From NCBI RefSeq assembly GCF_900099915.1, contig NZ_FNDB01000002.1, positions 287,910-351,909 on the forward strand: a DNA stretch of 64,000 nucleotides, written 5' to 3'. The notes beneath the pieces are model-generated. The model was not told the origin of the DNA. It saw only the letters and a program-made list of their open reading frames with translations, and made no database searches. This DNA is from Flavobacterium omnivorum. GTDB lineage: Bacteria > Bacteroidota > Bacteroidia > Flavobacteriales > Flavobacteriaceae. Below, piece by piece: positions 1-64,000 of the stretch. A program made the translations under genes and the position numbers. Within the stretch, counting starts at the first letter, position 1; each line of letters opens with the position of its first letter.

Positions 1-609
1 CACGAAAAACCAGTCAATCACGGAGTGGGTGCTGATGCCGATAAACAGAAATATGAACCCAAAAAAGTGGTACAAAGAGTCACATATTCGGCTGCGCTGA
101 GCATGCTCAAAAACAAGACGCTCTCCGATACCATCGCAACAAGACAGATTGCTTTTCTATGTGCCGATGGTGTATCAGCAATGGCAATAGACAAGATGAG
201 AGTGGCAATCGAAAAAGAAGGCGCAACGATAAAGATCATTGCTCCACATCTTGGTAGCATCAAATCAGGCGAAGGAAAAGAAATTAAAGTAGACCAAAGT
301 TTGCTGATTGCTGCCTCTGTCCTTTTTGATGCTGTATATATTCCCGATTCAAAAAACGCGGCCTTTCTAGATGCAAACCCGGAAGCTGTAGATTTTATAA
401 ACGAAGCATTTAAGCACTGCAAAGTAATTGGTGCAGGCGATGCCTCTTTATTAACAAATGCCAACATCGATACTAAACTGCAAAAAAGTATAAATGCCGA
501 TAAAGGAATTATCATCAGTCCAACGACTGGTGCAGAGAACTTTGCTCATTCATTTATCAATGCAATAGGGCAACACCGATTCTGGAATCGCGAACCCGAG
601 CTGCATTAA
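1..609 (+). CDS. katE: Large-subunit (clade II) catalase, C-terminal part
   Basis: The reading frame is open from base 1, so this is the 3' end of a gene that begins before the window; 202 codons are visible. The visible part matches the C-terminal flavodoxin/DJ-1-like domain that distinguishes large-subunit HPII-type catalases from small catalases. It shows the alternating beta/alpha pattern (IAFLCADGVSA, KIIAPHLGSI, VLFDAVYIPD) and a helical end with FINAIGQHRFW. The heme-binding catalase core is not in the window. The family decomposes hydrogen peroxide, and the C-terminal domain stabilises the tetramer. A hairpin lies about 45 bases after the stop. The family call is fairly sure; the symbol follows the HPII class and is less certain. 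Confidence 0.85.
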   Translation, partial: HEKPVNHGVGADADKQKYEPKKVVQRVTYSAALSMLKNKTLSDTIATRQIAFLCADGVSAMAIDKMRVAIEKEGATIKIIAPHLGSIKSGEGKEIKVDQSLLIAASVLFDAVYIPDSKNAAFLDANPEAVDFINEAFKHCKVIGAGDASLLTNANIDTKLQKSINADKGIIISPTTGAENFAHSFINAIGQHRFWNREPELH

Positions 610-653
610 GTACAAGAAAGACTAAAACAGAATGGGAAATATTAAGATAATTA

Positions 654-679
654 ATAGCGGATTGTATTCAATCCGCTAT
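654..679 (+). terminator. Hairpin after katE, probable terminator
   Basis: There is a perfect 11-bp inverted repeat (ATAGCGGATTG / CAATCCGCTAT) around a 4-base loop, 45 bases after the catalase stop. Only a short, interrupted T-rich stretch follows, so termination is inferred from the stem and position. Confidence 0.55.
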
Positions 680-768
680 GTTATTGGAGAGAATTTCAAC
701 ACTGAACCTTATAGTAAGTCATTTATATAAAAAAAATTATAATAGGTTTAAAAAAACAGTAAAATACA

Positions 769-3402
769 TTGGAAATAATAGAAATTAAAGTGATGTGCGG
801 ACCGAATTACTGGTCAGGAGACCAAAAAAAACTTATTGTCATGAAACTTGACATAGGAGATTGGGATCAAAAGCTAACTAACACGATTGAAGGTTTTAGC
901 GAAGCACTCGAACAACTATTGCCTTACTTAAAAAATAGGCAATGTTCCGAAGGATTTGAAGACAGTTTTTTGGAGCGGGTAAAAACAGGAACTGTGATCA
1001 GTCATGTGGTAGAACATATTGCGCTTGAATTACAAAACCTTGCTGGAATGGAATTTGGTTTTGGACAAACACTTTCTACAAATGTAAAGGGTGTTTATCA
1101 TATTGTTTTTTCATATAATACTGAAAGAGCTGGTAAATATGCTGCCAAAGCAGCTGTTGATTTGGTAGAAAACCTGTTGGGCGGATTAGAATATAATGTG
1201 GACGTTGCAATACAAGAATTGCAAAGCCTTTACAACAGAGAAAAATTGGGACCTAGTACGTTTGCCATTGTAAACGAAGCGGAAAGCAGAAACATTCCTT
1301 ACACTAGACTAAATGATGATTCTCTCTTGATGTTGGGACAGGGTTACAATCAAAAAATTATCCGCGCATCTATTGCATCAACTACAAGCAGCATAGCAGT
1401 TGATATGGCCTGTAATAAAAATGCTACCCGCAACGTATTATCCCAATCTTACATTCCCGTACCAAAAGGTATGCTGATCGATGACATAACGGAACTGGAA
1501 GAGGCTGTAAATAAAATTGGATTTCCGGTGGTGACCAAGCCGATAAATGGCAATCACGGCAGAGGAATTACTACGCAAATAACAACTTTAGAAGAGGCTC
1601 GATATGGTTTTTGTGATGCCCAAAAAATTTCAGAACATGTAATAATCGAGCGTTTTATACCAGGTAATGACTATCGTTTTCTGGTGATCGATTACAAACT
1701 GGCAGCAGTGGCGAAACGAACACCAGCTTTAGTGACGGGTAATGGTAAGGCAACGATTGAAGAGCTGATTCATGAAACGAATACCGATCCAAACAGAGGT
1801 GAAGGTCACCAAAAAGTACTCACAAAAATAACAATTGATGCGGCAACATTATTCATTTTAGCGGCAAAAGAACTTAGATTGGAATCGGTTTTACCTCTTG
1901 GAGAAATTTTATTTTTAAAAGATACCGCCAACTTAAGCTCGGGCGGAACTGCAACAGATATAACGGATTTGGTACATCCTCTGAATGTTTTCATGGCAGA
2001 ACGCATTGCGCGTCTGATGAATTTAGACATTTGTGGTATTGATATCATGGCAGAAGATGTCACTATTCCCATCACCGAAAAAACTGGAGCTGTGATTGAA
2101 GTAAATGCAGGTCCCGGTTTAAGAATGCACCTTTCCCCTACCGAAGGAATGCCAAGAAATGTGGCTGAGCCTTTAGTAAATATGCTTTTCCCTAATAGTG
2201 CCAACGGGCGTATTCCGGTTGTTGCTGTTTCAGGGACCAATGGGAAAACTACGGTTACACGTCTTATTGCTCATTTGGCTCAAGCCGCGGGACATCATAC
2301 GGGATATACGACAACCGATGGAATTTATATCGATGGAACCACCATTCGTTTTGGAGACTGCAGTGGACCAGGCGGTTCGGCTACCGTGCTTCGTGACCCG
2401 CTTGTTGATTTTGCAGTGCTCGAATGTGCCAGAGGTGGAATACTCAGATCCGGTTTAGGGTTTGACAAATGCAACATCAGCGTCGTAACCAATGTTACTG
2501 AGGATCATTTGGGATTAAATGACATTGACACCATTGAACAATTAGCACGGGTAAAAGCAGTGGTGGCGCAAAGTACCTTTGATACCGGAACTGCCATTCT
2601 GAATGCGGATGACGATTTGGTTTATCCAATGAAAAATACGCTTAAATGTAATATTGCCTTTTTCAGTATGGATGCCAATAATGAACGGATAAAAAAACAT
2701 TGCAGTGAAGGAGGATTAGCAGCTTTTGTTGAAGATAATTATTTTGTTATAAGTAAAGGAGATTCGAAAACGAAAATAGCAGCAATTAATGAAGTGCCTC
2801 TAACCTTTTCCGGCACCTGCGAGTTTATTATTAAAAATGTTTTGCCCGCTATATTAGCGGCTTCGATAAGTAATTTTCCTATCGAAACAATTACCGCTGC
2901 GCTTAAATCTTTCATCCCTTCGCCAGCTTTGACGCCCGGCAGAATGAATGTTTTCGAGTTTAAAAATTTCCGATTAATGATTGACTACGTTCATAATACG
3001 GACGGATACGTTCAGATGCAAAAATTCATGGAGCAAGTTGAAGCCACAAAAAAAACAGGAATTATTTCAGCCACAGGAGACCGTCGTATGGAGGATATAA
3101 AAAATATTGGCAGATTTTCTGCTCAAATGTTTGATGAAATAATAATAAGACACGGAGACAATAGAGGAAGAACATCTAAAGAACTAAGCACGATGCTTTC
3201 TGATGGTATTCAGGAAATTGACAGCAACATCAAAGTAAGTATTATCTCAAATGAAACAGAATCTGTACAATATGCTATCGATAATGCGCAAACCGGCGAA
3301 TTTATTTTTGTGTGTGTTGATGACATTCAAAATACGCTTGCTTATGTAAAACAACAACTAGAAAAAGAAAATTCAGTGGTTAATTTAGTACCGCAGTCCT
3401 GA
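769..3402 (+). CDS. cphA: Cyanophycin synthetase
   Basis: This 877-residue enzyme would polymerise Asp and Arg into multi-L-arginyl-poly-L-aspartate in an ATP-dependent way; length is normal for CphA. The N-terminal domain begins with the family signature around RGPNYWS (here CGPNYWS, residues 10-16). A central ATP-grasp domain spans roughly residues 215-475, with the glycine-rich KPINGNHGRGI loop near 257. A C-terminal Mur-ligase-like domain has the P-loop GTNGKTT near residues 489-495. The start is a TTG: an in-frame stop lies only two codons upstream, and the protein start matches the family. No cyanophycinase or isoaspartyl dipeptidase is seen in the window. The preceding katE ends 160 bases upstream behind a hairpin, so cphA is probably its own unit. 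Confidence 0.93.
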   Translation: MEIIEIKVMCGPNYWSGDQKKLIVMKLDIGDWDQKLTNTIEGFSEALEQLLPYLKNRQCSEGFEDSFLERVKTGTVISHVVEHIALELQNLAGMEFGFGQTLSTNVKGVYHIVFSYNTERAGKYAAKAAVDLVENLLGGLEYNVDVAIQELQSLYNREKLGPSTFAIVNEAESRNIPYTRLNDDSLLMLGQGYNQKIIRASIASTTSSIAVDMACNKNATRNVLSQSYIPVPKGMLIDDITELEEAVNKIGFPVVTKPINGNHGRGITTQITTLEEARYGFCDAQKISEHVIIERFIPGNDYRFLVIDYKLAAVAKRTPALVTGNGKATIEELIHETNTDPNRGEGHQKVLTKITIDAATLFILAAKELRLESVLPLGEILFLKDTANLSSGGTATDITDLVHPLNVFMAERIARLMNLDICGIDIMAEDVTIPITEKTGAVIEVNAGPGLRMHLSPTEGMPRNVAEPLVNMLFPNSANGRIPVVAVSGTNGKTTVTRLIAHLAQAAGHHTGYTTTDGIYIDGTTIRFGDCSGPGGSATVLRDPLVDFAVLECARGGILRSGLGFDKCNISVVTNVTEDHLGLNDIDTIEQLARVKAVVAQSTFDTGTAILNADDDLVYPMKNTLKCNIAFFSMDANNERIKKHCSEGGLAAFVEDNYFVISKGDSKTKIAAINEVPLTFSGTCEFIIKNVLPAILAASISNFPIETITAALKSFIPSPALTPGRMNVFEFKNFRLMIDYVHNTDGYVQMQKFMEQVEATKKTGIISATGDRRMEDIKNIGRFSAQMFDEIIIRHGDNRGRTSKELSTMLSDGIQEIDSNIKVSIISNETESVQYAIDNAQTGEFIFVCVDDIQNTLAYVKQQLEKENSVVNLVPQS

Positions 3403-3404
3403 TA

Positions 3405-3650
3405 AAAATTGATTGGTATCCAATGCTAATAGAAGAGTGTTTCGAAATGAATTTCTTTATGCCAAATGAGGCTGATATCAATTCCAGAACTTCTTCCAAA
3501 ATTTATGTCTTATCTTAAAGTATAGTAATTGGTAGTGAAAAATAAAATGAAGATTCGTTTCCTACTTCACTTTCGACCAATATACCACCATTCTTGAAAC
3601 CTAAACCAGTATTAATTACGCATGATGAAAAAGTGGGTTGAATAGAAGTT
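3405..3650 (-). pseudogene. Decayed C-terminus of a (hybrid) sensor histidine kinase
   Basis: Reading the minus strand from about 3650 down to a TAA at 3517-3515 gives a degenerate version of the end of a HATPase_c domain. It has a QP.FSS-like stretch, then NTGLGF, then NGGILVESEVG and SSFYFSLPI, in the order found in intact kinases. About a dozen residues normally between the GTGLGL box and the GG.I.VESE strand are missing, and no start or upstream kinase domain remains. After the stop, another stretch (to about 3405) reads ILEE...GIKKFISKH, vaguely like the start of a receiver domain. This would fit a hybrid kinase but is weak. The kinase remnant is seen in the sequence; its parent gene is unknown. 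Confidence 0.55.
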
Positions 3651-3883
3651 AAGCTTTAAGAAGTCAAAATAAAATTTGCATTTTACTGTAGCCCTTTCGA
3701 TTGGTTATTTATAAAAACACAACTTTATATTATCTTCATAATTAGATTATAAATATTAATTAATTTTCATTAATTTAACTTAAAATTTTAATATTAACCG
3801 TGCAGGTATCCGTACACGATTACTTAATTTTCAAGTCCTGTAACAGCACATAACTAGGTATTCATTTGGTGAAAATATCAAAT

Positions 3884-3927
3884 TTATAACCCTGAGGTCC
3901 CGAGTTCAAATCTCGGTCTCGCTACCA
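3884..3927 (+). pseudogene. 3' half of a tRNA (truncated tRNA)
   Basis: The segment contains a variable loop, a perfect T-arm (CCGAG, TTCAAAT loop, CTCGG at 3900-3916), a 3' acceptor strand TCTCGCT (3917-3923), a discriminator A and an encoded CCA (3925-3927). The matching 5' acceptor strand (AGCGAGA), D-arm and a proper anticodon arm are absent upstream, so it cannot fold as a whole tRNA. The bases before it (TATAACCCTGAGGTC) resemble the 3' side of a CAU anticodon arm. Such 3' halves are what tRNA-targeting integrases leave as att duplications; that origin is inferred. Confidence 0.7.
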
Positions 3928-3932
3928 AAGCA

Positions 3933-3967
3933 AAAACCCTAACATCAATATGTTAGGTTTTTTTTAT
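3933..3967 (+). terminator. Terminator-like hairpin after the tRNA fragment
   Basis: AAACC(C)TAACAT pairs with ATGTTAGGTTT around a short loop, with one bulged C, and is followed by a run of T. It sits six bases after the CCA of the tRNA fragment, as a tRNA terminator would. Confidence 0.65.
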
Positions 3968-4340
3968 GCATCACACTTTCTGAAAAACCAATATTTTTTA
4001 TGAAGAGTGACGTTAAGGAGTAACGTTTTATTATTTAGAGACTCTTTTCTTAATTAAGACTGCTATGACAATACTTTTCTACCGTGTTTGCAGTAACAGT
4101 GAAAACAATTGCACTATTACGTATATTTGAAATCAATCTTTTATAAGAACGCAAAAAAACAAATTGACTAGCTGTCTAAAATTGTTGTGTAATCTCTTTT
4201 TTTAAACGTATTAAAGTGCCTATAGTTTCATATAAATAGTAAATCTAAAGGTTCAGTTCTTATTTTCATACCGTCAGGCTATCACTTTATAATAAATGCC
4301 CACTTATTTGATTTTTTTACCACCCTGTATCACGAGTAAA

Positions 4341-5345
4341 TCAATAATTCTTTGCATAATTGGGGCAGCCAAAACACTTTACATCAAGATCAAACTGATA
4401 CGTCAATGACAATTCATAGATCCCTCCTGTTTTTCCTATTTTTGAGGTACTAAAATCGTGTGATAACCCAAATTTTAAGTGCTCATATTGTAATCCACCA
4501 AAAACATTTAACGACGTCACTAAATGACTGTTGTCTGCTTTGGTCCCGGGATTTGTAGCGGCAGACAAACCAAAAAATACCGTTTTAAACATTACAGAAG
4601 ATCCAAGATCCAAACGGTTGTATTCGCCTTGATTCATGTAATTAGCGGTCAACAAAAACTTTGTTTCATAGGGAAACAAAGCCACATCTAAATAATCAAC
4701 AACTAAAAATTCATATCCACCACTGGCAGAAAAAAACATATTCAAAGGGATGTTTTTATCAGCAACAAAAGAAATATTAGGCTTGTTGATGTGTTTTAAA
4801 GAAAGTCCAAACCACGCATTCTCATTATTAAAAACCATCCCTGCGGTAAAATCAAAAAACTTAAATCTATCATTCAGCACTAAAGGATCTCCACTGGTAG
4901 GATTGATAGTTCCAGAACCTATATTAATTTGATCTTCTAGTACTAGATTACCAAAACCAAACGATTTGGTTCCAAAACCAACCTCAATAGCAGGTCTAAA
5001 ATACCAATTATCATTTAGCCTAACTCTGTAAGCATAATTGACATTGAATTGGGTAAAAGTGTATTGCGTTTTGTTTTCTCTATGATTCAAAATACTAAAA
5101 CCAATACCGCTATTCCTATTTTCGCTCCATGTATTAATAAAAGCATAATCGGTATCAATTTTTAAATCCAAATCTGGCCACTGTGATCGATGGATGATCC
5201 CAGCATAAGTTGTTTCTAAAAAACCAGAAAAACCTGGATTTAGCGTTTCGGGAATGAGGAAATATTGAGTAAATATTGGATCTTGCGCTTTTGCTTGATT
5301 GAAAAAGCAGCAAAATAATAAGGCAAATAATATTTTTAATTTCAT
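4341..5345 (-). CDS. PorP/SprF-family type IX secretion outer-membrane protein
   Basis: The protein has 334 residues. A signal peptide (LKILFALLFCCFFNQAKAQ) is followed by the family's opening DPIFTQYFLIPETLNPGFSG, then about a dozen amphipathic aromatic strands that predict an outer-membrane barrel. PorP/SprF proteins are T9SS components or partners; SprF is needed for secretion of the gliding adhesin SprB. It starts 5 bases after the stop of the giant adhesin gene, so the two form one transcription unit, and its start context lies at the end of that gene. The pairing indicates that it serves secretion or anchoring of that adhesin. An unusual C-terminus ends in CFGCPNYAKNY with two Cys. The family is clear; partner specificity is inferred. 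Confidence 0.92.
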   Translation of the reverse strand: MKLKILFALLFCCFFNQAKAQDPIFTQYFLIPETLNPGFSGFLETTYAGIIHRSQWPDLDLKIDTDYAFINTWSENRNSGIGFSILNHRENKTQYTFTQFNVNYAYRVRLNDNWYFRPAIEVGFGTKSFGFGNLVLEDQINIGSGTINPTSGDPLVLNDRFKFFDFTAGMVFNNENAWFGLSLKHINKPNISFVADKNIPLNMFFSASGGYEFLVVDYLDVALFPYETKFLLTANYMNQGEYNRLDLGSSVMFKTVFFGLSAATNPGTKADNSHLVTSLNVFGGLQYEHLKFGLSHDFSTSKIGKTGGIYELSLTYQFDLDVKCFGCPNYAKNY

Positions 5346-5350
5346 TTTTT

Positions 5351-8300
5351 TTAATTTATTAGCACTAATGCTCCTTTATCCTTAATTATTTTTCCGTAAA
5401 ATGTTTTAGCGATAATAGTGAAATAATAATTTCCATTTTCGCCTTCTTTATTATTGATTTTTCCATCCCAGCCTCTAATATTTTCTCCAGATTCAGAATA
5501 AATTAAACTACCCCAAGTATCGTAAACATCAAAATGGATCTCGTTTAATCCTAAAAGAACAGGCGCAAAATAATCGTTGATACCATCATTATTGGGCGTA
5601 AATCCTGTTGGAGGAATTAAGCGATATCCTTTCTCAACCTCCAGAGTGATTTGGCGCACATATACACATCCAAAAGGATAAGTAACTGTTTGACTGACAA
5701 TATAAGTCCCTTCCTTTTTATAAATATGAGTCGGATTTTCTTCTGTTGAAAAAGTAGCATCACCAAAATCCCAAGTTATTGCAGTGTAATCTCCGCTTGC
5801 AGTATTGGTAAATTGAATTGGATCTTCAATAGAGTAAATGCCATAAGTACTGTATCCTATTGAGGCAGTGGTAAAGGATGGCGCACCTAATTGGGGAATA
5901 GCGACGTCAAATGTATACGTGGTACTGCAATTTCTAGAGTCGATTGCATTTAGCACTACTAATCCGTTTTGCGATGTACTCATTATTTCATTGTTAGGAC
6001 CACTCACACTTCCACTTGACCATTCAAACTGATAAGGCGGAACTCCTCCTGAAGTTTTGGCCACAAAAGACTGCTTGACAACTTTAGTTTCGCAGTTAAA
6101 ATCAGTAGCGGTCTCTACTTTTACAGCTATGGCTGCCGGTCGGATAACTGAGTAGCTTCCGGATGCACTACATTTCCTGGCATCCGTTACGGTAACTAAA
6201 TAATTCCCCGCAGGAATCGCATTCAAATCCTCTGTTACAGTACCATTAGACCACACGTAAGAAAAAGGCGGTGTTCCCCCTGATACTAATAAATTAATTG
6301 CACCGCTATTGGCATCATCACAATTTAATGCATTGGTTGTATTTGCAGCCAAAACCAATGCCTGCGGTTCAATTAACACAAAAGTTTTAGTAATTTGACA
6401 AGGGGTTCCATCAATTATCGTAGCGGTATAAATCCCTGGTCCAAGATTATTTCTAGTTGTTCCTGCCAAACTGTTGTCACTCCAAACTAACTTCACAATA
6501 GGTATTCCTCCCACTAAGTTTAATTTAACACTTCCATCACGAGCGCCAAAACAAGAAATTTGAGTAACAGTAGGTTCCATTTTAAATAGTGGAGCCTCGG
6601 GTATATTTACTGTTATCGTTTTTATACAGTTATTAGCATCCGTAATAGTAGCCACATAATCTCCCGCCGAAAGATTGTCCTGAACTAGTCCAACAGCCAA
6701 ATTACTCCATAAAACCGTATATGGCGCAACTCCTCCAGAAACAGTCAGACGAATGGAGGCATCATTATCGCCATAACAAACAATGGGATTGGTAGTGGCT
6801 GAAACTATTACTAGGGATGGCTGTGTTAAAATCACCGTTAGCCTATCGGTGCATCCTGAATTATCGGTTACGATCAAATTATAGGTTCCAGCGAAGACAG
6901 CTATCAAATTTTGGCTGGCACTGGCAAAGCGATTTGGTCCTGTCCAAGCAAAATTATAACCAGAAGTGGAAGCGGTCCCTCCTATTACATTAACATTTAT
7001 AGCTCCCGTTTCAGCACCAAAGCACTTAATATCAGTTTTACTACCAAATGTTACTTCTAAAACTGGCGGTTCTGTAATGGTAAAAGTGGCTGTTTTTGGT
7101 CCACAATTGTTGGCATCTGAAACCGTTATCTGATAGATTCCTGAACTTAAATTGGATAAATCTTCAGTGTTGGCGAAAGCGGTTCCATCTTTGGTCCAAG
7201 AATAACTATAAACTGAAGTACCTCCACTCACCGTTATTTTTATAGCTCCATCTGAATCGCCAAAACAAGTGACGTCTTTTTCCAAGTTAGTGGTGATTGC
7301 AAGATCAGCTGGCTCTGTGATTTTAACTTCCTGTATTTTTTGACAGCCATTAGCATCAGATACGGTTAAATGATAGCTTCCTGCGACTAATCCTGATGCA
7401 CTTAAGGTTGTGTTCGCTGTAGGGGTATCCCAAGAATAGGTCAGTGGTGCTGTGCCTCCAGAGACAGATACCGCCACTGAACCTGTACTTTTTCCGAAGC
7501 AATCGACATTAACTTGGGACGCAAGAGCAGTCACTAATCCATTTGGTTCGGTTATTACTACTTGTTGAATTGTAGAACAATTGTTGGCATCGACAACCGT
7601 TACCAAATAGGTTCCTTTAGCCAAATTAATCCCTGTTGCCGCGGTTTGCATTGGTGTCGTATTCCACGAAAAAGTATAAGGAGCGGTACCTCCATTTGGC
7701 ACAATCGTTGCTGATCCCGAATCACTTCCCGAACAGGCAACATTAATTTGTGCTGAAATAGAAGTAGAAATTGCTGCTGGTTGTTCAATTGCAACCACAG
7801 AAGTTGTTTCACATCCGTTAATATCAATAACCTTAACGGAGTAATTGCCCTTCGTTAATCCGGTCGCTGTTGCCCCTGTTTGAACGGGTACTGTATTCCA
7901 AGAATAAGTATATGGAGCTGATCCATTTGTGACAGCAACAGTCGCCATACCGTCACTTCCGCCAAAACAGCTTACGTTATTAAAACTGCTTATAGAGGAC
8001 TCTAGTACGGCTGTGGGTTGTGTAATGATTACTTGTTGCACTTTTGTACAATTATTGGCATCCGTTACCGTAACAGTATACGTATCCGCTGAAAGTCCAG
8101 ATGCTGTAGCACCAGTATTATTTATCAAAGTGCTCCAAGAAAAAGCATACGGTGCTTCCCCCCCACTAACAGCAATAGTGGCCGTTCCGGTGCTGTTTCC
8201 AAAGCATAAAATATTTGTCTGCGGACTTATTGATGTAACTAAACGATCTGGTTCGGTGATTACAACCTGTTTTTCGGTTGCACATGAATTGGTATCGGTG

Positions 8301-11300
8301 ATGGTTACCGTATAGGTACCTGCTGTTAATCCGGTTGCCGTTGGCGTAGTCTGAATAGGAATTGTATTCCAAGAATAAGTCAAAGCTCCACTACCTCCAA
8401 TTGCAGTTACGGTCGCGCTTCCCGTACTGTCTCCAAAACAAAGAACATTCGTTTGAGCACTCATCGAAGCAGTTATACCTAAAGGTTGGGAAATAATAAC
8501 TCCTACAATTGTTTTTAAGCTTCCGTTGCTATCAGTAACTTTTATATCATAAGTACCTGCGACTAATCCAGCAAAAGTATAATCCAAAGCTGAATTGTTA
8601 AGACTGCTCTGAACAATGCCTCCGCCTTGTAAAATTAATTCATATTTGTAAGGTCCAATGGATTGCTGGGTAATAACCACTTTTATGATACCGGTTGAAT
8701 AGCCATTACAAAAAATGTTAGCGTGTGCCGCTGTATCTTCCTGAATGACTAAGGACTGCGGTTCGGTTAAAGTAAAAGATAAAATTACAGGATCGCATAG
8801 TCCATCATTTATGGTAAGCGTATAATCTCCTGCAATAAGATTAGCAATATCTTGGCTTGAAGCCAAAAAACTATTGGGACCTGACCACGAATAGGTATAA
8901 GATCCCGAGCCACCCGATACCGATACAGCAATAGAACCGTCATTTGCACCAACAGTACTTAGGTTAAAACCGTTATAATTCGACAAAACACTGGAGGTTA
9001 TAATCGCTGGATTTACGGTTATACTATACGTATTAGGTTGACCTTGGCAAACCACTCCATCATTTAGGGTTGCTGTTGCTGTATAAATAACTGTAAGTGG
9101 ATCTGTGGTAGTATTGGTTAGCGTTTGAATAGGAATTACCGCCGTTGTTCCTGATGTTGTTGCTCCAGTAATTCCCGGAGGGATTGAAGCAGTCCAATTA
9201 AAAGTAATATTGCTTGTAGTTGGGCTTGAAAAATTTATTGCGGCAGCATCATTTCCCGAACATATTTTCTGATTCAAACCAGAGAACACCACTTTGGGAG
9301 ATGGATTAACAGTTATAACCACAGGAAAAGCTGTTCCTGAACAAGTTCCTGATCTTGGAGTTACCGTATAAGTAGCGATAGCCGTTTGATTGGTACCATT
9401 TACTAGCGTTTGGTTAATAGAAGATTGAGGCGTATTTTGTGCATTTGCTCCCGAAATTGCCCCAGATGGACTTATTACTGCCGCACTCCAAGTATAAACG
9501 GTTCCGGATGGAACTATATTTCCTGAGCCATCACTTGGTGTTAATGAAAATGCAGTAGTACTACAAATGGTTTGTGCCAATGAAGATGTTATGCTTGGTT
9601 TTGGTTTCACTATTATGGTATACTTATATGATGCTCCTAAACAAGCCGTTACTCCTGCTACCGTTGCCGTGGCATTATATTCAATAGTAATCGCTGCATT
9701 TGTGGTGTTGGTCAAGGTTTGTGTTGGAATACTGCTTGTTCCTGATGTTTGTATTGTTTCAGTTATTCCTGCAGGCTGGGTTGTTGTCCAGCTAAAAGTG
9801 ACTCCAGCAGTACTACTATTTAACGATACTGCTGCAGCATTTTCTCCTGAACAAATCGTTTGTGGTGCAGGAGTAAAAGTTATCACTGGTGAGGGGTTGA
9901 CGGTAATAGAAAAACTTTTAGATGCACCAGGACAACCATTAATTGATGGTGTTACAGTTATGGTAGCAATTTTTGGAGCTGAAGTGGCATTACTTCCTGT
10001 AAAAGAAGGAATAGTTCCTGATCCGCTAGCGGGTAAACCTATAGATGAATTTGAATTGGTCCAACTGTATATTGTGCTAGGAATATTTCCCGTAAAAGGA
10101 ATATCCACTGTTGACAAACCATTGCACACTTCCTGATTAAGGGGCTGTTCGACAGTTGGGGTCGGATTAACAGTTATGGTAAAATTTTTGGGTGTTCCAA
10201 TACAGCCATTCGCTTTTGGCGTGACAGTTACAGTGGCAATTAGGGGTATTAAACCACTATTCGTTACGGTAAAAGAGGCTATATTTCCAATACCAGCAGA
10301 TGACAAACCTATGGATGGTGTATCGTTTGTCCATTCAAAAGTGGTACCTACAATACTTCCTGTAAATGCAATAGTACTGCTTATATCTCCATTGCATTTG
10401 ACTAGATTTAATATTGTAGTAACTGTTGGCGTTGTATTAACCGTCACTACAACTGGTTTTATCAAAGTACAACCATTAGTGTTTACTGCCTTTATATAAT
10501 AAGTTCCACTTACTGCTACTGCATTTGGATTACTTAATGCTATTGTAGCCAAACTATTTGTCCAATACGTCAATGTTAATCCAGGATCTGAACCTATCGT
10601 AATATTTGAACTAGTAATATCAACTGTTGTTCGACTACAAACTGCACTTGGATTTGTGATTAGTAAATTTGGCAAAGCATTTGCGGTTACTGTCCCAGAA
10701 GCACTTGAACTAACACATCCTGTTGTGGTATTGGTAATAATCACACTATAAGTTCCCGCGATTGTTGTTGGAAAACTAGCTACATTTCCGGGGTTAGTAA
10801 ATCCTGAAGGAACATTCCAAACATACGAATAAGTGCCTGAGATTCCAGAAGTAGCTATTACAGTCGCTGATAATCCTGAACAAACTACTGGACTGTTTAC
10901 GGTAACTGTTGGTAAGGCTTTTATAGTTACCACTATTCTAGCACGGTTTCCCTCACAACCCGTAACTGTATTGGTTTGACTTACATAATAATTTTCAGTA
11001 CCTACAACTGCTGTACTAGGTGTTGGCGTAGCTGCTAGTGGAGTTCCTGCTGTTGCAACCGTGTACCAATTTAAAGTGTTATTGGATAAAGCTATAGCTG
11101 TCAAAACATTTGCTGTAGCATTTTGACAATAGGAAACTGGACTTACCACGGGCAAAGGAGGCAAAGGATTAACCGTCACTACAACTGGTTTTATCAAAGT
11201 ACAACCATTAGTATTTAATGCCTTGATATAGTAAGTTCCACTTACTGCTACTCCATTTGGATTACTTAATGCTATTGTAGCCAAACTATTTGTCCAATAC

Positions 11301-14300
11301 GTCAATGTTAATGCAGGATCTGAACCTGCTGTAATATTTGAACTAGTAATATCAACTGTAGTTGGACTACAAACTGCACTTGGATTTGTGATTACTAAAT
11401 TTGGCAAAGCATTTTCGGTTACTGTTCCAGAAGCACTTGAACTAACACATCCTGTCGTGGTGTTGGTAATAATTACACTATAAGTTCCCGCGATTGTAGT
11501 TGGAAAACTAGCTACATTTCCGGGGTTAGTAAATCCTGAAGGAACATTCCAAACATACGAATAAGTGCCTGAGATTCCAGAAGTGGCTATTACAATTGCT
11601 GATAATCCTGAACAAACTACTGGACTATTTACGGTAACTGTTGGTAGAGCATTAACTGTTATGGTTGCCGTCTTTTGACATCCATTATAATTGGTATAGG
11701 TAATGGTAGCACTTCCAGCAGCTATTCCATTCACAACTCCAGTAGCACTCACTGTTGCAATTGCAGTATTAGAGGAAACCCAAGGATTTGCGGTGGCTGG
11801 AGTTGCACTTCCTGTTAGAGTAGTTGACAAACCGACGCAAACCTTTAAGGTTCCTGTTATAATGGGAGTGGGATTGACAAGGACAATTAAGGTAAATGAG
11901 TTACCCGAACAAAGTCCAATTTTTGGCGTTATGGTGTATATTGCTGTTTGAGCTGCTATAGTATTATTTATCAATGTCCCACTTATGGAAGTCTGACCGG
12001 TTCCCAAAACTCCACCTGAAATACCACCTGTTACAATTGGAGTGTTCCAAGAATAAGTTGTTCCCACCGGAATAGCGTTTCCTAAAGTTGCGTTTGAAGG
12101 AGTGACAGAAAAAGTAGTTCCACTACAAACAGCAATTATTTCGTTTTGTACAATTGGTGCAACTTGCACTGCAAAAGTATTACTTTCAACTGTTGTTGTT
12201 CCACATTCATTAGTAACCGCCAATGAAACCCTATAGTTCCCGGGCAATGCATAAGAGACTGCAGGTGGAACAGCCGTCGTTGCTGTTGCCGGAGTTCCTC
12301 CAATAAAAGTCCATAAATAAGTTGTTCCTGCAGCATTAGGAGAGCAAATATTAATATTTGCTATTGGATTAAGAGTTGCATTCTGACAAAAATTAGATAT
12401 TGTATTTATAGTAAGTGATGGTGGTTGCGTGATAGTTACTTTTTGAACAGAGGAAGTCACTGATCCACAAGAACTTCCTGAAATAGTTACTTTTATGGAA
12501 TAAGTTCCTGGCGTTACAAAATTAAAAGAGGGACTTGCTGATGTTGCACTTCCCGTTGCATAACTCCAAACAGCTGGTGCAGTACCACAAAATCCACTTG
12601 TATATTGAACATCCCAAGCATAAGTTAAAACACTGCATGTTTTCGATAAATCAGTAGTGTTTTTTGTTGCTACAGCCAATGGCGAACACCCTTCAGTAGC
12701 ATTTATAGTAAACTGAGGAGTTAAAGGGGGTTCGATGCAAATTGTGCTTTTAAAAACCGAAGGATTACCGCAATATCCATAGGTAGTCAAAGAAACTACA
12801 TAAGTACCAGGCGAAGTATAACTGTGATTAATATTTGGAATCCCAGTAGATGTAATACTTGAAACAGGACTTCCATCTCCAAAATTCCATTCATAAAGAG
12901 TACTTTGTATACAACTTTGATTCAATGATGGTGTTGAATTATTTATAAATACAATATTTGAATTAACACAACCATTAATTGGAATTGTAAATTTAGAAAC
13001 TGGAGGTCTTAAAATGCTTATTGGTGAGATCGTAGATTTTGTTTTACCACAAGAATTTTCCATAACTAAAGTCGCTGTTATACTAGCATTAGGACAGCTT
13101 GTAGAATCATATATATGCGGTACTGGATAATTAGCAGATAAGGCTGGATTACTTGAATTATAGTAAACCGATGCATTTAATTCAGTTTGGGTTAATATAA
13201 GAGATGGCGTAGTATCTCCATAATCAAGTGTATAGATTGTAGTAGGTGAATTTTTACCCCAGTTGGCTATCACAAATTCTAAATTAGGTGTTGGAGCACA
13301 TAAGTTTTCTGTACTACCAGGACTACTCAAACTTCCAGATGGATTAGACTCGTTTTTTACAGTATACGTTTTACTACTTAAACAACCATTTGATCCTATG
13401 GCGGTTACTACCATTTGAAAAGCACCTAATTGTGTATAAGAATGATTTGCAGGAAAACTAACATTTGATGTTGAGTTACCATCTCCCCAATTTATTGAAT
13501 AGGAACTGATACAAGAAACTGATGATGACAAATTTCCTATAGAAACTGAATAATTTGGGTTCGATGCAGATGCTGAACCACAATTACTAAATTGATTAGA
13601 CAGATTCAATGGATTGTAAGGAACATTGTCATCTTTAAAATTTACATCTGGCTGCTGTTTTATTTTTATTATCTTGGTTATTGTATTTGAACAGCCATTG
13701 GCGTTTGTAATCGTTAACGACACATTAAATGTGGCTATTCCGCAACCAAATGAAGTGTAAATATGTGATGGGTTTGTTAGAGCAGAGGTAGTTCCATCCC
13801 CAAAATTCCAAGTGTAAATAGTTCCGGAGCTTGTAGTACTAAGTTGAACTGCAGTTCCAGAACATTGGTTATCAGTAAAAGTAAAATCAACGACTGGAGG
13901 TGCATTAACGGTGAATGTAACATTTCCGTTTTGCGAGATTTCTTCGATTGGCATCGATGCATCTCGAACACTTATTAACGCGTACACAAAACTTCCTACA
14001 GTAGCTGTTGGCAAGTTGATTGTTGCTGCATTGCCTGAGGTAGTGGTTACAGTAGGTTGCTGCACTCCATTAATACTATAGGTAAAAGTATAAGGTGCCG
14101 TTCCTCCCGCTCCAGTAAAAGTGATTACTGACGCGGGTCCGTCTTTACAAACAGCAGTGGCACTGGCAGTTATGGTTGCCGTGGGCAGTGCTAAATTAGT
14201 GTCTCCCTTATTTAGGAATTTTTTCTCCTTAATTAAAAAGCTGCTAGTGACTTTAGCGCTTAATTGATGAACTGAAGATAGTAAAACAAAGAAAAATAGA

Positions 14301-14320
14301 ATCCTATAAAGGTGTTTCAT
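5351..14320 (-). CDS. Giant SprB-like adhesin with PKD and SprB repeats and gliding-type C-terminal domain
   Basis: This 2989-residue protein is probably a T9SS-exported surface adhesin. After a signal peptide (residues about 1-22) come PKD-type domains (WNFGDG at about 170, WGDG, WNFGDG) through the first 700 residues. Next are Ig-like/Big-like modules (about 750-1770), including a near-identical duplicated block (about 892-1050 and 1136-1294). About 13 SprB-type repeats of 70-85 residues follow (about 1770-2800), each with a CFGD/S.G core, GG..PY.YSW, L.AG.Y.VTVTD.N.C and an ITEP end. A last PKD domain (WDFGD) precedes the roughly 85-residue gliding-motility-associated C-terminal domain (TPNNDGIND, VYDTWGSLIY, GWDGK, GNYYF). 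That C-terminal class needs a PorP/SprF partner, and such a gene follows 5 bases downstream. Whether it promotes gliding, attachment or both cannot be told from sequence. Confidence 0.9.
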   Translation of the reverse strand: MKHLYRILFFFVLLSSVHQLSAKVTSSFLIKEKKFLNKGDTNLALPTATITASATAVCKDGPASVITFTGAGGTAPYTFTYSINGVQQPTVTTTSGNAATINLPTATVGSFVYALISVRDASMPIEEISQNGNVTFTVNAPPVVDFTFTDNQCSGTAVQLSTTSSGTIYTWNFGDGTTSALTNPSHIYTSFGCGIATFNVSLTITNANGCSNTITKIIKIKQQPDVNFKDDNVPYNPLNLSNQFSNCGSASASNPNYSVSIGNLSSSVSCISSYSINWGDGNSTSNVSFPANHSYTQLGAFQMVVTAIGSNGCLSSKTYTVKNESNPSGSLSSPGSTENLCAPTPNLEFVIANWGKNSPTTIYTLDYGDTTPSLILTQTELNASVYYNSSNPALSANYPVPHIYDSTSCPNASITATLVMENSCGKTKSTISPISILRPPVSKFTIPINGCVNSNIVFINNSTPSLNQSCIQSTLYEWNFGDGSPVSSITSTGIPNINHSYTSPGTYVVSLTTYGYCGNPSVFKSTICIEPPLTPQFTINATEGCSPLAVATKNTTDLSKTCSVLTYAWDVQYTSGFCGTAPAVWSYATGSATSASPSFNFVTPGTYSIKVTISGSSCGSVTSSVQKVTITQPPSLTINTISNFCQNATLNPIANINICSPNAAGTTYLWTFIGGTPATATTAVPPAVSYALPGNYRVSLAVTNECGTTTVESNTFAVQVAPIVQNEIIAVCSGTTFSVTPSNATLGNAIPVGTTYSWNTPIVTGGISGGVLGTGQTSISGTLINNTIAAQTAIYTITPKIGLCSGNSFTLIVLVNPTPIITGTLKVCVGLSTTLTGSATPATANPWVSSNTAIATVSATGVVNGIAAGSATITYTNYNGCQKTATITVNALPTVTVNSPVVCSGLSAIVIATSGISGTYSYVWNVPSGFTNPGNVASFPTTIAGTYSVIITNTTTGCVSSSASGTVTENALPNLVITNPSAVCSPTTVDITSSNITAGSDPALTLTYWTNSLATIALSNPNGVAVSGTYYIKALNTNGCTLIKPVVVTVNPLPPLPVVSPVSYCQNATANVLTAIALSNNTLNWYTVATAGTPLAATPTPSTAVVGTENYYVSQTNTVTGCEGNRARIVVTIKALPTVTVNSPVVCSGLSATVIATSGISGTYSYVWNVPSGFTNPGNVASFPTTIAGTYSVIITNTTTGCVSSSASGTVTANALPNLLITNPSAVCSRTTVDITSSNITIGSDPGLTLTYWTNSLATIALSNPNAVAVSGTYYIKAVNTNGCTLIKPVVVTVNTTPTVTTILNLVKCNGDISSTIAFTGSIVGTTFEWTNDTPSIGLSSAGIGNIASFTVTNSGLIPLIATVTVTPKANGCIGTPKNFTITVNPTPTVEQPLNQEVCNGLSTVDIPFTGNIPSTIYSWTNSNSSIGLPASGSGTIPSFTGSNATSAPKIATITVTPSINGCPGASKSFSITVNPSPVITFTPAPQTICSGENAAAVSLNSSTAGVTFSWTTTQPAGITETIQTSGTSSIPTQTLTNTTNAAITIEYNATATVAGVTACLGASYKYTIIVKPKPSITSSLAQTICSTTAFSLTPSDGSGNIVPSGTVYTWSAAVISPSGAISGANAQNTPQSSINQTLVNGTNQTAIATYTVTPRSGTCSGTAFPVVITVNPSPKVVFSGLNQKICSGNDAAAINFSSPTTSNITFNWTASIPPGITGATTSGTTAVIPIQTLTNTTTDPLTVIYTATATLNDGVVCQGQPNTYSITVNPAIITSSVLSNYNGFNLSTVGANDGSIAVSVSGGSGSYTYSWSGPNSFLASSQDIANLIAGDYTLTINDGLCDPVILSFTLTEPQSLVIQEDTAAHANIFCNGYSTGIIKVVITQQSIGPYKYELILQGGGIVQSSLNNSALDYTFAGLVAGTYDIKVTDSNGSLKTIVGVIISQPLGITASMSAQTNVLCFGDSTGSATVTAIGGSGALTYSWNTIPIQTTPTATGLTAGTYTVTITDTNSCATEKQVVITEPDRLVTSISPQTNILCFGNSTGTATIAVSGGEAPYAFSWSTLINNTGATASGLSADTYTVTVTDANNCTKVQQVIITQPTAVLESSISSFNNVSCFGGSDGMATVAVTNGSAPYTYSWNTVPVQTGATATGLTKGNYSVKVIDINGCETTSVVAIEQPAAISTSISAQINVACSGSDSGSATIVPNGGTAPYTFSWNTTPMQTAATGINLAKGTYLVTVVDANNCSTIQQVVITEPNGLVTALASQVNVDCFGKSTGSVAVSVSGGTAPLTYSWDTPTANTTLSASGLVAGSYHLTVSDANGCQKIQEVKITEPADLAITTNLEKDVTCFGDSDGAIKITVSGGTSVYSYSWTKDGTAFANTEDLSNLSSGIYQITVSDANNCGPKTATFTITEPPVLEVTFGSKTDIKCFGAETGAINVNVIGGTASTSGYNFAWTGPNRFASASQNLIAVFAGTYNLIVTDNSGCTDRLTVILTQPSLVIVSATTNPIVCYGDNDASIRLTVSGGVAPYTVLWSNLAVGLVQDNLSAGDYVATITDANNCIKTITVNIPEAPLFKMEPTVTQISCFGARDGSVKLNLVGGIPIVKLVWSDNSLAGTTRNNLGPGIYTATIIDGTPCQITKTFVLIEPQALVLAANTTNALNCDDANSGAINLLVSGGTPPFSYVWSNGTVTEDLNAIPAGNYLVTVTDARKCSASGSYSVIRPAAIAVKVETATDFNCETKVVKQSFVAKTSGGVPPYQFEWSSGSVSGPNNEIMSTSQNGLVVLNAIDSRNCSTTYTFDVAIPQLGAPSFTTASIGYSTYGIYSIEDPIQFTNTASGDYTAITWDFGDATFSTEENPTHIYKKEGTYIVSQTVTYPFGCVYVRQITLEVEKGYRLIPPTGFTPNNDGINDYFAPVLLGLNEIHFDVYDTWGSLIYSESGENIRGWDGKINNKEGENGNYYFTIIAKTFYGKIIKDKGALVLIN
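10439..10914 (-). repeat. Internal direct repeat in adhesin gene, copy 2
   Basis: These 476 bases are nearly identical to 11171-11646, offset by 732 bases (244 codons), and preserve the frame. They encode two Ig-like modules, including CSGLSA and WNVPSGFTNPGNVASF. Differences are scattered single bases, which implies a recent in-frame duplication or gene conversion. Confidence 0.92.
11171..11646 (-). repeat. Internal direct repeat in adhesin gene, copy 1
   Basis: This is the N-terminal-side copy of the 476-base block also found at 10439-10914. The 256 bases between the copies encode a different Ig-like module (around SYCQNATANVLTAIA). Two close copies in direct orientation could recombine to lose or gain 244 codons. 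Confidence 0.92.
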
Positions 14321-15075
14321 AACTGTATTTTAAAAAAATAAACTTAGAATACATCTGTTTTTCACGGTAAGAAAAAAGATAATTTTGACCAAATATAACG
14401 TATTCGTTTTTGATGTTTTTATGGTTTACCGTAAACACACTATTTTACCGATTAAATAATTTAATAATTCTGTCATGGTCAGAAGCTACTTTCTGAAGGT
14501 TATTAAACACATAACTATGCTTGTTATTTCCTCTGAAATCATTCGAACAAAACGATTGAAAGACTTATTAAACCCTGAAAACTGCAAAGTAACAAGATAC
14601 AAAACAGTAATAATCTGAAATAAAAAAAACTCAAAACAGTGCATTTGTAAGTTGTTGAAGGCAACGGATGCTGGAACACTTTTTAGTACTTAAAATAGTG
14701 TACAAAAATGGTATAATCCCATAGCTTATCTATAGAATGTTTTCTTTCAAAAGAGCACCATGATTGACACTAATACATTTCGTAAGTTGAAACAATGCTA
14801 ATACCATACTATATTTATTTCTTTATGAATCAGCAATACATCAATAATAAAAGGCATCAAAGTTTAAAATACTGATCATCAATTTTAATACCCTGCAAAA
14901 TTCTAAAAAAACAAATGAAGATATCAACGCCATGTATAGGTATCGATTAGTCGTACCGTGATATATCCTTCAGTATGCGAACACGCTTTATTCCATAAAA
15001 AAATGCAGCAGAAACGAACACAACGGATTTTCAAAAAAGGGATGAAATTCTAGCAGCCTTATAAAAATTAATAAT
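14321..15075. other. Intergenic region upstream of adhesin
   Basis: There are 755 AT-rich bases between the divergently oriented adhesin gene and a small plus-strand ORF. Apart from the -7-like element at 14390 I see no RNA gene, strong hairpin or recognisable protein remnant. All frames are closed by frequent stops. Confidence 0.6.
14390..14397 (-). promoter_or_regulatory. Possible -7 element for the adhesin operon
   Basis: The minus strand reads TATATTTG, a full match to the Bacteroidota -7 consensus TAnnTTTG, 70 bases upstream of the adhesin start. No good -33 TTG was found at the usual spacing. Confidence 0.4.
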
Positions 15076-15363
15076 ATGGACAAATTATACCTTGGAACTG
15101 TTTTGACTCCAAAAGAGAAAAAACAGTTCAAGACCTTTGTAACTTATAGTGCTTTAATTAATTCAGCAACGCAAAATGAAAATCGGAATCAAGTCCGAAA
15201 CAACAGTACTCATGCTTTACAGACGCTGGAGCAACTTTCCAAAATACAAAGTGAGTACGGCAAATCAAAATTGACACATTCTAATTCCATCTATAACGGA
15301 AACAACGTTTTGGAAAAACTCCAGATTGCTTTACTAATCATCCTAGGCGGCACTACCTTATAG
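15076..15363 (+). CDS. Small hypothetical protein (95 aa)
   Basis: The product is not recognised. It is a 95-residue ORF with an ATG start. The first 20 residues are charged (MDKLYLGTVLTPKEKKQFKTF), and the middle is polar and rich in Asn, Gln and Ser. The end is hydrophobic (LQIALLIILGGTTL), possibly a tail anchor or a double-glycine-like motif with almost nothing after it. There is no signal peptide. It stands alone between the adhesin promoter region and a convergent gene, with a hairpin (15482-15507) downstream. It could be a real small protein or a chance ORF; isolation and lack of a recognisable family keep confidence low. Confidence 0.4.
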   Translation: MDKLYLGTVLTPKEKKQFKTFVTYSALINSATQNENRNQVRNNSTHALQTLEQLSKIQSEYGKSKLTHSNSIYNGNNVLEKLQIALLIILGGTTL

Positions 15364-15481
15364 ATTACTTTCCAAGAAAAACAAGGTACGTATTAAAGTT
15401 CCAGACTTTCACAGTCTGAATTAAATTTGAAAATACTCTTTGAAAAATGACCTGTTTAGAAATGGATTTTTCTCCAAATAA

Positions 15482-15507
15482 TAAACCCGCTCTAAACAAC
15501 GGGTTTA
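15482..15507. terminator. Hairpin between convergent genes
   Basis: A perfect 8-bp inverted repeat (TAAACCCG / CGGGTTTA) around a 10-base loop lies between two converging ORFs. The T-run is weak on either strand, so its role as a shared terminator is tentative. Confidence 0.45.
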
Positions 15508-15591
15508 GGAAATTTTGATATATGTAAAATCTACCGCAGTAGAATTGAATTTAAAAACGGATCAGTAGCTTTGTCACGAACTGCCAATAAA

Positions 15592-16266
15592 CTATTTAGT
15601 CGTAATTACAATTACTCCACTAGATCCCTGAGCACCATAAATTGATGCTGCAGCATCTTTTAAAACGCTGACATTTTTGACATTATTTGGAAAAAGATAA
15701 TCAATACTCGATACAATAACACCATCAACAACAAATAACGGCTCTGAAACATTTCTAATCGAAGTCAAACCTCGGATTGTTATTTTGTTGTCCCTTGAAA
15801 CCGTAACTCCTGCTAAACGGCCTCGTAAAAGATCATATATAGTAACAAAACTTCTAGTGCTTTTATCGTTCTGAACATCCATCGTTTGAGCTGTTTTTAC
15901 TCTATATCCCTGGTCTTCTTCTGAATATCCAATGGTAATTTTACCTCCTTTTTTTATTCTATTTTTTATTTCTTTTTCAGATTCTAAAAAAATGAAACTC
16001 ATACTATTTTCATTACTAAATTTAGAAGAAAGCAAACCATATTTATCCGAATAAATATTAATCACAGCCACTTTTTCAGGGAGCAGCACTTCAAATTCTC
16101 CGTTTTTATTTGTATTTACATTGGTATAAATAGAATCCACAAATACTTTAGCATTGGGAACTGGTCTATTACTGTGATTCATAACTTTTCCTGTTAACTT
16201 ATTTTGCGAATAACTAAAAACTGCAAATAGTAACATAATAAACACTAACGATTTAGAGATCTTCAT
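15592..16266 (-). CDS. Stand-alone carboxypeptidase-regulatory-like plus TonB plug domain protein
   Basis: The protein has 224 residues. A signal peptide (MKISKSLVFIMLLFAVFSYSQ) is followed by a carboxypeptidase-regulatory-like (CarboxypepD_reg) domain at about 22-95 (LTGKVMNHSNRPVPNAKVFVD). A SusC-type plug domain follows at about 120-224 (LLRGRLAGV, ITIRGLTSI, EPLFVVDGV, VSVLKDAAASIYG, GVIVITTK). It stops exactly where a SusC/RagA receptor would continue into its 22-strand barrel. There is no barrel and no SusD partner. The tidy end at the domain border and the intact frame argue for a stand-alone periplasmic plug protein rather than a fresh truncation. Its function is unknown; it could be exported or interact with TonB or with a barrel. 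Confidence 0.8.
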   Translation of the reverse strand: MKISKSLVFIMLLFAVFSYSQNKLTGKVMNHSNRPVPNAKVFVDSIYTNVNTNKNGEFEVLLPEKVAVINIYSDKYGLLSSKFSNENSMSFIFLESEKEIKNRIKKGGKITIGYSEEDQGYRVKTAQTMDVQNDKSTRSFVTIYDLLRGRLAGVTVSRDNKITIRGLTSIRNVSEPLFVVDGVIVSSIDYLFPNNVKNVSVLKDAAASIYGAQGSSGVIVITTK

Positions 16267-16813
16267 AACGGCTTTTTAAAAATTTTATTAAATGTACGGA
16301 AAAAATATTCTTAAAATATTTTCTGTGGAAAATAGAGGTTTTTATTTAAGTTATTAATTGAAAAAAGAATAATAAAAAAAAATAAAAATTCAAGTGATAT
16401 ACCTTTATAGATTATTCTTAATAATGCTAAGCTATATCAATAGAAAGCAACTAATTCATAATCACTAATCTGAGAATTTATATTTCCAAAGGACACCGTT
16501 TAACTTTAGTTACAGTTATTTTAACTTCTCACAAGTCTATTAACAATAAATTCAAATTAAAGAACAACAACGTGCTATTTGTTAAAATTCTCTTTGATAA
16601 ACAATTTTAAAAAACGAATAAATATCTATTAAAAACATTTTCATTTATCATTCTAAACACTACTTACATCCATTTTAATGACACGTGCTTTATCGGTAAA
16701 CGAACCACTAAATCCGATAAACTACACAAAATCACAACATTTTATCAATAAAAAGTTGTTTCGTAAAAAACAAACAAGTAGTTTTATTGCCTAAATACCT
16801 CACTAGAAAGTTT
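16267..16813. other. Divergent intergenic region
   Basis: There are 547 AT-rich bases between the plug protein (minus) and the first large T9SS protein (plus). The only structure I see is an 8-bp inverted repeat, TTTATCGG / CCGATAAA (16689-16721, 17-base spacer), about 95 bases before the plus-strand start. It could be an operator or be meaningless. No clear TAnnTTTG element was found. Confidence 0.5.
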
Positions 16814-19800
16814 ATGACTCAAAATTACCTTGCAAAAAATACCGATTATTTTAAATATACAACAAATTTCCATCCTCTTTGCTTAAGTACTAACTCAAAA
16901 GTAAAACTGCATAAAACTAGATTTTTTTCTTGGTTTTTTGTCTTATCGATTTTCTTCGTTTTTTTGATGGGAAATAAAGCAATTGCGCAAGTTACAATAA
17001 CAAAACCTAATTTATCCATACCAGTTTGTTCAGGTTTCCCATCTTCATACTATCCTTTAGAAGATATAGAAATCACCGAAACAGCAACAAGTAATTTTTC
17101 TTCAGGCTCTAATATTACTTTAATACTTTCTGCACCAGCTAATTTTGAATTTAAAGCTAATACTGGTTTTGTATCAGCTAGTAGCGGAGCTGACTTCACC
17201 TCAATTTCATCATTGACCGTCTCTTCAAGTGTTATAACTTTAACATACAGTGTTAATTCACCCACAAACAAAACTGACAGATTAACGTTTAGCCAATTAC
17301 AAATAAGAGCAATAAATAATGTTAGTACTGGTAACATTACCCGTAATGGGGGAACAGGAACTATATCAGGTTTAATAACCGGAACAACCTTAACTAATAC
17401 AATAACATCAGTAATTGGAACGCCTCCATCTATATCTAATGCAGGTTCAAACCAAACTTTAACTTCATGTGCAACTACAACAACAGTAGCAGGTAATGTG
17501 CCAACATCCGGAACAGGACTCTGGTCTGTAGTATCTGGAACGGCTACTATAACAACACCATCTTCCCCCACTTCTGGGGTAACTGGATTAACTGTAGGGA
17601 CCACAGCAACTTTACGTTGGACTATAAGTAATGGAGCATGTGAAAGTTTATTTTCTGACGTGACAATTACAACAGTAAGGGGAGCAGGTTGTTTAGTATA
17701 TTGTACACCATCTGTAAGTAGCGGAGTTCAGGCATCCAACTATATAAAAGACGTAAATTTCATAGGTAATATAACAAATTCTAACAACTCTTCAACCTAC
17801 AGCTCATCTCCTTTGGGCTATCAAGATCAAACAAATTTAGGCACAAGAGCTTCACAGGCGCAAGGAGAGGGAGTAAACATTTTCACAAATACAACAGGTG
17901 GAGCCAATTACATGAAAGCATGGGTAGATTGGAACAGCAATGGAATTTTTGACGAGTCAACTGAAATTGTATACCAATGTACTAATGCTTTTATTAATAC
18001 AACATTTGGTTTTAAAATCCCAGAGACGACCATTCCAGGAAATTATAGAATTAGAATCAGAATTAATAAATCAAATTCTACAGCTGATAATACTTTCAGT
18101 GCATGTGGAAATATTGCTAATTATGGAGAAACCGAAGATTATTTATTTACTGTGGTAGCAAATTGTGCTGCGAAAATCACATCCATAGCCAATGGCTTTA
18201 ATTGCGGAACAGGCTCAGTTACATTAGGCGCAGCAGGAACTGCCGATAATACACAATACCGTTGGTATGACTCCCAATCAGGAGGAACATTAGTAGAAAC
18301 TACAATCTCAACCACATGGTCAACGCCTTCTATTAGTGCCTCAAAAACTTTTTATGTAACTGCATTTAATGGGAGTTGTGAATCTTTATTTAGAACCCCA
18401 GTCGTGGCAACTATAAAACCTATACCAACATTAACTTTTGCAAATGCCAATCCAGAAGTATGCGGTGAAAATAGCATCATCGATTTACAAGCATCAGGAA
18501 ATAATGAGCAAGTTTACCTGATTGACGAAAACTTCGAGAGTGGTATGGTTAACTTTACCAGCAACAGTATTGCTTTTCCTACAGGTGAAGAATCAAAAAC
18601 AAAGTGGCAAATTCAATCAAGTACCTATGTCCCTCCCTACCCAACATTTCCTGTATGGTATCCCGCGATTTCATCTGGATTTGGCACGAATAAATTTGCA
18701 ATAACAACCTCAGATGTTGTAGCTGGTGGCACAACTTTCGGAAAAGTAGAAAATGCATTAGAATCAGTAATAGTCAATACTACTGGTTTTTTAAATTTAT
18801 CTCTCAGCTTTAAGATGTATTTTTCAAGTTATAATGATGCAAATAGCGCTTCGGTTGAATATGTTAATGTAGAAGTTTCAACAAATGGAGGAGATTCCTG
18901 GAATCCCACTCCAATAGTCCAATATCTTGGAGATGTAGGAATAGGAACCCAATTTGTAACATCTCCTAATTTTAACGTAAACGCTTTTATAGGTATTACC
19001 TCCCTTAAAATCAGAATTAGGTATAAAGCTGGCTGGTGTGATGGTGTTGCGGTAGATGATATCAAATTATTTGGTGACAAGCCATTATCACCCTCATTCC
19101 AGTGGACAAGTGCTCTTCCTCCCGATGCTTATACTAATGCCGCATGTACTTTGCCTTATACTGCCGGCACACCAGCATCAATTGTTTATATAAAACCAAC
19201 ATTAGCACAACTGGAACAAAGTACCTATTCATTTACTGCAAAAGCAAATTTAGCAAATGGCTGTTCTACAAGTGCAATCATAAACGTAACTAACAAATCT
19301 AAAGTTTGGCAAAACTTAACTATCGACTGGAATAATTCGAGCAACTGGAAACCATCCGGAGTTCCTACAGCAGCGAATTGTGTAATTATACCAAATACAA
19401 CTATCATTCCAGGAAACAACTATAATGCCTATGCAAAAAATTTAACAGTTAAATCAACCGGTAATTTAGAGCTTTCCTCCACAAGCAACCTTACAGTTAC
19501 TGACTTTGTAGATGTAAATACAGATGGGATTTTCAATATTAGAGATAAAGCAAACTTGATTCAAATCAATAATACTCCAAATACCGGAATTGTAAATATT
19601 GAAAGAGTTTCACAGCCAATGTACAATATTGATTATACCTATTGGAATTCACCGCTAACATTAGCTTCTAATTTTACTTTAGGATCATTATCTCCAAATA
19701 GTCCTTTGATGTTTTCTTGGATACCAACAGTTTCTGCAGGAACTGGTGGCAACTGGAAAAATGAAAATAACGCTACAATCATGGACCCTCGAAAAGGGTA

Positions 19801-21070
19801 TATAATAAGAGCACCTACTACCTTCAGCTCATCAATCAAAACGCCTTATACAGCCACATTCAAGGGAACACCTAACAATGGTACCGTAACTGCGCCTATA
19901 ATAAAAGGAACTTTGACAGGAGTCGTTGATGTAGATGCTGAAAATGATGAGTGGAATCTAATTGGTAATCCATACCCATCTGCAATCGACGCCGGAACAT
20001 TCGTAGATTTTAATGCCAATTTGAATGTAATAGATGGAACAATTTATGTTTGGACCCATAATACAGCACCAAGCCAGGCAGAACCTGATCCTTTTTATGG
20101 CGATTATGCCTTAAACTACACCGAAAATGATTACGCTTCCTTTAATAGAACAGGTGGAGTATCAACAAGATCTTCTGCTACTACGGGTGGTTCTCCGCCA
20201 TCAGGATTTATAGCGTCGGGGCAGTCTTTTTTTGTAAGAGCAGCCAACACCATGGCTCCAGGTACTCTAAACGCAACTTTCAATAATAGTATGCGAGTAG
20301 GTGTAGAAGGAAAGAATGGTGATTTCTTCAAAATGAATAAAAACCAAAAAAACGAAGCAATTCCAAAGAATGTTTCAGATAAAGAGAGACACCGTATCTG
20401 GTTGAACTTAACCAATAACTCGGGCGCATTCAGTCAAATACTTGTAGGGTATATTGAAGGCGCCACACAATCTTTGGACAGGAGTTTTGATGGAGAATCA
20501 TTCGGCGGGAATGATGTTGGCTTTTACTCCATTATACCTGAAGCGCAACTAACCATTCAAGGGCGTTCACTACCATTTGATGAAAATGATCAAGTTAAAC
20601 TAGGTTACTATTCTGAAATTTCAGCGAAACTATCCGTAAGAATTGACCATTTTGACGGTCTTTTTGATAATCAAAACATTCTTTTAGAAGATAAGGAATT
20701 AGGAATTATCCATGATTTAAAAGATACACCTTATGTCTTTCAAACAGAAATTGGTGATTTCGATGATCGTTTTATACTTCGCTACACTGACAAAACCCTT
20801 AGCCTACAAGATCCAATTTATGATAACGCTGTCACTGTGTTTTTTACACGTTCAAATAACACATTGAATATTAAAAATAGTGCAAGTGACAACACCGTTC
20901 TTTCCGCTTCTTTATACGACATTCAAGGAAAATTACTATCCAAATGGGATGTGAAGGAAAAAGAACAATCCAATATTAAAATTCCTATCCAAGACAAAGC
21001 TTCGGCGGTGTATATTGTAAAATTGAAAACCGAAAAAGGTACTATCAGCAAGAAAATTATCGTAAAATAA
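16814..21070 (+). CDS. Large T9SS type A secreted protein with GEVED domain
   Basis: The protein has 1418 residues counted from the ATG at 16814; a TTG nine codons earlier is less likely. An unusually long N-terminus precedes the hydrophobic signal segment (FFSWFFVLSIFFVFLMG..AIAQ, about residues 36-62). Beta-sandwich and Ig-like modules follow, then a GEVED-type domain (about 295-450; WVDWNSNGIFDE, YGETEDYLF). An Ig-like module comes next, then a MAM/choice-of-anchor-J-like module (about 575-760; DENFESG, GVAVDDIKLFGD). The C-terminal 450 residues share a module with the next gene (YWNSP, GNPYPSAIDA, DGTIYVW, GQSFFV, RFILRYTDKTL). The T9SS type A sorting domain forms the last 75 residues (ASLYDIQGKLLS, AVYIVKLKTEKGTISKKIIVK). 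It is predicted to be exported and anchored at the surface; no catalytic domain is evident. Confidence 0.88.
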   Translation: MTQNYLAKNTDYFKYTTNFHPLCLSTNSKVKLHKTRFFSWFFVLSIFFVFLMGNKAIAQVTITKPNLSIPVCSGFPSSYYPLEDIEITETATSNFSSGSNITLILSAPANFEFKANTGFVSASSGADFTSISSLTVSSSVITLTYSVNSPTNKTDRLTFSQLQIRAINNVSTGNITRNGGTGTISGLITGTTLTNTITSVIGTPPSISNAGSNQTLTSCATTTTVAGNVPTSGTGLWSVVSGTATITTPSSPTSGVTGLTVGTTATLRWTISNGACESLFSDVTITTVRGAGCLVYCTPSVSSGVQASNYIKDVNFIGNITNSNNSSTYSSSPLGYQDQTNLGTRASQAQGEGVNIFTNTTGGANYMKAWVDWNSNGIFDESTEIVYQCTNAFINTTFGFKIPETTIPGNYRIRIRINKSNSTADNTFSACGNIANYGETEDYLFTVVANCAAKITSIANGFNCGTGSVTLGAAGTADNTQYRWYDSQSGGTLVETTISTTWSTPSISASKTFYVTAFNGSCESLFRTPVVATIKPIPTLTFANANPEVCGENSIIDLQASGNNEQVYLIDENFESGMVNFTSNSIAFPTGEESKTKWQIQSSTYVPPYPTFPVWYPAISSGFGTNKFAITTSDVVAGGTTFGKVENALESVIVNTTGFLNLSLSFKMYFSSYNDANSASVEYVNVEVSTNGGDSWNPTPIVQYLGDVGIGTQFVTSPNFNVNAFIGITSLKIRIRYKAGWCDGVAVDDIKLFGDKPLSPSFQWTSALPPDAYTNAACTLPYTAGTPASIVYIKPTLAQLEQSTYSFTAKANLANGCSTSAIINVTNKSKVWQNLTIDWNNSSNWKPSGVPTAANCVIIPNTTIIPGNNYNAYAKNLTVKSTGNLELSSTSNLTVTDFVDVNTDGIFNIRDKANLIQINNTPNTGIVNIERVSQPMYNIDYTYWNSPLTLASNFTLGSLSPNSPLMFSWIPTVSAGTGGNWKNENNATIMDPRKGYIIRAPTTFSSSIKTPYTATFKGTPNNGTVTAPIIKGTLTGVVDVDAENDEWNLIGNPYPSAIDAGTFVDFNANLNVIDGTIYVWTHNTAPSQAEPDPFYGDYALNYTENDYASFNRTGGVSTRSSATTGGSPPSGFIASGQSFFVRAANTMAPGTLNATFNNSMRVGVEGKNGDFFKMNKNQKNEAIPKNVSDKERHRIWLNLTNNSGAFSQILVGYIEGATQSLDRSFDGESFGGNDVGFYSIIPEAQLTIQGRSLPFDENDQVKLGYYSEISAKLSVRIDHFDGLFDNQNILLEDKELGIIHDLKDTPYVFQTEIGDFDDRFILRYTDKTLSLQDPIYDNAVTVFFTRSNNTLNIKNSASDNTVLSASLYDIQGKLLSKWDVKEKEQSNIKIPIQDKASAVYIVKLKTEKGTISKKIIVK

Positions 21071-21094
21071 TTTTAAATCTATTTTAATTTCATA

Positions 21095-21127
21095 AAGACT
21101 TCTCTTAATTGGGAAGTCTTTTTTTTT
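21095..21127 (+). terminator. Rho-independent terminator
   Basis: AAGACTTC pairs with GAAGTCTT (21113-21120) around a short loop, followed by seven or more T, 25 bases after the stop of the large T9SS gene. The next gene therefore probably has its own promoter. Confidence 0.85.
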
Positions 21128-21438
21128 GTAAAATATAGTTCTCCTTACATAAAATCGAGTGAAGAAATAGGCAATACATCTGAAATAAAACCATCTGGAA
21201 AATTGCACTATTCTTCTCTAACCTTTTACTGAATTAAAAGTAAAGTTTTTGTAATTATAGTTTACAAATAAACTTACATTTTTTTATTTTTTATGTATTT
21301 AGTCGATTTTATTTGCGCTTAATCCGATTATTGTAATATTAATTCTAAATTTAAACTGTACAAAATATTTCTGATACTTCGCTTCGCCCATTTAAAACGA
21401 AAATTAAAACCATAAATTAATTAAACAAGAATTAAATT
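21128..21438. other. Upstream region of the second large T9SS gene
   Basis: There are 311 AT-rich bases between a terminator and the next start. A TATTTG sequence (21310 region) resembles but does not fully match the -7 consensus. No ORF, RNA or repeat was recognised. Confidence 0.5.
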
Positions 21439-24400
21439 ATGAAGAAAACTACTCTTACGAATAAAAAGCTTTTTTTTACAATCAGCCTGCTTTTCATTAT
21501 AATTTATGGTTATTCCCAAACAACACAAACCTACAGTACGTCTGGAACTTTTACAGTTCCTGCAGGTGTAACCAGCTTAACAGTTGAAGCTTGGGGAGGT
21601 GGAGGAAGTGGAGGTACAAGAACATCAAATGGTGTTAGCGGTGGTGGTGGTGGTGGTGCTTATGCTAAAAAAATAATAACTGTAGTACCTGGAGAACAAT
21701 ATACTTATGTGGTAGGCACTGGAAGTACATCAAATGCAGCCGGTGGCGATTCTTCATTTTCTTCACTTGCCCCAACTACTCTTGTAAGAGCAAAAGGTGG
21801 CGGTAGTGTACCAGACAATACAACAACTGGAGCAATTGGAGGCTTAATCTCAGGTTGTATTGGAGATTTAACTTATAGTGGCGGTAGCGGTGCAACTGGT
21901 AGTAATGGAACATACAGCGGAGGTGGTGGTTCATCAGCGGGGACGGCATTTAATGGTAATGCAGCTACAAATCAAACCGGAGCAACAGCTCCTGGTGGAG
22001 GTGGAAATGGTGGTTCAGGCAACAATAACAATAATAATGGTTTACCTGGAACTATTCCCGGAGGTGGTGGAGGTGGTGCATACCGGACATCATCGGGCAA
22101 CAGGACGGGTGGTTCTGGAGCTGATGGTAAAATAGTTGTTACTTATGTGGCGCCTCAAGAAATAAACATTCTTGGAAATACTATTACTATAACTGACGGT
22201 GATATAACTCCAAGTCCCTCAGATTGGACAGATTTTGGATCAATGGAAACCAGTACGGGAACGATCACAAAAAAATACACCATTCAAAATAAGGGAAATG
22301 CTGTCCTATCTATTGGTTCCATAACTATTTCTGGAACAAACGATGCTAATTTTACACTTACCGTTAGCCCAAGTGCTTCAATTGCTGGAGGAGCAAGTTC
22401 TACATTTTCTGTTACTTTTGACCCTGATACTATCGGAATTAAAACTGCTGCAATTTCAATTATAAACAATGACTCCGATGAAAATCCATATAATTTTTCC
22501 ATTAAAGGAACTGGAATCCAAACCTTTTTTGATAGTGATGGTGATGGCGTTTTTGACAACTTTGACATCGATGATGATAATGATGGAATTCTGGATGCTA
22601 CCGAAGAAATAAATTGTAATAATTCTAACGGCCGTAAAGTAGATTATAAGTTTCTAAATGAAACCTTCGGGACAGGCGGCAGAACTCCAGAATTTACTGC
22701 AGCTTATAACGCAACAACAACCTACTGTTACGAAGACGGAATTGTTGGTACTAATACACCAGAATGCCCTTCACAATCAACAAAAATATTGGATGATGGG
22801 GAATACACAGTGGTTTCCAAAATCACCGGAACAGTAGCGAGCGATCCTGAAAATATTCATGGCGATTTAGCTTGGTACAATGGAGAAGATCATACCACAG
22901 GTGATGTCAATGGCAGAATGGCTGTTTTTAATGCCAGTTTTGAACCAGGTGTATTCTATGAAACTACGATTACAGGAATATTGTCTAATCTGCCTATAAC
23001 CTACAGCTTTTGGGCTTTGAACATCATGGCATCTTCTACCTACCCTAATTCAATTCTACCCAATATAACGGTTGAATTTTACGATTTATCAAACAATCTT
23101 CTTAACTCTTTCAACACAGGTGATATTGGCAGATGTTCTGGAAGCACCACTGACAACAGTTGCCCTCAAGGAGTTTGGCAACAATACACAACAAGTGTAA
23201 ACTTAGGTAATGTAAATGCGTTTACCATTCGTTTTAAAAACAATGCTCCTGGTGGTGGCGGTAATGACCTTGCTCTTGATGATATCCTAATCTCACAAAC
23301 CTTGTGCGATTTAGACAACGATGGCGTTGCTGATATGTTTGATTTGGATGCTGATAATGATGGAATCGAAGATATCATTGAAGTTGGCTTAGGAAATTTA
23401 AGCAATGGTAAAGGAAAAATTGATATGGCTTGGGCCGATGCTAACGGTAATGGATTGCACGACAGTGCAGAATCAAGCGCATCATTACCTGCATTGGATT
23501 CAGATGGAGATGGAATTCCAAATTACTTGGATTTAGACAGCGACAATGACAGTCTCTTTGATGTGGATGAATCCAACGCCGGAAACTCTAGTGCAATTGC
23601 TGGATTTATCAATGGTGATGGTGATATCAACGGAAACGGAACCGGAGATGGCTTAGATACGGAAACTTTTAGAAGCAAAGACACTGATGGTAACGGAACT
23701 TCGGAACTTTTTGGTGATGGAATTTTAGACATTTACGATTACGGTACCGGAGTAAATCAATACGGAAATTTAGGACAAGGAAGTACAATTGCTCCTTTTC
23801 TGAATTATCTTTTGGATACCGATGGAGATGGAACTCCGAATTATATTGATGTAAAATCCAACGGAATTACTTTTGATATCGCAAATACGTTGTTAATATA
23901 TGACTACAAAACACTCGATACTAACAACGATGGAATTATCGACGGAACAACTGATACCGACAAAGACGGAATACTGGATGTGTTTGATACCAATAACGCT
24001 GTTTTTGGTTCTCCAAGAGATTTGCGTACCAAATTATTTCTTGATTTCGATGGTCGAAATGATTACGGACAAAGCACTTCTATTCTTGGTGGATTGACCA
24101 ATGCTTCCCTAATGGCATGGATTAATTTGAATCCTGCTTTTTCAACAGAGGGTGTTATTGTGGGTCAGGATAAATTCCAAATTCGTATTACAGCAGACAG
24201 AAAATTGGAAGCAGTCGTTAATGGAACCACAACTGCTTTTGCTACAGCACTAAATGTTTCCCAATGGTATAATGTTGCCACAGTTTATGACGGAAATAAT
24301 TTGAAATTATATCTAAACGGGGCTTTAGTGGCAACCCAAGCAGCGTCCGGAAGTATCGCTGCTGATGCATCATTGCTTACTTTAGGAAAAAATCCAATTA

Positions 24401-26559
24401 CAAACACCAAGTATTTTAAAGGAAAAATAGATGAAGTACGCGTTTTCAATGTTGCGCTGACGGATTCCAATTTACAAAGAATGGTCTATCAGGAAATTGA
24501 GGACTTTGGTTCACAAATCAGAGGAACGGTCATACCTAAAAATATTGCCTCTACTCCTGCTACACTACCTTTTTCAAATTTACTGCGTTATTACAGAATG
24601 GACAACTACAAAGATGACATTATTGATGACTTGACAACACCAACGATTGATGTAACAGGAACGAAAATTTACAATCATAAATATATATATCTTCAACAAG
24701 CACCTTTGCCTTTCGTAACCGAAAGAGCAGGAACTTTTGCTACAGCCGTAAATAGTCCAACTAAAGAAATCCGAGGAAATGACATTATGGAAAACGATTG
24801 GTCAATTGTCAAAGTACAACATGATATTACCGAAACGGCCAACAACATTGATTTAGGGATGCTGGTCGATTCCGGAAAGAAAATCGTAATGGATAACGAT
24901 ACCAAAATACAAAATGACTGGTATCTAAAATTAGACGGTAAAATTGATTTAACAGGAATGTCACAATTAGTCCAAACTTTGGAGAGTGATTTAGACGTGG
25001 CTAGTGCTGGATCTATTGAAAGAGACCAGCAAGGACAATCTAATCTGTACAATTACAACTATTGGAGTTCCCCGGTAAGCCCTATAAATACCTTAGCTAA
25101 CAATACGGACTATACCATAAACGGGGTGTTTAGAGACGGAACAAACCCTGCATCACCTGCAAATATTACGTGGATAAGTGGGTATAACGGAGCACCTACA
25201 AACCCAATTAGTTTGGCGCGCTACTGGCTATATAAATTTGATAATTATGCTAGCGCTTACGCAAATTGGGTGCAAATAAATGAAACAAGTCCGTTGCGAG
25301 CAGGTCAGGGATTTACCTTAAAAGGCGACGGAGCAGTCTCTGGAACTCAAAATTATACCTTTACAGGAAAACCAAATAATGGAACAATACTGACTAATAC
25401 TGTAACTGCCGAACAACTATTGCTAACCGGAAATCCGTATCCATCCGCTATAGATGCGTATGCTTTTATAAATGACAATCTGACGTCAGTAGACCGACCG
25501 CAAGACACGGGTTTAGACGGAACCATTTATTTCTGGGAACATTCCTCTAGTAACAATTCCCATGTTCTCAAAGACTATTTAGGCGGATATGCCATGCTCA
25601 ATTTATCAGGAGGCTTGCCTCCCGTAGTTCCAGACTTGATTAGCGGTGTAGGTTTGAGTACTAAAATTCCAAAGCAACATATTCCTGTTGGGCAAGGATT
25701 TTTTGTGTACGGAAAAACAGGCGGTGGCGGAACTGTAATCTTTAATAATGGGCAACGGGCATTTCAGAGAGAAACGGATGCTACATCCAACACTCTTTTC
25801 AAAAATAAAGCTAAAGCAAAAGAAGAATATTCATGGGATACGAATTCTAATGATCCGATAAAAATAGACACCCTAAAAAGAATTCGCTTGGGTTTCAATT
25901 CGGCATCTAATTTTCACCGCCAAGTATTGCTGGCCTTCATGCAGGAAAAAGCGACTAGCGCAATTGATTATGGGTATGACGGCTATATTCTAGACGATTT
26001 CCCTACTGACATGTATTTTCTTAACGGCGCAGAACAATTGGCCATTCAAGGCGAAGGCTACTTTGATAGCGAGTCCTCCTTCCCTATCGGCGTAAAAACG
26101 GATGTCGAGGGTCCAGTAAAGTTCTTGATTGATGAACTCGAGAATTTTGAGTCTGATCAAGCGATATTTATCTACGATGACCAAACAAAAATATACCACA
26201 ATATTAGGAATGAAGGTTTTGAAATTAATTTGCTCAAAGGCGAATTTCACAACCGGTTTTCACTACGTTTCAAAGACAAAACGCTAGGAACAACTGAACA
26301 AATTAAAAATGAAAATGACCTTACATTCCTCTATTCACAAAATAGAAATGCACTGATAATCCATAATAAATTGCTGGATACAACAGTTCAAGAAGTTACT
26401 TTATTCACTATTTTGGGACAGGCAGTTGCTAATTGGGAAATTGAAAACCAAGGTCAGGAAAACATTGAACTTCCTGTCAAAAAAGTAAGCACTGGCGTTT
26501 ATATTGTAAAACTTAAAACATCCAGAGGAGTTATAAGCAAAAAAATAATCATTAAATAA
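21439..26559 (+). CDS. Large T9SS type A secreted protein with glycine-rich, TSP3 and LamG-like domains
   Basis: The protein has 1706 residues. After a signal peptide (about 1-26, ending YGYSQ) a glycine-rich domain (about 45-235; AWGGGGSGG, SGGGGGGAY) resembles secreted collagen-like or receptor-like glycine-rich regions. A choice-of-anchor-D/ASH-like beta sandwich follows (about 240-360; FTVTFDP-type motif SVTFDPDTIG). Thrombospondin type 3 calcium-binding repeats appear near 364-390, 620-650 and 690-710 (DSDGDGVFDNFDIDDDNDG), and a LamG/concanavalin-like domain at about 865-1030. The C-terminal module shared with the preceding gene (YWSSP, GNPYPSAIDA, DGTIYFWEH, GQGFFV, RFSLRFKDKTL) leads to a T9SS type A sorting domain (LFTILGQAVANW, GVYIVKLKTSRGVISKKIIIK). 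The repertoire suggests a calcium-stabilised, surface-exposed adhesin or glycan-binding protein. No enzyme domain is seen. Confidence 0.88.
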   Translation: MKKTTLTNKKLFFTISLLFIIIYGYSQTTQTYSTSGTFTVPAGVTSLTVEAWGGGGSGGTRTSNGVSGGGGGGAYAKKIITVVPGEQYTYVVGTGSTSNAAGGDSSFSSLAPTTLVRAKGGGSVPDNTTTGAIGGLISGCIGDLTYSGGSGATGSNGTYSGGGGSSAGTAFNGNAATNQTGATAPGGGGNGGSGNNNNNNGLPGTIPGGGGGGAYRTSSGNRTGGSGADGKIVVTYVAPQEINILGNTITITDGDITPSPSDWTDFGSMETSTGTITKKYTIQNKGNAVLSIGSITISGTNDANFTLTVSPSASIAGGASSTFSVTFDPDTIGIKTAAISIINNDSDENPYNFSIKGTGIQTFFDSDGDGVFDNFDIDDDNDGILDATEEINCNNSNGRKVDYKFLNETFGTGGRTPEFTAAYNATTTYCYEDGIVGTNTPECPSQSTKILDDGEYTVVSKITGTVASDPENIHGDLAWYNGEDHTTGDVNGRMAVFNASFEPGVFYETTITGILSNLPITYSFWALNIMASSTYPNSILPNITVEFYDLSNNLLNSFNTGDIGRCSGSTTDNSCPQGVWQQYTTSVNLGNVNAFTIRFKNNAPGGGGNDLALDDILISQTLCDLDNDGVADMFDLDADNDGIEDIIEVGLGNLSNGKGKIDMAWADANGNGLHDSAESSASLPALDSDGDGIPNYLDLDSDNDSLFDVDESNAGNSSAIAGFINGDGDINGNGTGDGLDTETFRSKDTDGNGTSELFGDGILDIYDYGTGVNQYGNLGQGSTIAPFLNYLLDTDGDGTPNYIDVKSNGITFDIANTLLIYDYKTLDTNNDGIIDGTTDTDKDGILDVFDTNNAVFGSPRDLRTKLFLDFDGRNDYGQSTSILGGLTNASLMAWINLNPAFSTEGVIVGQDKFQIRITADRKLEAVVNGTTTAFATALNVSQWYNVATVYDGNNLKLYLNGALVATQAASGSIAADASLLTLGKNPITNTKYFKGKIDEVRVFNVALTDSNLQRMVYQEIEDFGSQIRGTVIPKNIASTPATLPFSNLLRYYRMDNYKDDIIDDLTTPTIDVTGTKIYNHKYIYLQQAPLPFVTERAGTFATAVNSPTKEIRGNDIMENDWSIVKVQHDITETANNIDLGMLVDSGKKIVMDNDTKIQNDWYLKLDGKIDLTGMSQLVQTLESDLDVASAGSIERDQQGQSNLYNYNYWSSPVSPINTLANNTDYTINGVFRDGTNPASPANITWISGYNGAPTNPISLARYWLYKFDNYASAYANWVQINETSPLRAGQGFTLKGDGAVSGTQNYTFTGKPNNGTILTNTVTAEQLLLTGNPYPSAIDAYAFINDNLTSVDRPQDTGLDGTIYFWEHSSSNNSHVLKDYLGGYAMLNLSGGLPPVVPDLISGVGLSTKIPKQHIPVGQGFFVYGKTGGGGTVIFNNGQRAFQRETDATSNTLFKNKAKAKEEYSWDTNSNDPIKIDTLKRIRLGFNSASNFHRQVLLAFMQEKATSAIDYGYDGYILDDFPTDMYFLNGAEQLAIQGEGYFDSESSFPIGVKTDVEGPVKFLIDELENFESDQAIFIYDDQTKIYHNIRNEGFEINLLKGEFHNRFSLRFKDKTLGTTEQIKNENDLTFLYSQNRNALIIHNKLLDTTVQEVTLFTILGQAVANWEIENQGQENIELPVKKVSTGVYIVKLKTSRGVISKKIIIK

Positions 26560-26637
26560 CACGTTTCTTTCGGAGAAAAATTAAGCCAATTAAGTAAATA
26601 TTAATCCAAAAATTTAAGATTAATTTGAATTATTATT

Positions 26638-26645
26638 TACATTTG
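26638..26645 (+). promoter_or_regulatory. Possible -7 promoter element
   Basis: TACATTTG fully matches TAnnTTTG, 54 bases before the start of the small Cys-rich peptide. No clear -33 TTG at the usual 17-23 base spacing was seen. Confidence 0.45.
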
Positions 26646-26699
26646 AATGGAAATTTAAGATGAATATCCAATTAAAGAAAACCAATTAAACAGTATAAA

Positions 26700-26909
26700 A
26701 TGAAAAAAATAGTAACATTTGTAGCAATTGCATTTCTTACCATAAGCGTTAATGCTCAAGAAGTTAAAGCTGTGGCAAAAGAAAAAGCAAAAAAAGAATC
26801 TTGTTGTGCCAATAAAGACACAAAAGCTAAAACCATGACTGCGGCAGAAGTGGCTAAGTGTAAAGCTAAATGCAAAGCGGAAGGTAAAACTTGTAAAACG
26901 GCTTGCTAA
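26700..26909 (+). CDS. Small secreted cysteine- and lysine-rich peptide
   Basis: The product has 69 residues. A clear signal peptide (MKKIVTFVAIAFLTISVNAQ, cleavage after about residue 20) leaves a mature part of about 49 residues with six Cys (ESCC, AKCKAKC, KTCKTAC) and about a third Lys. The Cys spacing is close to regular, which would suit metal binding or two to three disulfides. No named family is recognised. A -7-like element lies 54 bases upstream and a strong hairpin 43 bases downstream, so it is probably a monocistronic real gene. A metal-binding, oxidative-stress or toxic peptide are all possible and cannot be separated here. Confidence 0.75.
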   Translation: MKKIVTFVAIAFLTISVNAQEVKAVAKEKAKKESCCANKDTKAKTMTAAEVAKCKAKCKAEGKTCKTAC

Positions 26910-26951
26910 TTAAAAGTTGATGTATTGCATTTAAATTTGATGCAAACGAAG

Positions 26952-26982
26952 ACGCCTCTTTACATCAGTACGAGGCGTTTTC
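26952..26982. terminator. Terminator hairpin between convergent genes
   Basis: ACGCCTC pairs with GAGGCGT followed by TTTTCT on the plus strand. It lies between the small peptide gene and the convergent DUF4442 gene and may serve the former. Confidence 0.75.
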
Positions 26983-27010
26983 TAGTTTTATATTCTTGTG
27001 GAAACTGTTT

Positions 27011-27463
27011 TTATTTTACCCTTACACTCCATTCAAAATCCATTTCGGAAACTTGTATTCCCTTTTCATCGGTTCCTGTGGATTTCATCCAAAAGGTTTG
27101 CCCTTCTCCGGTAGCAATTGTATCTTGAATTGCTTTTTCTATCAAATGCCCGTCCTTGCAGGTAAATGTGATTCTTCCTGTCGCTTTCTTGGTAAAATTT
27201 CCTTTATTATTCGCTACCAACATCGAGATTTTCCTGCCACTTTTTTGAATCTGAAACATCACCAAAGCTCCCGTAGAAAGCTCAGCTGCCATGGCCTGTA
27301 CCGCAAAATACATAGAGTTAAATGGATTTTGGTTGATCCAACGGTGCTTCACCGAAACTACACATTGATTCTCATCTATTGTTTTTACGCGTACTCCACA
27401 TATAAATGCCGACGGTAATTTGAACAATAGAAATTTATTAAGTTTTGATGCTGTAAGTTTCAT
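27011..27463 (-). CDS. DUF4442 hotdog-fold thioesterase-like protein
   Basis: The protein has 150 residues and no signal peptide. It matches the DUF4442 family, a single hotdog domain related to acyl-CoA thioesterases. Characteristic stretches are KHRWINQNPFNSMYFAVQAMAAELSTG (the long hotdog helix, residues about 39-65) and the following beta strands (MLVANNKGNFTKKATGRITFTC). The fold suggests binding or hydrolysis of an acyl thioester in the cytoplasm; the substrate is unknown. It is transcribed alone, convergent with the small secreted peptide and divergent from the DUF4870 gene. Confidence 0.8.
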   Translation of the reverse strand: MKLTASKLNKFLLFKLPSAFICGVRVKTIDENQCVVSVKHRWINQNPFNSMYFAVQAMAAELSTGALVMFQIQKSGRKISMLVANNKGNFTKKATGRITFTCKDGHLIEKAIQDTIATGEGQTFWMKSTGTDEKGIQVSEMDFEWSVRVK

Positions 27464-27763
27464 ATGTAGCTACTATTTATTATTTTTATATGGATATGGT
27501 ATCGCCATTCTTCATTATTTTTTATGTTCCGAAGCTGGGGGATTGAATCATGGCAAGTTCATTATCACTGGGTTTTTTGCTAAAATACAAAAAAATAGTA
27601 TGCGTGCCTATAAAATTAATTTGTTAATATTATGTTAATATTTGGTCCTATGCGATACCAGATACTGTCTTTTAGATATATATTTGCTTAAGAAATTACT
27701 ATGTAGCCTAAATGCTTTTATAGTTAACTCGTTTCAATCATCATCAAAATCAAAAAAAAAAAA
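27464..27763. other. Divergent promoter region
   Basis: There are 300 bases between two divergently transcribed genes. Sequences resembling but not exactly matching the -7 consensus occur (TTAATATTTG near 27632-27645, plus strand). No gene, RNA or repeat is seen. Confidence 0.5.
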
Positions 27764-28219
27764 ATGGAAACCACTACTGAAAAAAACATCGCCACTTTTA
27801 CTCACTTGAGTACCTTGACTCAATATTTTATTCCGTTTGGAAATTATATTTTTCCAATCATATTATGGAGTACAAAAAAGGACGACTCTGAATTTGTGGA
27901 TCACCACGGCAAACAAGTACTTAACTTTCAATTGAGCTTATTGTTGTACTCTTTACTACTGATTATAATTGCTATTCCTTCGTTTCTTATTTCTGTATTT
28001 AAGGATATGTCTTTTAACACCTTGATGCACAATCATGAATTTACTTATTCAAATTTCAACTTTGAGGATAATATTGGCTTACTAACCCTTGGATTGATTT
28101 GTGTATTGATTTTTGGTCTTTTGAAAGTAGCTGAATTCTTTTTAATCATTTATGCTTCAATCAAAACATCAAATGGAGAAAAATACAAGTATCCTATAAC
28201 GATTCCGTTCCTGAAATAA
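27764..28219 (+). CDS. DUF4870 membrane protein
   Basis: The protein has 151 residues, preceded by an A-rich start context (a run of A before ATG). It matches the DUF4870/Tic20-like family of small membrane proteins. The N-terminal LSTLTQYFIPFGNYIFPIILWSTKKDDSEFVDHHGKQVLNFQLS block is followed by two strong hydrophobic segments (about 60-80 and 105-130). The function of the family is not established. It lies upstream of the PadR-PspC-DUF2807 cassette but is separated by 267 bases that carry interspersed repeats, so co-transcription is uncertain. Confidence 0.85.
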   Translation: METTTEKNIATFTHLSTLTQYFIPFGNYIFPIILWSTKKDDSEFVDHHGKQVLNFQLSLLLYSLLLIIIAIPSFLISVFKDMSFNTLMHNHEFTYSNFNFEDNIGLLTLGLICVLIFGLLKVAEFFLIIYASIKTSNGEKYKYPITIPFLK

Positions 28220-28269
28220 GAAGCAATCCGATTAAAAGAGAATAAACGTAATACATAAAGTGAACGAAC

Positions 28270-28346
28270 TAGCCCTGATTAAAACGGCATCCTTTACTTG
28301 CTTCTTTAAGCAAGTAAAGATAAAGTGGAAAGCAGGAATAAGCTCC
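28270..28346 (+). repeat. Interspersed hairpin repeat, copy A
   Basis: Conserved ends TAGCCCTGATT...ATCC and AGATAAAG(T/C)G..AAAGCAGGA flank a variable core. In this copy the core is a perfect 10-bp hairpin (CTTTACTTGC / GCAAGTAAAG, loop of 8). A second copy is at 60410-60470. I recall this kind of element being frequent between genes in Flavobacterium; its function is unknown. Confidence 0.75.
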
Positions 28347-28373
28347 AAAAAATAAAAAGAGTATCAAGCAATA

Positions 28374-28400
28374 CGAGATTGCTTCGTTCCTCGCAATGAC
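28374..28400. repeat. Possible interspersed repeat of the ATTGC...GCAAT type
   Basis: The 27-base string contains GAGATTGCTTCG and CCTCGCAATGAC, a partly palindromic sequence of a kind I recall recurring between genes in Flavobacterium genomes. Only one copy is seen in this window, so repeat status rests on recollection. Confidence 0.4.
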
Positions 28401-28486
28401 AAATCATCACCCAGCCAGCAAGACGAACTGGCAAAACAATCAAAAAATGAACTGTTTAATCAACACAAAATCAAAAAAAAGGAATT

Positions 28487-28819
28487 ATGAACATTGAAAA
28501 CACAAAAGCCCAGATGCGCAAAGGTGTTCTCGAGTTTTGCATCTTATCTGTATTGAAAGAAAAAGATGCCTATACATCGGAAATATTAGACACCTTGAAA
28601 AACGCAAAATTATTAGTCGTGGAAGGAACCATTTATCCTCTATTAACCCGACTTAAAAACGACGGATTACTCAACTACCGTTGGGAAGAATCGACCTCAG
28701 GACCACCAAGAAAATATTACGGCCTGACCGAAATTGGACAAACTTTTTTAAATGAACTAAATAGCACCTGGACTGAATTATCAGATGCCGTAAACCTAAT
28801 AACCAACCAAAAACAATAG
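28487..28819 (+). CDS. PadR-family transcriptional regulator
   Basis: The protein has 110 residues and is a single winged-helix PadR domain. It begins AQMRKGVLEFCILSVLKEKDAYTSEI, followed by the recognition-helix and wing motif VVEGTIYPLLTRLKNDGLL and GPPRKYYGLTEIG. It lacks the long C-terminal helical domain, as in the compact PadR-s1 type. PadR proteins usually repress neighbouring genes and respond to envelope or membrane-active stress or small molecules. The gene ends 2 bases before the PspC-domain gene, so it very likely autoregulates this operon. No operator was identified. Confidence 0.9.
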   Translation: MNIENTKAQMRKGVLEFCILSVLKEKDAYTSEILDTLKNAKLLVVEGTIYPLLTRLKNDGLLNYRWEESTSGPPRKYYGLTEIGQTFLNELNSTWTELSDAVNLITNQKQ

Positions 28820-28821
28820 TC

Positions 28822-30558
28822 ATGAACAAAACTGTAAATATAAACCTAGGCGGAATGTTCTTTCACATAGATGAAGACGCATACCAAAAAATGACACGTT
28901 ATTTTGACGCTATAAAACGTTCTTTATCCAATTCATCAGGACATGATGAGATCATCAAAGATATTGAAATGCGTGTTTCGGAATTATTGAACGAAAAACA
29001 AAAATCAGACAAATATGTTATTGGTTTTAAAGATGTAGATGAAGTGATTGCCGTAATGGGACAACCGGAAGACTATATCATTGAAGATGATTTTAAAGAG
29101 GCAAATACTACGTACAGCACTGCTAGCCGAAGAACAAAAAAACTATACCGTGACCGAGAAAAAGGGATGATCGGTGGTGTTTCGGCTGGATTAGGACATT
29201 ACTTTGGTGTTGATGCCGTGTGGATCAGAATCGTGCTTATATTATTGGTTTTTGCGGGATTTGGAACTGGAATCCTAGCCTATATCATTCTTTGGATTGT
29301 AACTCCGGAAGCGATCACAACAACTGAAAAACTGGAAATGACTGGAAAACCCGTGACTATTTCAAATATCGAAAAAAAAGTAAGAGAAGAGTTTGAAAAT
29401 GTTTCCGACAAAATAAAAAATGCGGACTACGATAAATACGGCAATCAAATAAAAACAGGTGCTAGCAAAATAGGAAATTCTTTTGGTGATTTTATCATGA
29501 CTATTTTCAAGATTTTCGCTAAGTTCTTAGGCGTAATTTTAATCATCACTGGGATAACAGTATTGTTTTTTCTGCTAATAGGTATTTTCACTTTAGGTTC
29601 CGGTGCATTCATTGATTTTCCTTGGCAAGGTTTTATCGAGGCAGGCAATTTCATGGATTATCCAATATGGGCTTTTGGACTTTTGATGTTCTTTGCCGTT
29701 GGAATTCCTTTCTTTTTCTTAGCATTATTAGGTTTCAAATTATTGGCTCCAAACATGAAATCTATCGGAAACATTGCAAAATACACGTTGTTGGCACTCT
29801 GGTTAATCGCGGTTGCACTAGCGATATCAATTGGAATAAAACAAGCCAGCGCGTTTGCAGTTGATGGACGAGTAGTTAAAAAAGAAACAATCAACTTGAA
29901 TCCAAGTGATACGCTTTTCATCAAATTCAAACACAATGATTATTTTGCTAAAAATGTGGAAGACCGCAACGATTTCATGGTAACTCAAGATTCAACCGGA
30001 AATGATATCATTTATTCAAATGAAGTTAGTTTTAAAATTGAAAAAACAGAGGAGAAAGCACCTTATATCCAAATTGAAAAAGAGGCTAGAGGAAAATCCT
30101 TATCTGATGCAAAACAAAGAGCCGAACAAATTAAATACAGTTACAAAATTATTGGCAACCAATTGATTTTAGACAATTATTTACTAACGGAATTAAAAAA
30201 CAAATACAGAGACCAAGAGATTGAAATAACGTTATTTGTACCAGAAGGACTATTGTTAAAAATTGATTCTAGTGTTCAAAATTACGACAGATCAGACGAC
30301 GAATATTTTAATTTACACTACAGTTCAGACAATTACATTTATAAAGTAGAAAATTCTCAAATAAAATGTTTAAATTGTCCCGCAGATGAAAACGAGTATA
30401 ATGACGTAGATACTGATACTGAAAATGACAGCATCGAAACGTCAGTTACTATCAATGAAGACGGAGTTTCTGTAACGAATGACACTTTGACTAATTCAAA
30501 AAAGAATCTTAAAGAATTAAAAATAAACAAAGACGGTATCATCATTAAAACAAACTAA
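28822..30558 (+). CDS. PspC-domain membrane protein with C-terminal extracytoplasmic region
   Basis: The protein has 578 residues. The N-terminal 100 residues form a small alpha/beta domain (INLGGMFFHIDEDAY, DIEMRVSELLNEK, VMGQPEDY). A PspC domain lies near 110-165 (RDREKGMIGGVSAGLGHYFG, VWIRIVLILLVFAGFGTG, LAYIILWIVTPE). Further transmembrane segments lie near 230-265, 285-310 and 325-345. The C-terminal ~230 residues have the beta-rich character of DUF2807-like surface domains, with an acidic tail and one CLNC motif. PspC proteins sense or respond to inner-membrane stress. It is the second gene of a tight operon (2-base gap each side). The role in envelope homeostasis is inferred from family and context. 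Confidence 0.9.
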   Translation: MNKTVNINLGGMFFHIDEDAYQKMTRYFDAIKRSLSNSSGHDEIIKDIEMRVSELLNEKQKSDKYVIGFKDVDEVIAVMGQPEDYIIEDDFKEANTTYSTASRRTKKLYRDREKGMIGGVSAGLGHYFGVDAVWIRIVLILLVFAGFGTGILAYIILWIVTPEAITTTEKLEMTGKPVTISNIEKKVREEFENVSDKIKNADYDKYGNQIKTGASKIGNSFGDFIMTIFKIFAKFLGVILIITGITVLFFLLIGIFTLGSGAFIDFPWQGFIEAGNFMDYPIWAFGLLMFFAVGIPFFFLALLGFKLLAPNMKSIGNIAKYTLLALWLIAVALAISIGIKQASAFAVDGRVVKKETINLNPSDTLFIKFKHNDYFAKNVEDRNDFMVTQDSTGNDIIYSNEVSFKIEKTEEKAPYIQIEKEARGKSLSDAKQRAEQIKYSYKIIGNQLILDNYLLTELKNKYRDQEIEITLFVPEGLLLKIDSSVQNYDRSDDEYFNLHYSSDNYIYKVENSQIKCLNCPADENEYNDVDTDTENDSIETSVTINEDGVSVTNDTLTNSKKNLKELKINKDGIIIKTN

Positions 30559-30560
30559 TC

Positions 30561-31301
30561 ATGTTAAAAGTCATCACATTAATTACCAAGTTTATTGTAA
30601 TAGCATTGACAGCTTTGTTATTCGCATCGTGCAACCACTCCATTAATTTGAATTCAATAGAAGGGAGCGGAAATGTCACGACCGAGAAAAGAAATGTTGA
30701 AGATGATTTCAAGAGCATAGAGGTTAACAATGGCATTGATGTAGTTATTGTACAAGCTGATAAAACAGAAATAGTTGTGGAAGCAGATGATAATTTACAA
30801 AAACACATTACTACAAAAGTTAAAAATGGAACCCTGGTTATTTCTTGTGACAAAAATTATTTTATCAATACCGGTTCTAAAAAAGTGATGGTTAAAATGC
30901 CTATAATTGATGAATTAGAAGCTACGAGCAGTGCCACAATTACGAGTAAGAATACATTGAAAGGCGAAAACGTCCGTTTGAATACTTCGAGTGGGGCAAG
31001 TATTGATTTAAGCATCGAATCGGATACTATTACTTGCGATGCCAGCAGCGGTAGTACGATCACAATAAATGGAAAAGCACTTCAGACGAAAACCACCGCA
31101 TCAAGTGGGAGCGAAATTAATGCTGATGAATTATTAGCTAATGAGGTAACCGCCGATGTTTCCAGTGGAGCTTCCATAAGTGTTCATCCAATTGTAAAAT
31201 TAGTGGCACAAGCATCCAGCGGAGGAAATATCTCCTACGCCGTACAACCAAAATCAATTCAAAAAGAAACCAGTTCTGGCGGCAGCATAAGTCGACTATA
31301 G
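30561..31301 (+). CDS. DUF2807 (head GIN domain) lipoprotein
   Basis: The protein has 246 residues. A lipoprotein signal peptide ends in the lipobox LFASC (Cys24), so it is predicted to be lipid-anchored. A DUF2807 'head GIN/putative auto-transporter adhesin' domain follows: a right-handed beta-helix-like array with GSGNV, F.SIEVNNGIDV, VEADDNL, then repeating SSGA/SSGS turns (TSSGASIDL, DASSGSTI, ASSGSEI, DVSSGASI, ASSGGNI, TSSGGSI). It lies 2 bases after the PspC gene and ends the first transcription segment, being followed by a strong terminator. The function of the domain is not established despite the adhesin label. Confidence 0.88.
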   Translation: MLKVITLITKFIVIALTALLFASCNHSINLNSIEGSGNVTTEKRNVEDDFKSIEVNNGIDVVIVQADKTEIVVEADDNLQKHITTKVKNGTLVISCDKNYFINTGSKKVMVKMPIIDELEATSSATITSKNTLKGENVRLNTSSGASIDLSIESDTITCDASSGSTITINGKALQTKTTASSGSEINADELLANEVTADVSSGASISVHPIVKLVAQASSGGNISYAVQPKSIQKETSSGGSISRL

Positions 31302-31326
31302 TTAATACTTCAAGTAAATATAATAG

Positions 31327-31358
31327 AAATCATCCATCACAAGTGGATGATTTTTTTA
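31327..31358 (+). terminator. Rho-independent terminator
   Basis: AAATCATCCA pairs with TGGATGATTT around a TCACAAG-type loop and is followed by a T-run. It lies between the two DUF2807 genes and partly or fully separates them. Confidence 0.85.
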
Positions 31359-31386
31359 TATTTGTGTAGACTCAAACCAACTAATC

Positions 31387-32220
31387 ATGAAAAAATATAC
31401 ACTTATACTCATGCTCCTTTTGTCAACCGCATTGACTTTGGCACAGAAAAAGAAAAAAATAAAAGGATCAAAAACAGTTACAGTAGAACAACGGGAAGTA
31501 GGGAATTTTGAAGCGTTGGTAGTTGAAGACAACCTAGAAGTCCATTTGCAAAGAGGCGAAAAAACCGAACTAAAAATTGAGGCCGATGATAACCTGCACG
31601 ATATTATTTCTTTGGATTTAAGTGATAATATATTGCGCATTTACACCACAAAGCAAGCCACCAATTATAAAAAAACAATAGTGAGAGTGACCTATACCAA
31701 AGATTTGAGTCTCATTACGTCAAAAGATGAATCGACCGTTAATGCGATACAGGAACTTTTACTGAATACCATTACACTAAAAGCACATGATGCTTCCAAA
31801 TTATTTTTGAATGTCAACACCAAGGATTTCTTACTTCAGGCAGACGATAAATCAAAAACAGAATTGAATTTAAAATCAGAAAATACAACTATTGAATTAA
31901 GTAAAAATGCATCTCTGAAAGCCTTAGTTAACACTACTGATTTGAAAATGGATATGTACCAAAAATCAGAAGCTACATTAGAGGGAAGTGCTATAAATAC
32001 GATGCTTCGATTGGACAATAACGCCTTATTTACCGGAAACAAGTTCACCACCAAAAATGCCGATATCACCACCGAAAGTTATTCCAACTGTAGTTTATTT
32101 GTGGAAACTGCCGTGATTATTGACGCCGCTAATAAATCAGAAATCCAATTAGTAGGTGCTCCAAAAATTGAAATCAGAAAATTTGCTGATGAAGCAAAAT
32201 TGCTTAAGAAATTGAAATAG
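31387..32220 (+). CDS. Second DUF2807 domain protein
   Basis: The protein has 277 residues with a signal peptide (MKKYTLILMLLLSTALTLAQ) and no lipobox, so it is soluble-periplasmic or surface-exposed. The DUF2807-like beta-helix has the same opening as the previous gene (VGNFEALVVEDNLEVHLQRGEKTELKIEADDNLHDII). Unlike its neighbour, it lacks the glycine/serine turns and uses charged ones (HDASKLF, ADDKSKTEL, KNASLKAL). It ends LLKKLK. The two look like ancient tandem duplicates with divergent surfaces. It follows a terminator, so it may be expressed separately or at lower level than the PadR operon. Confidence 0.82.
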   Translation: MKKYTLILMLLLSTALTLAQKKKKIKGSKTVTVEQREVGNFEALVVEDNLEVHLQRGEKTELKIEADDNLHDIISLDLSDNILRIYTTKQATNYKKTIVRVTYTKDLSLITSKDESTVNAIQELLLNTITLKAHDASKLFLNVNTKDFLLQADDKSKTELNLKSENTTIELSKNASLKALVNTTDLKMDMYQKSEATLEGSAINTMLRLDNNALFTGNKFTTKNADITTESYSNCSLFVETAVIIDAANKSEIQLVGAPKIEIRKFADEAKLLKKLK

Positions 32221-32288
32221 TCCGCTCCCCAACCCTCTCCAAAGGAGAGAGAGAAAAAGATAAGATTGCTATTATATATTCTAACAAC

Positions 32289-32325
32289 AAAAAGTCCCAC
32301 TTGCTATGGCAAATGGGACTTTTTC
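32289..32325. terminator. Bidirectional terminator
   Basis: AAAAGTCCCA.TTGC pairs with GCAA.TGGGACTTTTT with A and T runs on the two sides. It lies between the convergent DUF2807 and trxB genes and can serve both. A separate CTCTCC/GGAGAG hairpin sits at 32235-32249. Confidence 0.9.
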
Positions 32326-32348
32326 AATTTTAACTTTTCTGGCTATGA

Positions 32349-33296
32349 TTATTCTTTTGCAGCTAAATATCTTTCCGCATCAAGAGCAGCCATACAACCT
32401 GTACCTGCAGCAGTTATTGCCTGACGATACACATGATCTGCAGCATCACCGGCGACGAAAACACCTTCCACATTTGTTTTAGAACTTCCTGGAGTATTAA
32501 TAATATACCCTGTTTCATCTAAGGAGATGTATTTTTTAAAAATATCGGTATTTGGTTTATGGCCAATAGCGACAAAGAAACCAGTGGCTTCAATTTCAAA
32601 AGTTTCATTTGTTGTTTTATTAAGTGCTTTTACACCAGTAACAACTTGCTCATCACCTAAAACTTCGATCGTGTCATGATTCATCAAAATCGTAATATTC
32701 TCTGTTTTGCGAACGCGTTCTTCCATAATTTTAGAAGCTCTGAATTTTTCACTACGCACAAGCATCGTTACTTTTTTACATAATTTAGATAAATAGTGTG
32801 CCTCTTCACAAGCTGAATCTCCAGCTCCAACGATTACTACCTCTTGATTTCTATAGAAAAAACCGTCACATACCGCACAAGCCGAAACTCCACCACCCAT
32901 TTTTAAATAGTGTTGCTCAGAAGGCAACCCTAAGTATTTAGCCGAAGCTCCAGTAGAAATAATTACTGTTTCGCAGTGCAATTCTTTTACATCATTGATC
33001 CAAACTTTGAAAACATCTCCGGAAAAGTCAACTTTTGTAGCCCAACCATCGCGAACATCAGTCCCAAAACGCTGCGCTTGGGCTTGTAACCCAACCATCA
33101 TTTCAGGCCCCGTTATTCCTTCAGGATTTCCTGGCCAGTTTTCTACTTCATTAGTTGTTGTTAGTTGGCCTCCAGGCTGCATTCCTTGGTATAAAACTGG
33201 AAACATATTAGCTCTGGCTGCATAAATAGCAGCAGTATAACCTGCAGGACCAGAACCTATAATAAGACATTTGATTTTTTCGATTGTATCAGACAT
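32349..33296 (-). CDS. trxB: Thioredoxin-disulfide reductase
   Basis: The enzyme has 315 residues from the ATG at 33296. This FAD flavoenzyme passes NADPH electrons to thioredoxin in the cytoplasm. An FAD-binding GSGPAG lies near 14-19. The redox-active CAVC (Cys140, Cys143) is in the NADPH domain, with the NADPH-binding GAGDSACEEA near 157. A C-terminal FAD motif GVFVAGDAAD is followed by RQAITAAGTGCMAALDAERYL. A TTG ten codons upstream is in frame but overlaps a perfect -7 promoter element (33324-33331), so the ATG is preferred. It is probably monocistronic, ending at a bidirectional terminator. Confidence 0.96.
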   Translation of the reverse strand: MSDTIEKIKCLIIGSGPAGYTAAIYAARANMFPVLYQGMQPGGQLTTTNEVENWPGNPEGITGPEMMVGLQAQAQRFGTDVRDGWATKVDFSGDVFKVWINDVKELHCETVIISTGASAKYLGLPSEQHYLKMGGGVSACAVCDGFFYRNQEVVIVGAGDSACEEAHYLSKLCKKVTMLVRSEKFRASKIMEERVRKTENITILMNHDTIEVLGDEQVVTGVKALNKTTNETFEIEATGFFVAIGHKPNTDIFKKYISLDETGYIINTPGSSKTNVEGVFVAGDAADHVYRQAITAAGTGCMAALDAERYLAAKE

Positions 33297-33323
33297 AGTG
33301 TGTGAATTATAATTTTTACCGTG

Positions 33324-33331
33324 CAAAAATA
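33324..33331 (-). promoter_or_regulatory. -7 promoter element of trxB
   Basis: The minus strand reads TATTTTTG, a full match to TAnnTTTG, 27 bases before the trxB ATG. It decides against the upstream TTG start. No clear -33 TTG was found. Confidence 0.6.
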
Positions 33332-33387
33332 GGATATAATTACGGTAGAAAGGACGTTGAAGTATCAGTTTTAATTATTTGGTAATA

Positions 33388-33425
33388 AAAAAATCCCTTC
33401 TGTACTGCTACAGAAAGGATTTTTT
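33388..33425 (-). terminator. Terminator of tRNA-Pro
   Basis: AAATCC.TTCTGT pairs with ACAGAA.GGATTT around ACTGCT with an A-run on the plus strand, which gives a T-run on the minus strand. It starts directly after the tRNA 3' end. Confidence 0.85.
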
Positions 33426-33426
33426 G

Positions 33427-33501
33427 TCGGGGTGGCAGGATTCGAACCTGCGGCCTCCTGCTCCCAAAGCAGGCGCGATAACCGAGCTACGCTACACCCC
33501 G
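33427..33501 (-). tRNA. tRNA-Pro (UGG anticodon)
   Basis: The 75-base cloverleaf has a 7-bp acceptor stem (CGGGGTG / CACCCCG). The anticodon stem-loop CCTGC-TTTGGGA-GCAGG has TGG as the anticodon, and the T-arm is GCAGG-TTCGAAT-CCTGC. The discriminator is A and CCA is not encoded. A perfect promoter lies 10 bases upstream and a terminator directly downstream. Confidence 0.96.
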
Positions 33502-33511
33502 AAAGCGGGTG

Positions 33512-33542
33512 CAAAGATAGCATTATTATTGGCTTAAGCAAA
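33512..33542 (-). promoter_or_regulatory. Promoter of tRNA-Pro
   Basis: The minus strand shows -33 TTTG (33542-33539), a 19-base spacer and -7 TATCTTTG (33519-33512), 10 bases before the mature tRNA 5' end. It is the best match to the Bacteroidota consensus in the window. Confidence 0.8.
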
Positions 33543-33839
33543 CTATTGCAGAAATTAAGAAACAATTTTATTAGAACAGCAATTCGCTTACATCACTGTC
33601 GACCGTAGCTTTTTGAGAGTCAGTAGTCTTTGCTAAGATGGCAGTAAATAACCTGACATTCAGATTTCGCATTTTTATTGAATTAAAAGAACACCGCATG
33701 CCGCTTTCAAAAGCAAAGCTGTTTTAACTAATTAGAAATGTCAAATAGCGAGGAATCAAGCTTTAACAAATGTTAACAAAATAGATTTTTAGAAACCATA
33801 AATAATTGTATTTTTACGGTTCAAAATTTAGAAAAATAA
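33543..33839. other. Intergenic region upstream of parA
   Basis: Together with the tRNA promoter this makes a 338-base gap between tRNA-Pro and parA. A near-consensus TATTTTTA occurs at 33809-33816, 24 bases before parA. I see no parS-like palindrome, ORF or other structure. Confidence 0.5.
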
Positions 33840-34607
33840 ATGGGCAAAATCATCGCGATTGCTAATCAAAAAGGAGGCGTTGGAAAGACTACAACATCAG
33901 TTAATCTTGCGGCTTCATTGGGAGTTTTAGAAAAAAAAGTATTACTTATTGATGCTGATCCACAGGCAAATGCCTCATCAGGATTAGGAATTGATGTCGA
34001 ATCTGTTGAAATAGGAACGTATCAAATTCTAGAACACAGTCACACACCAAAAGAGGCCATCATAAAATGTACTGCAATAAATGTAGATGTGATTCCCTCG
34101 CATATTGATCTTGTAGCCATTGAAATTGAATTGGTAGATAAAGAAAATCGGGAATATATGCTTAAAAAGGCACTAGAAAGTGTCAAGGACGACTATGATT
34201 TTATCATCATAGATTGTGCGCCATCGTTAGGATTACTTACATTAAATGCTTTGACAGCGGCGGATTCTGTAATTATCCCAATTCAGTGCGAATATTTTGC
34301 ATTAGAAGGTTTGGGGAAATTGCTGAACACCATCAAAAGTATCCAAAAAATTCACAATCCAGATTTAGACATTGAAGGATTGTTATTGACAATGTTTGAC
34401 TCCCGTTTGCGTTTGTCCAATCAAGTGGTAGAAGAGGTGCAGAAACATTTTAATGATATGGTTTTTGAGACTATAATTCAGAGAAATGTGAAATTGAGTG
34501 AAGCACCAAGTTTTGGCGAAAGCATCATAAATTATGACGCAACAAGCAAAGGAGCAACTAATTATTTGCACCTAGCTCAAGAAGTTATAAAGAAAAACAG
34601 TAAATAG
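33840..34607 (+). CDS. parA: ParA/Soj chromosome-partitioning ATPase
   Basis: The protein has 255 residues. This deviant-Walker ATPase positions the chromosome origin with ParB. The deviant Walker A is KGGVGKTTT near residues 11-19, with both lysines. LLIDADPQANASSGLG follows near 38, Walker B IIIDCAPSLG near 124, and the C-terminal RNVKLSEAPSFG and YDATSKGATNY are typical of chromosomal Soj. Length is normal. parB starts 4 bases after the stop, so the two are an operon. The long run of housekeeping genes behind it supports a chromosomal rather than plasmid locus. Confidence 0.96.
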   Translation: MGKIIAIANQKGGVGKTTTSVNLAASLGVLEKKVLLIDADPQANASSGLGIDVESVEIGTYQILEHSHTPKEAIIKCTAINVDVIPSHIDLVAIEIELVDKENREYMLKKALESVKDDYDFIIIDCAPSLGLLTLNALTAADSVIIPIQCEYFALEGLGKLLNTIKSIQKIHNPDLDIEGLLLTMFDSRLRLSNQVVEEVQKHFNDMVFETIIQRNVKLSEAPSFGESIINYDATSKGATNYLHLAQEVIKKNSK

Positions 34608-34611
34608 TTTT

Positions 34612-35511
34612 ATGGCAAAAGCAATAAAAAAACAAGCCTTAGGCCGAGGATTATCCGCCTTATTAAAAGACCCTGAGAACGATATCAAATCTGTTGCAGA
34701 TAAAAATGCAGATAAAGTTGTAGGAAACATCATTGAGCTTGAAATTGAAGCAATTGAGATTAATCCTTTTCAGCCCCGAAGTAATTTCAATGAGGAATCC
34801 CTTAGAGAATTAGCCACATCTATTAAAGAACTTGGTGTAATTCAGCCTATTACCGTTAGGAAATTAGATTTTAATAAATACCAATTAATATCTGGAGAGC
34901 GACGTCTTCGTGCTTCTACTTTAGTTGGATTAACAACGGTGCCCGCTTATATCCGAATCGCAAATGACAATGAATCATTGGTTATGGCCTTGGTGGAAAA
35001 CATCCAGCGCCATGATTTAGATCCAATAGAAATTGCCCTTTCGTACCAACGTTTGATTGATGAAATTCAATTAACACAGGAACAAATGAGTGAACGCGTT
35101 GGTAAAAAACGCTCTACAATTGCTAATTACTTAAGGCTTTTAAAGTTGGATCCAATAATCCAAACGGGCATTCGTGATGGCTTTATCAGCATGGGTCATG
35201 GAAGAGCCATAATCAATATTGAAGATCAAGACATTCAAACGGATATTTATCAGAAAATTGTAAGCCAAAATCTTTCGGTACGTGACACGGAAGCTTTGGT
35301 AAAAAATTATCAGGAAAGCTTAAAACCTAGGCCAGTATCTAAGCCAAAAGCTGCTTCATTTGAAATCGCAGAATCTCAAAAAAGCACTTTTACAACTTAT
35401 TTTGGAACCAAAGTAGATGTTAAAGTGGCTGGTAATGGTAAAGGAAAAATAACCATTCCTTTTCACTCAGAAGAAGATTTCAACAGAATTATCAAACTAA
35501 TAAACGAATAG
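34612..35511 (+). CDS. parB: ParB/Spo0J chromosome-partitioning protein
   Basis: The protein has 299 residues. The N-terminal ParB/sulfiredoxin-like CTPase fold carries the signature ISGERRLRAS near residues 93-102, preceded by NPFQPR (near 51). The central HTH domain has VENIQRHDLDPIE, then MSERVGKKRSTIANYLRLLKL and GHGRAIINI. The C-terminal dimerisation domain ends with FHSEEDFNRIIKLINE. It binds parS sites, loads SMC and works with ParA. An N-terminal KKQALGRGLSALL motif is the usual ParA-activating stretch. No parS palindrome was seen in the window. Its stop overlaps the GTG start of the next gene. Confidence 0.96.
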   Translation: MAKAIKKQALGRGLSALLKDPENDIKSVADKNADKVVGNIIELEIEAIEINPFQPRSNFNEESLRELATSIKELGVIQPITVRKLDFNKYQLISGERRLRASTLVGLTTVPAYIRIANDNESLVMALVENIQRHDLDPIEIALSYQRLIDEIQLTQEQMSERVGKKRSTIANYLRLLKLDPIIQTGIRDGFISMGHGRAIINIEDQDIQTDIYQKIVSQNLSVRDTEALVKNYQESLKPRPVSKPKAASFEIAESQKSTFTTYFGTKVDVKVAGNGKGKITIPFHSEEDFNRIIKLINE

Positions 35512-36071
35512 TGACTAAAATCATTTTCATCGCTCTATTCCTTTTTTCGTTAGGAAACACTGCCGTTTTTGCACAAACGGAAACAGAAGCGGTGTTGGTC
35601 GCTACCGATACTTTGAAATCAAATGATATAGACCCGCTGACTCCCGCAAAAGCAGCGTTCTATTCGGCCATTTTACCGGGACTAGGCCAAGCTTACAACA
35701 AAAAATATTGGAAAATACCACTTGTATACGGAGCGCTAGGAACCAGTATTTATTTTTATATTGATAACAATAAAAAATACAATCAATATAGAGACGCCTA
35801 CAAAAGCAGATTGGAGGGATTAGTCACAGATGACTTAGCTTTCCTTGACAACAATCGATTAATTGCCGGACAAAAATTCTACCAACGCAACCGCGATTTA
35901 TCAGCTTTAGTTACGTTGGCATTTTATGCCTTAAATATTCTTGACGCCAATGTAGATGCGGCTTTAATACAGTTTAATGTTGATGAAAACTTATCGGTAA
36001 GACCCGTTCTTTACCCAAATGATGTAACATTTAAGACAAATGTAGGACTAACATTTAATTATACTTTCTAG
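35511..36071 (+). CDS. DUF5683 membrane protein
   Basis: The protein has 186 residues with a GTG start overlapping the last base of the parB stop, which indicates translational coupling. A signal peptide (LFLFSLGNTAVFAQ) precedes the DUF5683 core: TPAKAAFYSAILPGLGQAYNKKYWKIPLVYGALGTSIYFY, a Gly/Pro-rich helical-hairpin motif. A conserved RDLSALVTLAFYALNILDANVDA helix and a C-terminal beta strand (GLTFNYTF) complete it. The last strand ending in Phe hints at outer-membrane insertion. The family is widespread in Bacteroidota next to parAB and dapB, and its function is unknown. Confidence 0.88.
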   Translation: MTKIIFIALFLFSLGNTAVFAQTETEAVLVATDTLKSNDIDPLTPAKAAFYSAILPGLGQAYNKKYWKIPLVYGALGTSIYFYIDNNKKYNQYRDAYKSRLEGLVTDDLAFLDNNRLIAGQKFYQRNRDLSALVTLAFYALNILDANVDAALIQFNVDENLSVRPVLYPNDVTFKTNVGLTFNYTF

Positions 36072-36113
36072 TCCAATTTCGAAAACAAGGAAGCTATCAA
36101 ACAAACGATCAGT

Positions 36114-36314
36114 ATGTCATTACTCACTAAAATAGGTAAGAAATATTTTTTTATCATTACCACAGTTTTACTGTTAATTACTTTAATAAATTATTCAGAA
36201 ATTCAAGCATTGGAACCTATTCGAATGAATAATTTCTTCTCTGGGTTCATCGCTGGAATTTTGCTAGGACTCCTGTTTGCAGGACTGCTGCAGTATTCAA
36301 AATTTAAAAAATAA
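36114..36314 (+). CDS. Small two-segment membrane protein
   Basis: The product has 66 residues: KKYFFIITTVLLLITLINYS (segment 1), a short loop, then FFSGFIAGILLGLLFAGLLQYS (segment 2, Gly-rich) and a KFKK tail. It lies between the DUF5683 gene and dapB in the same direction and ends 4 bases before dapB, which favours a real gene translated with dapB. No family is recognised; the Gly-rich second helix is typical of small helix-packing membrane proteins. Confidence 0.7.
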   Translation: MSLLTKIGKKYFFIITTVLLLITLINYSEIQALEPIRMNNFFSGFIAGILLGLLFAGLLQYSKFKK

Positions 36315-36318
36315 ACAA

Positions 36319-37017
36319 ATGAAAATTGCGCTTTTAGGATACGGAAAAATGGGTCAGGTAATTGAGCGAATTGCACTGGAAAGAGGACATGAAATTGTTT
36401 TGAAAAAAGAGGAAAACAACACTTTTGAGGGACTTTCTACAGCAGATGTAGCTATTGACTTTAGCGTCCCAACAGCTGCGGTGACCAATATTTCTGCTTG
36501 TTTTCATGCAAACGTACCTGTTATTTCCGGTACCACAGGCTGGCTAGAAAATTATGACGAAATGACCAAACTATGTGCCGCTACAAATGGCGGATTCATT
36601 TCTAGTTCAAACTTTAGTTTAGGAGTGAATATCTTCTTTGAAATCAACGAACATTTGGCTAAAATTATGGCGAAATTCAAATCCTATTCTGTTGTAATGG
36701 AAGAAATTCATCACACCCAAAAACTAGATGCACCTAGCGGTACAGCAATATCATTAGCCAAAGGAGTAATTGAAAATAGCTCCTACACCAACTGGACTTT
36801 AGAAAGCCCAGATACTACGCAAATTCATATCGCTACCAAGCGCATTGGAACAGTCCCAGGGACACACACGGTGACTTACAACTCAGCGGTAGACGCTATC
36901 GAAATAAAACACACTGCACACAATCGCGAAGGCTTTGCGCTTGGAGCAATTATTGCCGCAGAATGGATTGTGGGTAAACAGGGTGTTTTTACAATGAAAG
37001 ACGTACTGGAATTTTAA
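36319..37017 (+). CDS. dapB: 4-Hydroxy-tetrahydrodipicolinate reductase
   Basis: The enzyme has 232 residues from the ATG at 36319, which directly precedes the Rossmann start MKIALLGYGKMGQ. It reduces hydroxy-tetrahydrodipicolinate in the lysine/diaminopimelate pathway. The nucleotide-binding GYGKMG lies at 7-12, DFSVPTA near 52, and SGTTGW near 75. The catalytic and substrate-binding stretch EEIHHTQKLDAPSGTA contains the family's HH and K.D.PSGTA. The C-terminal EIKHTAHNREGFALGAIIAAEW is typical. An upstream in-frame ATG at 36277 lies inside the small membrane-protein gene and is not preferred. Confidence 0.95.
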   Translation: MKIALLGYGKMGQVIERIALERGHEIVLKKEENNTFEGLSTADVAIDFSVPTAAVTNISACFHANVPVISGTTGWLENYDEMTKLCAATNGGFISSSNFSLGVNIFFEINEHLAKIMAKFKSYSVVMEEIHHTQKLDAPSGTAISLAKGVIENSSYTNWTLESPDTTQIHIATKRIGTVPGTHTVTYNSAVDAIEIKHTAHNREGFALGAIIAAEWIVGKQGVFTMKDVLEF

Positions 37018-37115
37018 GAGCATCATAATAGCAATTTAGAGCGTTCGATTTTAATAACTGATAAAACGTTTTGATTTTCATAAAACAAATAAAACATTAA
37101 CCTAATAAACATATT

Positions 37116-38669
37116 ATGTCAGCATATCAATGGTTTATATTTTTTCTTATTCTACAAGTAGTACACTTTTTAGGAACATGGAAATTATACGAGAGCGCAG
37201 GAAGAAAACGATGGGAAGCCGCTATTCCGGTTTATAATGCCATTATTTTAATGAAAATAATTGGACGCCCTACTTGGTGGACCGTTTTATTATTCCTACC
37301 CATTATCAACCTAATTATTTTCCCAGTAATCTGGGTGGAAACGCTGCGCAGTTTTGGAAAACGATCTGGAGTAGACACTTTTTTAGGAATTGTTACACTT
37401 GGATTTTACATCTATTATGTAAACTATACTCAGAAATTAGAGTACGTAGCAGATAGAAGTTTAACCCCTCGAAATAAAACTGCAGACACAATTAGCTCGC
37501 TACTTTTTGCGGTGGTTGTTGCCACAATAGTACATACCTATTTAATTCAACCCTTCACCATTCCAACCTCGTCATTAGAAAAATCATTATTAGTAGGAGA
37601 CTTTCTATTTGTAAGCAAGATGAATTATGGCGCCAGAGTACCTATGACTACAATTGCTTTACCCATGGTGCATGACTCCATTCCTTTGACAAAAAATAAA
37701 TCCTACCTGACCTATCCACAGTTGCCTTATATGAGATTGCCGGGTATTCAGAATATTGATCGCACCGACATCGTTGTTTTCAACTGGCCTGTAGATACCG
37801 TATTTAAATTTTTTGATACTTCAAAACGACGCGCTTACAAACCGGTTGATAAAAAATCGAATTATGTAAAAAGATGCGTTGGAATTCCAGGTGATAACTT
37901 ATCCATAAAAGATGGTGTCATTTATATCGATGGGAAATTATTGCAGTTACCAGAAAGAGCCAAACCGCAGTTTTCTTATAAGGTAGCTTTTGATGGAAAA
38001 ACAGCAGTCAATCTTGAATATTTATTTAAAGATTTAGACATCACAGATCCTGCTTTTTTCACTGACGACACGAAAAGAGACACCTTGTTTTTAAGCGCTT
38101 TAACTGAAGCTGGAGCTCAGCGACTAAAAAATACACCTGGCATAACTGCTGTTGTTAGACAAATTTCCAAAGACGTAGACAATGGTGTTTTCCCACATAT
38201 CAACAAGTGGAATAGGGATAACTATGGTCCAATTTATATTCCAGAAAAAGGAAAAACAGTTCCGTTAACAACAGAAACATTACCGTTTTACAAGGCAATT
38301 ATAAGTGATTATGAGAACAATGATTTGAAAATTAACGGTTCAGAGATTCGAATAAATGGTCAAATTGCCACTAGTTATACTTTTGGACAAAATTATTACT
38401 GGATGATGGGAGACAACCGTCATAACTCTGAAGACAGCAGGTATTGGGGATTTGTTCCTGAAAATCACATTGTAGGAAAACCTGTTTTTATCTGGCTAAG
38501 CATTGATCCAAATGGAAAAGGACTAAACAAAATACGTTGGGACAGAGTTTTCACAACTGTTAGTGGTGAAGGTCAACCACAATCGTACTTTAAATTGTTT
38601 CTACTTGGTTTAGTACTCTTCTTTGTAGGAGAATATTTTTGGAAAAAAAGAAAAGCGAACAAAGGGTAA
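37116..38669 (+). CDS. lepB: Signal peptidase I with N-terminal membrane extension
   Basis: The protein has 517 residues, much longer than the E. coli enzyme. It removes signal peptides from exported preproteins at the inner membrane. The first ~125 residues are a multi-span membrane domain (WFIFFLILQVVHFLGTWKLYESAGRKRWEAAIPVYNAIIL) of the DUF5684-like kind often fused to Bacteroidota LepB. The S26 part has IPTSSLEKSLLVGD (nucleophile probably Ser153) and NYVKRCVGIPGD (general base Lys252). After an insertion of about 120 residues comes the conserved MMGDNRHNSEDSRYWGFVP. A final transmembrane helix (KLFLLGLVLFFVGEYF) and a basic tail end the protein. The Ser is followed by Leu rather than the common Met. 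Confidence 0.94.
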   Translation: MSAYQWFIFFLILQVVHFLGTWKLYESAGRKRWEAAIPVYNAIILMKIIGRPTWWTVLLFLPIINLIIFPVIWVETLRSFGKRSGVDTFLGIVTLGFYIYYVNYTQKLEYVADRSLTPRNKTADTISSLLFAVVVATIVHTYLIQPFTIPTSSLEKSLLVGDFLFVSKMNYGARVPMTTIALPMVHDSIPLTKNKSYLTYPQLPYMRLPGIQNIDRTDIVVFNWPVDTVFKFFDTSKRRAYKPVDKKSNYVKRCVGIPGDNLSIKDGVIYIDGKLLQLPERAKPQFSYKVAFDGKTAVNLEYLFKDLDITDPAFFTDDTKRDTLFLSALTEAGAQRLKNTPGITAVVRQISKDVDNGVFPHINKWNRDNYGPIYIPEKGKTVPLTTETLPFYKAIISDYENNDLKINGSEIRINGQIATSYTFGQNYYWMMGDNRHNSEDSRYWGFVPENHIVGKPVFIWLSIDPNGKGLNKIRWDRVFTTVSGEGQPQSYFKLFLLGLVLFFVGEYFWKKRKANKG

Positions 38670-38684
38670 ATAAAAATAGTTAAA

Positions 38685-38732
38685 GTTTAGGGTTTAAAGC
38701 GATACAACGACCTTACACTTTAAACCCTAAAC
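38685..38732. repeat. Perfect 15-bp inverted repeat between lepB and wbqC-like gene
   Basis: GTTTAGGGTTTAAAG (38685-38699) and CTTTAAACCCTAAAC (38718-38732) are exact reverse complements around 18 bases. No T-run follows, and the next ATG is 10 bases away, so a plain terminator is doubtful; it would sit on the ribosome-binding region. Confidence 0.8.
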
Positions 38733-38742
38733 ACATAAACAA

Positions 38743-39369
38743 ATGAATATTTTACTACATCCCACCTATTTCCCATCCGTAAGCCATTTTGCAGCAATAG
38801 CACAAGCAGACACGGTTACCTTTGAAATAGAGGATAATTTCCAGAAACAAACAAACCGAAATCGCACATACATTTACAGTCCAAACGGGATTCAATTGCT
38901 AAATATTCCAATAAAACATTCGAAAGAAAGCCATCAAAAAACTAAAGATGTTAGAATTGAAAATGATTTTGACTGGCAAAAACAACATTTCAAATCTCTT
39001 GAAGCGGCGTACAGAAGTTCTCCTTTTTTTGAATTTTTCGAAGACGACATCCGACCAATTTTTGAAAAAAAACAAGAATTCTTGTTAGACCTAAATTTTG
39101 AAGCATTAACTATTGTTTTTAAATGCTTGCGTATGAAGATAGAGTACCACACGACGACAGAATATTTTCATGACTCAGATACTCTTACCATTTCTGATTT
39201 TAGACCTTTGGTTAATGGAAAAAAAGACCTCTCGCTTTTTGACAAGTATACTCAAGTTTTTGATGACAAACATGGATTTATCAATAACCTTAGTGTTTTA
39301 GACTTGCTTTTTAATGAAGGAAAATACGCGATGGATTATCTAAGCCAACAAAAACTGATTGTTCAATAG
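38743..39369 (+). CDS. WbqC-like family protein
   Basis: The protein has 208 residues and matches the WbqC-like family, named after a gene in polysaccharide clusters. It shows LLHPTYFPSVSHFAAIAQADTVTFEIEDNFQKQTNRNRTYI at the N-terminus and DWQKQHFKSLEAAYRSSPFFEFFEDDIRPIF in the middle, with NLSVLDLLFNEG near the end. The family's biochemical role is not firmly known. It is predicted to be cytoplasmic with no signal peptide. It lies 73 bases after lepB behind a perfect inverted repeat and is convergent with the next gene. Confidence 0.85.
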   Translation: MNILLHPTYFPSVSHFAAIAQADTVTFEIEDNFQKQTNRNRTYIYSPNGIQLLNIPIKHSKESHQKTKDVRIENDFDWQKQHFKSLEAAYRSSPFFEFFEDDIRPIFEKKQEFLLDLNFEALTIVFKCLRMKIEYHTTTEYFHDSDTLTISDFRPLVNGKKDLSLFDKYTQVFDDKHGFINNLSVLDLLFNEGKYAMDYLSQQKLIVQ

Positions 39370-39378
39370 CATATACTA

Positions 39379-40431
39379 TTAAAATTCTTCATACGATAAT
39401 CTAGCCATAATAGGAAAATGGTCTGAGTTAATAAAATTAGAAAAACTTTCAAATTTTTTAACGGTCATCTTTTCGTTAGCAAAAATATAATCAATTCGAG
39501 CAGGGTAATACCTGAATTTATAAGTCTCTCCAAAGCCCGTACCTGCCTCTTCGAAGCCATCCTTCATCTTACCTTTGATGCTTCTGTACACGTATGAAAA
39601 GGCACTATTATTCATATCACCACAAATAATAACTGGATAAATACATTTCATTTTATGTTCCTTAAACAGCTCTGCTTGCTGCTGCTGCTGCTTGAAAGCT
39701 TTACTTATTCTAATAAAAAGCTTTTGCGATTTCTGCTGATTGATAACATCTATATTTTCATCAATTTCATTCACGTCAGGAGATATTTTTATCGATTGCA
39801 AATGCATGTTATACACTCTAATAATATCTTTCCCTTTCTTAATATCAGCAAAAACAACATTATTACTAGAATTAGGAAAAATAATATTTCCCTGATTCAG
39901 AATAGGGAATTTAGAAAAGATAGCCTGACCAGTTTTAATTTGATCCCCATCAGTAAAAATATAGCGATGTGGATATACTTTCAAATCAATATTTGCTGAC
40001 GGTGAATATTCTTGTATACACAAGATATCCGGGTTCTTATCATTAATAAACGCTACTATATCTGCAGGTACATCATCTCTGTCAATCCATTTAAATACAT
40101 TCAAAAGGCGAACATTGTAACTCATTACTGTAAAATCTTTTTCTTCCTTGGAAAATTTTGGCTCCGAAAATTTATAAAATTTATTTATAAATGTAATTCC
40201 TAGCAGCAAAACTAAACCCGAGACAATCAATTGCTTTTTAAATTGAATCGCCCAATAGATAAAAAATAACGCATTAAAAATAAAGAAAAGAGGCATGAAA
40301 AGTGTCAAAACAGACAAAAGTGGAAAAGATTTTGGCGCTAAAAAAGGCAAGACATACGCTACAAAGGTCACCAATATAAGCAGACTATTTAGAAGAAACA
40401 TTCCTTTATTAAACCATGAAAGATTTTTCAT
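39379..40431 (-). CDS. Endonuclease/exonuclease/phosphatase family membrane protein
   Basis: The protein has 350 residues. Three hydrophobic segments in the first ~85 residues (LLNSLLILVTFVAYVLPFL, LFFIFNALFFIYWAI, LIVSGLVLLLGITFI) are followed by an EEP-fold domain. The EEP motifs are VMSYNVRLLN, ILCIQEYS (metal-binding Glu), YNMHLQS, VIICGDMNNS (Asp/Asn) and INSDHFPIMARL (catalytic Asp-His). The domain hydrolyses phosphodiesters; the substrate could be nucleic acid, a phospholipid headgroup or another phosphoester. It is the last gene of the mutL-rhomboid-rhomboid minus-strand group, with a 173-base gap before it, and overlaps nothing. Confidence 0.9.
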   Translation of the reverse strand: MKNLSWFNKGMFLLNSLLILVTFVAYVLPFLAPKSFPLLSVLTLFMPLFFIFNALFFIYWAIQFKKQLIVSGLVLLLGITFINKFYKFSEPKFSKEEKDFTVMSYNVRLLNVFKWIDRDDVPADIVAFINDKNPDILCIQEYSPSANIDLKVYPHRYIFTDGDQIKTGQAIFSKFPILNQGNIIFPNSSNNVVFADIKKGKDIIRVYNMHLQSIKISPDVNEIDENIDVINQQKSQKLFIRISKAFKQQQQQAELFKEHKMKCIYPVIICGDMNNSAFSYVYRSIKGKMKDGFEEAGTGFGETYKFRYYPARIDYIFANEKMTVKKFESFSNFINSDHFPIMARLSYEEF

Positions 40432-40604
40432 TTTCTATCTTTTTTATTTTTACAAACAGCTAAAAGTTGATTTCAATCAAGTAAAAAAATTTAAACAATC
40501 TACTTTGGCAGCGGACAAAAGAATTCCTTTTTTGGAAATTTTCCTTTTAATATAAAACTATCGGACGAGATGAAAGTCGGATTCTATTGCCAAGCATTTA
40601 TAAA

Positions 40605-41474
40605 TTACTTCCCTACCTTGAATAAAAATTCTTTTTCCTCTTTCGTTAAACTATCATAACCGGACTGACTGATTTTGTCCAAAATTTCATCAATTTGCTG
40701 TTGCGATTTATCTTTAGTGATTATTTTAGGAATACTTTTCTCTACTGGCTTAGTGTAATTTTTATGCACCTTTTTAAATGGAGTTGTTTTGTTTTTTTGG
40801 AACAAATTTGCAAAAAAACCAAAAAAACGAGAAACACCCCTACTTAAATCGGTTCCATTTTGAAGCAATTTAATAAAAATAAATCCAAATAAAGCTCCTG
40901 AAAGATGAGAAATATGTCCGCCCATATTTTCAGAACGCAGCTGCACTAAATCGATGAAGATGATGACGGCCGTAACATGCCATAACTTGACATTTCCAAT
41001 TAGTAACAAGCGAAGATCCATTAAAGGATGATATGTCGTAGTTGCAACCAAAATAGCCATTATTGCGGCAGAAGCTCCCACGATTGGCGCATTTATATTC
41101 AAAACATAGAACACAAGAATGTAGCATATTCCAGCAAAAACAGCACTTAACACATACAATCCAAGTAATTGTTTAGCCGTAAAATAGGTCATAAATAATC
41201 GCCCAGAAAAATTCAAAACAATCATATTAAAAACAATATGCATGATTCCACTATGAAAAAAGGCATATGAAAGCAACGACCAAGGTTTCCAAAGCAAATG
41301 AGCCGGATTAGAAGACAAACTCACAAATTGAAGATAATCAATAGGAAAACCCAACAGAGATAGAAGAGCGAAAAACAACCATGGAAAAACAAATAAAGCT
41401 ACGTTCCAAAGGATTAACTTGGTTACTATTCCTCCTATATTGTATTGTAATTTCAGGTCGTCAATAATATTCAT
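40605..41474 (-). CDS. Rhomboid family intramembrane serine protease (downstream copy)
   Basis: The protein has 289 residues with six to seven hydrophobic segments. Rhomboid signatures are the HSGIMHIVFNM loop (His79, Asn83), the catalytic serine in VGASAAIMA (Ser135) and HLSGALFGF (catalytic His190 in HxxGxxxG). The usual GxSG reads GASA here; the Ser is kept. A roughly 90-residue basic cytoplasmic tail ends in a small helical motif (DEILDKISQSGYDSLTKEEKEFLFKVGK) of the DUF6576 type seen at the end of bacterial rhomboids. It cleaves membrane protein substrates, which are unknown. It lies 60 bases after the other rhomboid gene. Confidence 0.9.
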   Translation of the reverse strand: MNIIDDLKLQYNIGGIVTKLILWNVALFVFPWLFFALLSLLGFPIDYLQFVSLSSNPAHLLWKPWSLLSYAFFHSGIMHIVFNMIVLNFSGRLFMTYFTAKQLLGLYVLSAVFAGICYILVFYVLNINAPIVGASAAIMAILVATTTYHPLMDLRLLLIGNVKLWHVTAVIIFIDLVQLRSENMGGHISHLSGALFGFIFIKLLQNGTDLSRGVSRFFGFFANLFQKNKTTPFKKVHKNYTKPVEKSIPKIITKDKSQQQIDEILDKISQSGYDSLTKEEKEFLFKVGK

Positions 41475-41534
41475 AAGCTAAGTGGGAATTAAGATCTGAT
41501 AGTTGCGTCGTCTAATTTAAAAAATTTTAAACTT

Positions 41535-42281
41535 TTAATTCCAACGATTGTTATTAAATTGATTTTTCTTCCAATACCACATAATCAGAAAACCGAACAA
41601 AGCACCACCAACGTGAGCAAAATGGGCAATTCCTCCACCTCCAAATATAGATTTTCCAGAAATCCCTAAGTACAAATCGACTAAAACGATACCTGGAACA
41701 AAATACTTCGCTTTTATTGGAACAGGAATGAACATCAGCGCCAATTCAGCATTCGGAAACATAAAAGCAAATGCTACGATCGTTCCATAAATGGCTCCCG
41801 ATGCACCAACAGCTGTTCCCAAATAGGCACTAGTAAAATTTTGAAAATCAGATACCGACAAAATTTCCTGCCATCTTGTGTTAATTTTACCTTCATTCAA
41901 AATCTGCAAGATCTCCTGTTTTTGAAAACCATTGGCAATTAGTGTATTCAAATTATCCTGAAAAAAGTAATAATTCACTCCAGTGTGCATTAAGGCGGCA
42001 CCTAAACCACAAGAAATATAGAAAAACAAGAATTTTTTACATCCCCAAACCTGCTCTAAAGCCGATCCAAAGGAATACAGCGCAAACATATTGAAGAAAA
42101 TATGCATAAATCCGCCGTGCATAAACATGTGTGATATAGGTTGCCACAATTGAAAACTGGGATTTTCAGGAAAGTACAATGCCAATATCTTATATGCTGG
42201 CTCTTTTATAATTAGTGTACCTACAAAAAACAATACGTTAATAATTATTAATTGTTTTACGGTCTCAGTTACGTTTCTCAT
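41535..42281 (-). CDS. Rhomboid family intramembrane serine protease (upstream copy)
   Basis: The protein has 248 residues. It has the HMFMHGGFMHIFFNMFALYSFG loop, catalytic Ser161 in VGASGAIYG and catalytic His223 in AHVGGALFGF, the complete rhomboid Ser-His dyad. About 45 extra residues between segments (DNLNTLIANGFQKQEILQIL) form a predicted loop. The gene overlaps the mutL stop by 4 bases, so it is translationally coupled to mutL. It differs from its neighbour in length, loop and tail, so the pair is an old duplication. Confidence 0.92.
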   Translation of the reverse strand: MRNVTETVKQLIIINVLFFVGTLIIKEPAYKILALYFPENPSFQLWQPISHMFMHGGFMHIFFNMFALYSFGSALEQVWGCKKFLFFYISCGLGAALMHTGVNYYFFQDNLNTLIANGFQKQEILQILNEGKINTRWQEILSVSDFQNFTSAYLGTAVGASGAIYGTIVAFAFMFPNAELALMFIPVPIKAKYFVPGIVLVDLYLGISGKSIFGGGGIAHFAHVGGALFGFLIMWYWKKNQFNNNRWN

Positions 42282-44119
42282 AGTGCAAATTTTTTATCCA
42301 AATCTTCCACACGCATCGTGATGAAAGTGGGTTTATGAAAAGGGGATGTATTAGGATCTTTACAGGCAAAAAGTCCATTAACCAAGTTTTCCTGTTCTTT
42401 TTCTGTAAGGTGTTTTCCTGTTTTTACGGCTAAACTTTTGGCCATGGATTTAGCAATCGTATCACTTTGACTGAAACTACTTTCTGGAATTCCATCCTGT
42501 AAATCGGCTAATAATTGCTCTAAAACAAGGGATACTTCACTTTCTGTAACATTTACAGGTATTCCTGAAATGACAATATGATCGGTAGTATTTTCTTCAA
42601 ACACGAATCCAGTATTTTTTAATGACACTTGCAAATCCTGAATAAGTTCCATTTCACTACTAGAGAAGAACAAATTAAGGGGAAGCAACAACTGCTGACT
42701 TGATGCTTGATGTACTGTCATATTTACCAGAAATTGTTCATACAAAACACGTTGATGTGCCCGTTGCTGATCTACAATTACCATTCCTGACTTTATCGAT
42801 GAAACGATGTATTTTTTATGAATTTGATACGTTTTATGAATTGAATGTTCTATGTCTTCATCATTGAATAAAGACGAGGTCATTTCTTCATTTTCAAAGG
42901 TAATGTGGGCTATATCGTCTGTATCTTGTTTTAATCCTACGTATAAACTTTCCCAGTTCGCTGTTGATTCCGGCTTCTTATAATTAGAAAAGTGTTTGTT
43001 TGGCTTATCATCAGAAAACGGATTAAAATTACCATCCACCTGAATTGTTGGTGTAGCACCTTCTAAATCTTTATAATGATAAGGGGTATCCAAATTGGAA
43101 TCGCGATCAAAATCCAAAACTGGAGCAACATTAAACTGCCCTAAACCATGTTTTATAGAAGCTCTCAAAATAGCATATAAAGCCTGCTCATCATCAAACT
43201 TTATTTCCGTTTTAGTAGGATGAATGTTGATATCAATCGTGTTTGGAGGCACTGATAAATTTAAAAAATAACTAGGCTGTGCACCGTCTTTCAAAATTCC
43301 ATCATAAGCCGCCATCACCGCATGATGCAAATATCCACTTTTTATAAAACGATCGTTGACAAAGAAAAACTGTTCTCCTCTATTTTTTTTGGCAAATTCA
43401 GGTTTACTGACAAATCCTTGAATCGCTACGATTTCTGTTTCTTCCTGAACTGGTATTAATTTCTCATTGGTCTTACCCGAAAAAATAGTAACAATTCGTT
43501 GACGCAAAGTCGAGGGTGGCAAATTAAACATTTCGCTCCCGTTGTGGTAAAAAGTAAAATGTATTTTTGGGTGCGCCAAAGCAACCCGTTGAAATTCATC
43601 TACGACATGACGGTATTCCACCGTATCAGATTTTAGGAAATTCCGCCTTGCTGGAATATTAAAAAACAAATTTTTAACAGCGAACGATGTCCCTTTTGGC
43701 AAAACTGCTGCTTCCTGCGACACAAACTTACTGCCTTCAATAATGATATGCACTCCTAATTCTTCTTGATCTTGCTTGGTTTTCATTTCAACATGAGCAA
43801 TCGCTGCAATAGAAGCCAATGCTTCTCCCCGAAACCCTTTAGTGTGCAATGAAAATAAATCTTCGGCATGACGAATCTTGGACGTGGCATGCCGTTCAAA
43901 ACACAACCGTGCATCAGTAACACTCATCCCCAAACCATTATCGATTACTTGCACTAGTGCTTTCCCAGCATCTTTAATAATTAGTTTGATATCGGTTGCC
44001 TTAGCATCAACTGCATTTTCAAGGAGTTCTTTAACCACCGAAGCGGGTCTTTGAACCACTTCTCCAGCAGCAATTTGATTGGCAACATGATCAGGAAGTA
44101 ATTGAATTATACTCGACAT
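42278..44119 (-). CDS. mutL: DNA mismatch repair protein MutL
   Basis: The protein has 613 residues. The N-terminal GHKL ATPase has KELLENAVDA (catalytic Glu), VIDNGLGM and TKGFRGEALASI, followed by the transducer domain with DINIHPTKTEIKF. A variable acidic linker (about 340-420) joins a C-terminal dimerisation domain. The region that carries the DQHA(X)2E(X)4E endonuclease motif in nicking MutLs reads DQQRAHQRVLYE, and the usual CPHGRP-like end reads TSPFHKPT. The nuclease site therefore looks degenerate. It couples mismatch recognition by MutS to repair. It is first in a minus-strand operon, overlapping the rhomboid gene. Confidence 0.96.
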   Translation of the reverse strand: MSSIIQLLPDHVANQIAAGEVVQRPASVVKELLENAVDAKATDIKLIIKDAGKALVQVIDNGLGMSVTDARLCFERHATSKIRHAEDLFSLHTKGFRGEALASIAAIAHVEMKTKQDQEELGVHIIIEGSKFVSQEAAVLPKGTSFAVKNLFFNIPARRNFLKSDTVEYRHVVDEFQRVALAHPKIHFTFYHNGSEMFNLPPSTLRQRIVTIFSGKTNEKLIPVQEETEIVAIQGFVSKPEFAKKNRGEQFFFVNDRFIKSGYLHHAVMAAYDGILKDGAQPSYFLNLSVPPNTIDINIHPTKTEIKFDDEQALYAILRASIKHGLGQFNVAPVLDFDRDSNLDTPYHYKDLEGATPTIQVDGNFNPFSDDKPNKHFSNYKKPESTANWESLYVGLKQDTDDIAHITFENEEMTSSLFNDEDIEHSIHKTYQIHKKYIVSSIKSGMVIVDQQRAHQRVLYEQFLVNMTVHQASSQQLLLPLNLFFSSSEMELIQDLQVSLKNTGFVFEENTTDHIVISGIPVNVTESEVSLVLEQLLADLQDGIPESSFSQSDTIAKSMAKSLAVKTGKHLTEKEQENLVNGLFACKDPNTSPFHKPTFITMRVEDLDKKFAL

Positions 44120-44241
44120 TAAAAAAATTAGGTTAAAAGTTTAACCCTTCGTCTGCGCTCAGGGTGACTATAGTTTATTAAAAAACCAAGAAACACAAAT
44201 TTAATGAATTTCTACTGGGAATGCGGACATATTTAATCATA

Positions 44242-44284
44242 AAAAAAACAAAAAACCTATACTATTTAGAAGACAGTATAGGTT
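44242..44284 (-). terminator. Terminator after ribH
   Basis: AACCTATACT (44254-44263) pairs with AGTATAGGTT (44275-44284) around an 11-base loop, with an A-rich run on the plus strand giving T on the minus strand. It lies 23 bases after the ribH stop. Confidence 0.88.
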
Positions 44285-44306
44285 AAATAATTAATTTTTT
44301 TGTAGA

Positions 44307-44882
44307 TTATTCCTTCAGTTCCAAAGGTTTTCCTTCTTCAATTTGAATGGCTCCTGAGGATAATAAATGTTGATTGTCTATTTGATGTGATAAAGAAGCT
44401 TGCTGGCGAATATAGGCCATTTTTATAGCCGCAATAGCCGCTTCAGTACCTTTATTCCCGTGAATTCCTCCGCTTCTATCTATGGACTGTTGCATCGTAT
44501 TATCGGTCAAAACACAAAAAATAACTGGAATATCCGTTTGTACATTCAAATCTTTAATTCCTTGGGTTACTCCTTCGCAAACAAAATCAAAATGCTTGGT
44601 CTGTCCTTGAATGACACATCCAATTGCAATTACAGCATCTACATTTTGTGTTTGCAACATTTTCTTTGAACCATATATGAGTTCGAAACTACCAGGAACA
44701 TTCCAGCGAATAATATGCTGGGCTGGAACTTGGTTTTCTAAAAGGGCGTCAATTGCGCCTTTAAAAAGTCCTTCAGTTATAGTATCATTCCATTCTGCAA
44801 CAACAATCCCAAAACGAAAATCTTTCGCATTTGGAATTGAATTTTTATCGTAATCCGATAAATTTTTATTTACGGTAGCCAT
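44307..44882 (-). CDS. ribH: 6,7-Dimethyl-8-ribityllumazine synthase
   Basis: The enzyme has 191 residues. It condenses the ribityl-uracil intermediate with dihydroxybutanone phosphate, the penultimate step of riboflavin synthesis, usually as a 60-mer or pentamer shell. The core has [44 protein letters not shown] (catalytic His in TKHFDF) and [21 protein letters not shown]. It is about 30 residues longer than many homologues, with a C-terminal tail ([17 protein letters not shown]). No other riboflavin gene is near. Confidence 0.95.
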
Positions 44883-44987
44883 TTGATTGTAGTTTTATGA
44901 TTCTAGATTTTATATTTCAGATGTTAAAGATAGAATTTTGAAATCAGAAATCGACCCTCTTGAATCACCAATCTTAATTCACTTTTA

Positions 44988-45764
44988 CTATTGTGCTAAT
45001 CCCATCAAAACATCAACTGAAGCCGCTTCTGGGGTAGCTTCATAGTTGTCTTTAATATCTGTAAAATATTTTAATGCATCTGCTTTATTCCCTAATGCCA
45101 AAGCTGTTTTACCAGCTTTCAACAAGAAACGAGGTGTTGTAAAATCATTTTTATTTGATTCAGCAGCTTTCACGTAATTTTCTAAAGCTTCTTTCGGTTG
45201 ATTTTTTTGAGAATAAGCATCTCCTATTGCTCCTTTTGCCAAAGCTCCTAAAACAATATCGTCTGATTTAAATTTATTAAGGTAATCAATCGCTTCAGTA
45301 TATTTTCCTGTATTCAAATACGCAATACCGGCATAATAATTAGCTAAATTTCCCGCATCGGTTCCAGAATATTCATCTGCGATTTTCAAAAATCCAAATT
45401 TACCTTCGGATCCATTCAACGACAATTTATACAAAGAATCACTAGCTACTCCATCCGTTGCTTTTTGAAAATTTTGCTGTGCAAGAAACATTTCATTAGC
45501 CGCTTCCTCTTGTTGTGGTGCAGCAATAAACCTTTGATACCCTAAATAACCAATAGTAAAGAGGGCAGCAGCAGCAACTAATCCAATAATAATTTTTTGA
45601 TTTTTAGCAACCCAATCCTCAGTTATTGTAGCAGTTTCATCTAATTTTGAAAAAACTTCAGCAGTTGTGCTGTCTTTTTCATCAATTACCACAGCTTCAA
45701 CTCCTTCTCCTTTTACTTCTTTTTCTTTTGGTGCTTTATATCCTCTTTTATTGTAAGTAGCCAT
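44988..45764 (-). CDS. TPR-containing membrane-anchored protein (YfgM-like)
   Basis: The protein has 258 residues. A charged cytoplasmic N-terminus (about 50 residues) precedes one transmembrane segment (KIIIGLVAAAALFTIGYLGYQRF, about 55-77). A periplasmic part then has tetratricopeptide-like repeats (AGNLANYYAGIAYLNTGKYTEAIDYL, LGALAKGAIGDAYSQKNQPKEALENYV, PRFLLKAGKTALALGNKADALKYF). The layout matches YfgM/ancillary SecYEG-associated TPR proteins, which suggests a role in envelope protein traffic, but this is not shown. A perfect -7 element lies 22 bases upstream. It is divergent from recF and precedes ribH, with a 105-base gap. Confidence 0.8.
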   Translation of the reverse strand: MATYNKRGYKAPKEKEVKGEGVEAVVIDEKDSTTAEVFSKLDETATITEDWVAKNQKIIIGLVAAAALFTIGYLGYQRFIAAPQQEEAANEMFLAQQNFQKATDGVASDSLYKLSLNGSEGKFGFLKIADEYSGTDAGNLANYYAGIAYLNTGKYTEAIDYLNKFKSDDIVLGALAKGAIGDAYSQKNQPKEALENYVKAAESNKNDFTTPRFLLKAGKTALALGNKADALKYFTDIKDNYEATPEAASVDVLMGLAQ

Positions 45765-45786
45765 TTATTTTTAATTTAGTGAATCG

Positions 45787-45794
45787 CAAAAATA
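45787..45794 (-). promoter_or_regulatory. -7 promoter element of the TPR gene
   Basis: The minus strand reads TATTTTTG (TAnnTTTG), 22 bases before the start, giving a very short leader as is common in this phylum. Confidence 0.55.
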
Positions 45795-45995
45795 AAATTT
45801 TTATTCAATCCCACATAAAAAATATGCTTTTATATTTAAAAAAAATATCCTGTCCAATTCTTTCGTTCCAAAGGCGAAATAAATCCCAGAGAAAAAAGAG
45901 AAATACCCTTTTTATCAATAATTTTCGATAATTTGCACCCTCTTTAAAACAGCTGTTCAAAAACAGCAAAGTTCTCAATACCAGCAAGCCTTACC

Positions 45996-47075
45996 ATGTA
46001 TTTAAAAAAGATTTCATTATTCAATTATAAGAACTTTTCAGAAGCAAATTTCGATTTTGATAGCAAAATAAACTGTTTTGTGGGTAAAAACGGTATTGGA
46101 AAAACAAATGTACTGGATGCAATCTACCATCTGGCGTACGGAAAAAGTTATTTTAATCCGTTAGCCGTCCAAAACATTAAACATGGCGAGGAATTTTTTG
46201 TAATTGATGCTGAATTTGAAAAAAAAGACAGAACGGAACAAATCGTTTGCAGCTTAAAAAAAGGCCAAAAAAAAATATTAAAGCGCAATGGAAAAGCGTA
46301 CGATAAATTTTCGGATCATATTGGCTTTATTCCTTTGGTTATTATCTCTCCAGCGGACAGGGATTTAATTGTAGAAGGCAGCGAAACTAGGCGGAAATTT
46401 ATGGACAGTGTCATTTCGCAATTGGATTCGGCTTATTTGCAACAACTCATTCAATACCAGAAGGTCATGAGCCAGCGCAATGCCTTGCTAAAATACTTTG
46501 CGTTGAATCATGTTTTTGACATCGATACGCTATCTATATATAATGAGCAACTCCATGGTTTTGCCCAATCTATTTTCGAAAAAAGAAAAGAATTTATCGA
46601 AGATTTAATACCTATTTTCAACAGGCATCATCAAGCCATAACTGGTTCTCAAGAAACCGTACAATTGGTTTACGAAAGTCACTTATTTGAAAAGGATTTA
46701 TTGACACTTTTAAAAGAAAATAGCAATAAAGACAGGACTTTACAATACACTAGTGTAGGAATACATAAAGACGATTTAGCCTTTGAAATTGACCACCACC
46801 CTATAAAGAAATTTGGATCACAAGGACAACAAAAATCATATCTAATCGCTTTGAAATTAGCCCAATTTGAATTTTTAAAGAAGCAAAGTGGCGTAAAACC
46901 CATCCTTCTTTTTGATGATATCTTTGATAAGCTAGATGAAAGTCGGGTAGCTAAAATTATCGAAATGGTCAACAGCGCTACTTTTGGACAACTCTTTATT
47001 TCCGACACGCATCAAGAACGAACCGAAGCGATTCTAAAATCAACACATCAGACCTATAGAATATTTAACTTATAA
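45996..47075 (+). CDS. recF: DNA repair and replication protein RecF
   Basis: The protein has 359 residues. This SMC-like ATPase loads RecA at gapped DNA. The N-terminal [19 protein letters not shown] precedes Walker A (GKNGIGKTN, about 30-38). Further along are SGRR-like [13 protein letters not shown], the ABC signature FGSQGQQKS (about 270-278) and Walker [15 protein letters not shown]. Length and motif order are normal. The start has an ATG 23 codons after an in-frame stop-rich leader. It heads a plus-strand run; a near-consensus TAATTTGCACC lies at about 45930. Confidence 0.95.
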
Positions 47076-47150
47076 CTTTTATTTAGCACTTTATTGACTT
47101 CAAAAATTTAAAAATTACCTAATTTAGCTTATTACATTTAAAAAAAAACA

Positions 47151-47849
47151 ATGAAATACAATCCAATACTAGTGCTACTCCTCTCTTTTGTAATGCTATC
47201 GTGTAACGGTCAATCTTCAAAGTACAGTAAATCGATCGACGCGAAAGCTTTTTCTGAAAAAATCGCAGCAACACCAAATCCACAAATTCTCGACGTAAGA
47301 ACTCCCGAGGAGTTTGCCTCAGATCATATCGACAAGGCTATAAATATAAATTGGCTAGGAGACAGTTTTGTTGTGGACAGTAAAAAACTAGACAAAACAA
47401 GGCCTCTTTTTGTGTATTGTAAAAGCGGAGCAAGAAGTCAAAACGCGGTTCAAAAACTAGAAGAACTTGGTTTTACAAATTTATACCAATTGCAAGGGGG
47501 AATTCTAAAATGGGAGGCTTCAGGATTTTCTAAACCAACTGACAAAATTAGCGGAATGACGGAGCAGGAATACAATAATTTACTACGCTCTGATAAAAAA
47601 GTATTGATCGATTTTTACGCAGAGTGGTGTGCTCCTTGCAAAAAAATGAAACCCTTCCTTTTAAAAATGGAAAAAGAATTGGCAGATAAAGTAACTATCA
47701 TTCGCTTGGATGCCGATAAAAACAAAACCTTGATGACCGAAATGAAAATAAGTGAGCTTCCCACGCTACTACTATATGATAATGCGACAGTAAAATGGAG
47801 ACAATCTGGTTTTGTAAGCGAAGAAGAATTAAGAAAACAAATACAATAG
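47151..47849 (+). CDS. Rhodanese-thioredoxin fusion lipoprotein
   Basis: The protein has 232 residues. A lipoprotein signal peptide with lipobox VMLSC (Cys18) anchors it to a membrane. A rhodanese domain follows (about 35-125) with the active-site loop FVYCKSGARSQ (catalytic Cys). A thioredoxin domain comes next (about 140-232) with WCAPC and the cis-proline in SELPTLLLY. Both active sites look intact. The fusion suggests coupling of sulfur transfer or sulfide oxidation with disulfide exchange in the periplasm; this is inference. It is followed 6 bases later by the DUF2461 gene, so the two are likely co-transcribed. Confidence 0.92.
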   Translation: MKYNPILVLLLSFVMLSCNGQSSKYSKSIDAKAFSEKIAATPNPQILDVRTPEEFASDHIDKAININWLGDSFVVDSKKLDKTRPLFVYCKSGARSQNAVQKLEELGFTNLYQLQGGILKWEASGFSKPTDKISGMTEQEYNNLLRSDKKVLIDFYAEWCAPCKKMKPFLLKMEKELADKVTIIRLDADKNKTLMTEMKISELPTLLLYDNATVKWRQSGFVSEEELRKQIQ

Positions 47850-47855
47850 CTCAAA

Positions 47856-48527
47856 ATGCTTTCAAAAGAAACCCTACAATTTCTAGATGATTTAAAAGCC
47901 AACAACAATCGAGATTGGTTTTTGGAAAACAAAAAACGATACGAATCTTTCAAAAAAGACTACCAACAATTAGTTGCTGATTTCCTAGACGCCATGAAAC
48001 CGCTTGATCCTTCACTAGAAATGTTGGAGGTCAAAAATTGTACTTTTAGAATCAATCGTGACATTCGGTTTTCCAAAGACAAGACGCCCTACAAAACCCA
48101 TTTAGGAGTCTGGCTTTCCTCTGGTGCCAAAGGGTTGAATCGTTCCGGGTATTATATTCACTTAGAAAAAGGAGCTAGTTTTATTGCAGGTGGATTGTAT
48201 TGTCCCGAAGCAGATGACCTAAAAAAAATGCGTAAAGAAATTGCCTTTTTCTATGATGATTTAGAAGCCATTCTTGACGAAATAAATTTCAAAAAAGAGT
48301 TTAAGGATTTTGATAGAAATGAAAAAAACATGCTAAAAAATCCACCTAGAGGTTATGAAAAAGAACATCCAGCTATTGAATTACTAAAATTAAAAAGCTT
48401 TGAGTCTTCGCAAAAAATTGAGTTCTCCAGCGTTTCTAAAAAAGATTTTGTTGCGGTCATGAGTCATAAATTAATTGCACTAAAACCATTGAATGACTTT
48501 ATAAATCGCGCTTTAACGTCGGAATAA
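47856..48527 (+). CDS. DUF2461 family protein
   Basis: The protein has 223 residues. It matches the DUF2461 (TIGR02453) family, with an N-terminal FLDDLKANNNRDWFLENKKRYE, then FRINRDIRFSKDKTPYKTHLGVWLS and GYYIHLEKGASFIAGGLYCPEADDLKKMRKEI. The function is unknown. It is predicted to be cytoplasmic. It starts 6 bases after the rhodanese-thioredoxin gene and ends 5 bases before the glycosyltransferase gene, so it is embedded in the operon. Confidence 0.9.
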   Translation: MLSKETLQFLDDLKANNNRDWFLENKKRYESFKKDYQQLVADFLDAMKPLDPSLEMLEVKNCTFRINRDIRFSKDKTPYKTHLGVWLSSGAKGLNRSGYYIHLEKGASFIAGGLYCPEADDLKKMRKEIAFFYDDLEAILDEINFKKEFKDFDRNEKNMLKNPPRGYEKEHPAIELLKLKSFESSQKIEFSSVSKKDFVAVMSHKLIALKPLNDFINRALTSE

Positions 48528-48532
48528 TTACA

Positions 48533-49600
48533 ATGAAAAAAAAGAAAATACTTTTTCTTGGCGAATCCTATAGAGCCGATGCGATCACGTGGATGAACGG
48601 ACTAAAGGAATTTGGTGATTTCGAAATTATTACTTGGGAATTAAAAACACCCAGCAATTGCTTCCATAATCGCATTTTAAGGATTTTCGAATTTCAATTT
48701 GCTATTTTTAAAATTAGAGAAATAATCAAATTACAGAAGCCTGATATGGTCATTGCAGAACGCACAACCAGCTATGGCTTCCTTGCAGCATTATCAGGAG
48801 TAAAACCTGTTGCAATAGCACAGCAAGGAAGAACTGATTTATGGCCAGAAAAATCTCTCTCGTTACCATTAAAAAAAATTATTCAACATTATGCTTTTCA
48901 AAAAGCGGATTTAATACATGCTTGGGGACCTATTATGACCCTTTCTATGATCAAGGCAAAGGCAGATATGACTAAAGTTTTAGTATTGCCAAAAGGAATT
49001 GATTTGAGGAAATTTGGAAACACAAATAAGGCAACACCCGAAAAAATTTGTGCTATTGTAACACGCTCTTTGCTGCCAGAATACCGCCATGCCACTATTC
49101 TAAAATCTTTTGGGATTTTAAACCAAAAAGGAATTGATTTCGAACTGACCATTATAGGTAATGGAACTGAACTTCCAACTTTAAAAAGTTTAGCTAAAAA
49201 ACTAAAGATTGAAAAGAAAGTGAATTTTATGGGAAGAATTCCAAACACGGAGTTACCCACGTTATTACAAAAATCAAATATTTACATCAGCATGCCAATA
49301 ACGGAAGGGGTTTCCGCCTCTTTATTTGAAGCTATGGCTTGTTATTGCTATCCTATTGTAACCGATATCCCTGGAAATAAAAGTTGGATTACCCATCGAG
49401 AAAACGGGGGACTCGTTGCTATTGATGATCATGCAAAACTAGCAGAAGAATTGATCTGGTCCTTTGAAAATAAAGCGCATCGCGAGCAAGCCGTTACTAA
49501 AAACGGAATATTTGTGGAAGAAAATGCTAATTACAAGATCAACATGAAGATTATTGCTCATAAATACCACGAATTAATCAACTCTAATCTTCCTGACTAA
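48533..49600 (+). CDS. GT4-type glycosyltransferase
   Basis: The protein has 355 residues of GT-B fold. The N-terminal domain is somewhat unusual (LFLGESYRADAITWMNGLKEFG). The C-terminal nucleotide-sugar domain has VLPKGIDLRKF, IGNGTELPTL, VNFMGRIPNTELPTLLQKSNIYISMP and the EX7E motif in EGVSASLFEAMACYCYPIVTDIPGN. It transfers a sugar from an activated donor, for surface or cell-wall polysaccharide. It is followed 2 bases later by asnB. The acceptor is unknown. Confidence 0.9.
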   Translation: MKKKKILFLGESYRADAITWMNGLKEFGDFEIITWELKTPSNCFHNRILRIFEFQFAIFKIREIIKLQKPDMVIAERTTSYGFLAALSGVKPVAIAQQGRTDLWPEKSLSLPLKKIIQHYAFQKADLIHAWGPIMTLSMIKAKADMTKVLVLPKGIDLRKFGNTNKATPEKICAIVTRSLLPEYRHATILKSFGILNQKGIDFELTIIGNGTELPTLKSLAKKLKIEKKVNFMGRIPNTELPTLLQKSNIYISMPITEGVSASLFEAMACYCYPIVTDIPGNKSWITHRENGGLVAIDDHAKLAEELIWSFENKAHREQAVTKNGIFVEENANYKINMKIIAHKYHELINSNLPD

Positions 49601-49602
49601 AT

Positions 49603-51450
49603 ATGTGTGGAATTAACGGAATCTTGCATTTACAATCCCAAAAAAAAGTAGACGAACGCATTCTCATCAAGATGCGTGATTCGCTAGAGCATCGCGGCCC
49701 TGATGACAAAGGTATATTTATTGACAATAACATTGGTTTTGGACACAGACGATTGTCAATATTAGATGTTTCTAGCGCCGGCCATCAGCCCTTTCTTTCG
49801 AATGATGGAAGATATGTGATGACCTATAATGGCGAAATCTATAACTATAAAGAATTTTATCCAGAGTTGAAGAGTAATGGATTTGACATTGAAACCACTT
49901 CAGATACGGAAGTTCTGATGAAATTGTTTGAGTTGCACGGCTTAAAAATGCTGCACCGCCTCAATGGAATGTTTGCCTTTGCGATTTGGGATAAATTAGA
50001 AAAAAAACTAATTGTTGCCCGAGATCGAATGGGTGTAAAACCCTTGTATTATTCTTTTTATAACGAAATTTTTTATTTTGCATCGGAGCAAAAAGCACTT
50101 TTTACCGCAGGTGTTCCGCTAAAAATGGCACAGGAAGGGCTAGAAGAATATATATTTAATCGATTTGTAGCCGGTGAAAACACGCTGTACCAAAACGTAA
50201 AAAAAGTATTGCCCGGACATGTAATGACCCTACACGAAGGCGGAAAAGTTACGACCGAAAAATGGTGGGATTTGAAAAAAGAAATACAGAACCAGCCTAA
50301 AATTAAAAATCCTGTAGAATGGTTTCGAGAAACATTTGATGATTCTATAAAAATGAGAATGATCAGTGACGTTCCTGTCGGTGTTTTATTAAGTGGCGGA
50401 CTGGACTCCTCCTCTGTTTTAGCTTCTCTACACCACCAAAATTACAAAGACATTGAAACCTTTAATATTGGCTTTAAAGAAAAGGAACATAACGAATCGC
50501 ACTTAGCCAAAATGATGGCTGAGAAATTTGATTATGGATTTCACACCATGCAATTAGAAAATCAAAATCTTTATGATCAATTGTTAAGTGCCACTTATTT
50601 TCAGGATGAACCTATTATGCATTTAAGTGAACCACATCTTTTAGCCCTGTCGAAAATGGCAAAACCATCAGTAAAAGTTTTGCTTTCTGGCGAAGGTGCT
50701 GATGAATTAATGGGTGGATACGTACGCTACAAAGCATTAAAATATCCCTCCTTATTAAATTCAATTGCAACAATTGGTGCTTTGGATCTTTTTAACAAAC
50801 AACCTCGTTATGATAAGCTAACGCGTTATGCGCAAATTAGTAAAAAATCGGAACTGGTCATTTTTAATGGTTCCAATATCTATCCAAAAGATATCGCGGA
50901 AATTTATGGAATTAATGCACTTCCAAAAAATGAATATAGGAAGCAAATTTATAAAGACGCAAAATCGTTATACCCAGAAAATTTACGAAGACAGGCGCTT
51001 TATTTTGATCAACATACTTACTTGTGCTCACTATTGGATCGAAATGACCGCTGCACGATGGGCGCTTCTATTGAATGCAGAGAACCCTTTTTAGATCCAA
51101 GACTGATAATTGGCTTGGGCTCCTTAGATGACAAATGGTTATTTGCTGGAAAAAAATGGAAATTCATCCTCAAAAAGGCAATGCAAGAGCGTCTGCCCAA
51201 TGAAATTCTGCAATTTAAAAAAGTAGGCTTAAGTGCCCCTTGGGGAGATTATATTACAAAAAGCACCGCTTTTAAAGACGAATTAGAATCATTTTCGAAA
51301 AGTGAACTTTTTCAAATGCCGTATTTTGAACACATCAACATCCAAAAACTTGTAGTGAATTTACAAAAAGGAGATAACCGAATGACACCGTACATTATGC
51401 CGTTATTTATGATGCATATCTGGATGAAATCCTATGCAGCTAAATTTTAA
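49603..51450 (+). CDS. asnB: Asparagine synthase (glutamine-hydrolysing)
   Basis: The enzyme has 615 residues. Cys2 (MCGINGIL) is the N-terminal nucleophile of the class II glutamine amidotransferase domain, followed by HRGPDDKG and MTYNGEIYN. The synthetase domain has the PP-loop LLSGGLDSSSV (about 262-272) and VLLSGEGADELMGGY (about 362). Its C-terminus has ECREPFLDPRLI. It makes Asn (or, in polysaccharide clusters, an amide-modified sugar) from Asp, Gln and ATP. The length of 615 and the tight coupling to a glycosyltransferase resemble the polysaccharide-cluster AsnB type rather than the E. coli housekeeping form, so the exact acceptor is open. Confidence 0.92.
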   Translation: MCGINGILHLQSQKKVDERILIKMRDSLEHRGPDDKGIFIDNNIGFGHRRLSILDVSSAGHQPFLSNDGRYVMTYNGEIYNYKEFYPELKSNGFDIETTSDTEVLMKLFELHGLKMLHRLNGMFAFAIWDKLEKKLIVARDRMGVKPLYYSFYNEIFYFASEQKALFTAGVPLKMAQEGLEEYIFNRFVAGENTLYQNVKKVLPGHVMTLHEGGKVTTEKWWDLKKEIQNQPKIKNPVEWFRETFDDSIKMRMISDVPVGVLLSGGLDSSSVLASLHHQNYKDIETFNIGFKEKEHNESHLAKMMAEKFDYGFHTMQLENQNLYDQLLSATYFQDEPIMHLSEPHLLALSKMAKPSVKVLLSGEGADELMGGYVRYKALKYPSLLNSIATIGALDLFNKQPRYDKLTRYAQISKKSELVIFNGSNIYPKDIAEIYGINALPKNEYRKQIYKDAKSLYPENLRRQALYFDQHTYLCSLLDRNDRCTMGASIECREPFLDPRLIIGLGSLDDKWLFAGKKWKFILKKAMQERLPNEILQFKKVGLSAPWGDYITKSTAFKDELESFSKSELFQMPYFEHINIQKLVVNLQKGDNRMTPYIMPLFMMHIWMKSYAAKF

Positions 51451-51454
51451 TTCT

Positions 51455-51462
51455 TACTTTTG
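51455..51462 (+). promoter_or_regulatory. -7 promoter element of murB
   Basis: TACTTTTG fits TAnnTTTG, 4 bases after the asnB stop and 36 bases before the murB ATG. It would make murB independent of the asnB operon. Confidence 0.5.
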
Positions 51463-51498
51463 ACCAAGAATATATAATTCAAATACGCCCTTTCGTTT

Positions 51499-52512
51499 AT
51501 GGAAACACAAGCTAATTTCTCTTTAAGAAAACTCAATACTTTTGGCATTGAAGCCAAGGCCAAACAGTTCGTTGCCGTGCATTCTGTACAAGATTTAGAA
51601 ACTATTTTAATTGAAAACAAATCACAGAAAAAATTTATTTTGGGTGGAGGCAGCAATATGCTTTTGACCCAGGATATTGAAGCATTGGTGATTCATATCG
51701 ATTTAAAAGGTAAAAAAATTATAGAAGAAAATGAAGATTTTGTCTGGGTCGAAAGTCAGGCTGGCGAAAGTTGGCATGAATTTGTGCTTTGGACCATCGA
51801 TCAAAATTTTGGTGGATTAGAAAACATGTCACTCATCCCTGGAAATGTGGGAACTACACCGGTACAAAACATTGGTGCTTATGGAACTGAAATCAAAGAT
51901 ACTTTTATTTCTTGTGAAGCAATGACAATAGAAAATCAGAAAATGAAAACGTTCACCAAGGACGAATGTCATTTTGGATACCGAGAAAGTGTTTTCAAAA
52001 ATGAAGTAAAAAACCAATACATCATTACATCCGTCGTTTTTAAATTGACCAAAACAAATCATAAAATCAATACCTCTTATGGAGACATTACGGCTGAGTT
52101 AGCTAAAAACAACATTACAAATCCTACTTTAAAGGATATCAGTACTGCTGTAATTGCTATCCGACAAAGCAAATTACCAGATCCAAAAGAATTGGGAAAC
52201 AGCGGTAGTTTCTTTAAAAATCCGATTCTATTGAAATCTGATTTCGAAAAAATTCATCAGCAATTCCCTGAAATGAAATATTTTGATATTTCTGAAACCG
52301 AAGTAAAAGTTCCTGCGGGATGGCTGATTGAGCAAGCGGGTTTTAAAGGAAAACGTTTTGGCGATGCCGGAATCCACAAAAACCAGGCTTTAGTTTTAGT
52401 AAATTATGGCAATGCGACAGGACAAGAAATTTTGACTGTTTCAAAGGATATTCAGCAAACCGTTTTTAATATATTTGGTATCCACATCGAGGCCGAAGTA
52501 AATGTGATTTAG
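51499..52512 (+). CDS. murB: UDP-N-acetylenolpyruvoylglucosamine reductase
   Basis: The enzyme has 337 residues. This FAD enzyme reduces enolpyruvyl-UDP-GlcNAc to UDP-MurNAc in cell-wall precursor synthesis. FAD-binding motifs are ILGGGSNMLLTQ and SLIPGNVGTTPVQNIGAYG. The proton-donor Ser is in GNSGSFFKNP, with VPAGWLIEQAGFKG after it. The type I layout (no YLMP-type deletion) resembles E. coli MurB. The start lies 36 bases after a -7 element. Confidence 0.95.
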   Translation: METQANFSLRKLNTFGIEAKAKQFVAVHSVQDLETILIENKSQKKFILGGGSNMLLTQDIEALVIHIDLKGKKIIEENEDFVWVESQAGESWHEFVLWTIDQNFGGLENMSLIPGNVGTTPVQNIGAYGTEIKDTFISCEAMTIENQKMKTFTKDECHFGYRESVFKNEVKNQYIITSVVFKLTKTNHKINTSYGDITAELAKNNITNPTLKDISTAVIAIRQSKLPDPKELGNSGSFFKNPILLKSDFEKIHQQFPEMKYFDISETEVKVPAGWLIEQAGFKGKRFGDAGIHKNQALVLVNYGNATGQEILTVSKDIQQTVFNIFGIHIEAEVNVI

Positions 52513-52583
52513 AGTTCAAACTAAGAAGCAAAAAATACGAGTACAACAAATGAAAAATTTTAATTCGTCAATCTAAAATCACA

Positions 52584-53198
52584 ATGTACACTCCAGAAAT
52601 CTACAAAAACGAGAATTCAGAAGAAATCAATAAATTTCTTCAAGAAAATAGCTTTGGTATTTTAATCAATCAATCCAACGGGAAATTGTGCGCCACACAT
52701 ATTCCTTTGGAACTAGATGTTAATAAAGAAGGTGAAGATATTTTGTATGGACACATTTCTAAAGAAAATCCACAATGGAAAGGATTTACTGATAACGACC
52801 AAGTCTTAGCCGTATTTTCAGGACCTCATAGTTATATTTCTTCCTCTTGGTACGATCATGAAAATGTGCCAACATGGAATTATATTGCCGTTCATGTGTA
52901 CGGAAAAATAAAAATTATTGAAGGAGAAGGCGTGGTCGAATCCTTGAAGAAACTAGTTGATAAATACGAACAAAACTCTGAAAAACCGATTCGAATAGAA
53001 GATTTAGCTCAGAAAACGATGTTGCAAAGTCGGGGTATTGTAGCCTTTGAAATTAAAATAACTGAAATCCAAGCTACGAGAAAAATGTCGCAAAATAGGG
53101 ATGCAAAGAACTATCAAACCATTATCACCGAATTAGAAAAAATAAATACAGATCAGTCCATCGCTACCGCAAAAGAGATGAAGAAATGCCCAATATAA
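52584..53198 (+). CDS. FMN-binding PaiB-like protein
   Basis: The protein has 204 residues. It matches the PaiB/FMN-binding split-barrel family often annotated as negative transcriptional regulator. It shows MYTPEIYKNENSEEINKF, GILINQSNGKLCATHIPLELD, GHISKENPQWKGF, VFSGPHSYISSSWYDHENVPTWNYIAVHVYGK, then a helix before KISEIQATRKMSQNR-like residues. The fold suggests FMN binding and oxidoreductase activity. The regulator label is historical and not supported by a DNA-binding domain here. It stands alone. Confidence 0.88.
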   Translation: MYTPEIYKNENSEEINKFLQENSFGILINQSNGKLCATHIPLELDVNKEGEDILYGHISKENPQWKGFTDNDQVLAVFSGPHSYISSSWYDHENVPTWNYIAVHVYGKIKIIEGEGVVESLKKLVDKYEQNSEKPIRIEDLAQKTMLQSRGIVAFEIKITEIQATRKMSQNRDAKNYQTIITELEKINTDQSIATAKEMKKCPI

Positions 53199-53247
53199 AT
53201 TCTTTAGAAATTCACAGATTGTATTTAACAATTCGCAATTCTATTCA

Positions 53248-53255
53248 TACCTTTG
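53248..53255 (+). promoter_or_regulatory. -7 promoter element of the GT2 operon
   Basis: TACCTTTG matches TAnnTTTG, 44 bases upstream of the glycosyltransferase start. Between them is a small CCCGA-GATT-TCGGG hairpin (53262-53275) in the predicted 5' leader. The nearest TTG is 26 bases upstream, which is further than usual. Confidence 0.5.
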
Positions 53256-53299
53256 CACGTTCCCGAGATTTCGGGTATTAAAAACTCATTAAACTCAAA

Positions 53300-54406
53300 A
53301 TGCTTATATTAATTCTTTACTTTTTTATTTTTATTGTTGCGGTTCAAATTTTTTATTATCTAGGTGTTTTTGGGAAATTTGCTTTCGCCAAAGCGCAAAA
53401 GATAACGCCCAAAAGAATCCCAATTTCAGTTATAGTGTGTGCTAAAAACGAAGAAGAAAATGTGACCAATTTCATTCCCTTGCTGGCTGAACAAAACTAT
53501 CCAGATTTTGAAATTGTCTTGATTGATGATGCTTCAAGCGACAATACTTTGGCTATATTTGAAGGTTTTGAAAAGCAATATGCAAACGTTCGCTTGGTAA
53601 AAGTAGAGAACAACGAAGCCTTTTGGGGAAACAAAAAATACGCCCTAACGTTAGGAATAAAAGCCGCTAAAAAGGAGTATCTATTATTCACGGATGCCGA
53701 TTGTTACCCCACTTCAAAAGAATGGATTACAGGCATGAGCTCTCAGTTTACGATGCAAAAAACTATTGTTTTGGGTTATGGTAAATATGAAAAAATCGCA
53801 AACTCTTTCTTGAATAAAATAATACGTTTTGAGACTTTATTGACCGCTATTCAATATTTTTCTTGGGCAAAAATTGGGCATCCTTACATGGGCGTTGGAC
53901 GAAATTTAGCCTATAAAAAAGAAGAGTTCTTCAACGTGAATGGATTCATAGAACACATGCAAATTCGTTCTGGAGACGATGATTTATTTATAAACCAAGC
54001 TGCAAAAGCCAAAAACACGACAATCGCTTACACGCCAGAAAGCGTAACGCTTTCTAAGCCTAAAACAACTTACAAGGACTGGCTAATTCAAAAAAGAAGA
54101 CATATTGCAACGGCCAATTATTACAAGTCCTTTGACAAGTTTCAATTGGGCCTTTTCTACGGTTCCCAATTATTATTTCTTATCCTCCCTATCGTATTGC
54201 TGGCTTTTCAATTTCAATGGATTCTAGTACTTTGCTTAATAGCGCTGCGATATATTATAACCTGGATCATAGTAGGATTTTCGGCAGGTAAATTAAAAGA
54301 AAAAGATGTCGTATATTGGTATCCAATTATTGAATTAGTATTAATATTCGCCCAAATTAATATCTTCATCACTAATACATTCTCAAAACCAGTACATTGG
54401 AAATAA
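53300..54406 (+). CDS. GT2-type membrane glycosyltransferase
   Basis: The protein has 368 residues. One transmembrane segment at the N-terminus (LILILYFFIFIVAVQIFYYLGVF) precedes the GT-A domain with ISVIVCAKNEEENV, IVLIDDASSDNT, FTDADC (DxD) and GVGRNLAYKK. RSGDDDLFINQAA and QKRRHIATANYY correspond to the ED and QxxRW-like motifs of processive enzymes. Two C-terminal transmembrane segments complete it. It transfers sugars across or at the membrane, for a surface glycan. The next gene starts 10 bases before its stop, so the two overlap. Confidence 0.9.
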   Translation: MLILILYFFIFIVAVQIFYYLGVFGKFAFAKAQKITPKRIPISVIVCAKNEEENVTNFIPLLAEQNYPDFEIVLIDDASSDNTLAIFEGFEKQYANVRLVKVENNEAFWGNKKYALTLGIKAAKKEYLLFTDADCYPTSKEWITGMSSQFTMQKTIVLGYGKYEKIANSFLNKIIRFETLLTAIQYFSWAKIGHPYMGVGRNLAYKKEEFFNVNGFIEHMQIRSGDDDLFINQAAKAKNTTIAYTPESVTLSKPKTTYKDWLIQKRRHIATANYYKSFDKFQLGLFYGSQLLFLILPIVLLAFQFQWILVLCLIALRYIITWIIVGFSAGKLKEKDVVYWYPIIELVLIFAQINIFITNTFSKPVHWK

Positions 54407-54948
54407 ACAAACAAATAGAAAAAGCAAAACAAGGCGATCAAGTTGCCTTCACTTTTCTATTAAATTATTATTGGAATGAAGTATATGGTTTTATGCTTAA
54501 ACGCACCGAAAATGAAACCAATGCAGAAGATATTACTATCGAAACGTTCTCAAAAGCATTTGACAAAATAGCTTCGTACAACGCTGAATTCCAGTTTAAC
54601 ACTTGGCTGATTGCTATTGCAAAAAATGTCCACATCGACCTATTAAGAAAAAAGAAATCAAGCCTTTTTGTCGAAATTACTGAAGAAGAAGACCATCAAG
54701 CCTACAATATTGCAGATACCACTCCCTCCGCAGAAGATGAATTAATAACAGAACAAAATCTTTCTCAATTACTGCAATTCATCAAAGAATTGAAACCCCA
54801 TTATCAAGAAGTCATTCAGTTGCGCTATTTTCAGGAAATGAGTTATCAGGAAATTGCCAATAAAATTAATGAACCTTTGAGCAATGTGAAGATTAAATTG
54901 CTTCGCGCCAAGAAACTTCTGGCAGAAATCATTCAGAATAAAAGGTAG
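54397..54948 (+). CDS. ECF-type RNA polymerase sigma factor
   Basis: The protein has 183 residues. Sigma region 2 (about 20-85; RTENETNAEDITIETFSKAFDKI, NTWLIAIAKNVHIDLLRKKK) and region 4 (about 125-178; HYQEVIQLRYFQEMSYQEIANKINEPLSNVKIKLLRAKKLL) are complete. The start is a TTG overlapping the end of the glycosyltransferase gene, giving MEINKQIEKAKQGDQVAF; this is typical of ECF sigmas, though a TTG start is a guess. No anti-sigma gene follows; the next gene is convergent. It directs transcription of an unknown regulon. Confidence 0.9.
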   Translation: MEINKQIEKAKQGDQVAFTFLLNYYWNEVYGFMLKRTENETNAEDITIETFSKAFDKIASYNAEFQFNTWLIAIAKNVHIDLLRKKKSSLFVEITEEEDHQAYNIADTTPSAEDELITEQNLSQLLQFIKELKPHYQEVIQLRYFQEMSYQEIANKINEPLSNVKIKLLRAKKLLAEIIQNKR

Positions 54949-55051
54949 TTTTATTTTAGAAAATCTGAATCTATTCTTTAGTAGCTGCAAAGAAAAGTGA
55001 TCTAAATAATTTTTAGACCACTTAGTAACATCAAAGTATTTTTTAATAAAA

Positions 55052-55813
55052 TTACCTTACAATTCTTTCCGGATAATCCGTTATAATACCACTTACTTTA
55101 AGTTGTTGTAAATTATCGATATCCACAAGTTCGTTTACAGTCCAAGGATATATTTTAAAATTATTCGCTTTCATTATCGCAACATTTTCAACCGTTAAAG
55201 TTTTAAAATAGGGATTTATTGCCTGAGCTTTCAGTTCTTTTCCTGTTTTAATAATATCCTCAATAGGATCTTTGTAGGTTAGTAAACCAATCGCAATGTC
55301 GGTACTTAAAGATCTCATTTTTTGCAATTCCCCTATTCGGAAACTCGAAATAAAAAAATCTTTATTTCTCCACCCTTTTTTCTTGTACTCTTCTATAATT
55401 CTATAGGTATCCGCTGCGGTGTTCGTTCCTTTCAACTCAATATTAAGCACCACTTTTTTATCAATAGTCTCAATCACTTCCTGCAAAGTTGGGATTTGAT
55501 GTTTTCCGGCGACCAAAACTTTTCGCAAATCTTCAAAAGTATATGCTTCTATTTTTCCTTTTGCATTTGTGATTCGGTCTAAATCATCATCATGAAACAC
55601 AACCACTTCACCCGTTTTAATTTTGAAAACATCAATTTCTACCATATCGGCTTTTAATTCCATTCCTTTTTTTATGGATGCCAATGTGTTTTCGGTTTCG
55701 CGTCCCATAGCGCCTCTGTGCCCACAAACAACAAATTTATTAGAAGTACAATTTGATAATAACAAGGCCATTGATGAAGCCATTAATAGTGTAGTGAATT
55801 TCATAATTTTCAT
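55052..55813 (-). CDS. Glycerophosphodiester phosphodiesterase lipoprotein
   Basis: The protein has 253 residues. A lipoprotein signal peptide ends in LLLSNC (Cys22). A GDPD TIM-barrel follows with CGHRGAMGRETENTLASI (catalytic HR and E), ADMVEIDVFKIKTGEVVVFHDDDLDRITN (metal-binding Glu/Asp and catalytic His), LNIELKG and a C-terminal YPWTVNELVDI with DYPER. It hydrolyses glycerophosphodiesters to glycerol-3-phosphate and an alcohol, scavenging phospholipid breakdown products at the envelope. It is convergent with the sigma gene and divergent from the TonB-dependent receptor. Confidence 0.93.
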   Translation of the reverse strand: MKIMKFTTLLMASSMALLLSNCTSNKFVVCGHRGAMGRETENTLASIKKGMELKADMVEIDVFKIKTGEVVVFHDDDLDRITNAKGKIEAYTFEDLRKVLVAGKHQIPTLQEVIETIDKKVVLNIELKGTNTAADTYRIIEEYKKKGWRNKDFFISSFRIGELQKMRSLSTDIAIGLLTYKDPIEDIIKTGKELKAQAINPYFKTLTVENVAIMKANNFKIYPWTVNELVDIDNLQQLKVSGIITDYPERIVR

Positions 55814-56069
55814 TTAGGTTTTGTCGTAAAAATAGATGAATCGCCAAAATTAAACATTAAGTAAGGATTAAATTAAGACTATTTTACCTCAAGAAATTTG
55901 ATCTTTCTTGGTCTACTTTGATTAACAGTATCTTAAAAAAAGCTAATAAAATACTCGATTTTTAAGGTTTCATTAACACAAAAGTATTTTACAGTTATTG
56001 TTAAAGTAACAGCCTTTTTTCAATTAGTCAATTCCTTTGTCAGCACTAAAAAACAAAAAAATAGTATTC

Positions 56070-59000
56070 ATGAAACAACTTCACTTATTTTTATTTACGA
56101 TGGTGCTAACGGTTTTTATTGGCGCAACAAATTTTGCCCAAACAACTCAAGCCTCTATTTCAGGTATCGTTTTTGGCAATAATTCAGAACCACTGAAAGA
56201 TGCGACAGTTCAAATCCGGAATGAATCAACCGGATTCAAAACCAATTCATTGTCTAATTTCAAAGGTGTTTTTACGTTCAAAGAACTTCCTTTAGGCGGA
56301 CCTTACACCATTAGCGTTACAGCTCTAGGTTTTGGAGAACAACAACGTTCCGGTTACACATTAAATCAAGGGGATTTAATAAATATCAAAATTCTGATGC
56401 AAGACGACATTCAAAATCTGGAAGTGGTTGAAGTGGTAGGTCGAGGACTGAAAAACAAAACAGGAAATTTAGGAGCAGCAACAGCTGTAACGGCAAAACT
56501 AATCAATGCGTTACCGGTCAATGGAAGAAATTTCACCAGCTTAATGGATTTATCGCCTTTGACCAGAGGCGGAAATATTTCAGGCCAATTAGCTTCCTCG
56601 ACAAATTACACATTAGATGGAATGAATGCTAAAAACCCAACTTCGGCAGGATCTACAACCAGTCGAAGTGGCGCTCCCTACTCAATTTCCATAGAAGCCG
56701 TGAGAGAATTTAAGGTGGTTACCAATCAATATGACGTAAGTTACGGTCGAAGTGGTGGCGGAACAGTAAGTGCCGTAACTAAATCAGGAACAAATGATTT
56801 TACAGGAAGTATGTTTGCCTACAACCGCGCTGACTGGCTGTCAAGCCCGTACGACATTAGAGGAAACAGACGTCAAAATGATTTTACGACTACGCAATAC
56901 GGTTTCACTTTAGGAGGACCAATAATTAAAGATAAATTACATTTTTTTGTAGCCTTGGATCATCAACAAGATTTACGGCCTTTAATCATCGCTGATGTTC
57001 AATCTGCAGACGACGAACTGCGTTTTAATGTTACGAGAGCTACCTTAGACAATTTTGTAACTATTGCCCGCAATGAATATGGTGTTTCCACTTCTCCACA
57101 ATACGGAACTTTTGATAAAAAAAGGAATTCTGATGCCGCTTTCGCTCGTCTTGACTGGCAAATTAACAGCAATAATTTATTGACAGTACGAAATAACTTC
57201 ACCTATGACAATAATAAATTAGGACTACAAGATAACACTGCCATAAATTTATATGAATCTTTTGGAGATGACTTAAATATTGACAATAGTATTTTGGCTT
57301 CTTTACGGACTAAAGTAAATGCAAGAGTCACAAATGAATTAAAAATACAGCATTTGTATACTTTTCAGGATAGTAATCCAGGTGATCAATTGCCTTCTTA
57401 CAACATTCCTCGCGCTATTGTGGAAAATGTGGCTTCAACAATCAACGGCGCAATAAGAACCACAAATATTCAAATTGGAGGCCATCGATTTGCACAGGAA
57501 AAATTTACCAATACTGTTTTCCAAATTGTTGATAACATTTATTACAACACGGATAAAGTGAAATATACTTTTGGTTTTGATTTAATGCAAACACATTCAA
57601 AATCTTTATATGGCAGCGAAGTAAACGGTCGTTTCCATTTCAATAGTGTGGCTAACTTTGACAATCAAACTCCTTATCGTTATTTCAGAGAAGTTCCTTT
57701 GGTCGCTGATCCTACCGTGATTTCGAACATATTAAACGCTGGAATTTATGGTCAGTTGCAGACTAAAATTGGCGTGGGATTAGACTTGACTTTAGGGTTG
57801 CGTTTTGATTATGCTAAGTATCCGACTGCAACATTCAATCAGCAAGTTTTTGATGAATTAGGCATTCGTACGGATAATAAACTTCAGTCAGCTATTCTTC
57901 AACCAAGAGTGCAATTGTCTTGGGATGTAAATGAAAACCACAAAGATTACATTCGTTTTGGAGGGGGGATTTTTGCTTCTGATTTAAATAATTATGCGAT
58001 AATCAACAACTTATATTTTGATGGAAATCACACTGCAACTGTAGATGTGCGAGCTCCAAATGTTCCTTTGCCAAATTTCATTGATTATAGAAATAATTAT
58101 GCTAGTATTCCAACTTTGGATGCGTTTCAGCTACCTACAATAAATTTCACAGGAACAGATGCTAAAGTTCCTGTTGTTTATAAAGCGAATGCATCTTACT
58201 CCCATTTTTTTACTGATAGATTGAAAGCAGGAATAGCAGGATATGCAACTTTAGGACGCAACAACTATGTTTATGTAGACCGCAATATGGTGGCGAATCC
58301 ATTTTTTACATTAGCCAATGAAGGCAATCGTGGCGTTTATGTTCCAGCAAGCTCAATCCCTGCAAATGGAGCCGGGGACTGGATGCAAGGGCGAATCAGT
58401 AATAAATTAGGACGTGTTTTAGAACTTAACAGCGAGGGTAAAGTCAATCAATTTGCAATGGTGGTAGATGCTACGTATCGTTACTTTAAAGACGGTGAAA
58501 TATCGGCCAGCTACACTTTGAATGAAACCAAAGACAATACTTCATTTAACGGAAACGTAGCCAACACAGCAACTTTAGTGTTACCAGTAGAAGATGATCC
58601 AAGAGACTTGAGCAAATTGAGTTATTCCGATAATCATTTCCGTCACAAAGTAGTATTTTACGGAACACTGCCTACTTTTTATGGTTTCAACGTTGGTATC
58701 CGATATTCTGGCATTGGAGGAACACGCTACAGTTTATTATCTGGAGGAAATACAAATGCTGATTTTGTCACATCATCCAATGATTTAGCCTATATATTTG
58801 ATATTAATAATCTGGCAGTTCCCCAAAATATAAAAACAGGATTGCAAACTATACTTGATAATCCGGCTGCAAGCCAAAGTTTAAAAAACTATATCAACAA
58901 ATACTCCGGCAAACTAGCCGAGAGAAACGGAGGAATAAATGAGTTTTATGGCCTTGTTGATATAAGAATCACCAAAAGAGTCACTTTATACAAAAAACAA

Positions 59001-59246
59001 TTTTTAGAATTTACAGCAGATATCTTTAATGTTGCCAATTTACTAAATAAAGAATGGGGTGTAAATAAATCGTTGGGAAGTCAATCACTATATGCTTTAG
59101 GCACGCCTGCATCAGGATCAACAGCTGCGGTTCCGGGATTTGACAGCACCAGACAACAATTTAATTACAGAGTAAACAATGCCGGACTTCCTTCGCTTTC
59201 TGGAAATCCATTCCAAATACAAATTGGATTCAAATATGCTTTTTAA
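56070..59246 (+). CDS. Oar-like TonB-dependent receptor
   Basis: The protein has 1058 residues from the ATG at 56070; an in-frame TTG at 56037 gives a needless extension before the signal peptide. The signal peptide (MKQLHLFLFTMVLTVFIGATNFAQ) precedes a carboxypeptidase-regulatory-like domain (about 28-110). A plug domain (about 115-245) has LPVNGRNFTSLMDLSP and YDVSYGRSGGGTVSAVTKSGTN, characteristic of Oar-type receptors rather than SusC. A long outer-membrane barrel ends in the aromatic strand FQIQIGFKYAF. It imports a substrate across the outer membrane with TonB energy. No SusD partner is seen; the ligand is unknown. A terminator follows. Confidence 0.92.
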   Translation: MKQLHLFLFTMVLTVFIGATNFAQTTQASISGIVFGNNSEPLKDATVQIRNESTGFKTNSLSNFKGVFTFKELPLGGPYTISVTALGFGEQQRSGYTLNQGDLINIKILMQDDIQNLEVVEVVGRGLKNKTGNLGAATAVTAKLINALPVNGRNFTSLMDLSPLTRGGNISGQLASSTNYTLDGMNAKNPTSAGSTTSRSGAPYSISIEAVREFKVVTNQYDVSYGRSGGGTVSAVTKSGTNDFTGSMFAYNRADWLSSPYDIRGNRRQNDFTTTQYGFTLGGPIIKDKLHFFVALDHQQDLRPLIIADVQSADDELRFNVTRATLDNFVTIARNEYGVSTSPQYGTFDKKRNSDAAFARLDWQINSNNLLTVRNNFTYDNNKLGLQDNTAINLYESFGDDLNIDNSILASLRTKVNARVTNELKIQHLYTFQDSNPGDQLPSYNIPRAIVENVASTINGAIRTTNIQIGGHRFAQEKFTNTVFQIVDNIYYNTDKVKYTFGFDLMQTHSKSLYGSEVNGRFHFNSVANFDNQTPYRYFREVPLVADPTVISNILNAGIYGQLQTKIGVGLDLTLGLRFDYAKYPTATFNQQVFDELGIRTDNKLQSAILQPRVQLSWDVNENHKDYIRFGGGIFASDLNNYAIINNLYFDGNHTATVDVRAPNVPLPNFIDYRNNYASIPTLDAFQLPTINFTGTDAKVPVVYKANASYSHFFTDRLKAGIAGYATLGRNNYVYVDRNMVANPFFTLANEGNRGVYVPASSIPANGAGDWMQGRISNKLGRVLELNSEGKVNQFAMVVDATYRYFKDGEISASYTLNETKDNTSFNGNVANTATLVLPVEDDPRDLSKLSYSDNHFRHKVVFYGTLPTFYGFNVGIRYSGIGGTRYSLLSGGNTNADFVTSSNDLAYIFDINNLAVPQNIKTGLQTILDNPAASQSLKNYINKYSGKLAERNGGINEFYGLVDIRITKRVTLYKKQFLEFTADIFNVANLLNKEWGVNKSLGSQSLYALGTPASGSTAAVPGFDSTRQQFNYRVNNAGLPSLSGNPFQIQIGFKYAF

Positions 59247-59275
59247 ACTCAAATTATAAACCATTTACACAATTG

Positions 59276-59310
59276 CAAAGCGCATTCATTAGTATGGATG
59301 CGCTTTTTTT
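59276..59310 (+). terminator. Terminator after TonB-dependent receptor
   Basis: AAAGCGCAT pairs with ATGCGCTTT around an 11-12 base loop and is followed by a T-run, 30 bases after the stop. Confidence 0.88.
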
Positions 59311-59500
59311 ATGAATAACACTATCTAAAAACAAAATGTGTATTAATTATTTACCCTATATGTTAAATAAATAAACATAAACTCAATTTAATGAAAAATA
59401 AACACTAAATTTATATACTACAATTCCTATTTTGCACGTTATCATTAAAAAAACCTTTTGCTTATGATTTAATTATACTTAACCACTAAATCCAAACATT

Positions 59501-60316
59501 ATGTCAAAATTAAGCATTTACGAAACCGGCTGGATTAATCTTGTTTTCCAAGACAGAAACAAAGAATACGGAGCGTATCAGTTGCGTCAAGAAAGTACAA
59601 AAACGGCATTGACCTCCCTTTTTATGGGTGTTCTATTTTTATTTAGTGCTTTAAGCATTCCCATAATTATTACTTATTTTAATCCCAATCGAACACCCCC
59701 AATTGACATTCCTGATTTTACCAACACTATAGTGCAACTTACTGACATAATTCCAAACCAGCTTGAACCAAAAAAGGCATTACCAGAGATAAAAACTAAA
59801 AATGTTGCGGCACCAATTAAAAGCGCCCAACTGGTTAATCCGGTAATCGTTCAAGCTTCACAAGCCAATCAAGAAATTGCAAAAAACACCGACAATACTA
59901 CCATAATAAATACAACTTCAGAAGGAACAGGTACTATTGGAGTAAATCCCGTTTCTCCTTCTGGAGCTGAAACAACAACAGCCATAGATACAGGGAATGC
60001 GATCATTAACAGCGTTTCGCTAGATAAACTTCCTGAATTTCCTGGGGGAATTAATAAGTTTTATACGTATGTAGGTAATAATTTTGAAAAAAAAGAAATA
60101 GAAGGCACTGGATCGATTCGGGTTTATGTTTCTTTTGTAATCGAAAGAGATGGCAGCATGAGTGACATTCAAGTCAAAAGAGATCCGGGTTATGGACTAG
60201 GAAAAGAAGCCGTTCGCGTATTGAAATCATTGCGAACAAAGTGGTCACCTGGCATGATTGACGGTAAAGCGGTGCGAACTGCTTACAACCTTCCCATTAC
60301 AGTGCAGATGAATTAA
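59501..60316 (+). CDS. TonB energy transducer
   Basis: The protein has 271 residues. Its cytoplasmic start is typical of Bacteroidota TonBs (SKLSIYETGWINLVFQDRNKEYGAYQLRQ), and one transmembrane segment follows (LFMGVLFLFSALSIPIIITYF, about 37-57). A periplasmic linker rich in Asn, Thr, Pro and Ala leads to a C-terminal TonB domain (about 170-271; LPEFPGGINKFYTYV, IRVYVSFVIERDGSMSDIQVKRDPGYGLGKEAVRVLKSL, KWSPGMIDGKAVRTAYNLPITVQ). It transmits proton-motive energy to outer-membrane receptors. No exbB/exbD is nearby, so it is an orphan of the type that may pair with a specific receptor such as the one upstream. Confidence 0.92.
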   Translation: MSKLSIYETGWINLVFQDRNKEYGAYQLRQESTKTALTSLFMGVLFLFSALSIPIIITYFNPNRTPPIDIPDFTNTIVQLTDIIPNQLEPKKALPEIKTKNVAAPIKSAQLVNPVIVQASQANQEIAKNTDNTTIINTTSEGTGTIGVNPVSPSGAETTTAIDTGNAIINSVSLDKLPEFPGGINKFYTYVGNNFEKKEIEGTGSIRVYVSFVIERDGSMSDIQVKRDPGYGLGKEAVRVLKSLRTKWSPGMIDGKAVRTAYNLPITVQMN

Positions 60317-60323
60317 AAAACAG

Positions 60324-60353
60324 AAAAAGCTCCAATTTAGTTGGAGCTTTTTT
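60324..60353 (+). terminator. Terminator after tonB-like gene
   Basis: AAAAAGCTCCAA pairs with TTGGAGCTTTTTT around a TTTAG loop, 8 bases after the stop. Confidence 0.92.
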
Positions 60354-60409
60354 CAACTATTTTTTTTATCTCTAAAAAAATTCCCTTACACTTACAAAAA
60401 ATTCTCACA

Positions 60410-60470
60410 TAGCCCTGATTGAGCTGATATCCTCGAAGCAGCGCGCAGAGATAAAGGCGAAAGCAGGACA
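60410..60470 (+). repeat. Interspersed hairpin repeat, copy B
   Basis: It has the same conserved ends as 28270-28346 (TAGCCCTGATT and AGATAAAG(G)CGAAAGCAGGA) with a different, shorter core that lacks the strong hairpin. It sits in the gap between the tonB-like gene and lipA. Confidence 0.7.
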
Positions 60471-60568
60471 ACTATTTCTTAGGATTCCTAAAAATTCTGC
60501 TCCTAAGACTTCTGCTGTGATTCCTTCAAATAAACGGCTAAACCAATACTAAAATAAACTACATTCCT

Positions 60569-60576
60569 TATCTTTG
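60569..60576 (+). promoter_or_regulatory. -7 promoter element of lipA
   Basis: TATCTTTG fully matches TAnnTTTG, 19 bases before the lipA ATG. It gives a very short leader; no -33 TTG at normal spacing was found. Confidence 0.6.
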
Positions 60577-60595
60577 CAGCTTCAAAATATGATAT

Positions 60596-61465
60596 ATGGA
60601 AACTGTTTTAGAAAATACTTTACCTGTAGGCAAACCAAAGTGGTTAAAGGTAAAACTCCCAATAGGCCAAAAATATACAGAGCTTCGCAGCTTGGTTGAT
60701 AAATATAGTTTGAACACGATTTGCACTTCAGGAAGTTGCCCAAATATGGGTGAATGCTGGGGTGAAGGAACGGCTACATTTATGATTTTAGGAAATGTGT
60801 GTACCCGCTCTTGTGGCTTTTGCGGAGTAAAAACCGGAAGACCCGAAACCGTAGACTGGGATGAACCAGAAAAAGTAGCCCGTTCTATAAAAATTATGAA
60901 TATTAAACACGCTGTGGTTACGAGCGTTGACAGAGATGATTTGAAAGATGGTGGTTCTATTATTTGGATTGAAACCGTGAAAGCTATCCGCAGAATGAAC
61001 CCAAACACAACTTTAGAAACCTTAATTCCGGATTTTCAAGGTATCGAAAGAAATATTGACCGCATTGTAGAAGCCAATCCAGAGGTAGTTTCACACAATG
61101 TAGAAACGGTTCGCAGACTGACTCGCGAAGTCCGTATCCAAGCAAAATATGACCGAAGTCTGGAAGTACTGCGTTACCTGAAAGAAAAAGGGATCAAAAG
61201 AACTAAATCTGGCATTATGCTGGGACTTGGAGAACAAGAAGAGGAAGTGTATCAAACCATGAGAGATTTACGTGCAGTACACGTTGATATCGTTACAATA
61301 GGACAATATTTGCAACCCAGTAAAAAACACTTGCCGGTAAAAGAATTCATAACTCCAGAGCAATTCGCAAAATACGAACAATTTGGTTTGGAATTAGGTT
61401 TCCGACATGTCGAAAGCGGACCTTTAGTTCGTTCTTCTTATAAAGCTCAAAAACATATTCTATAA
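60596..61465 (+). CDS. lipA: Lipoyl synthase
   Basis: The enzyme has 289 residues. This radical SAM enzyme inserts two sulfurs into protein-bound octanoyl chains to form lipoyl groups. The auxiliary cluster cysteines are in [12 protein letters not shown] (Cys43, Cys48, Cys54), the radical SAM cluster in CTRSCGFC (Cys69, Cys73, Cys76), and the conserved RSSYKAQ Ser is near the C-terminus. Length is normal. A -7 element sits 19 bases upstream, so it is likely its own unit. The lipB partner is not in the window. Confidence 0.96.
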
Positions 61466-61529
61466 ATAACCTCTTGGTTTATTTGTTTAATCGGTTAATC
61501 AAATAAGCTTTGCCTATAAAATAAAGATC

Positions 61530-62537
61530 TTGAAAATAAGAATTGCCATAAATGGTTTTGGAAGAATTGGAAGAAATTTATTCCGCTTGCTTTTAAACCA
61601 TCCATCCATAGAAGTAGTTGCCATCAATGATATTGCTGATAAAAAAACAATGGCACATCTAGTAAAATACGACAGTATACACGGTGTTTTACCATTTGCA
61701 GTTAGCACTGATGATAAAGGGATTTTGCTAGACGGACAACATTATTTGTTTTTTCACGAAAAAAAGATTTGTAACCTCGATTGGAAAAGCTTAAACATTG
61801 ATTATGTAATTGAATCTACCGGGAAATACAAAACTTTTGAAGAACTGAATTCCCATATTATAGCTGGTGCTAAAAAAGTAATACTCTCCGCACCTTCAGA
61901 AGTGGATACTATAAAAACAGTCGTTTTAGGTGTAAATGATTCTATTCTTGACGGTTCTGAAACCATTATATCCAATGCCAGTTGCACGACCAATAATGCA
62001 GCTCCCATGATTAAGGTTATCAATGAACTTTGCGGCATAGAACAAGCGTATATTACCACAATACACTCCTATACAACAGACCAAAGCTTGCATGACCAAC
62101 CTCACAAGGACTTGCGGCGAGCCCGAGGCGCTAGCCAATCTATTGTTCCTACCACAACTGGAGCAGCGAAAGCATTGACAAAAATATTTCCTGAGTTTGA
62201 AGGTAAGATTGGTGGCTGCGGTATTAGAGTGCCGGTTCCAGATGGTTCTTTAACCGACATCACGTTTAACGTGAAACGCGCTGTGACAATTGAAGAAATA
62301 AACGCGGCCTTTAATAAAGCCGCAAAAACTACTTTAAAAGGCATTTTAGATTACACCGAAGATCCTATTGTGTCTGTAGATGTAATTGGCAATAAAAATT
62401 CATGTATATTTGATGCTCAGCTAACTTCAGTTATCGACAAAATGGTTAAAGTAGTGGGATGGTATGATAATGAGATTGGGTATTCCTCTCGAATAATTGA
62501 TTTAATACTTTTGACAAGCATAAAAAATAACCAATAA
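61530..62537 (+). CDS. gap: Glyceraldehyde-3-phosphate dehydrogenase, type I
   Basis: The enzyme has 335 residues. It oxidises glyceraldehyde-3-phosphate to 1,3-bisphosphoglycerate with NAD(P). The start is TTG, since the protein begins KIRIAINGFGRIGRN directly after it. The catalytic Cys152 is in SNASCTTN and the base His179 is in TTIHSYTTDQ. The LRRARGASQSIVPTTTGAAKA and WYDNEIGYSSR stretches are present. Asp in AINDIADK favours NAD use. It is followed 15 bases later by the histidine kinase gene. Flavobacteria often carry more than one gap gene, so glycolytic versus gluconeogenic role is unclear. Confidence 0.95.
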   Translation: MKIRIAINGFGRIGRNLFRLLLNHPSIEVVAINDIADKKTMAHLVKYDSIHGVLPFAVSTDDKGILLDGQHYLFFHEKKICNLDWKSLNIDYVIESTGKYKTFEELNSHIIAGAKKVILSAPSEVDTIKTVVLGVNDSILDGSETIISNASCTTNNAAPMIKVINELCGIEQAYITTIHSYTTDQSLHDQPHKDLRRARGASQSIVPTTTGAAKALTKIFPEFEGKIGGCGIRVPVPDGSLTDITFNVKRAVTIEEINAAFNKAAKTTLKGILDYTEDPIVSVDVIGNKNSCIFDAQLTSVIDKMVKVVGWYDNEIGYSSRIIDLILLTSIKNNQ

Positions 62538-62552
62538 AAAAATCGGTAACAA

Positions 62553-64000
62553 ATGAAATTGTTTTTCGTTTATGTACTCTTTTTAAATACACTGCTGTAT
62601 TCTCAACCTAGTGAGGATACAGATAGCACCTCTTATTATAATAGTTTGAGTTATTCTCATGTTCAAAACAACAATTATAAAGAGGCATTGTCAAATACCC
62701 AAAAAGCAATACAGTACGCTAAAAAAAACAACAACATTAAAGATCAGGCAGTTGAAAACTACAACCTAGGAAAATTATATTACGACTTAAGAAAATATAA
62801 CGATGCAATTGAATATTTTCTAAAAAGCAGTTCGCTTATCTCTATGCAAGAACCTGCAGTTATCCAAGCTGATACTTACTACAACCTTGGTTTATGCTAT
62901 ATGGCAAAAGAAAATTTCGATAGCGCTTCTATATACTTTCAGAAATCTAAATCTATACATACGGCACTAAAAATCCCCGATGCTGCTGAATTGTTTCAAC
63001 TTCAAAAAGGATTAATTTACAAAGGTAAAAAGAAATTAGATCTCGCTTTAACGGTTTTCAAGACGATAATTGCAATTCCTACTACTCCTGCTTTATCAGA
63101 TACCAAAACAGAAGCCTTGTACCAAACCGGTAGTATTGAAGCACTAAAAAACAGAAATAATTTAGCTTTAAGCTATCTTGATAAAGCGCTTGAATTAAAT
63201 GCTAAATCGGAGAATCTTGAACAGAAATCTAACATATTGCTTGCCTTAAGTAATGTTCATGAAAAAATGTTAGATAAAAACAATGCCTACTCGTATTTAA
63301 AACAACATCTCAATCTGAAAGAGCGCCTTGCCATTATCGATAACGAAAGACTGGGAATAGAGGCTTATACAAAATTCAAGGAATCAGAACGGTTAAAAGA
63401 AATTGTTCAAACCAATAATGATACTAAAGAACAGGAAAAAGCTAGCAAGTTCTCTAAACTCATTAGTATTCTTGCTATTGCGTTGATCTCTATTTTATCC
63501 TTATTAAGTTTGTCATTGTACAAAAATAACATCATCCGAAATCAGTCCAATTTGCTGTTAAAGGAGAAAAATAAAGAATTAGAAATTGCAAAAGACAAAG
63601 CCGAAAAGGCGTCAAAAGCGAGATCTGAATTTCTATCGACCGTAAGTCACGAACTTCGTACCCCCTTGAATGCTATTAATGGAATCACCCATTTACTATT
63701 AGAAGAAAATCCCAAAAAAACACAAATGGACTATTTGTCTTCGCTAAAATTCTCAGGCGATTACTTGACCAAATTTATAAATGAGATTTTAGAAATCAAT
63801 AAAATAGAGTCCCACAGTATTGAAATTGAACACACTAACTTCAACCTAAAACAACTTCTAGTTGGAATTCAAAACTCATTAAAAGAATTAGCTTTAGTAA
63901 ATAACAACAATTTCAGTTTAAATGTCGATGCTGCGATTCCTGACTATTTAATAGGTGATCCAACAAAATTGTCACAAATTATATTAAATTTAATTAATAA
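62553..64000 (+). CDS. TPR sensor histidine kinase, N-terminal part
   Basis: The frame is open to the last base of the window, so the 3' end lies outside; about 482 codons are visible. A signal peptide (MKLFFVYVLFLNTLLYSQ) precedes a periplasmic region of tetratricopeptide-like repeats (about 20-260; NYNLGKLYYDLRKYNDAIEYF, TYYNLGLCYMAKENFDSASIYF). One transmembrane segment (about 302-323) and a coiled-coil linker (about 330-350) follow. The HisKA box SHELRTPLNAI has its phospho-acceptor at His366. The start of the HATPase domain (PTKLSQIILNLIN, N-box) is at the edge. It autophosphorylates and signals to a receiver that is not in the window. A receiver or output domain may follow beyond the edge. 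Confidence 0.9.
   Translation, partial: MKLFFVYVLFLNTLLYSQPSEDTDSTSYYNSLSYSHVQNNNYKEALSNTQKAIQYAKKNNNIKDQAVENYNLGKLYYDLRKYNDAIEYFLKSSSLISMQEPAVIQADTYYNLGLCYMAKENFDSASIYFQKSKSIHTALKIPDAAELFQLQKGLIYKGKKKLDLALTVFKTIIAIPTTPALSDTKTEALYQTGSIEALKNRNNLALSYLDKALELNAKSENLEQKSNILLALSNVHEKMLDKNNAYSYLKQHLNLKERLAIIDNERLGIEAYTKFKESERLKEIVQTNNDTKEQEKASKFSKLISILAIALISILSLLSLSLYKNNIIRNQSNLLLKEKNKELEIAKDKAEKASKARSEFLSTVSHELRTPLNAINGITHLLLEENPKKTQMDYLSSLKFSGDYLTKFINEILEINKIESHSIEIEHTNFNLKQLLVGIQNSLKELALVNNNNFSLNVDAAIPDYLIGDPTKLSQIILNLIN

Follow-up and report, generated by a model that had tools for sequence, protein, structure and literature searches.

The stretch of Flavobacterium omnivorum DNA analyzed here (the window, 64,000 nucleotides) lies on contig C26 of a 3.8 Mb genome and encodes, in succession on the + strand, two large T9SS surface proteins. 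According to the ORF list and its translations, the first of these, P0001, extends from 16814 to 21070 when counted from its first ATG; the frame opens at a TTG at 16787, and P0001 residues (1427 in total) are numbered from that TTG. A signal-peptide-like hydrophobic stretch was recognized by eye at about residues 45-68, and Pfam matches placed a GEVED domain (PF20009) at residues 375-454 (17909-18148, +) and an Ig_7 domain (PF19081) at residues 468-545 (18188-18421, +). The second protein, P0002 (1706 residues; 21439-26559, +; from the same list), likewise has an N-terminal hydrophobic stretch, seen by eye in the translation. It matched the glycine-rich domain Gly_rich_2 (PF21722; residues 34-236; 21538-22146, +), the choice-of-anchor D domain of NCBIfam (NF012200; residues 240-348; 22156-22482, +), and the lectin-like Pfam domain Laminin_G_3 (PF13385; residues 871-1011; 24049-24471, +). 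Both proteins end in a T9SS sorting domain detected by the Pfam and NCBIfam models PF18962 and TIGR04183 (20855-21067, +, in P0001; 26353-26556, +, in P0002). The PF18962 scores of 32.3 and 28.7 bits and the TIGR04183 scores of 36.1 and 34.7 bits, for P0001 and P0002, respectively, exceeded the curated cut-offs of 27 and 23 bits, and the type C model NF033708, run on the whole proteins, gave 19.7 and 18.1 bits, under its curated cut-off of 40 bits. Full-length SprA (2807.9 bits) and GldJ (986.1 bits) were found in the host genome. By their sorting domains and the translocon gene in the genome, P0001 and P0002 were classified as predicted type A T9SS cargo. Just upstream on the opposite strand, a gene (5351-14320, -) encodes a protein of 2989 residues that combines 11 SprB repeats and PKD domains with a sorting domain of the CHU_C kind (type B), and between this gene and P0001 is a 224-residue ORF (15592-16266, -) that resembles, by eye, a short TonB-dependent-receptor plug/carboxypeptidase-regulatory protein.

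A sequence-only reading of this region had described a C-terminal module common to the two proteins, with nine motifs in a set order and wholly different N-terminal parts. Whole-protein BLASTP gave a single strong match, between residues 938-1427 of P0001 and 1193-1706 of P0002 (30% identity, 182 bits, E 5e-50), and all remaining matches were at chance level (E ≥ 0.17). When the sorting domains were removed, the modules themselves (P0001 residues 905-1338, 19499-20800, +; P0002 residues 1165-1616, 24931-26286, +; both from BLASTP and profile matches) still aligned over module residues 33-434 and 28-452 at 28% identity (114 bits, E 3.6e-32), while the best of 500 composition shuffles reached 24.6 bits. 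Because the match held after this removal, a likeness confined to the sorting domain was ruled out; the module, of which some 400 residues align, is real. A pattern search recovered all nine motifs in the same order in both proteins: YW(N/S)SP (P0001 952, P0002 1208), F.G.PNNGT (1025, 1308), L.GNPYPSAIDA (1058, 1329), DGTIY.W.H (1083, 1360), GQ.FFV (1145, 1418), FNN (1165, 1435), RI.L (1203, 1481), FDGE/YDGY (1234, 1513), and RF.LR..DKTL (1328, 1606). The heads were unrelated, as had been claimed, with GEVED and Ig_7 in one protein, Gly_rich_2, choice-of-anchor D, and Laminin_G_3 in the other, and no BLASTP match between them above chance level.

Whole-protein scans of P0001 and P0002 with Pfam-A and NCBIfam placed no model over the module, and seven module copies scanned alone gave nothing convincing (best E values of 0.11 for Pfam and 0.087 for NCBIfam) and matched no carbohydrate-binding or lectin family. 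With no covering model in either library, identity with an already-defined family was ruled out, and the module, at about 430 residues, is judged from these scans to be new to the family libraries searched. The type A (PF18962/TIGR04183) and type C (NF033708, ChiA) T9SS models cover the terminal 80 residues of the window proteins; the module is a separate unit upstream of them. The earlier description of the module as conserved but little described was thus borne out, given also its spread across the class (see below). No description of it was found in the titles and abstract openings of the open-access papers searched; the RemA paper of 2012 (PMC3393505) lies outside that coverage and may contain an earlier mention. 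The "long CTDs" of Prevotella intermedia were rejected as the same module, being given as only 69-82 residues in the available text of PMC11969387. One scan of viral contigs yielded no module, and a viral origin was not supported.

What had not been foreseen was that the module belongs to a known gliding adhesin. Profiles of 7 and 125 copies, searched against the PDB sequences, matched RemA (8gl6) and RemZ (8gl8 and two further entries) and no other protein; the respective E values were 9e-129 and 3.5e-128 for the 7-copy profile and 2.8e-151 and 2.9e-155 for the 125-copy profile. In RemA (Fjoh_0808), the mobile gliding adhesin of Flavobacterium johnsoniae, the module spans residues from about 950 to 1353 (of 1436) and precedes a sorting domain with the same fold; in RemZ (Fjoh_0803), a T9SS substrate trapped on the extended translocon, the module occupies about residues 619-1031 of 1114. 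RemZ is named a RemA homologue in the accessible text of PMC10994853, where only its sorting domain is described as well resolved. P0001 aligned with RemA from residue 823 to the C-terminal end (355 bits), so the homology also takes in the beta-solenoid-type lead-in of P0001 (residues 838-904; 19298-19498, +), which was placed from the predicted structure and this homology. Unlike RemA, neither P0001 nor P0002 carries a SUEL (rhamnose-binding) lectin domain in the Pfam scan. Because the full-length module homologous to RemA 950-1353 is present in P0001 and P0002, they group with RemA and RemZ as module-sharing proteins, and from sequence homology we add them to the RemA-type T9SS surface proteins as new members.

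An AlphaFold2 model of P0001 residues 830-1427 built from 125 sequences had a pLDDT of 88.5 and a pTM of 0.81; a model built from 7 sequences (pLDDT 45.1) was set aside. According to the strand list of the accepted model, the predicted lead-in is solenoid-like and ends near model residue 105; next come a mixed-beta domain that contains the GNPYPSAIDA motif (to about residue 340), a beta-sandwich-like domain at about residues 370-505, a low-confidence linker at 510-517, and the sorting domain at 520-598. The linker corresponds to P0001 residues 1339-1346, between module and sorting domain (20801-20824, +), and in the model is the probable sortase cleavage region. Foldseek/VIA-align was convincing only for the sorting domain (Z 10.7, rmsd 1.8 over 75 residues against RemA; Z 10.2, rmsd 1.6 A over 72 residues against RemZ), which filled the match list, so that absent module matches mean little; moreover, the matched PDB chains comprise RemA residues 1361-1435 and RemZ residues 1040-1113 only, that is, the sorting domain and no module coordinates.

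The position of the module proved nearly invariant. Of the 151 ORFs that matched at the fetched loci, 16 incomplete ones (partial, or extending past the locus boundary) were left out; in all 135 complete flavobacterial copies that remained (one of which, in L101, duplicates a gene also in L018), the module ended 77-93 residues (median, 83) before the stop. Tails were 81-102 residues long in 19 of the 23 distant copies (taken from 20 fetched regions) and 248-258 residues long in the other 4, in which an Ig/PKD-like insert was seen by eye between module and sorting domain. All complete copies thus directly precede a T9SS sorting domain, bar 4 of 158 with one such insert, which indicates that direct contact between module and sorting domain is not obligatory. 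All 23 distant tails matched TIGR04183 at E ≤ 0.01. At E ≤ 1e-3, the tails of complete proteins from L018 to L100 matched NF033708 in 102 of 102 cases (other members with E values down to 3e-20) and the type A model TIGR04183 in 73 of 102. The definitions of types A and C therefore overlap; published work assigns RemA itself to type A. None of 174 proteins contained two module copies, L045 having a single copy split into two matches. Mean column conservation was 2.34 bits for the module, with many conserved aromatic residues, versus 2.04 for the lead-in and 1.92 for the sorting domain.

Irregular and tandem copies were also seen. The split match in the first ORF of L045, which includes an overlapping stretch, and a partial copy with an internal TAG (G057:C1:1926166-1926630) are signs of broken or rearranged copies. 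L119 (G491:C1:890000-909900) encodes four tandem module proteins in which a repeated glycine-rich linker (QSGGG.GSKGGG) separates the module from the sorting domain, and its contig has three further module matches, the nearest at 911 kb.

We considered the possibility that the module is a passive spacer, only a rigid stalk segment that raises the head above the lipopolysaccharide layer. The predicted run of beta-rich domains with a solenoid-like lead-in, the same placement in all proteins, and the shortest proteins, which at 566-641 residues contain little else, are consistent with this. However, domains of that kind are usually repeated and variable, and the module was repeated in 0 of 174 proteins and is conserved above the level of the sorting domain; in addition, proteins with only base and sorting domain would be headless stalks. 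From the absence of double copies, a repeated stalk unit, one form of the putative stalk or assembly domain of the sequence-only reading, is unlikely, and a passive spacer seems unlikely as well, if the least so of the alternatives weighed. Single copy, fixed place, and conservation fit best a base that makes a specific contact.

Around this fixed unit, both flanks appear to have been exchanged. After 4 of the 102 complete proteins, which lack an N-terminal part of at least 60 residues, were left out, the heads of the remaining 98 matched Ig_7, DUF5122 propeller, Gly_rich_2, fn3, PA14, GEVED, WD40, CUB, GBD_T9SS_assoc, Laminin_G_3, and Ice_binding domains. Of 436 protein pairs with module identities of 50-59%, 243 showed no detectable head similarity, and the nearest relative by module had an unrelated head for 32 of the 98 proteins, a partly related head for 11, and a related head for 55. 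At L074, the heads of two adjacent genes are unrelated, yet beyond a point about 38 codons into the module the rest of the two genes is 90% identical in DNA. The domain shuffling proposed from the window alone is upheld by these three observations as regards N-terminal parts exchanged around the module, and the exchange of the sorting domain as well was an addition to it. P0001 and its orthologue in F. xueshanense (L021) are 64% identical over residues 303-1425 and 73% identical in the module versus 27% in the sorting domain; their DNA match ends at base 4010 of the gene (window position 20796), and the module ends at base 4014. Among the 86 pairs whose modules share at least 60% identity, 20 have sorting domains less than 35% identical. 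Some of these low-identity pairs may reflect a short sorting domain that diverges faster, an explanation that scarcely accounts for the abrupt boundary between P0001 and its L021 orthologue. As read from these alignments, N termini and sorting domains are both exchanged around the module.

The search of Bacteroidota that had been suggested along with the module showed it to be widespread. A pattern scan of named genomes, with patterns from 7 copies, gave at least 592 matches, at least 559 of them related; the best 80 loci, which were used further, were nearly all from Flavobacteriaceae. A 7-row profile was positive in 73 of 296 genomes of the phylum, with strong matches (E < 1e-40) over most of the length in 25, including 17 of 17 in the own genus. 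As read by eye from the match tables, these positives were nested within SprA carriers (73 of 228 genomes with SprA and 0 of 68 without it). Deeper alignments combined 123 nonredundant copies from the fetched loci with the 2 of the window. The resulting 125-row profile was positive in 144 of 247 genomes of the class, covering 87 of 141 genera, and many families other than the nearest two gave near-full-length matches (E 1e-30 to 1e-75). Because full-length copies were found across the class, the impression from the 7-row profile that the full module was confined to two families, with fragments elsewhere, was dropped. Outside the class, 20 of 20 genomes preselected as positive held fragments only (best E per genome, 3e-5 to 6e-16). 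SprA was found in 239 of the 247 class genomes, and, again as read by eye from the match tables, one of the 8 without it, G344, has the module; G344 is a draft of 130 contigs, and its genus mates have SprA. Three contigs filed as Klebsiella, a gammaproteobacterium, and Limnohabitans (L048, L072, and L077) carry typical flavobacterial modules and were probably wrongly binned.

GldJ was over the cut-off in 37 of the 296 genomes, including all 25 with strong 7-row matches. Nevertheless, within the two nearest families a strong module match was absent from 11 of 36 GldJ-positive genomes, and weaker or partial relatives occur in genomes in which GldJ is not over the cut-off. A gliding-specific module was therefore rejected as a requirement in either direction, and the class-wide spread also disfavors a role in gliding only. 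By its distribution, the module is, as we read it, a class-wide partner of the T9SS and not a speciality of gliders.

Seven module proteins were found in the F. omnivorum genome: two lie in the window, three are consecutive on C25 (L018), and C14 (L019) and C31 (L020) have one each, that on C14 with an ice-binding-like head by eye. One of the C25 cluster, L018:14853-19019, does carry the SUEL lectin domain, as RemA does, and matches RemA at 604 bits; it is probably the local RemA. The L020 protein (610 residues) is essentially a signal peptide, the module, and the sorting domain, and has no other Pfam-recognized domain. This minimal protein bears on a further possibility, that the module itself is a lectin or other ligand-binding unit to which N-terminal parts add specificities. 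Where no other Pfam-recognized domain is present, the module must do whatever such minimal proteins do, and its many conserved aromatic residues would suit a binding role. Still, the seven scanned copies matched no carbohydrate-binding or lectin family, and a ligand-binding face would be expected to vary among paralogues, whereas the module is the conserved part. We consider a ligand-binding module improbable.

Published work on the T9SS bears on how a base of this kind could act. The type A sorting domains of RemA and RemZ are bound by PorV in the SprA pore, according to the accessible part of PMC10994853, and P. intermedia cargo is described in the available text of PMC11969387 as cut in a flexible linker before the sorting domain, with the new C terminus glycosylated. 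The place of that cleavage coincides with the low-confidence linker in the P0001 model, which we count in favor of a base. A 2023 paper (PMC10202324, in the portion available) stated that it was not known how adhesins of types A and B get to the gliding machinery. In the accessible text of Paillat et al. (2025; PMC12618676), 86% of the cells with signal had mobile foci of a RemA-HaloTag fusion with its own sorting domain, and 55% had immobile ones; the fusion was also released into the medium, and no helical path was found for RemA. SprB-HaloTag carrying the RemA sorting domain was immobile. Since the RemA fusion is mobile and SprB with the RemA sorting domain is not, the sorting domain alone does not give mobility and the determinant lies further upstream; on the reported data it would be in the module or in the lectin head. 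The suggestion that the module is instead an export helper, folding or pausing in SprA passage or aiding PorV loading and so acting before surface arrival, is highly doubtful, for although RemZ, a module protein, was found trapped on the translocon (PMC10994853, as available) and the module closely adjoins the sorting domain, many T9SS cargoes lack it (17 PF18962 places versus 7 module proteins in this genome) and sfGFP with the RemA sorting domain alone is efficiently secreted (available text of PMC12618676).

The best reading, to which we give about an even chance, is that the module forms the base of RemA-type surface proteins, next to the membrane, and makes a specific contact with the surface. 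Counted in its favor were the full-module homology to RemA and RemZ, the fixed place, the single copy, the conservation, the varied heads, the folded domains of the model, the nesting within T9SS genomes, and the mobility of RemA compared with SprB carrying its sorting domain; counted against it were G344 without an SprA match, the immobile foci and release of RemA, its lack of a helical path, the lectin head as an alternative seat of mobility, and the inserts in 4 of 23 distant copies. For such a base, PorV would bind the sorting domain behind the module in the SprA pore, and the sortase would, as the model and the known cargo suggest, cut the flexible linker between the two. The module would then become the new C terminus of the mature protein, close to the membrane, and this protein would be tethered to surface lipopolysaccharide or released. 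In that place the module would present any fused N-terminal head (lectins, propellers, PA14, CUB, ice-binding domains, or Ig repeats) and may make a specific contact with the cell surface that determines the placement and movement of the adhesin; we infer a docking or surface-mobility role from these considerations. A bolder version makes the module the universal surface-docking socket of Bacteroidota T9SS adhesins, which would engage one outer-membrane or lipopolysaccharide-linked partner, have its heads and sorting domains swapped by recombination at its edges, and link RemA and other gliding members to the moving machinery of the surface; this version we think rather unlikely.

Since RemA also has it, the module is probably a standard base for different adhesive heads in many Bacteroidota. 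Proteins so far recognized only by a T9SS sorting domain would become one architecture, with a variable head, a fixed base, and an exchangeable tag, and a single conserved module of about 430 residues, present in 87 of 141 sampled genera, would offer a precise target for deletion.
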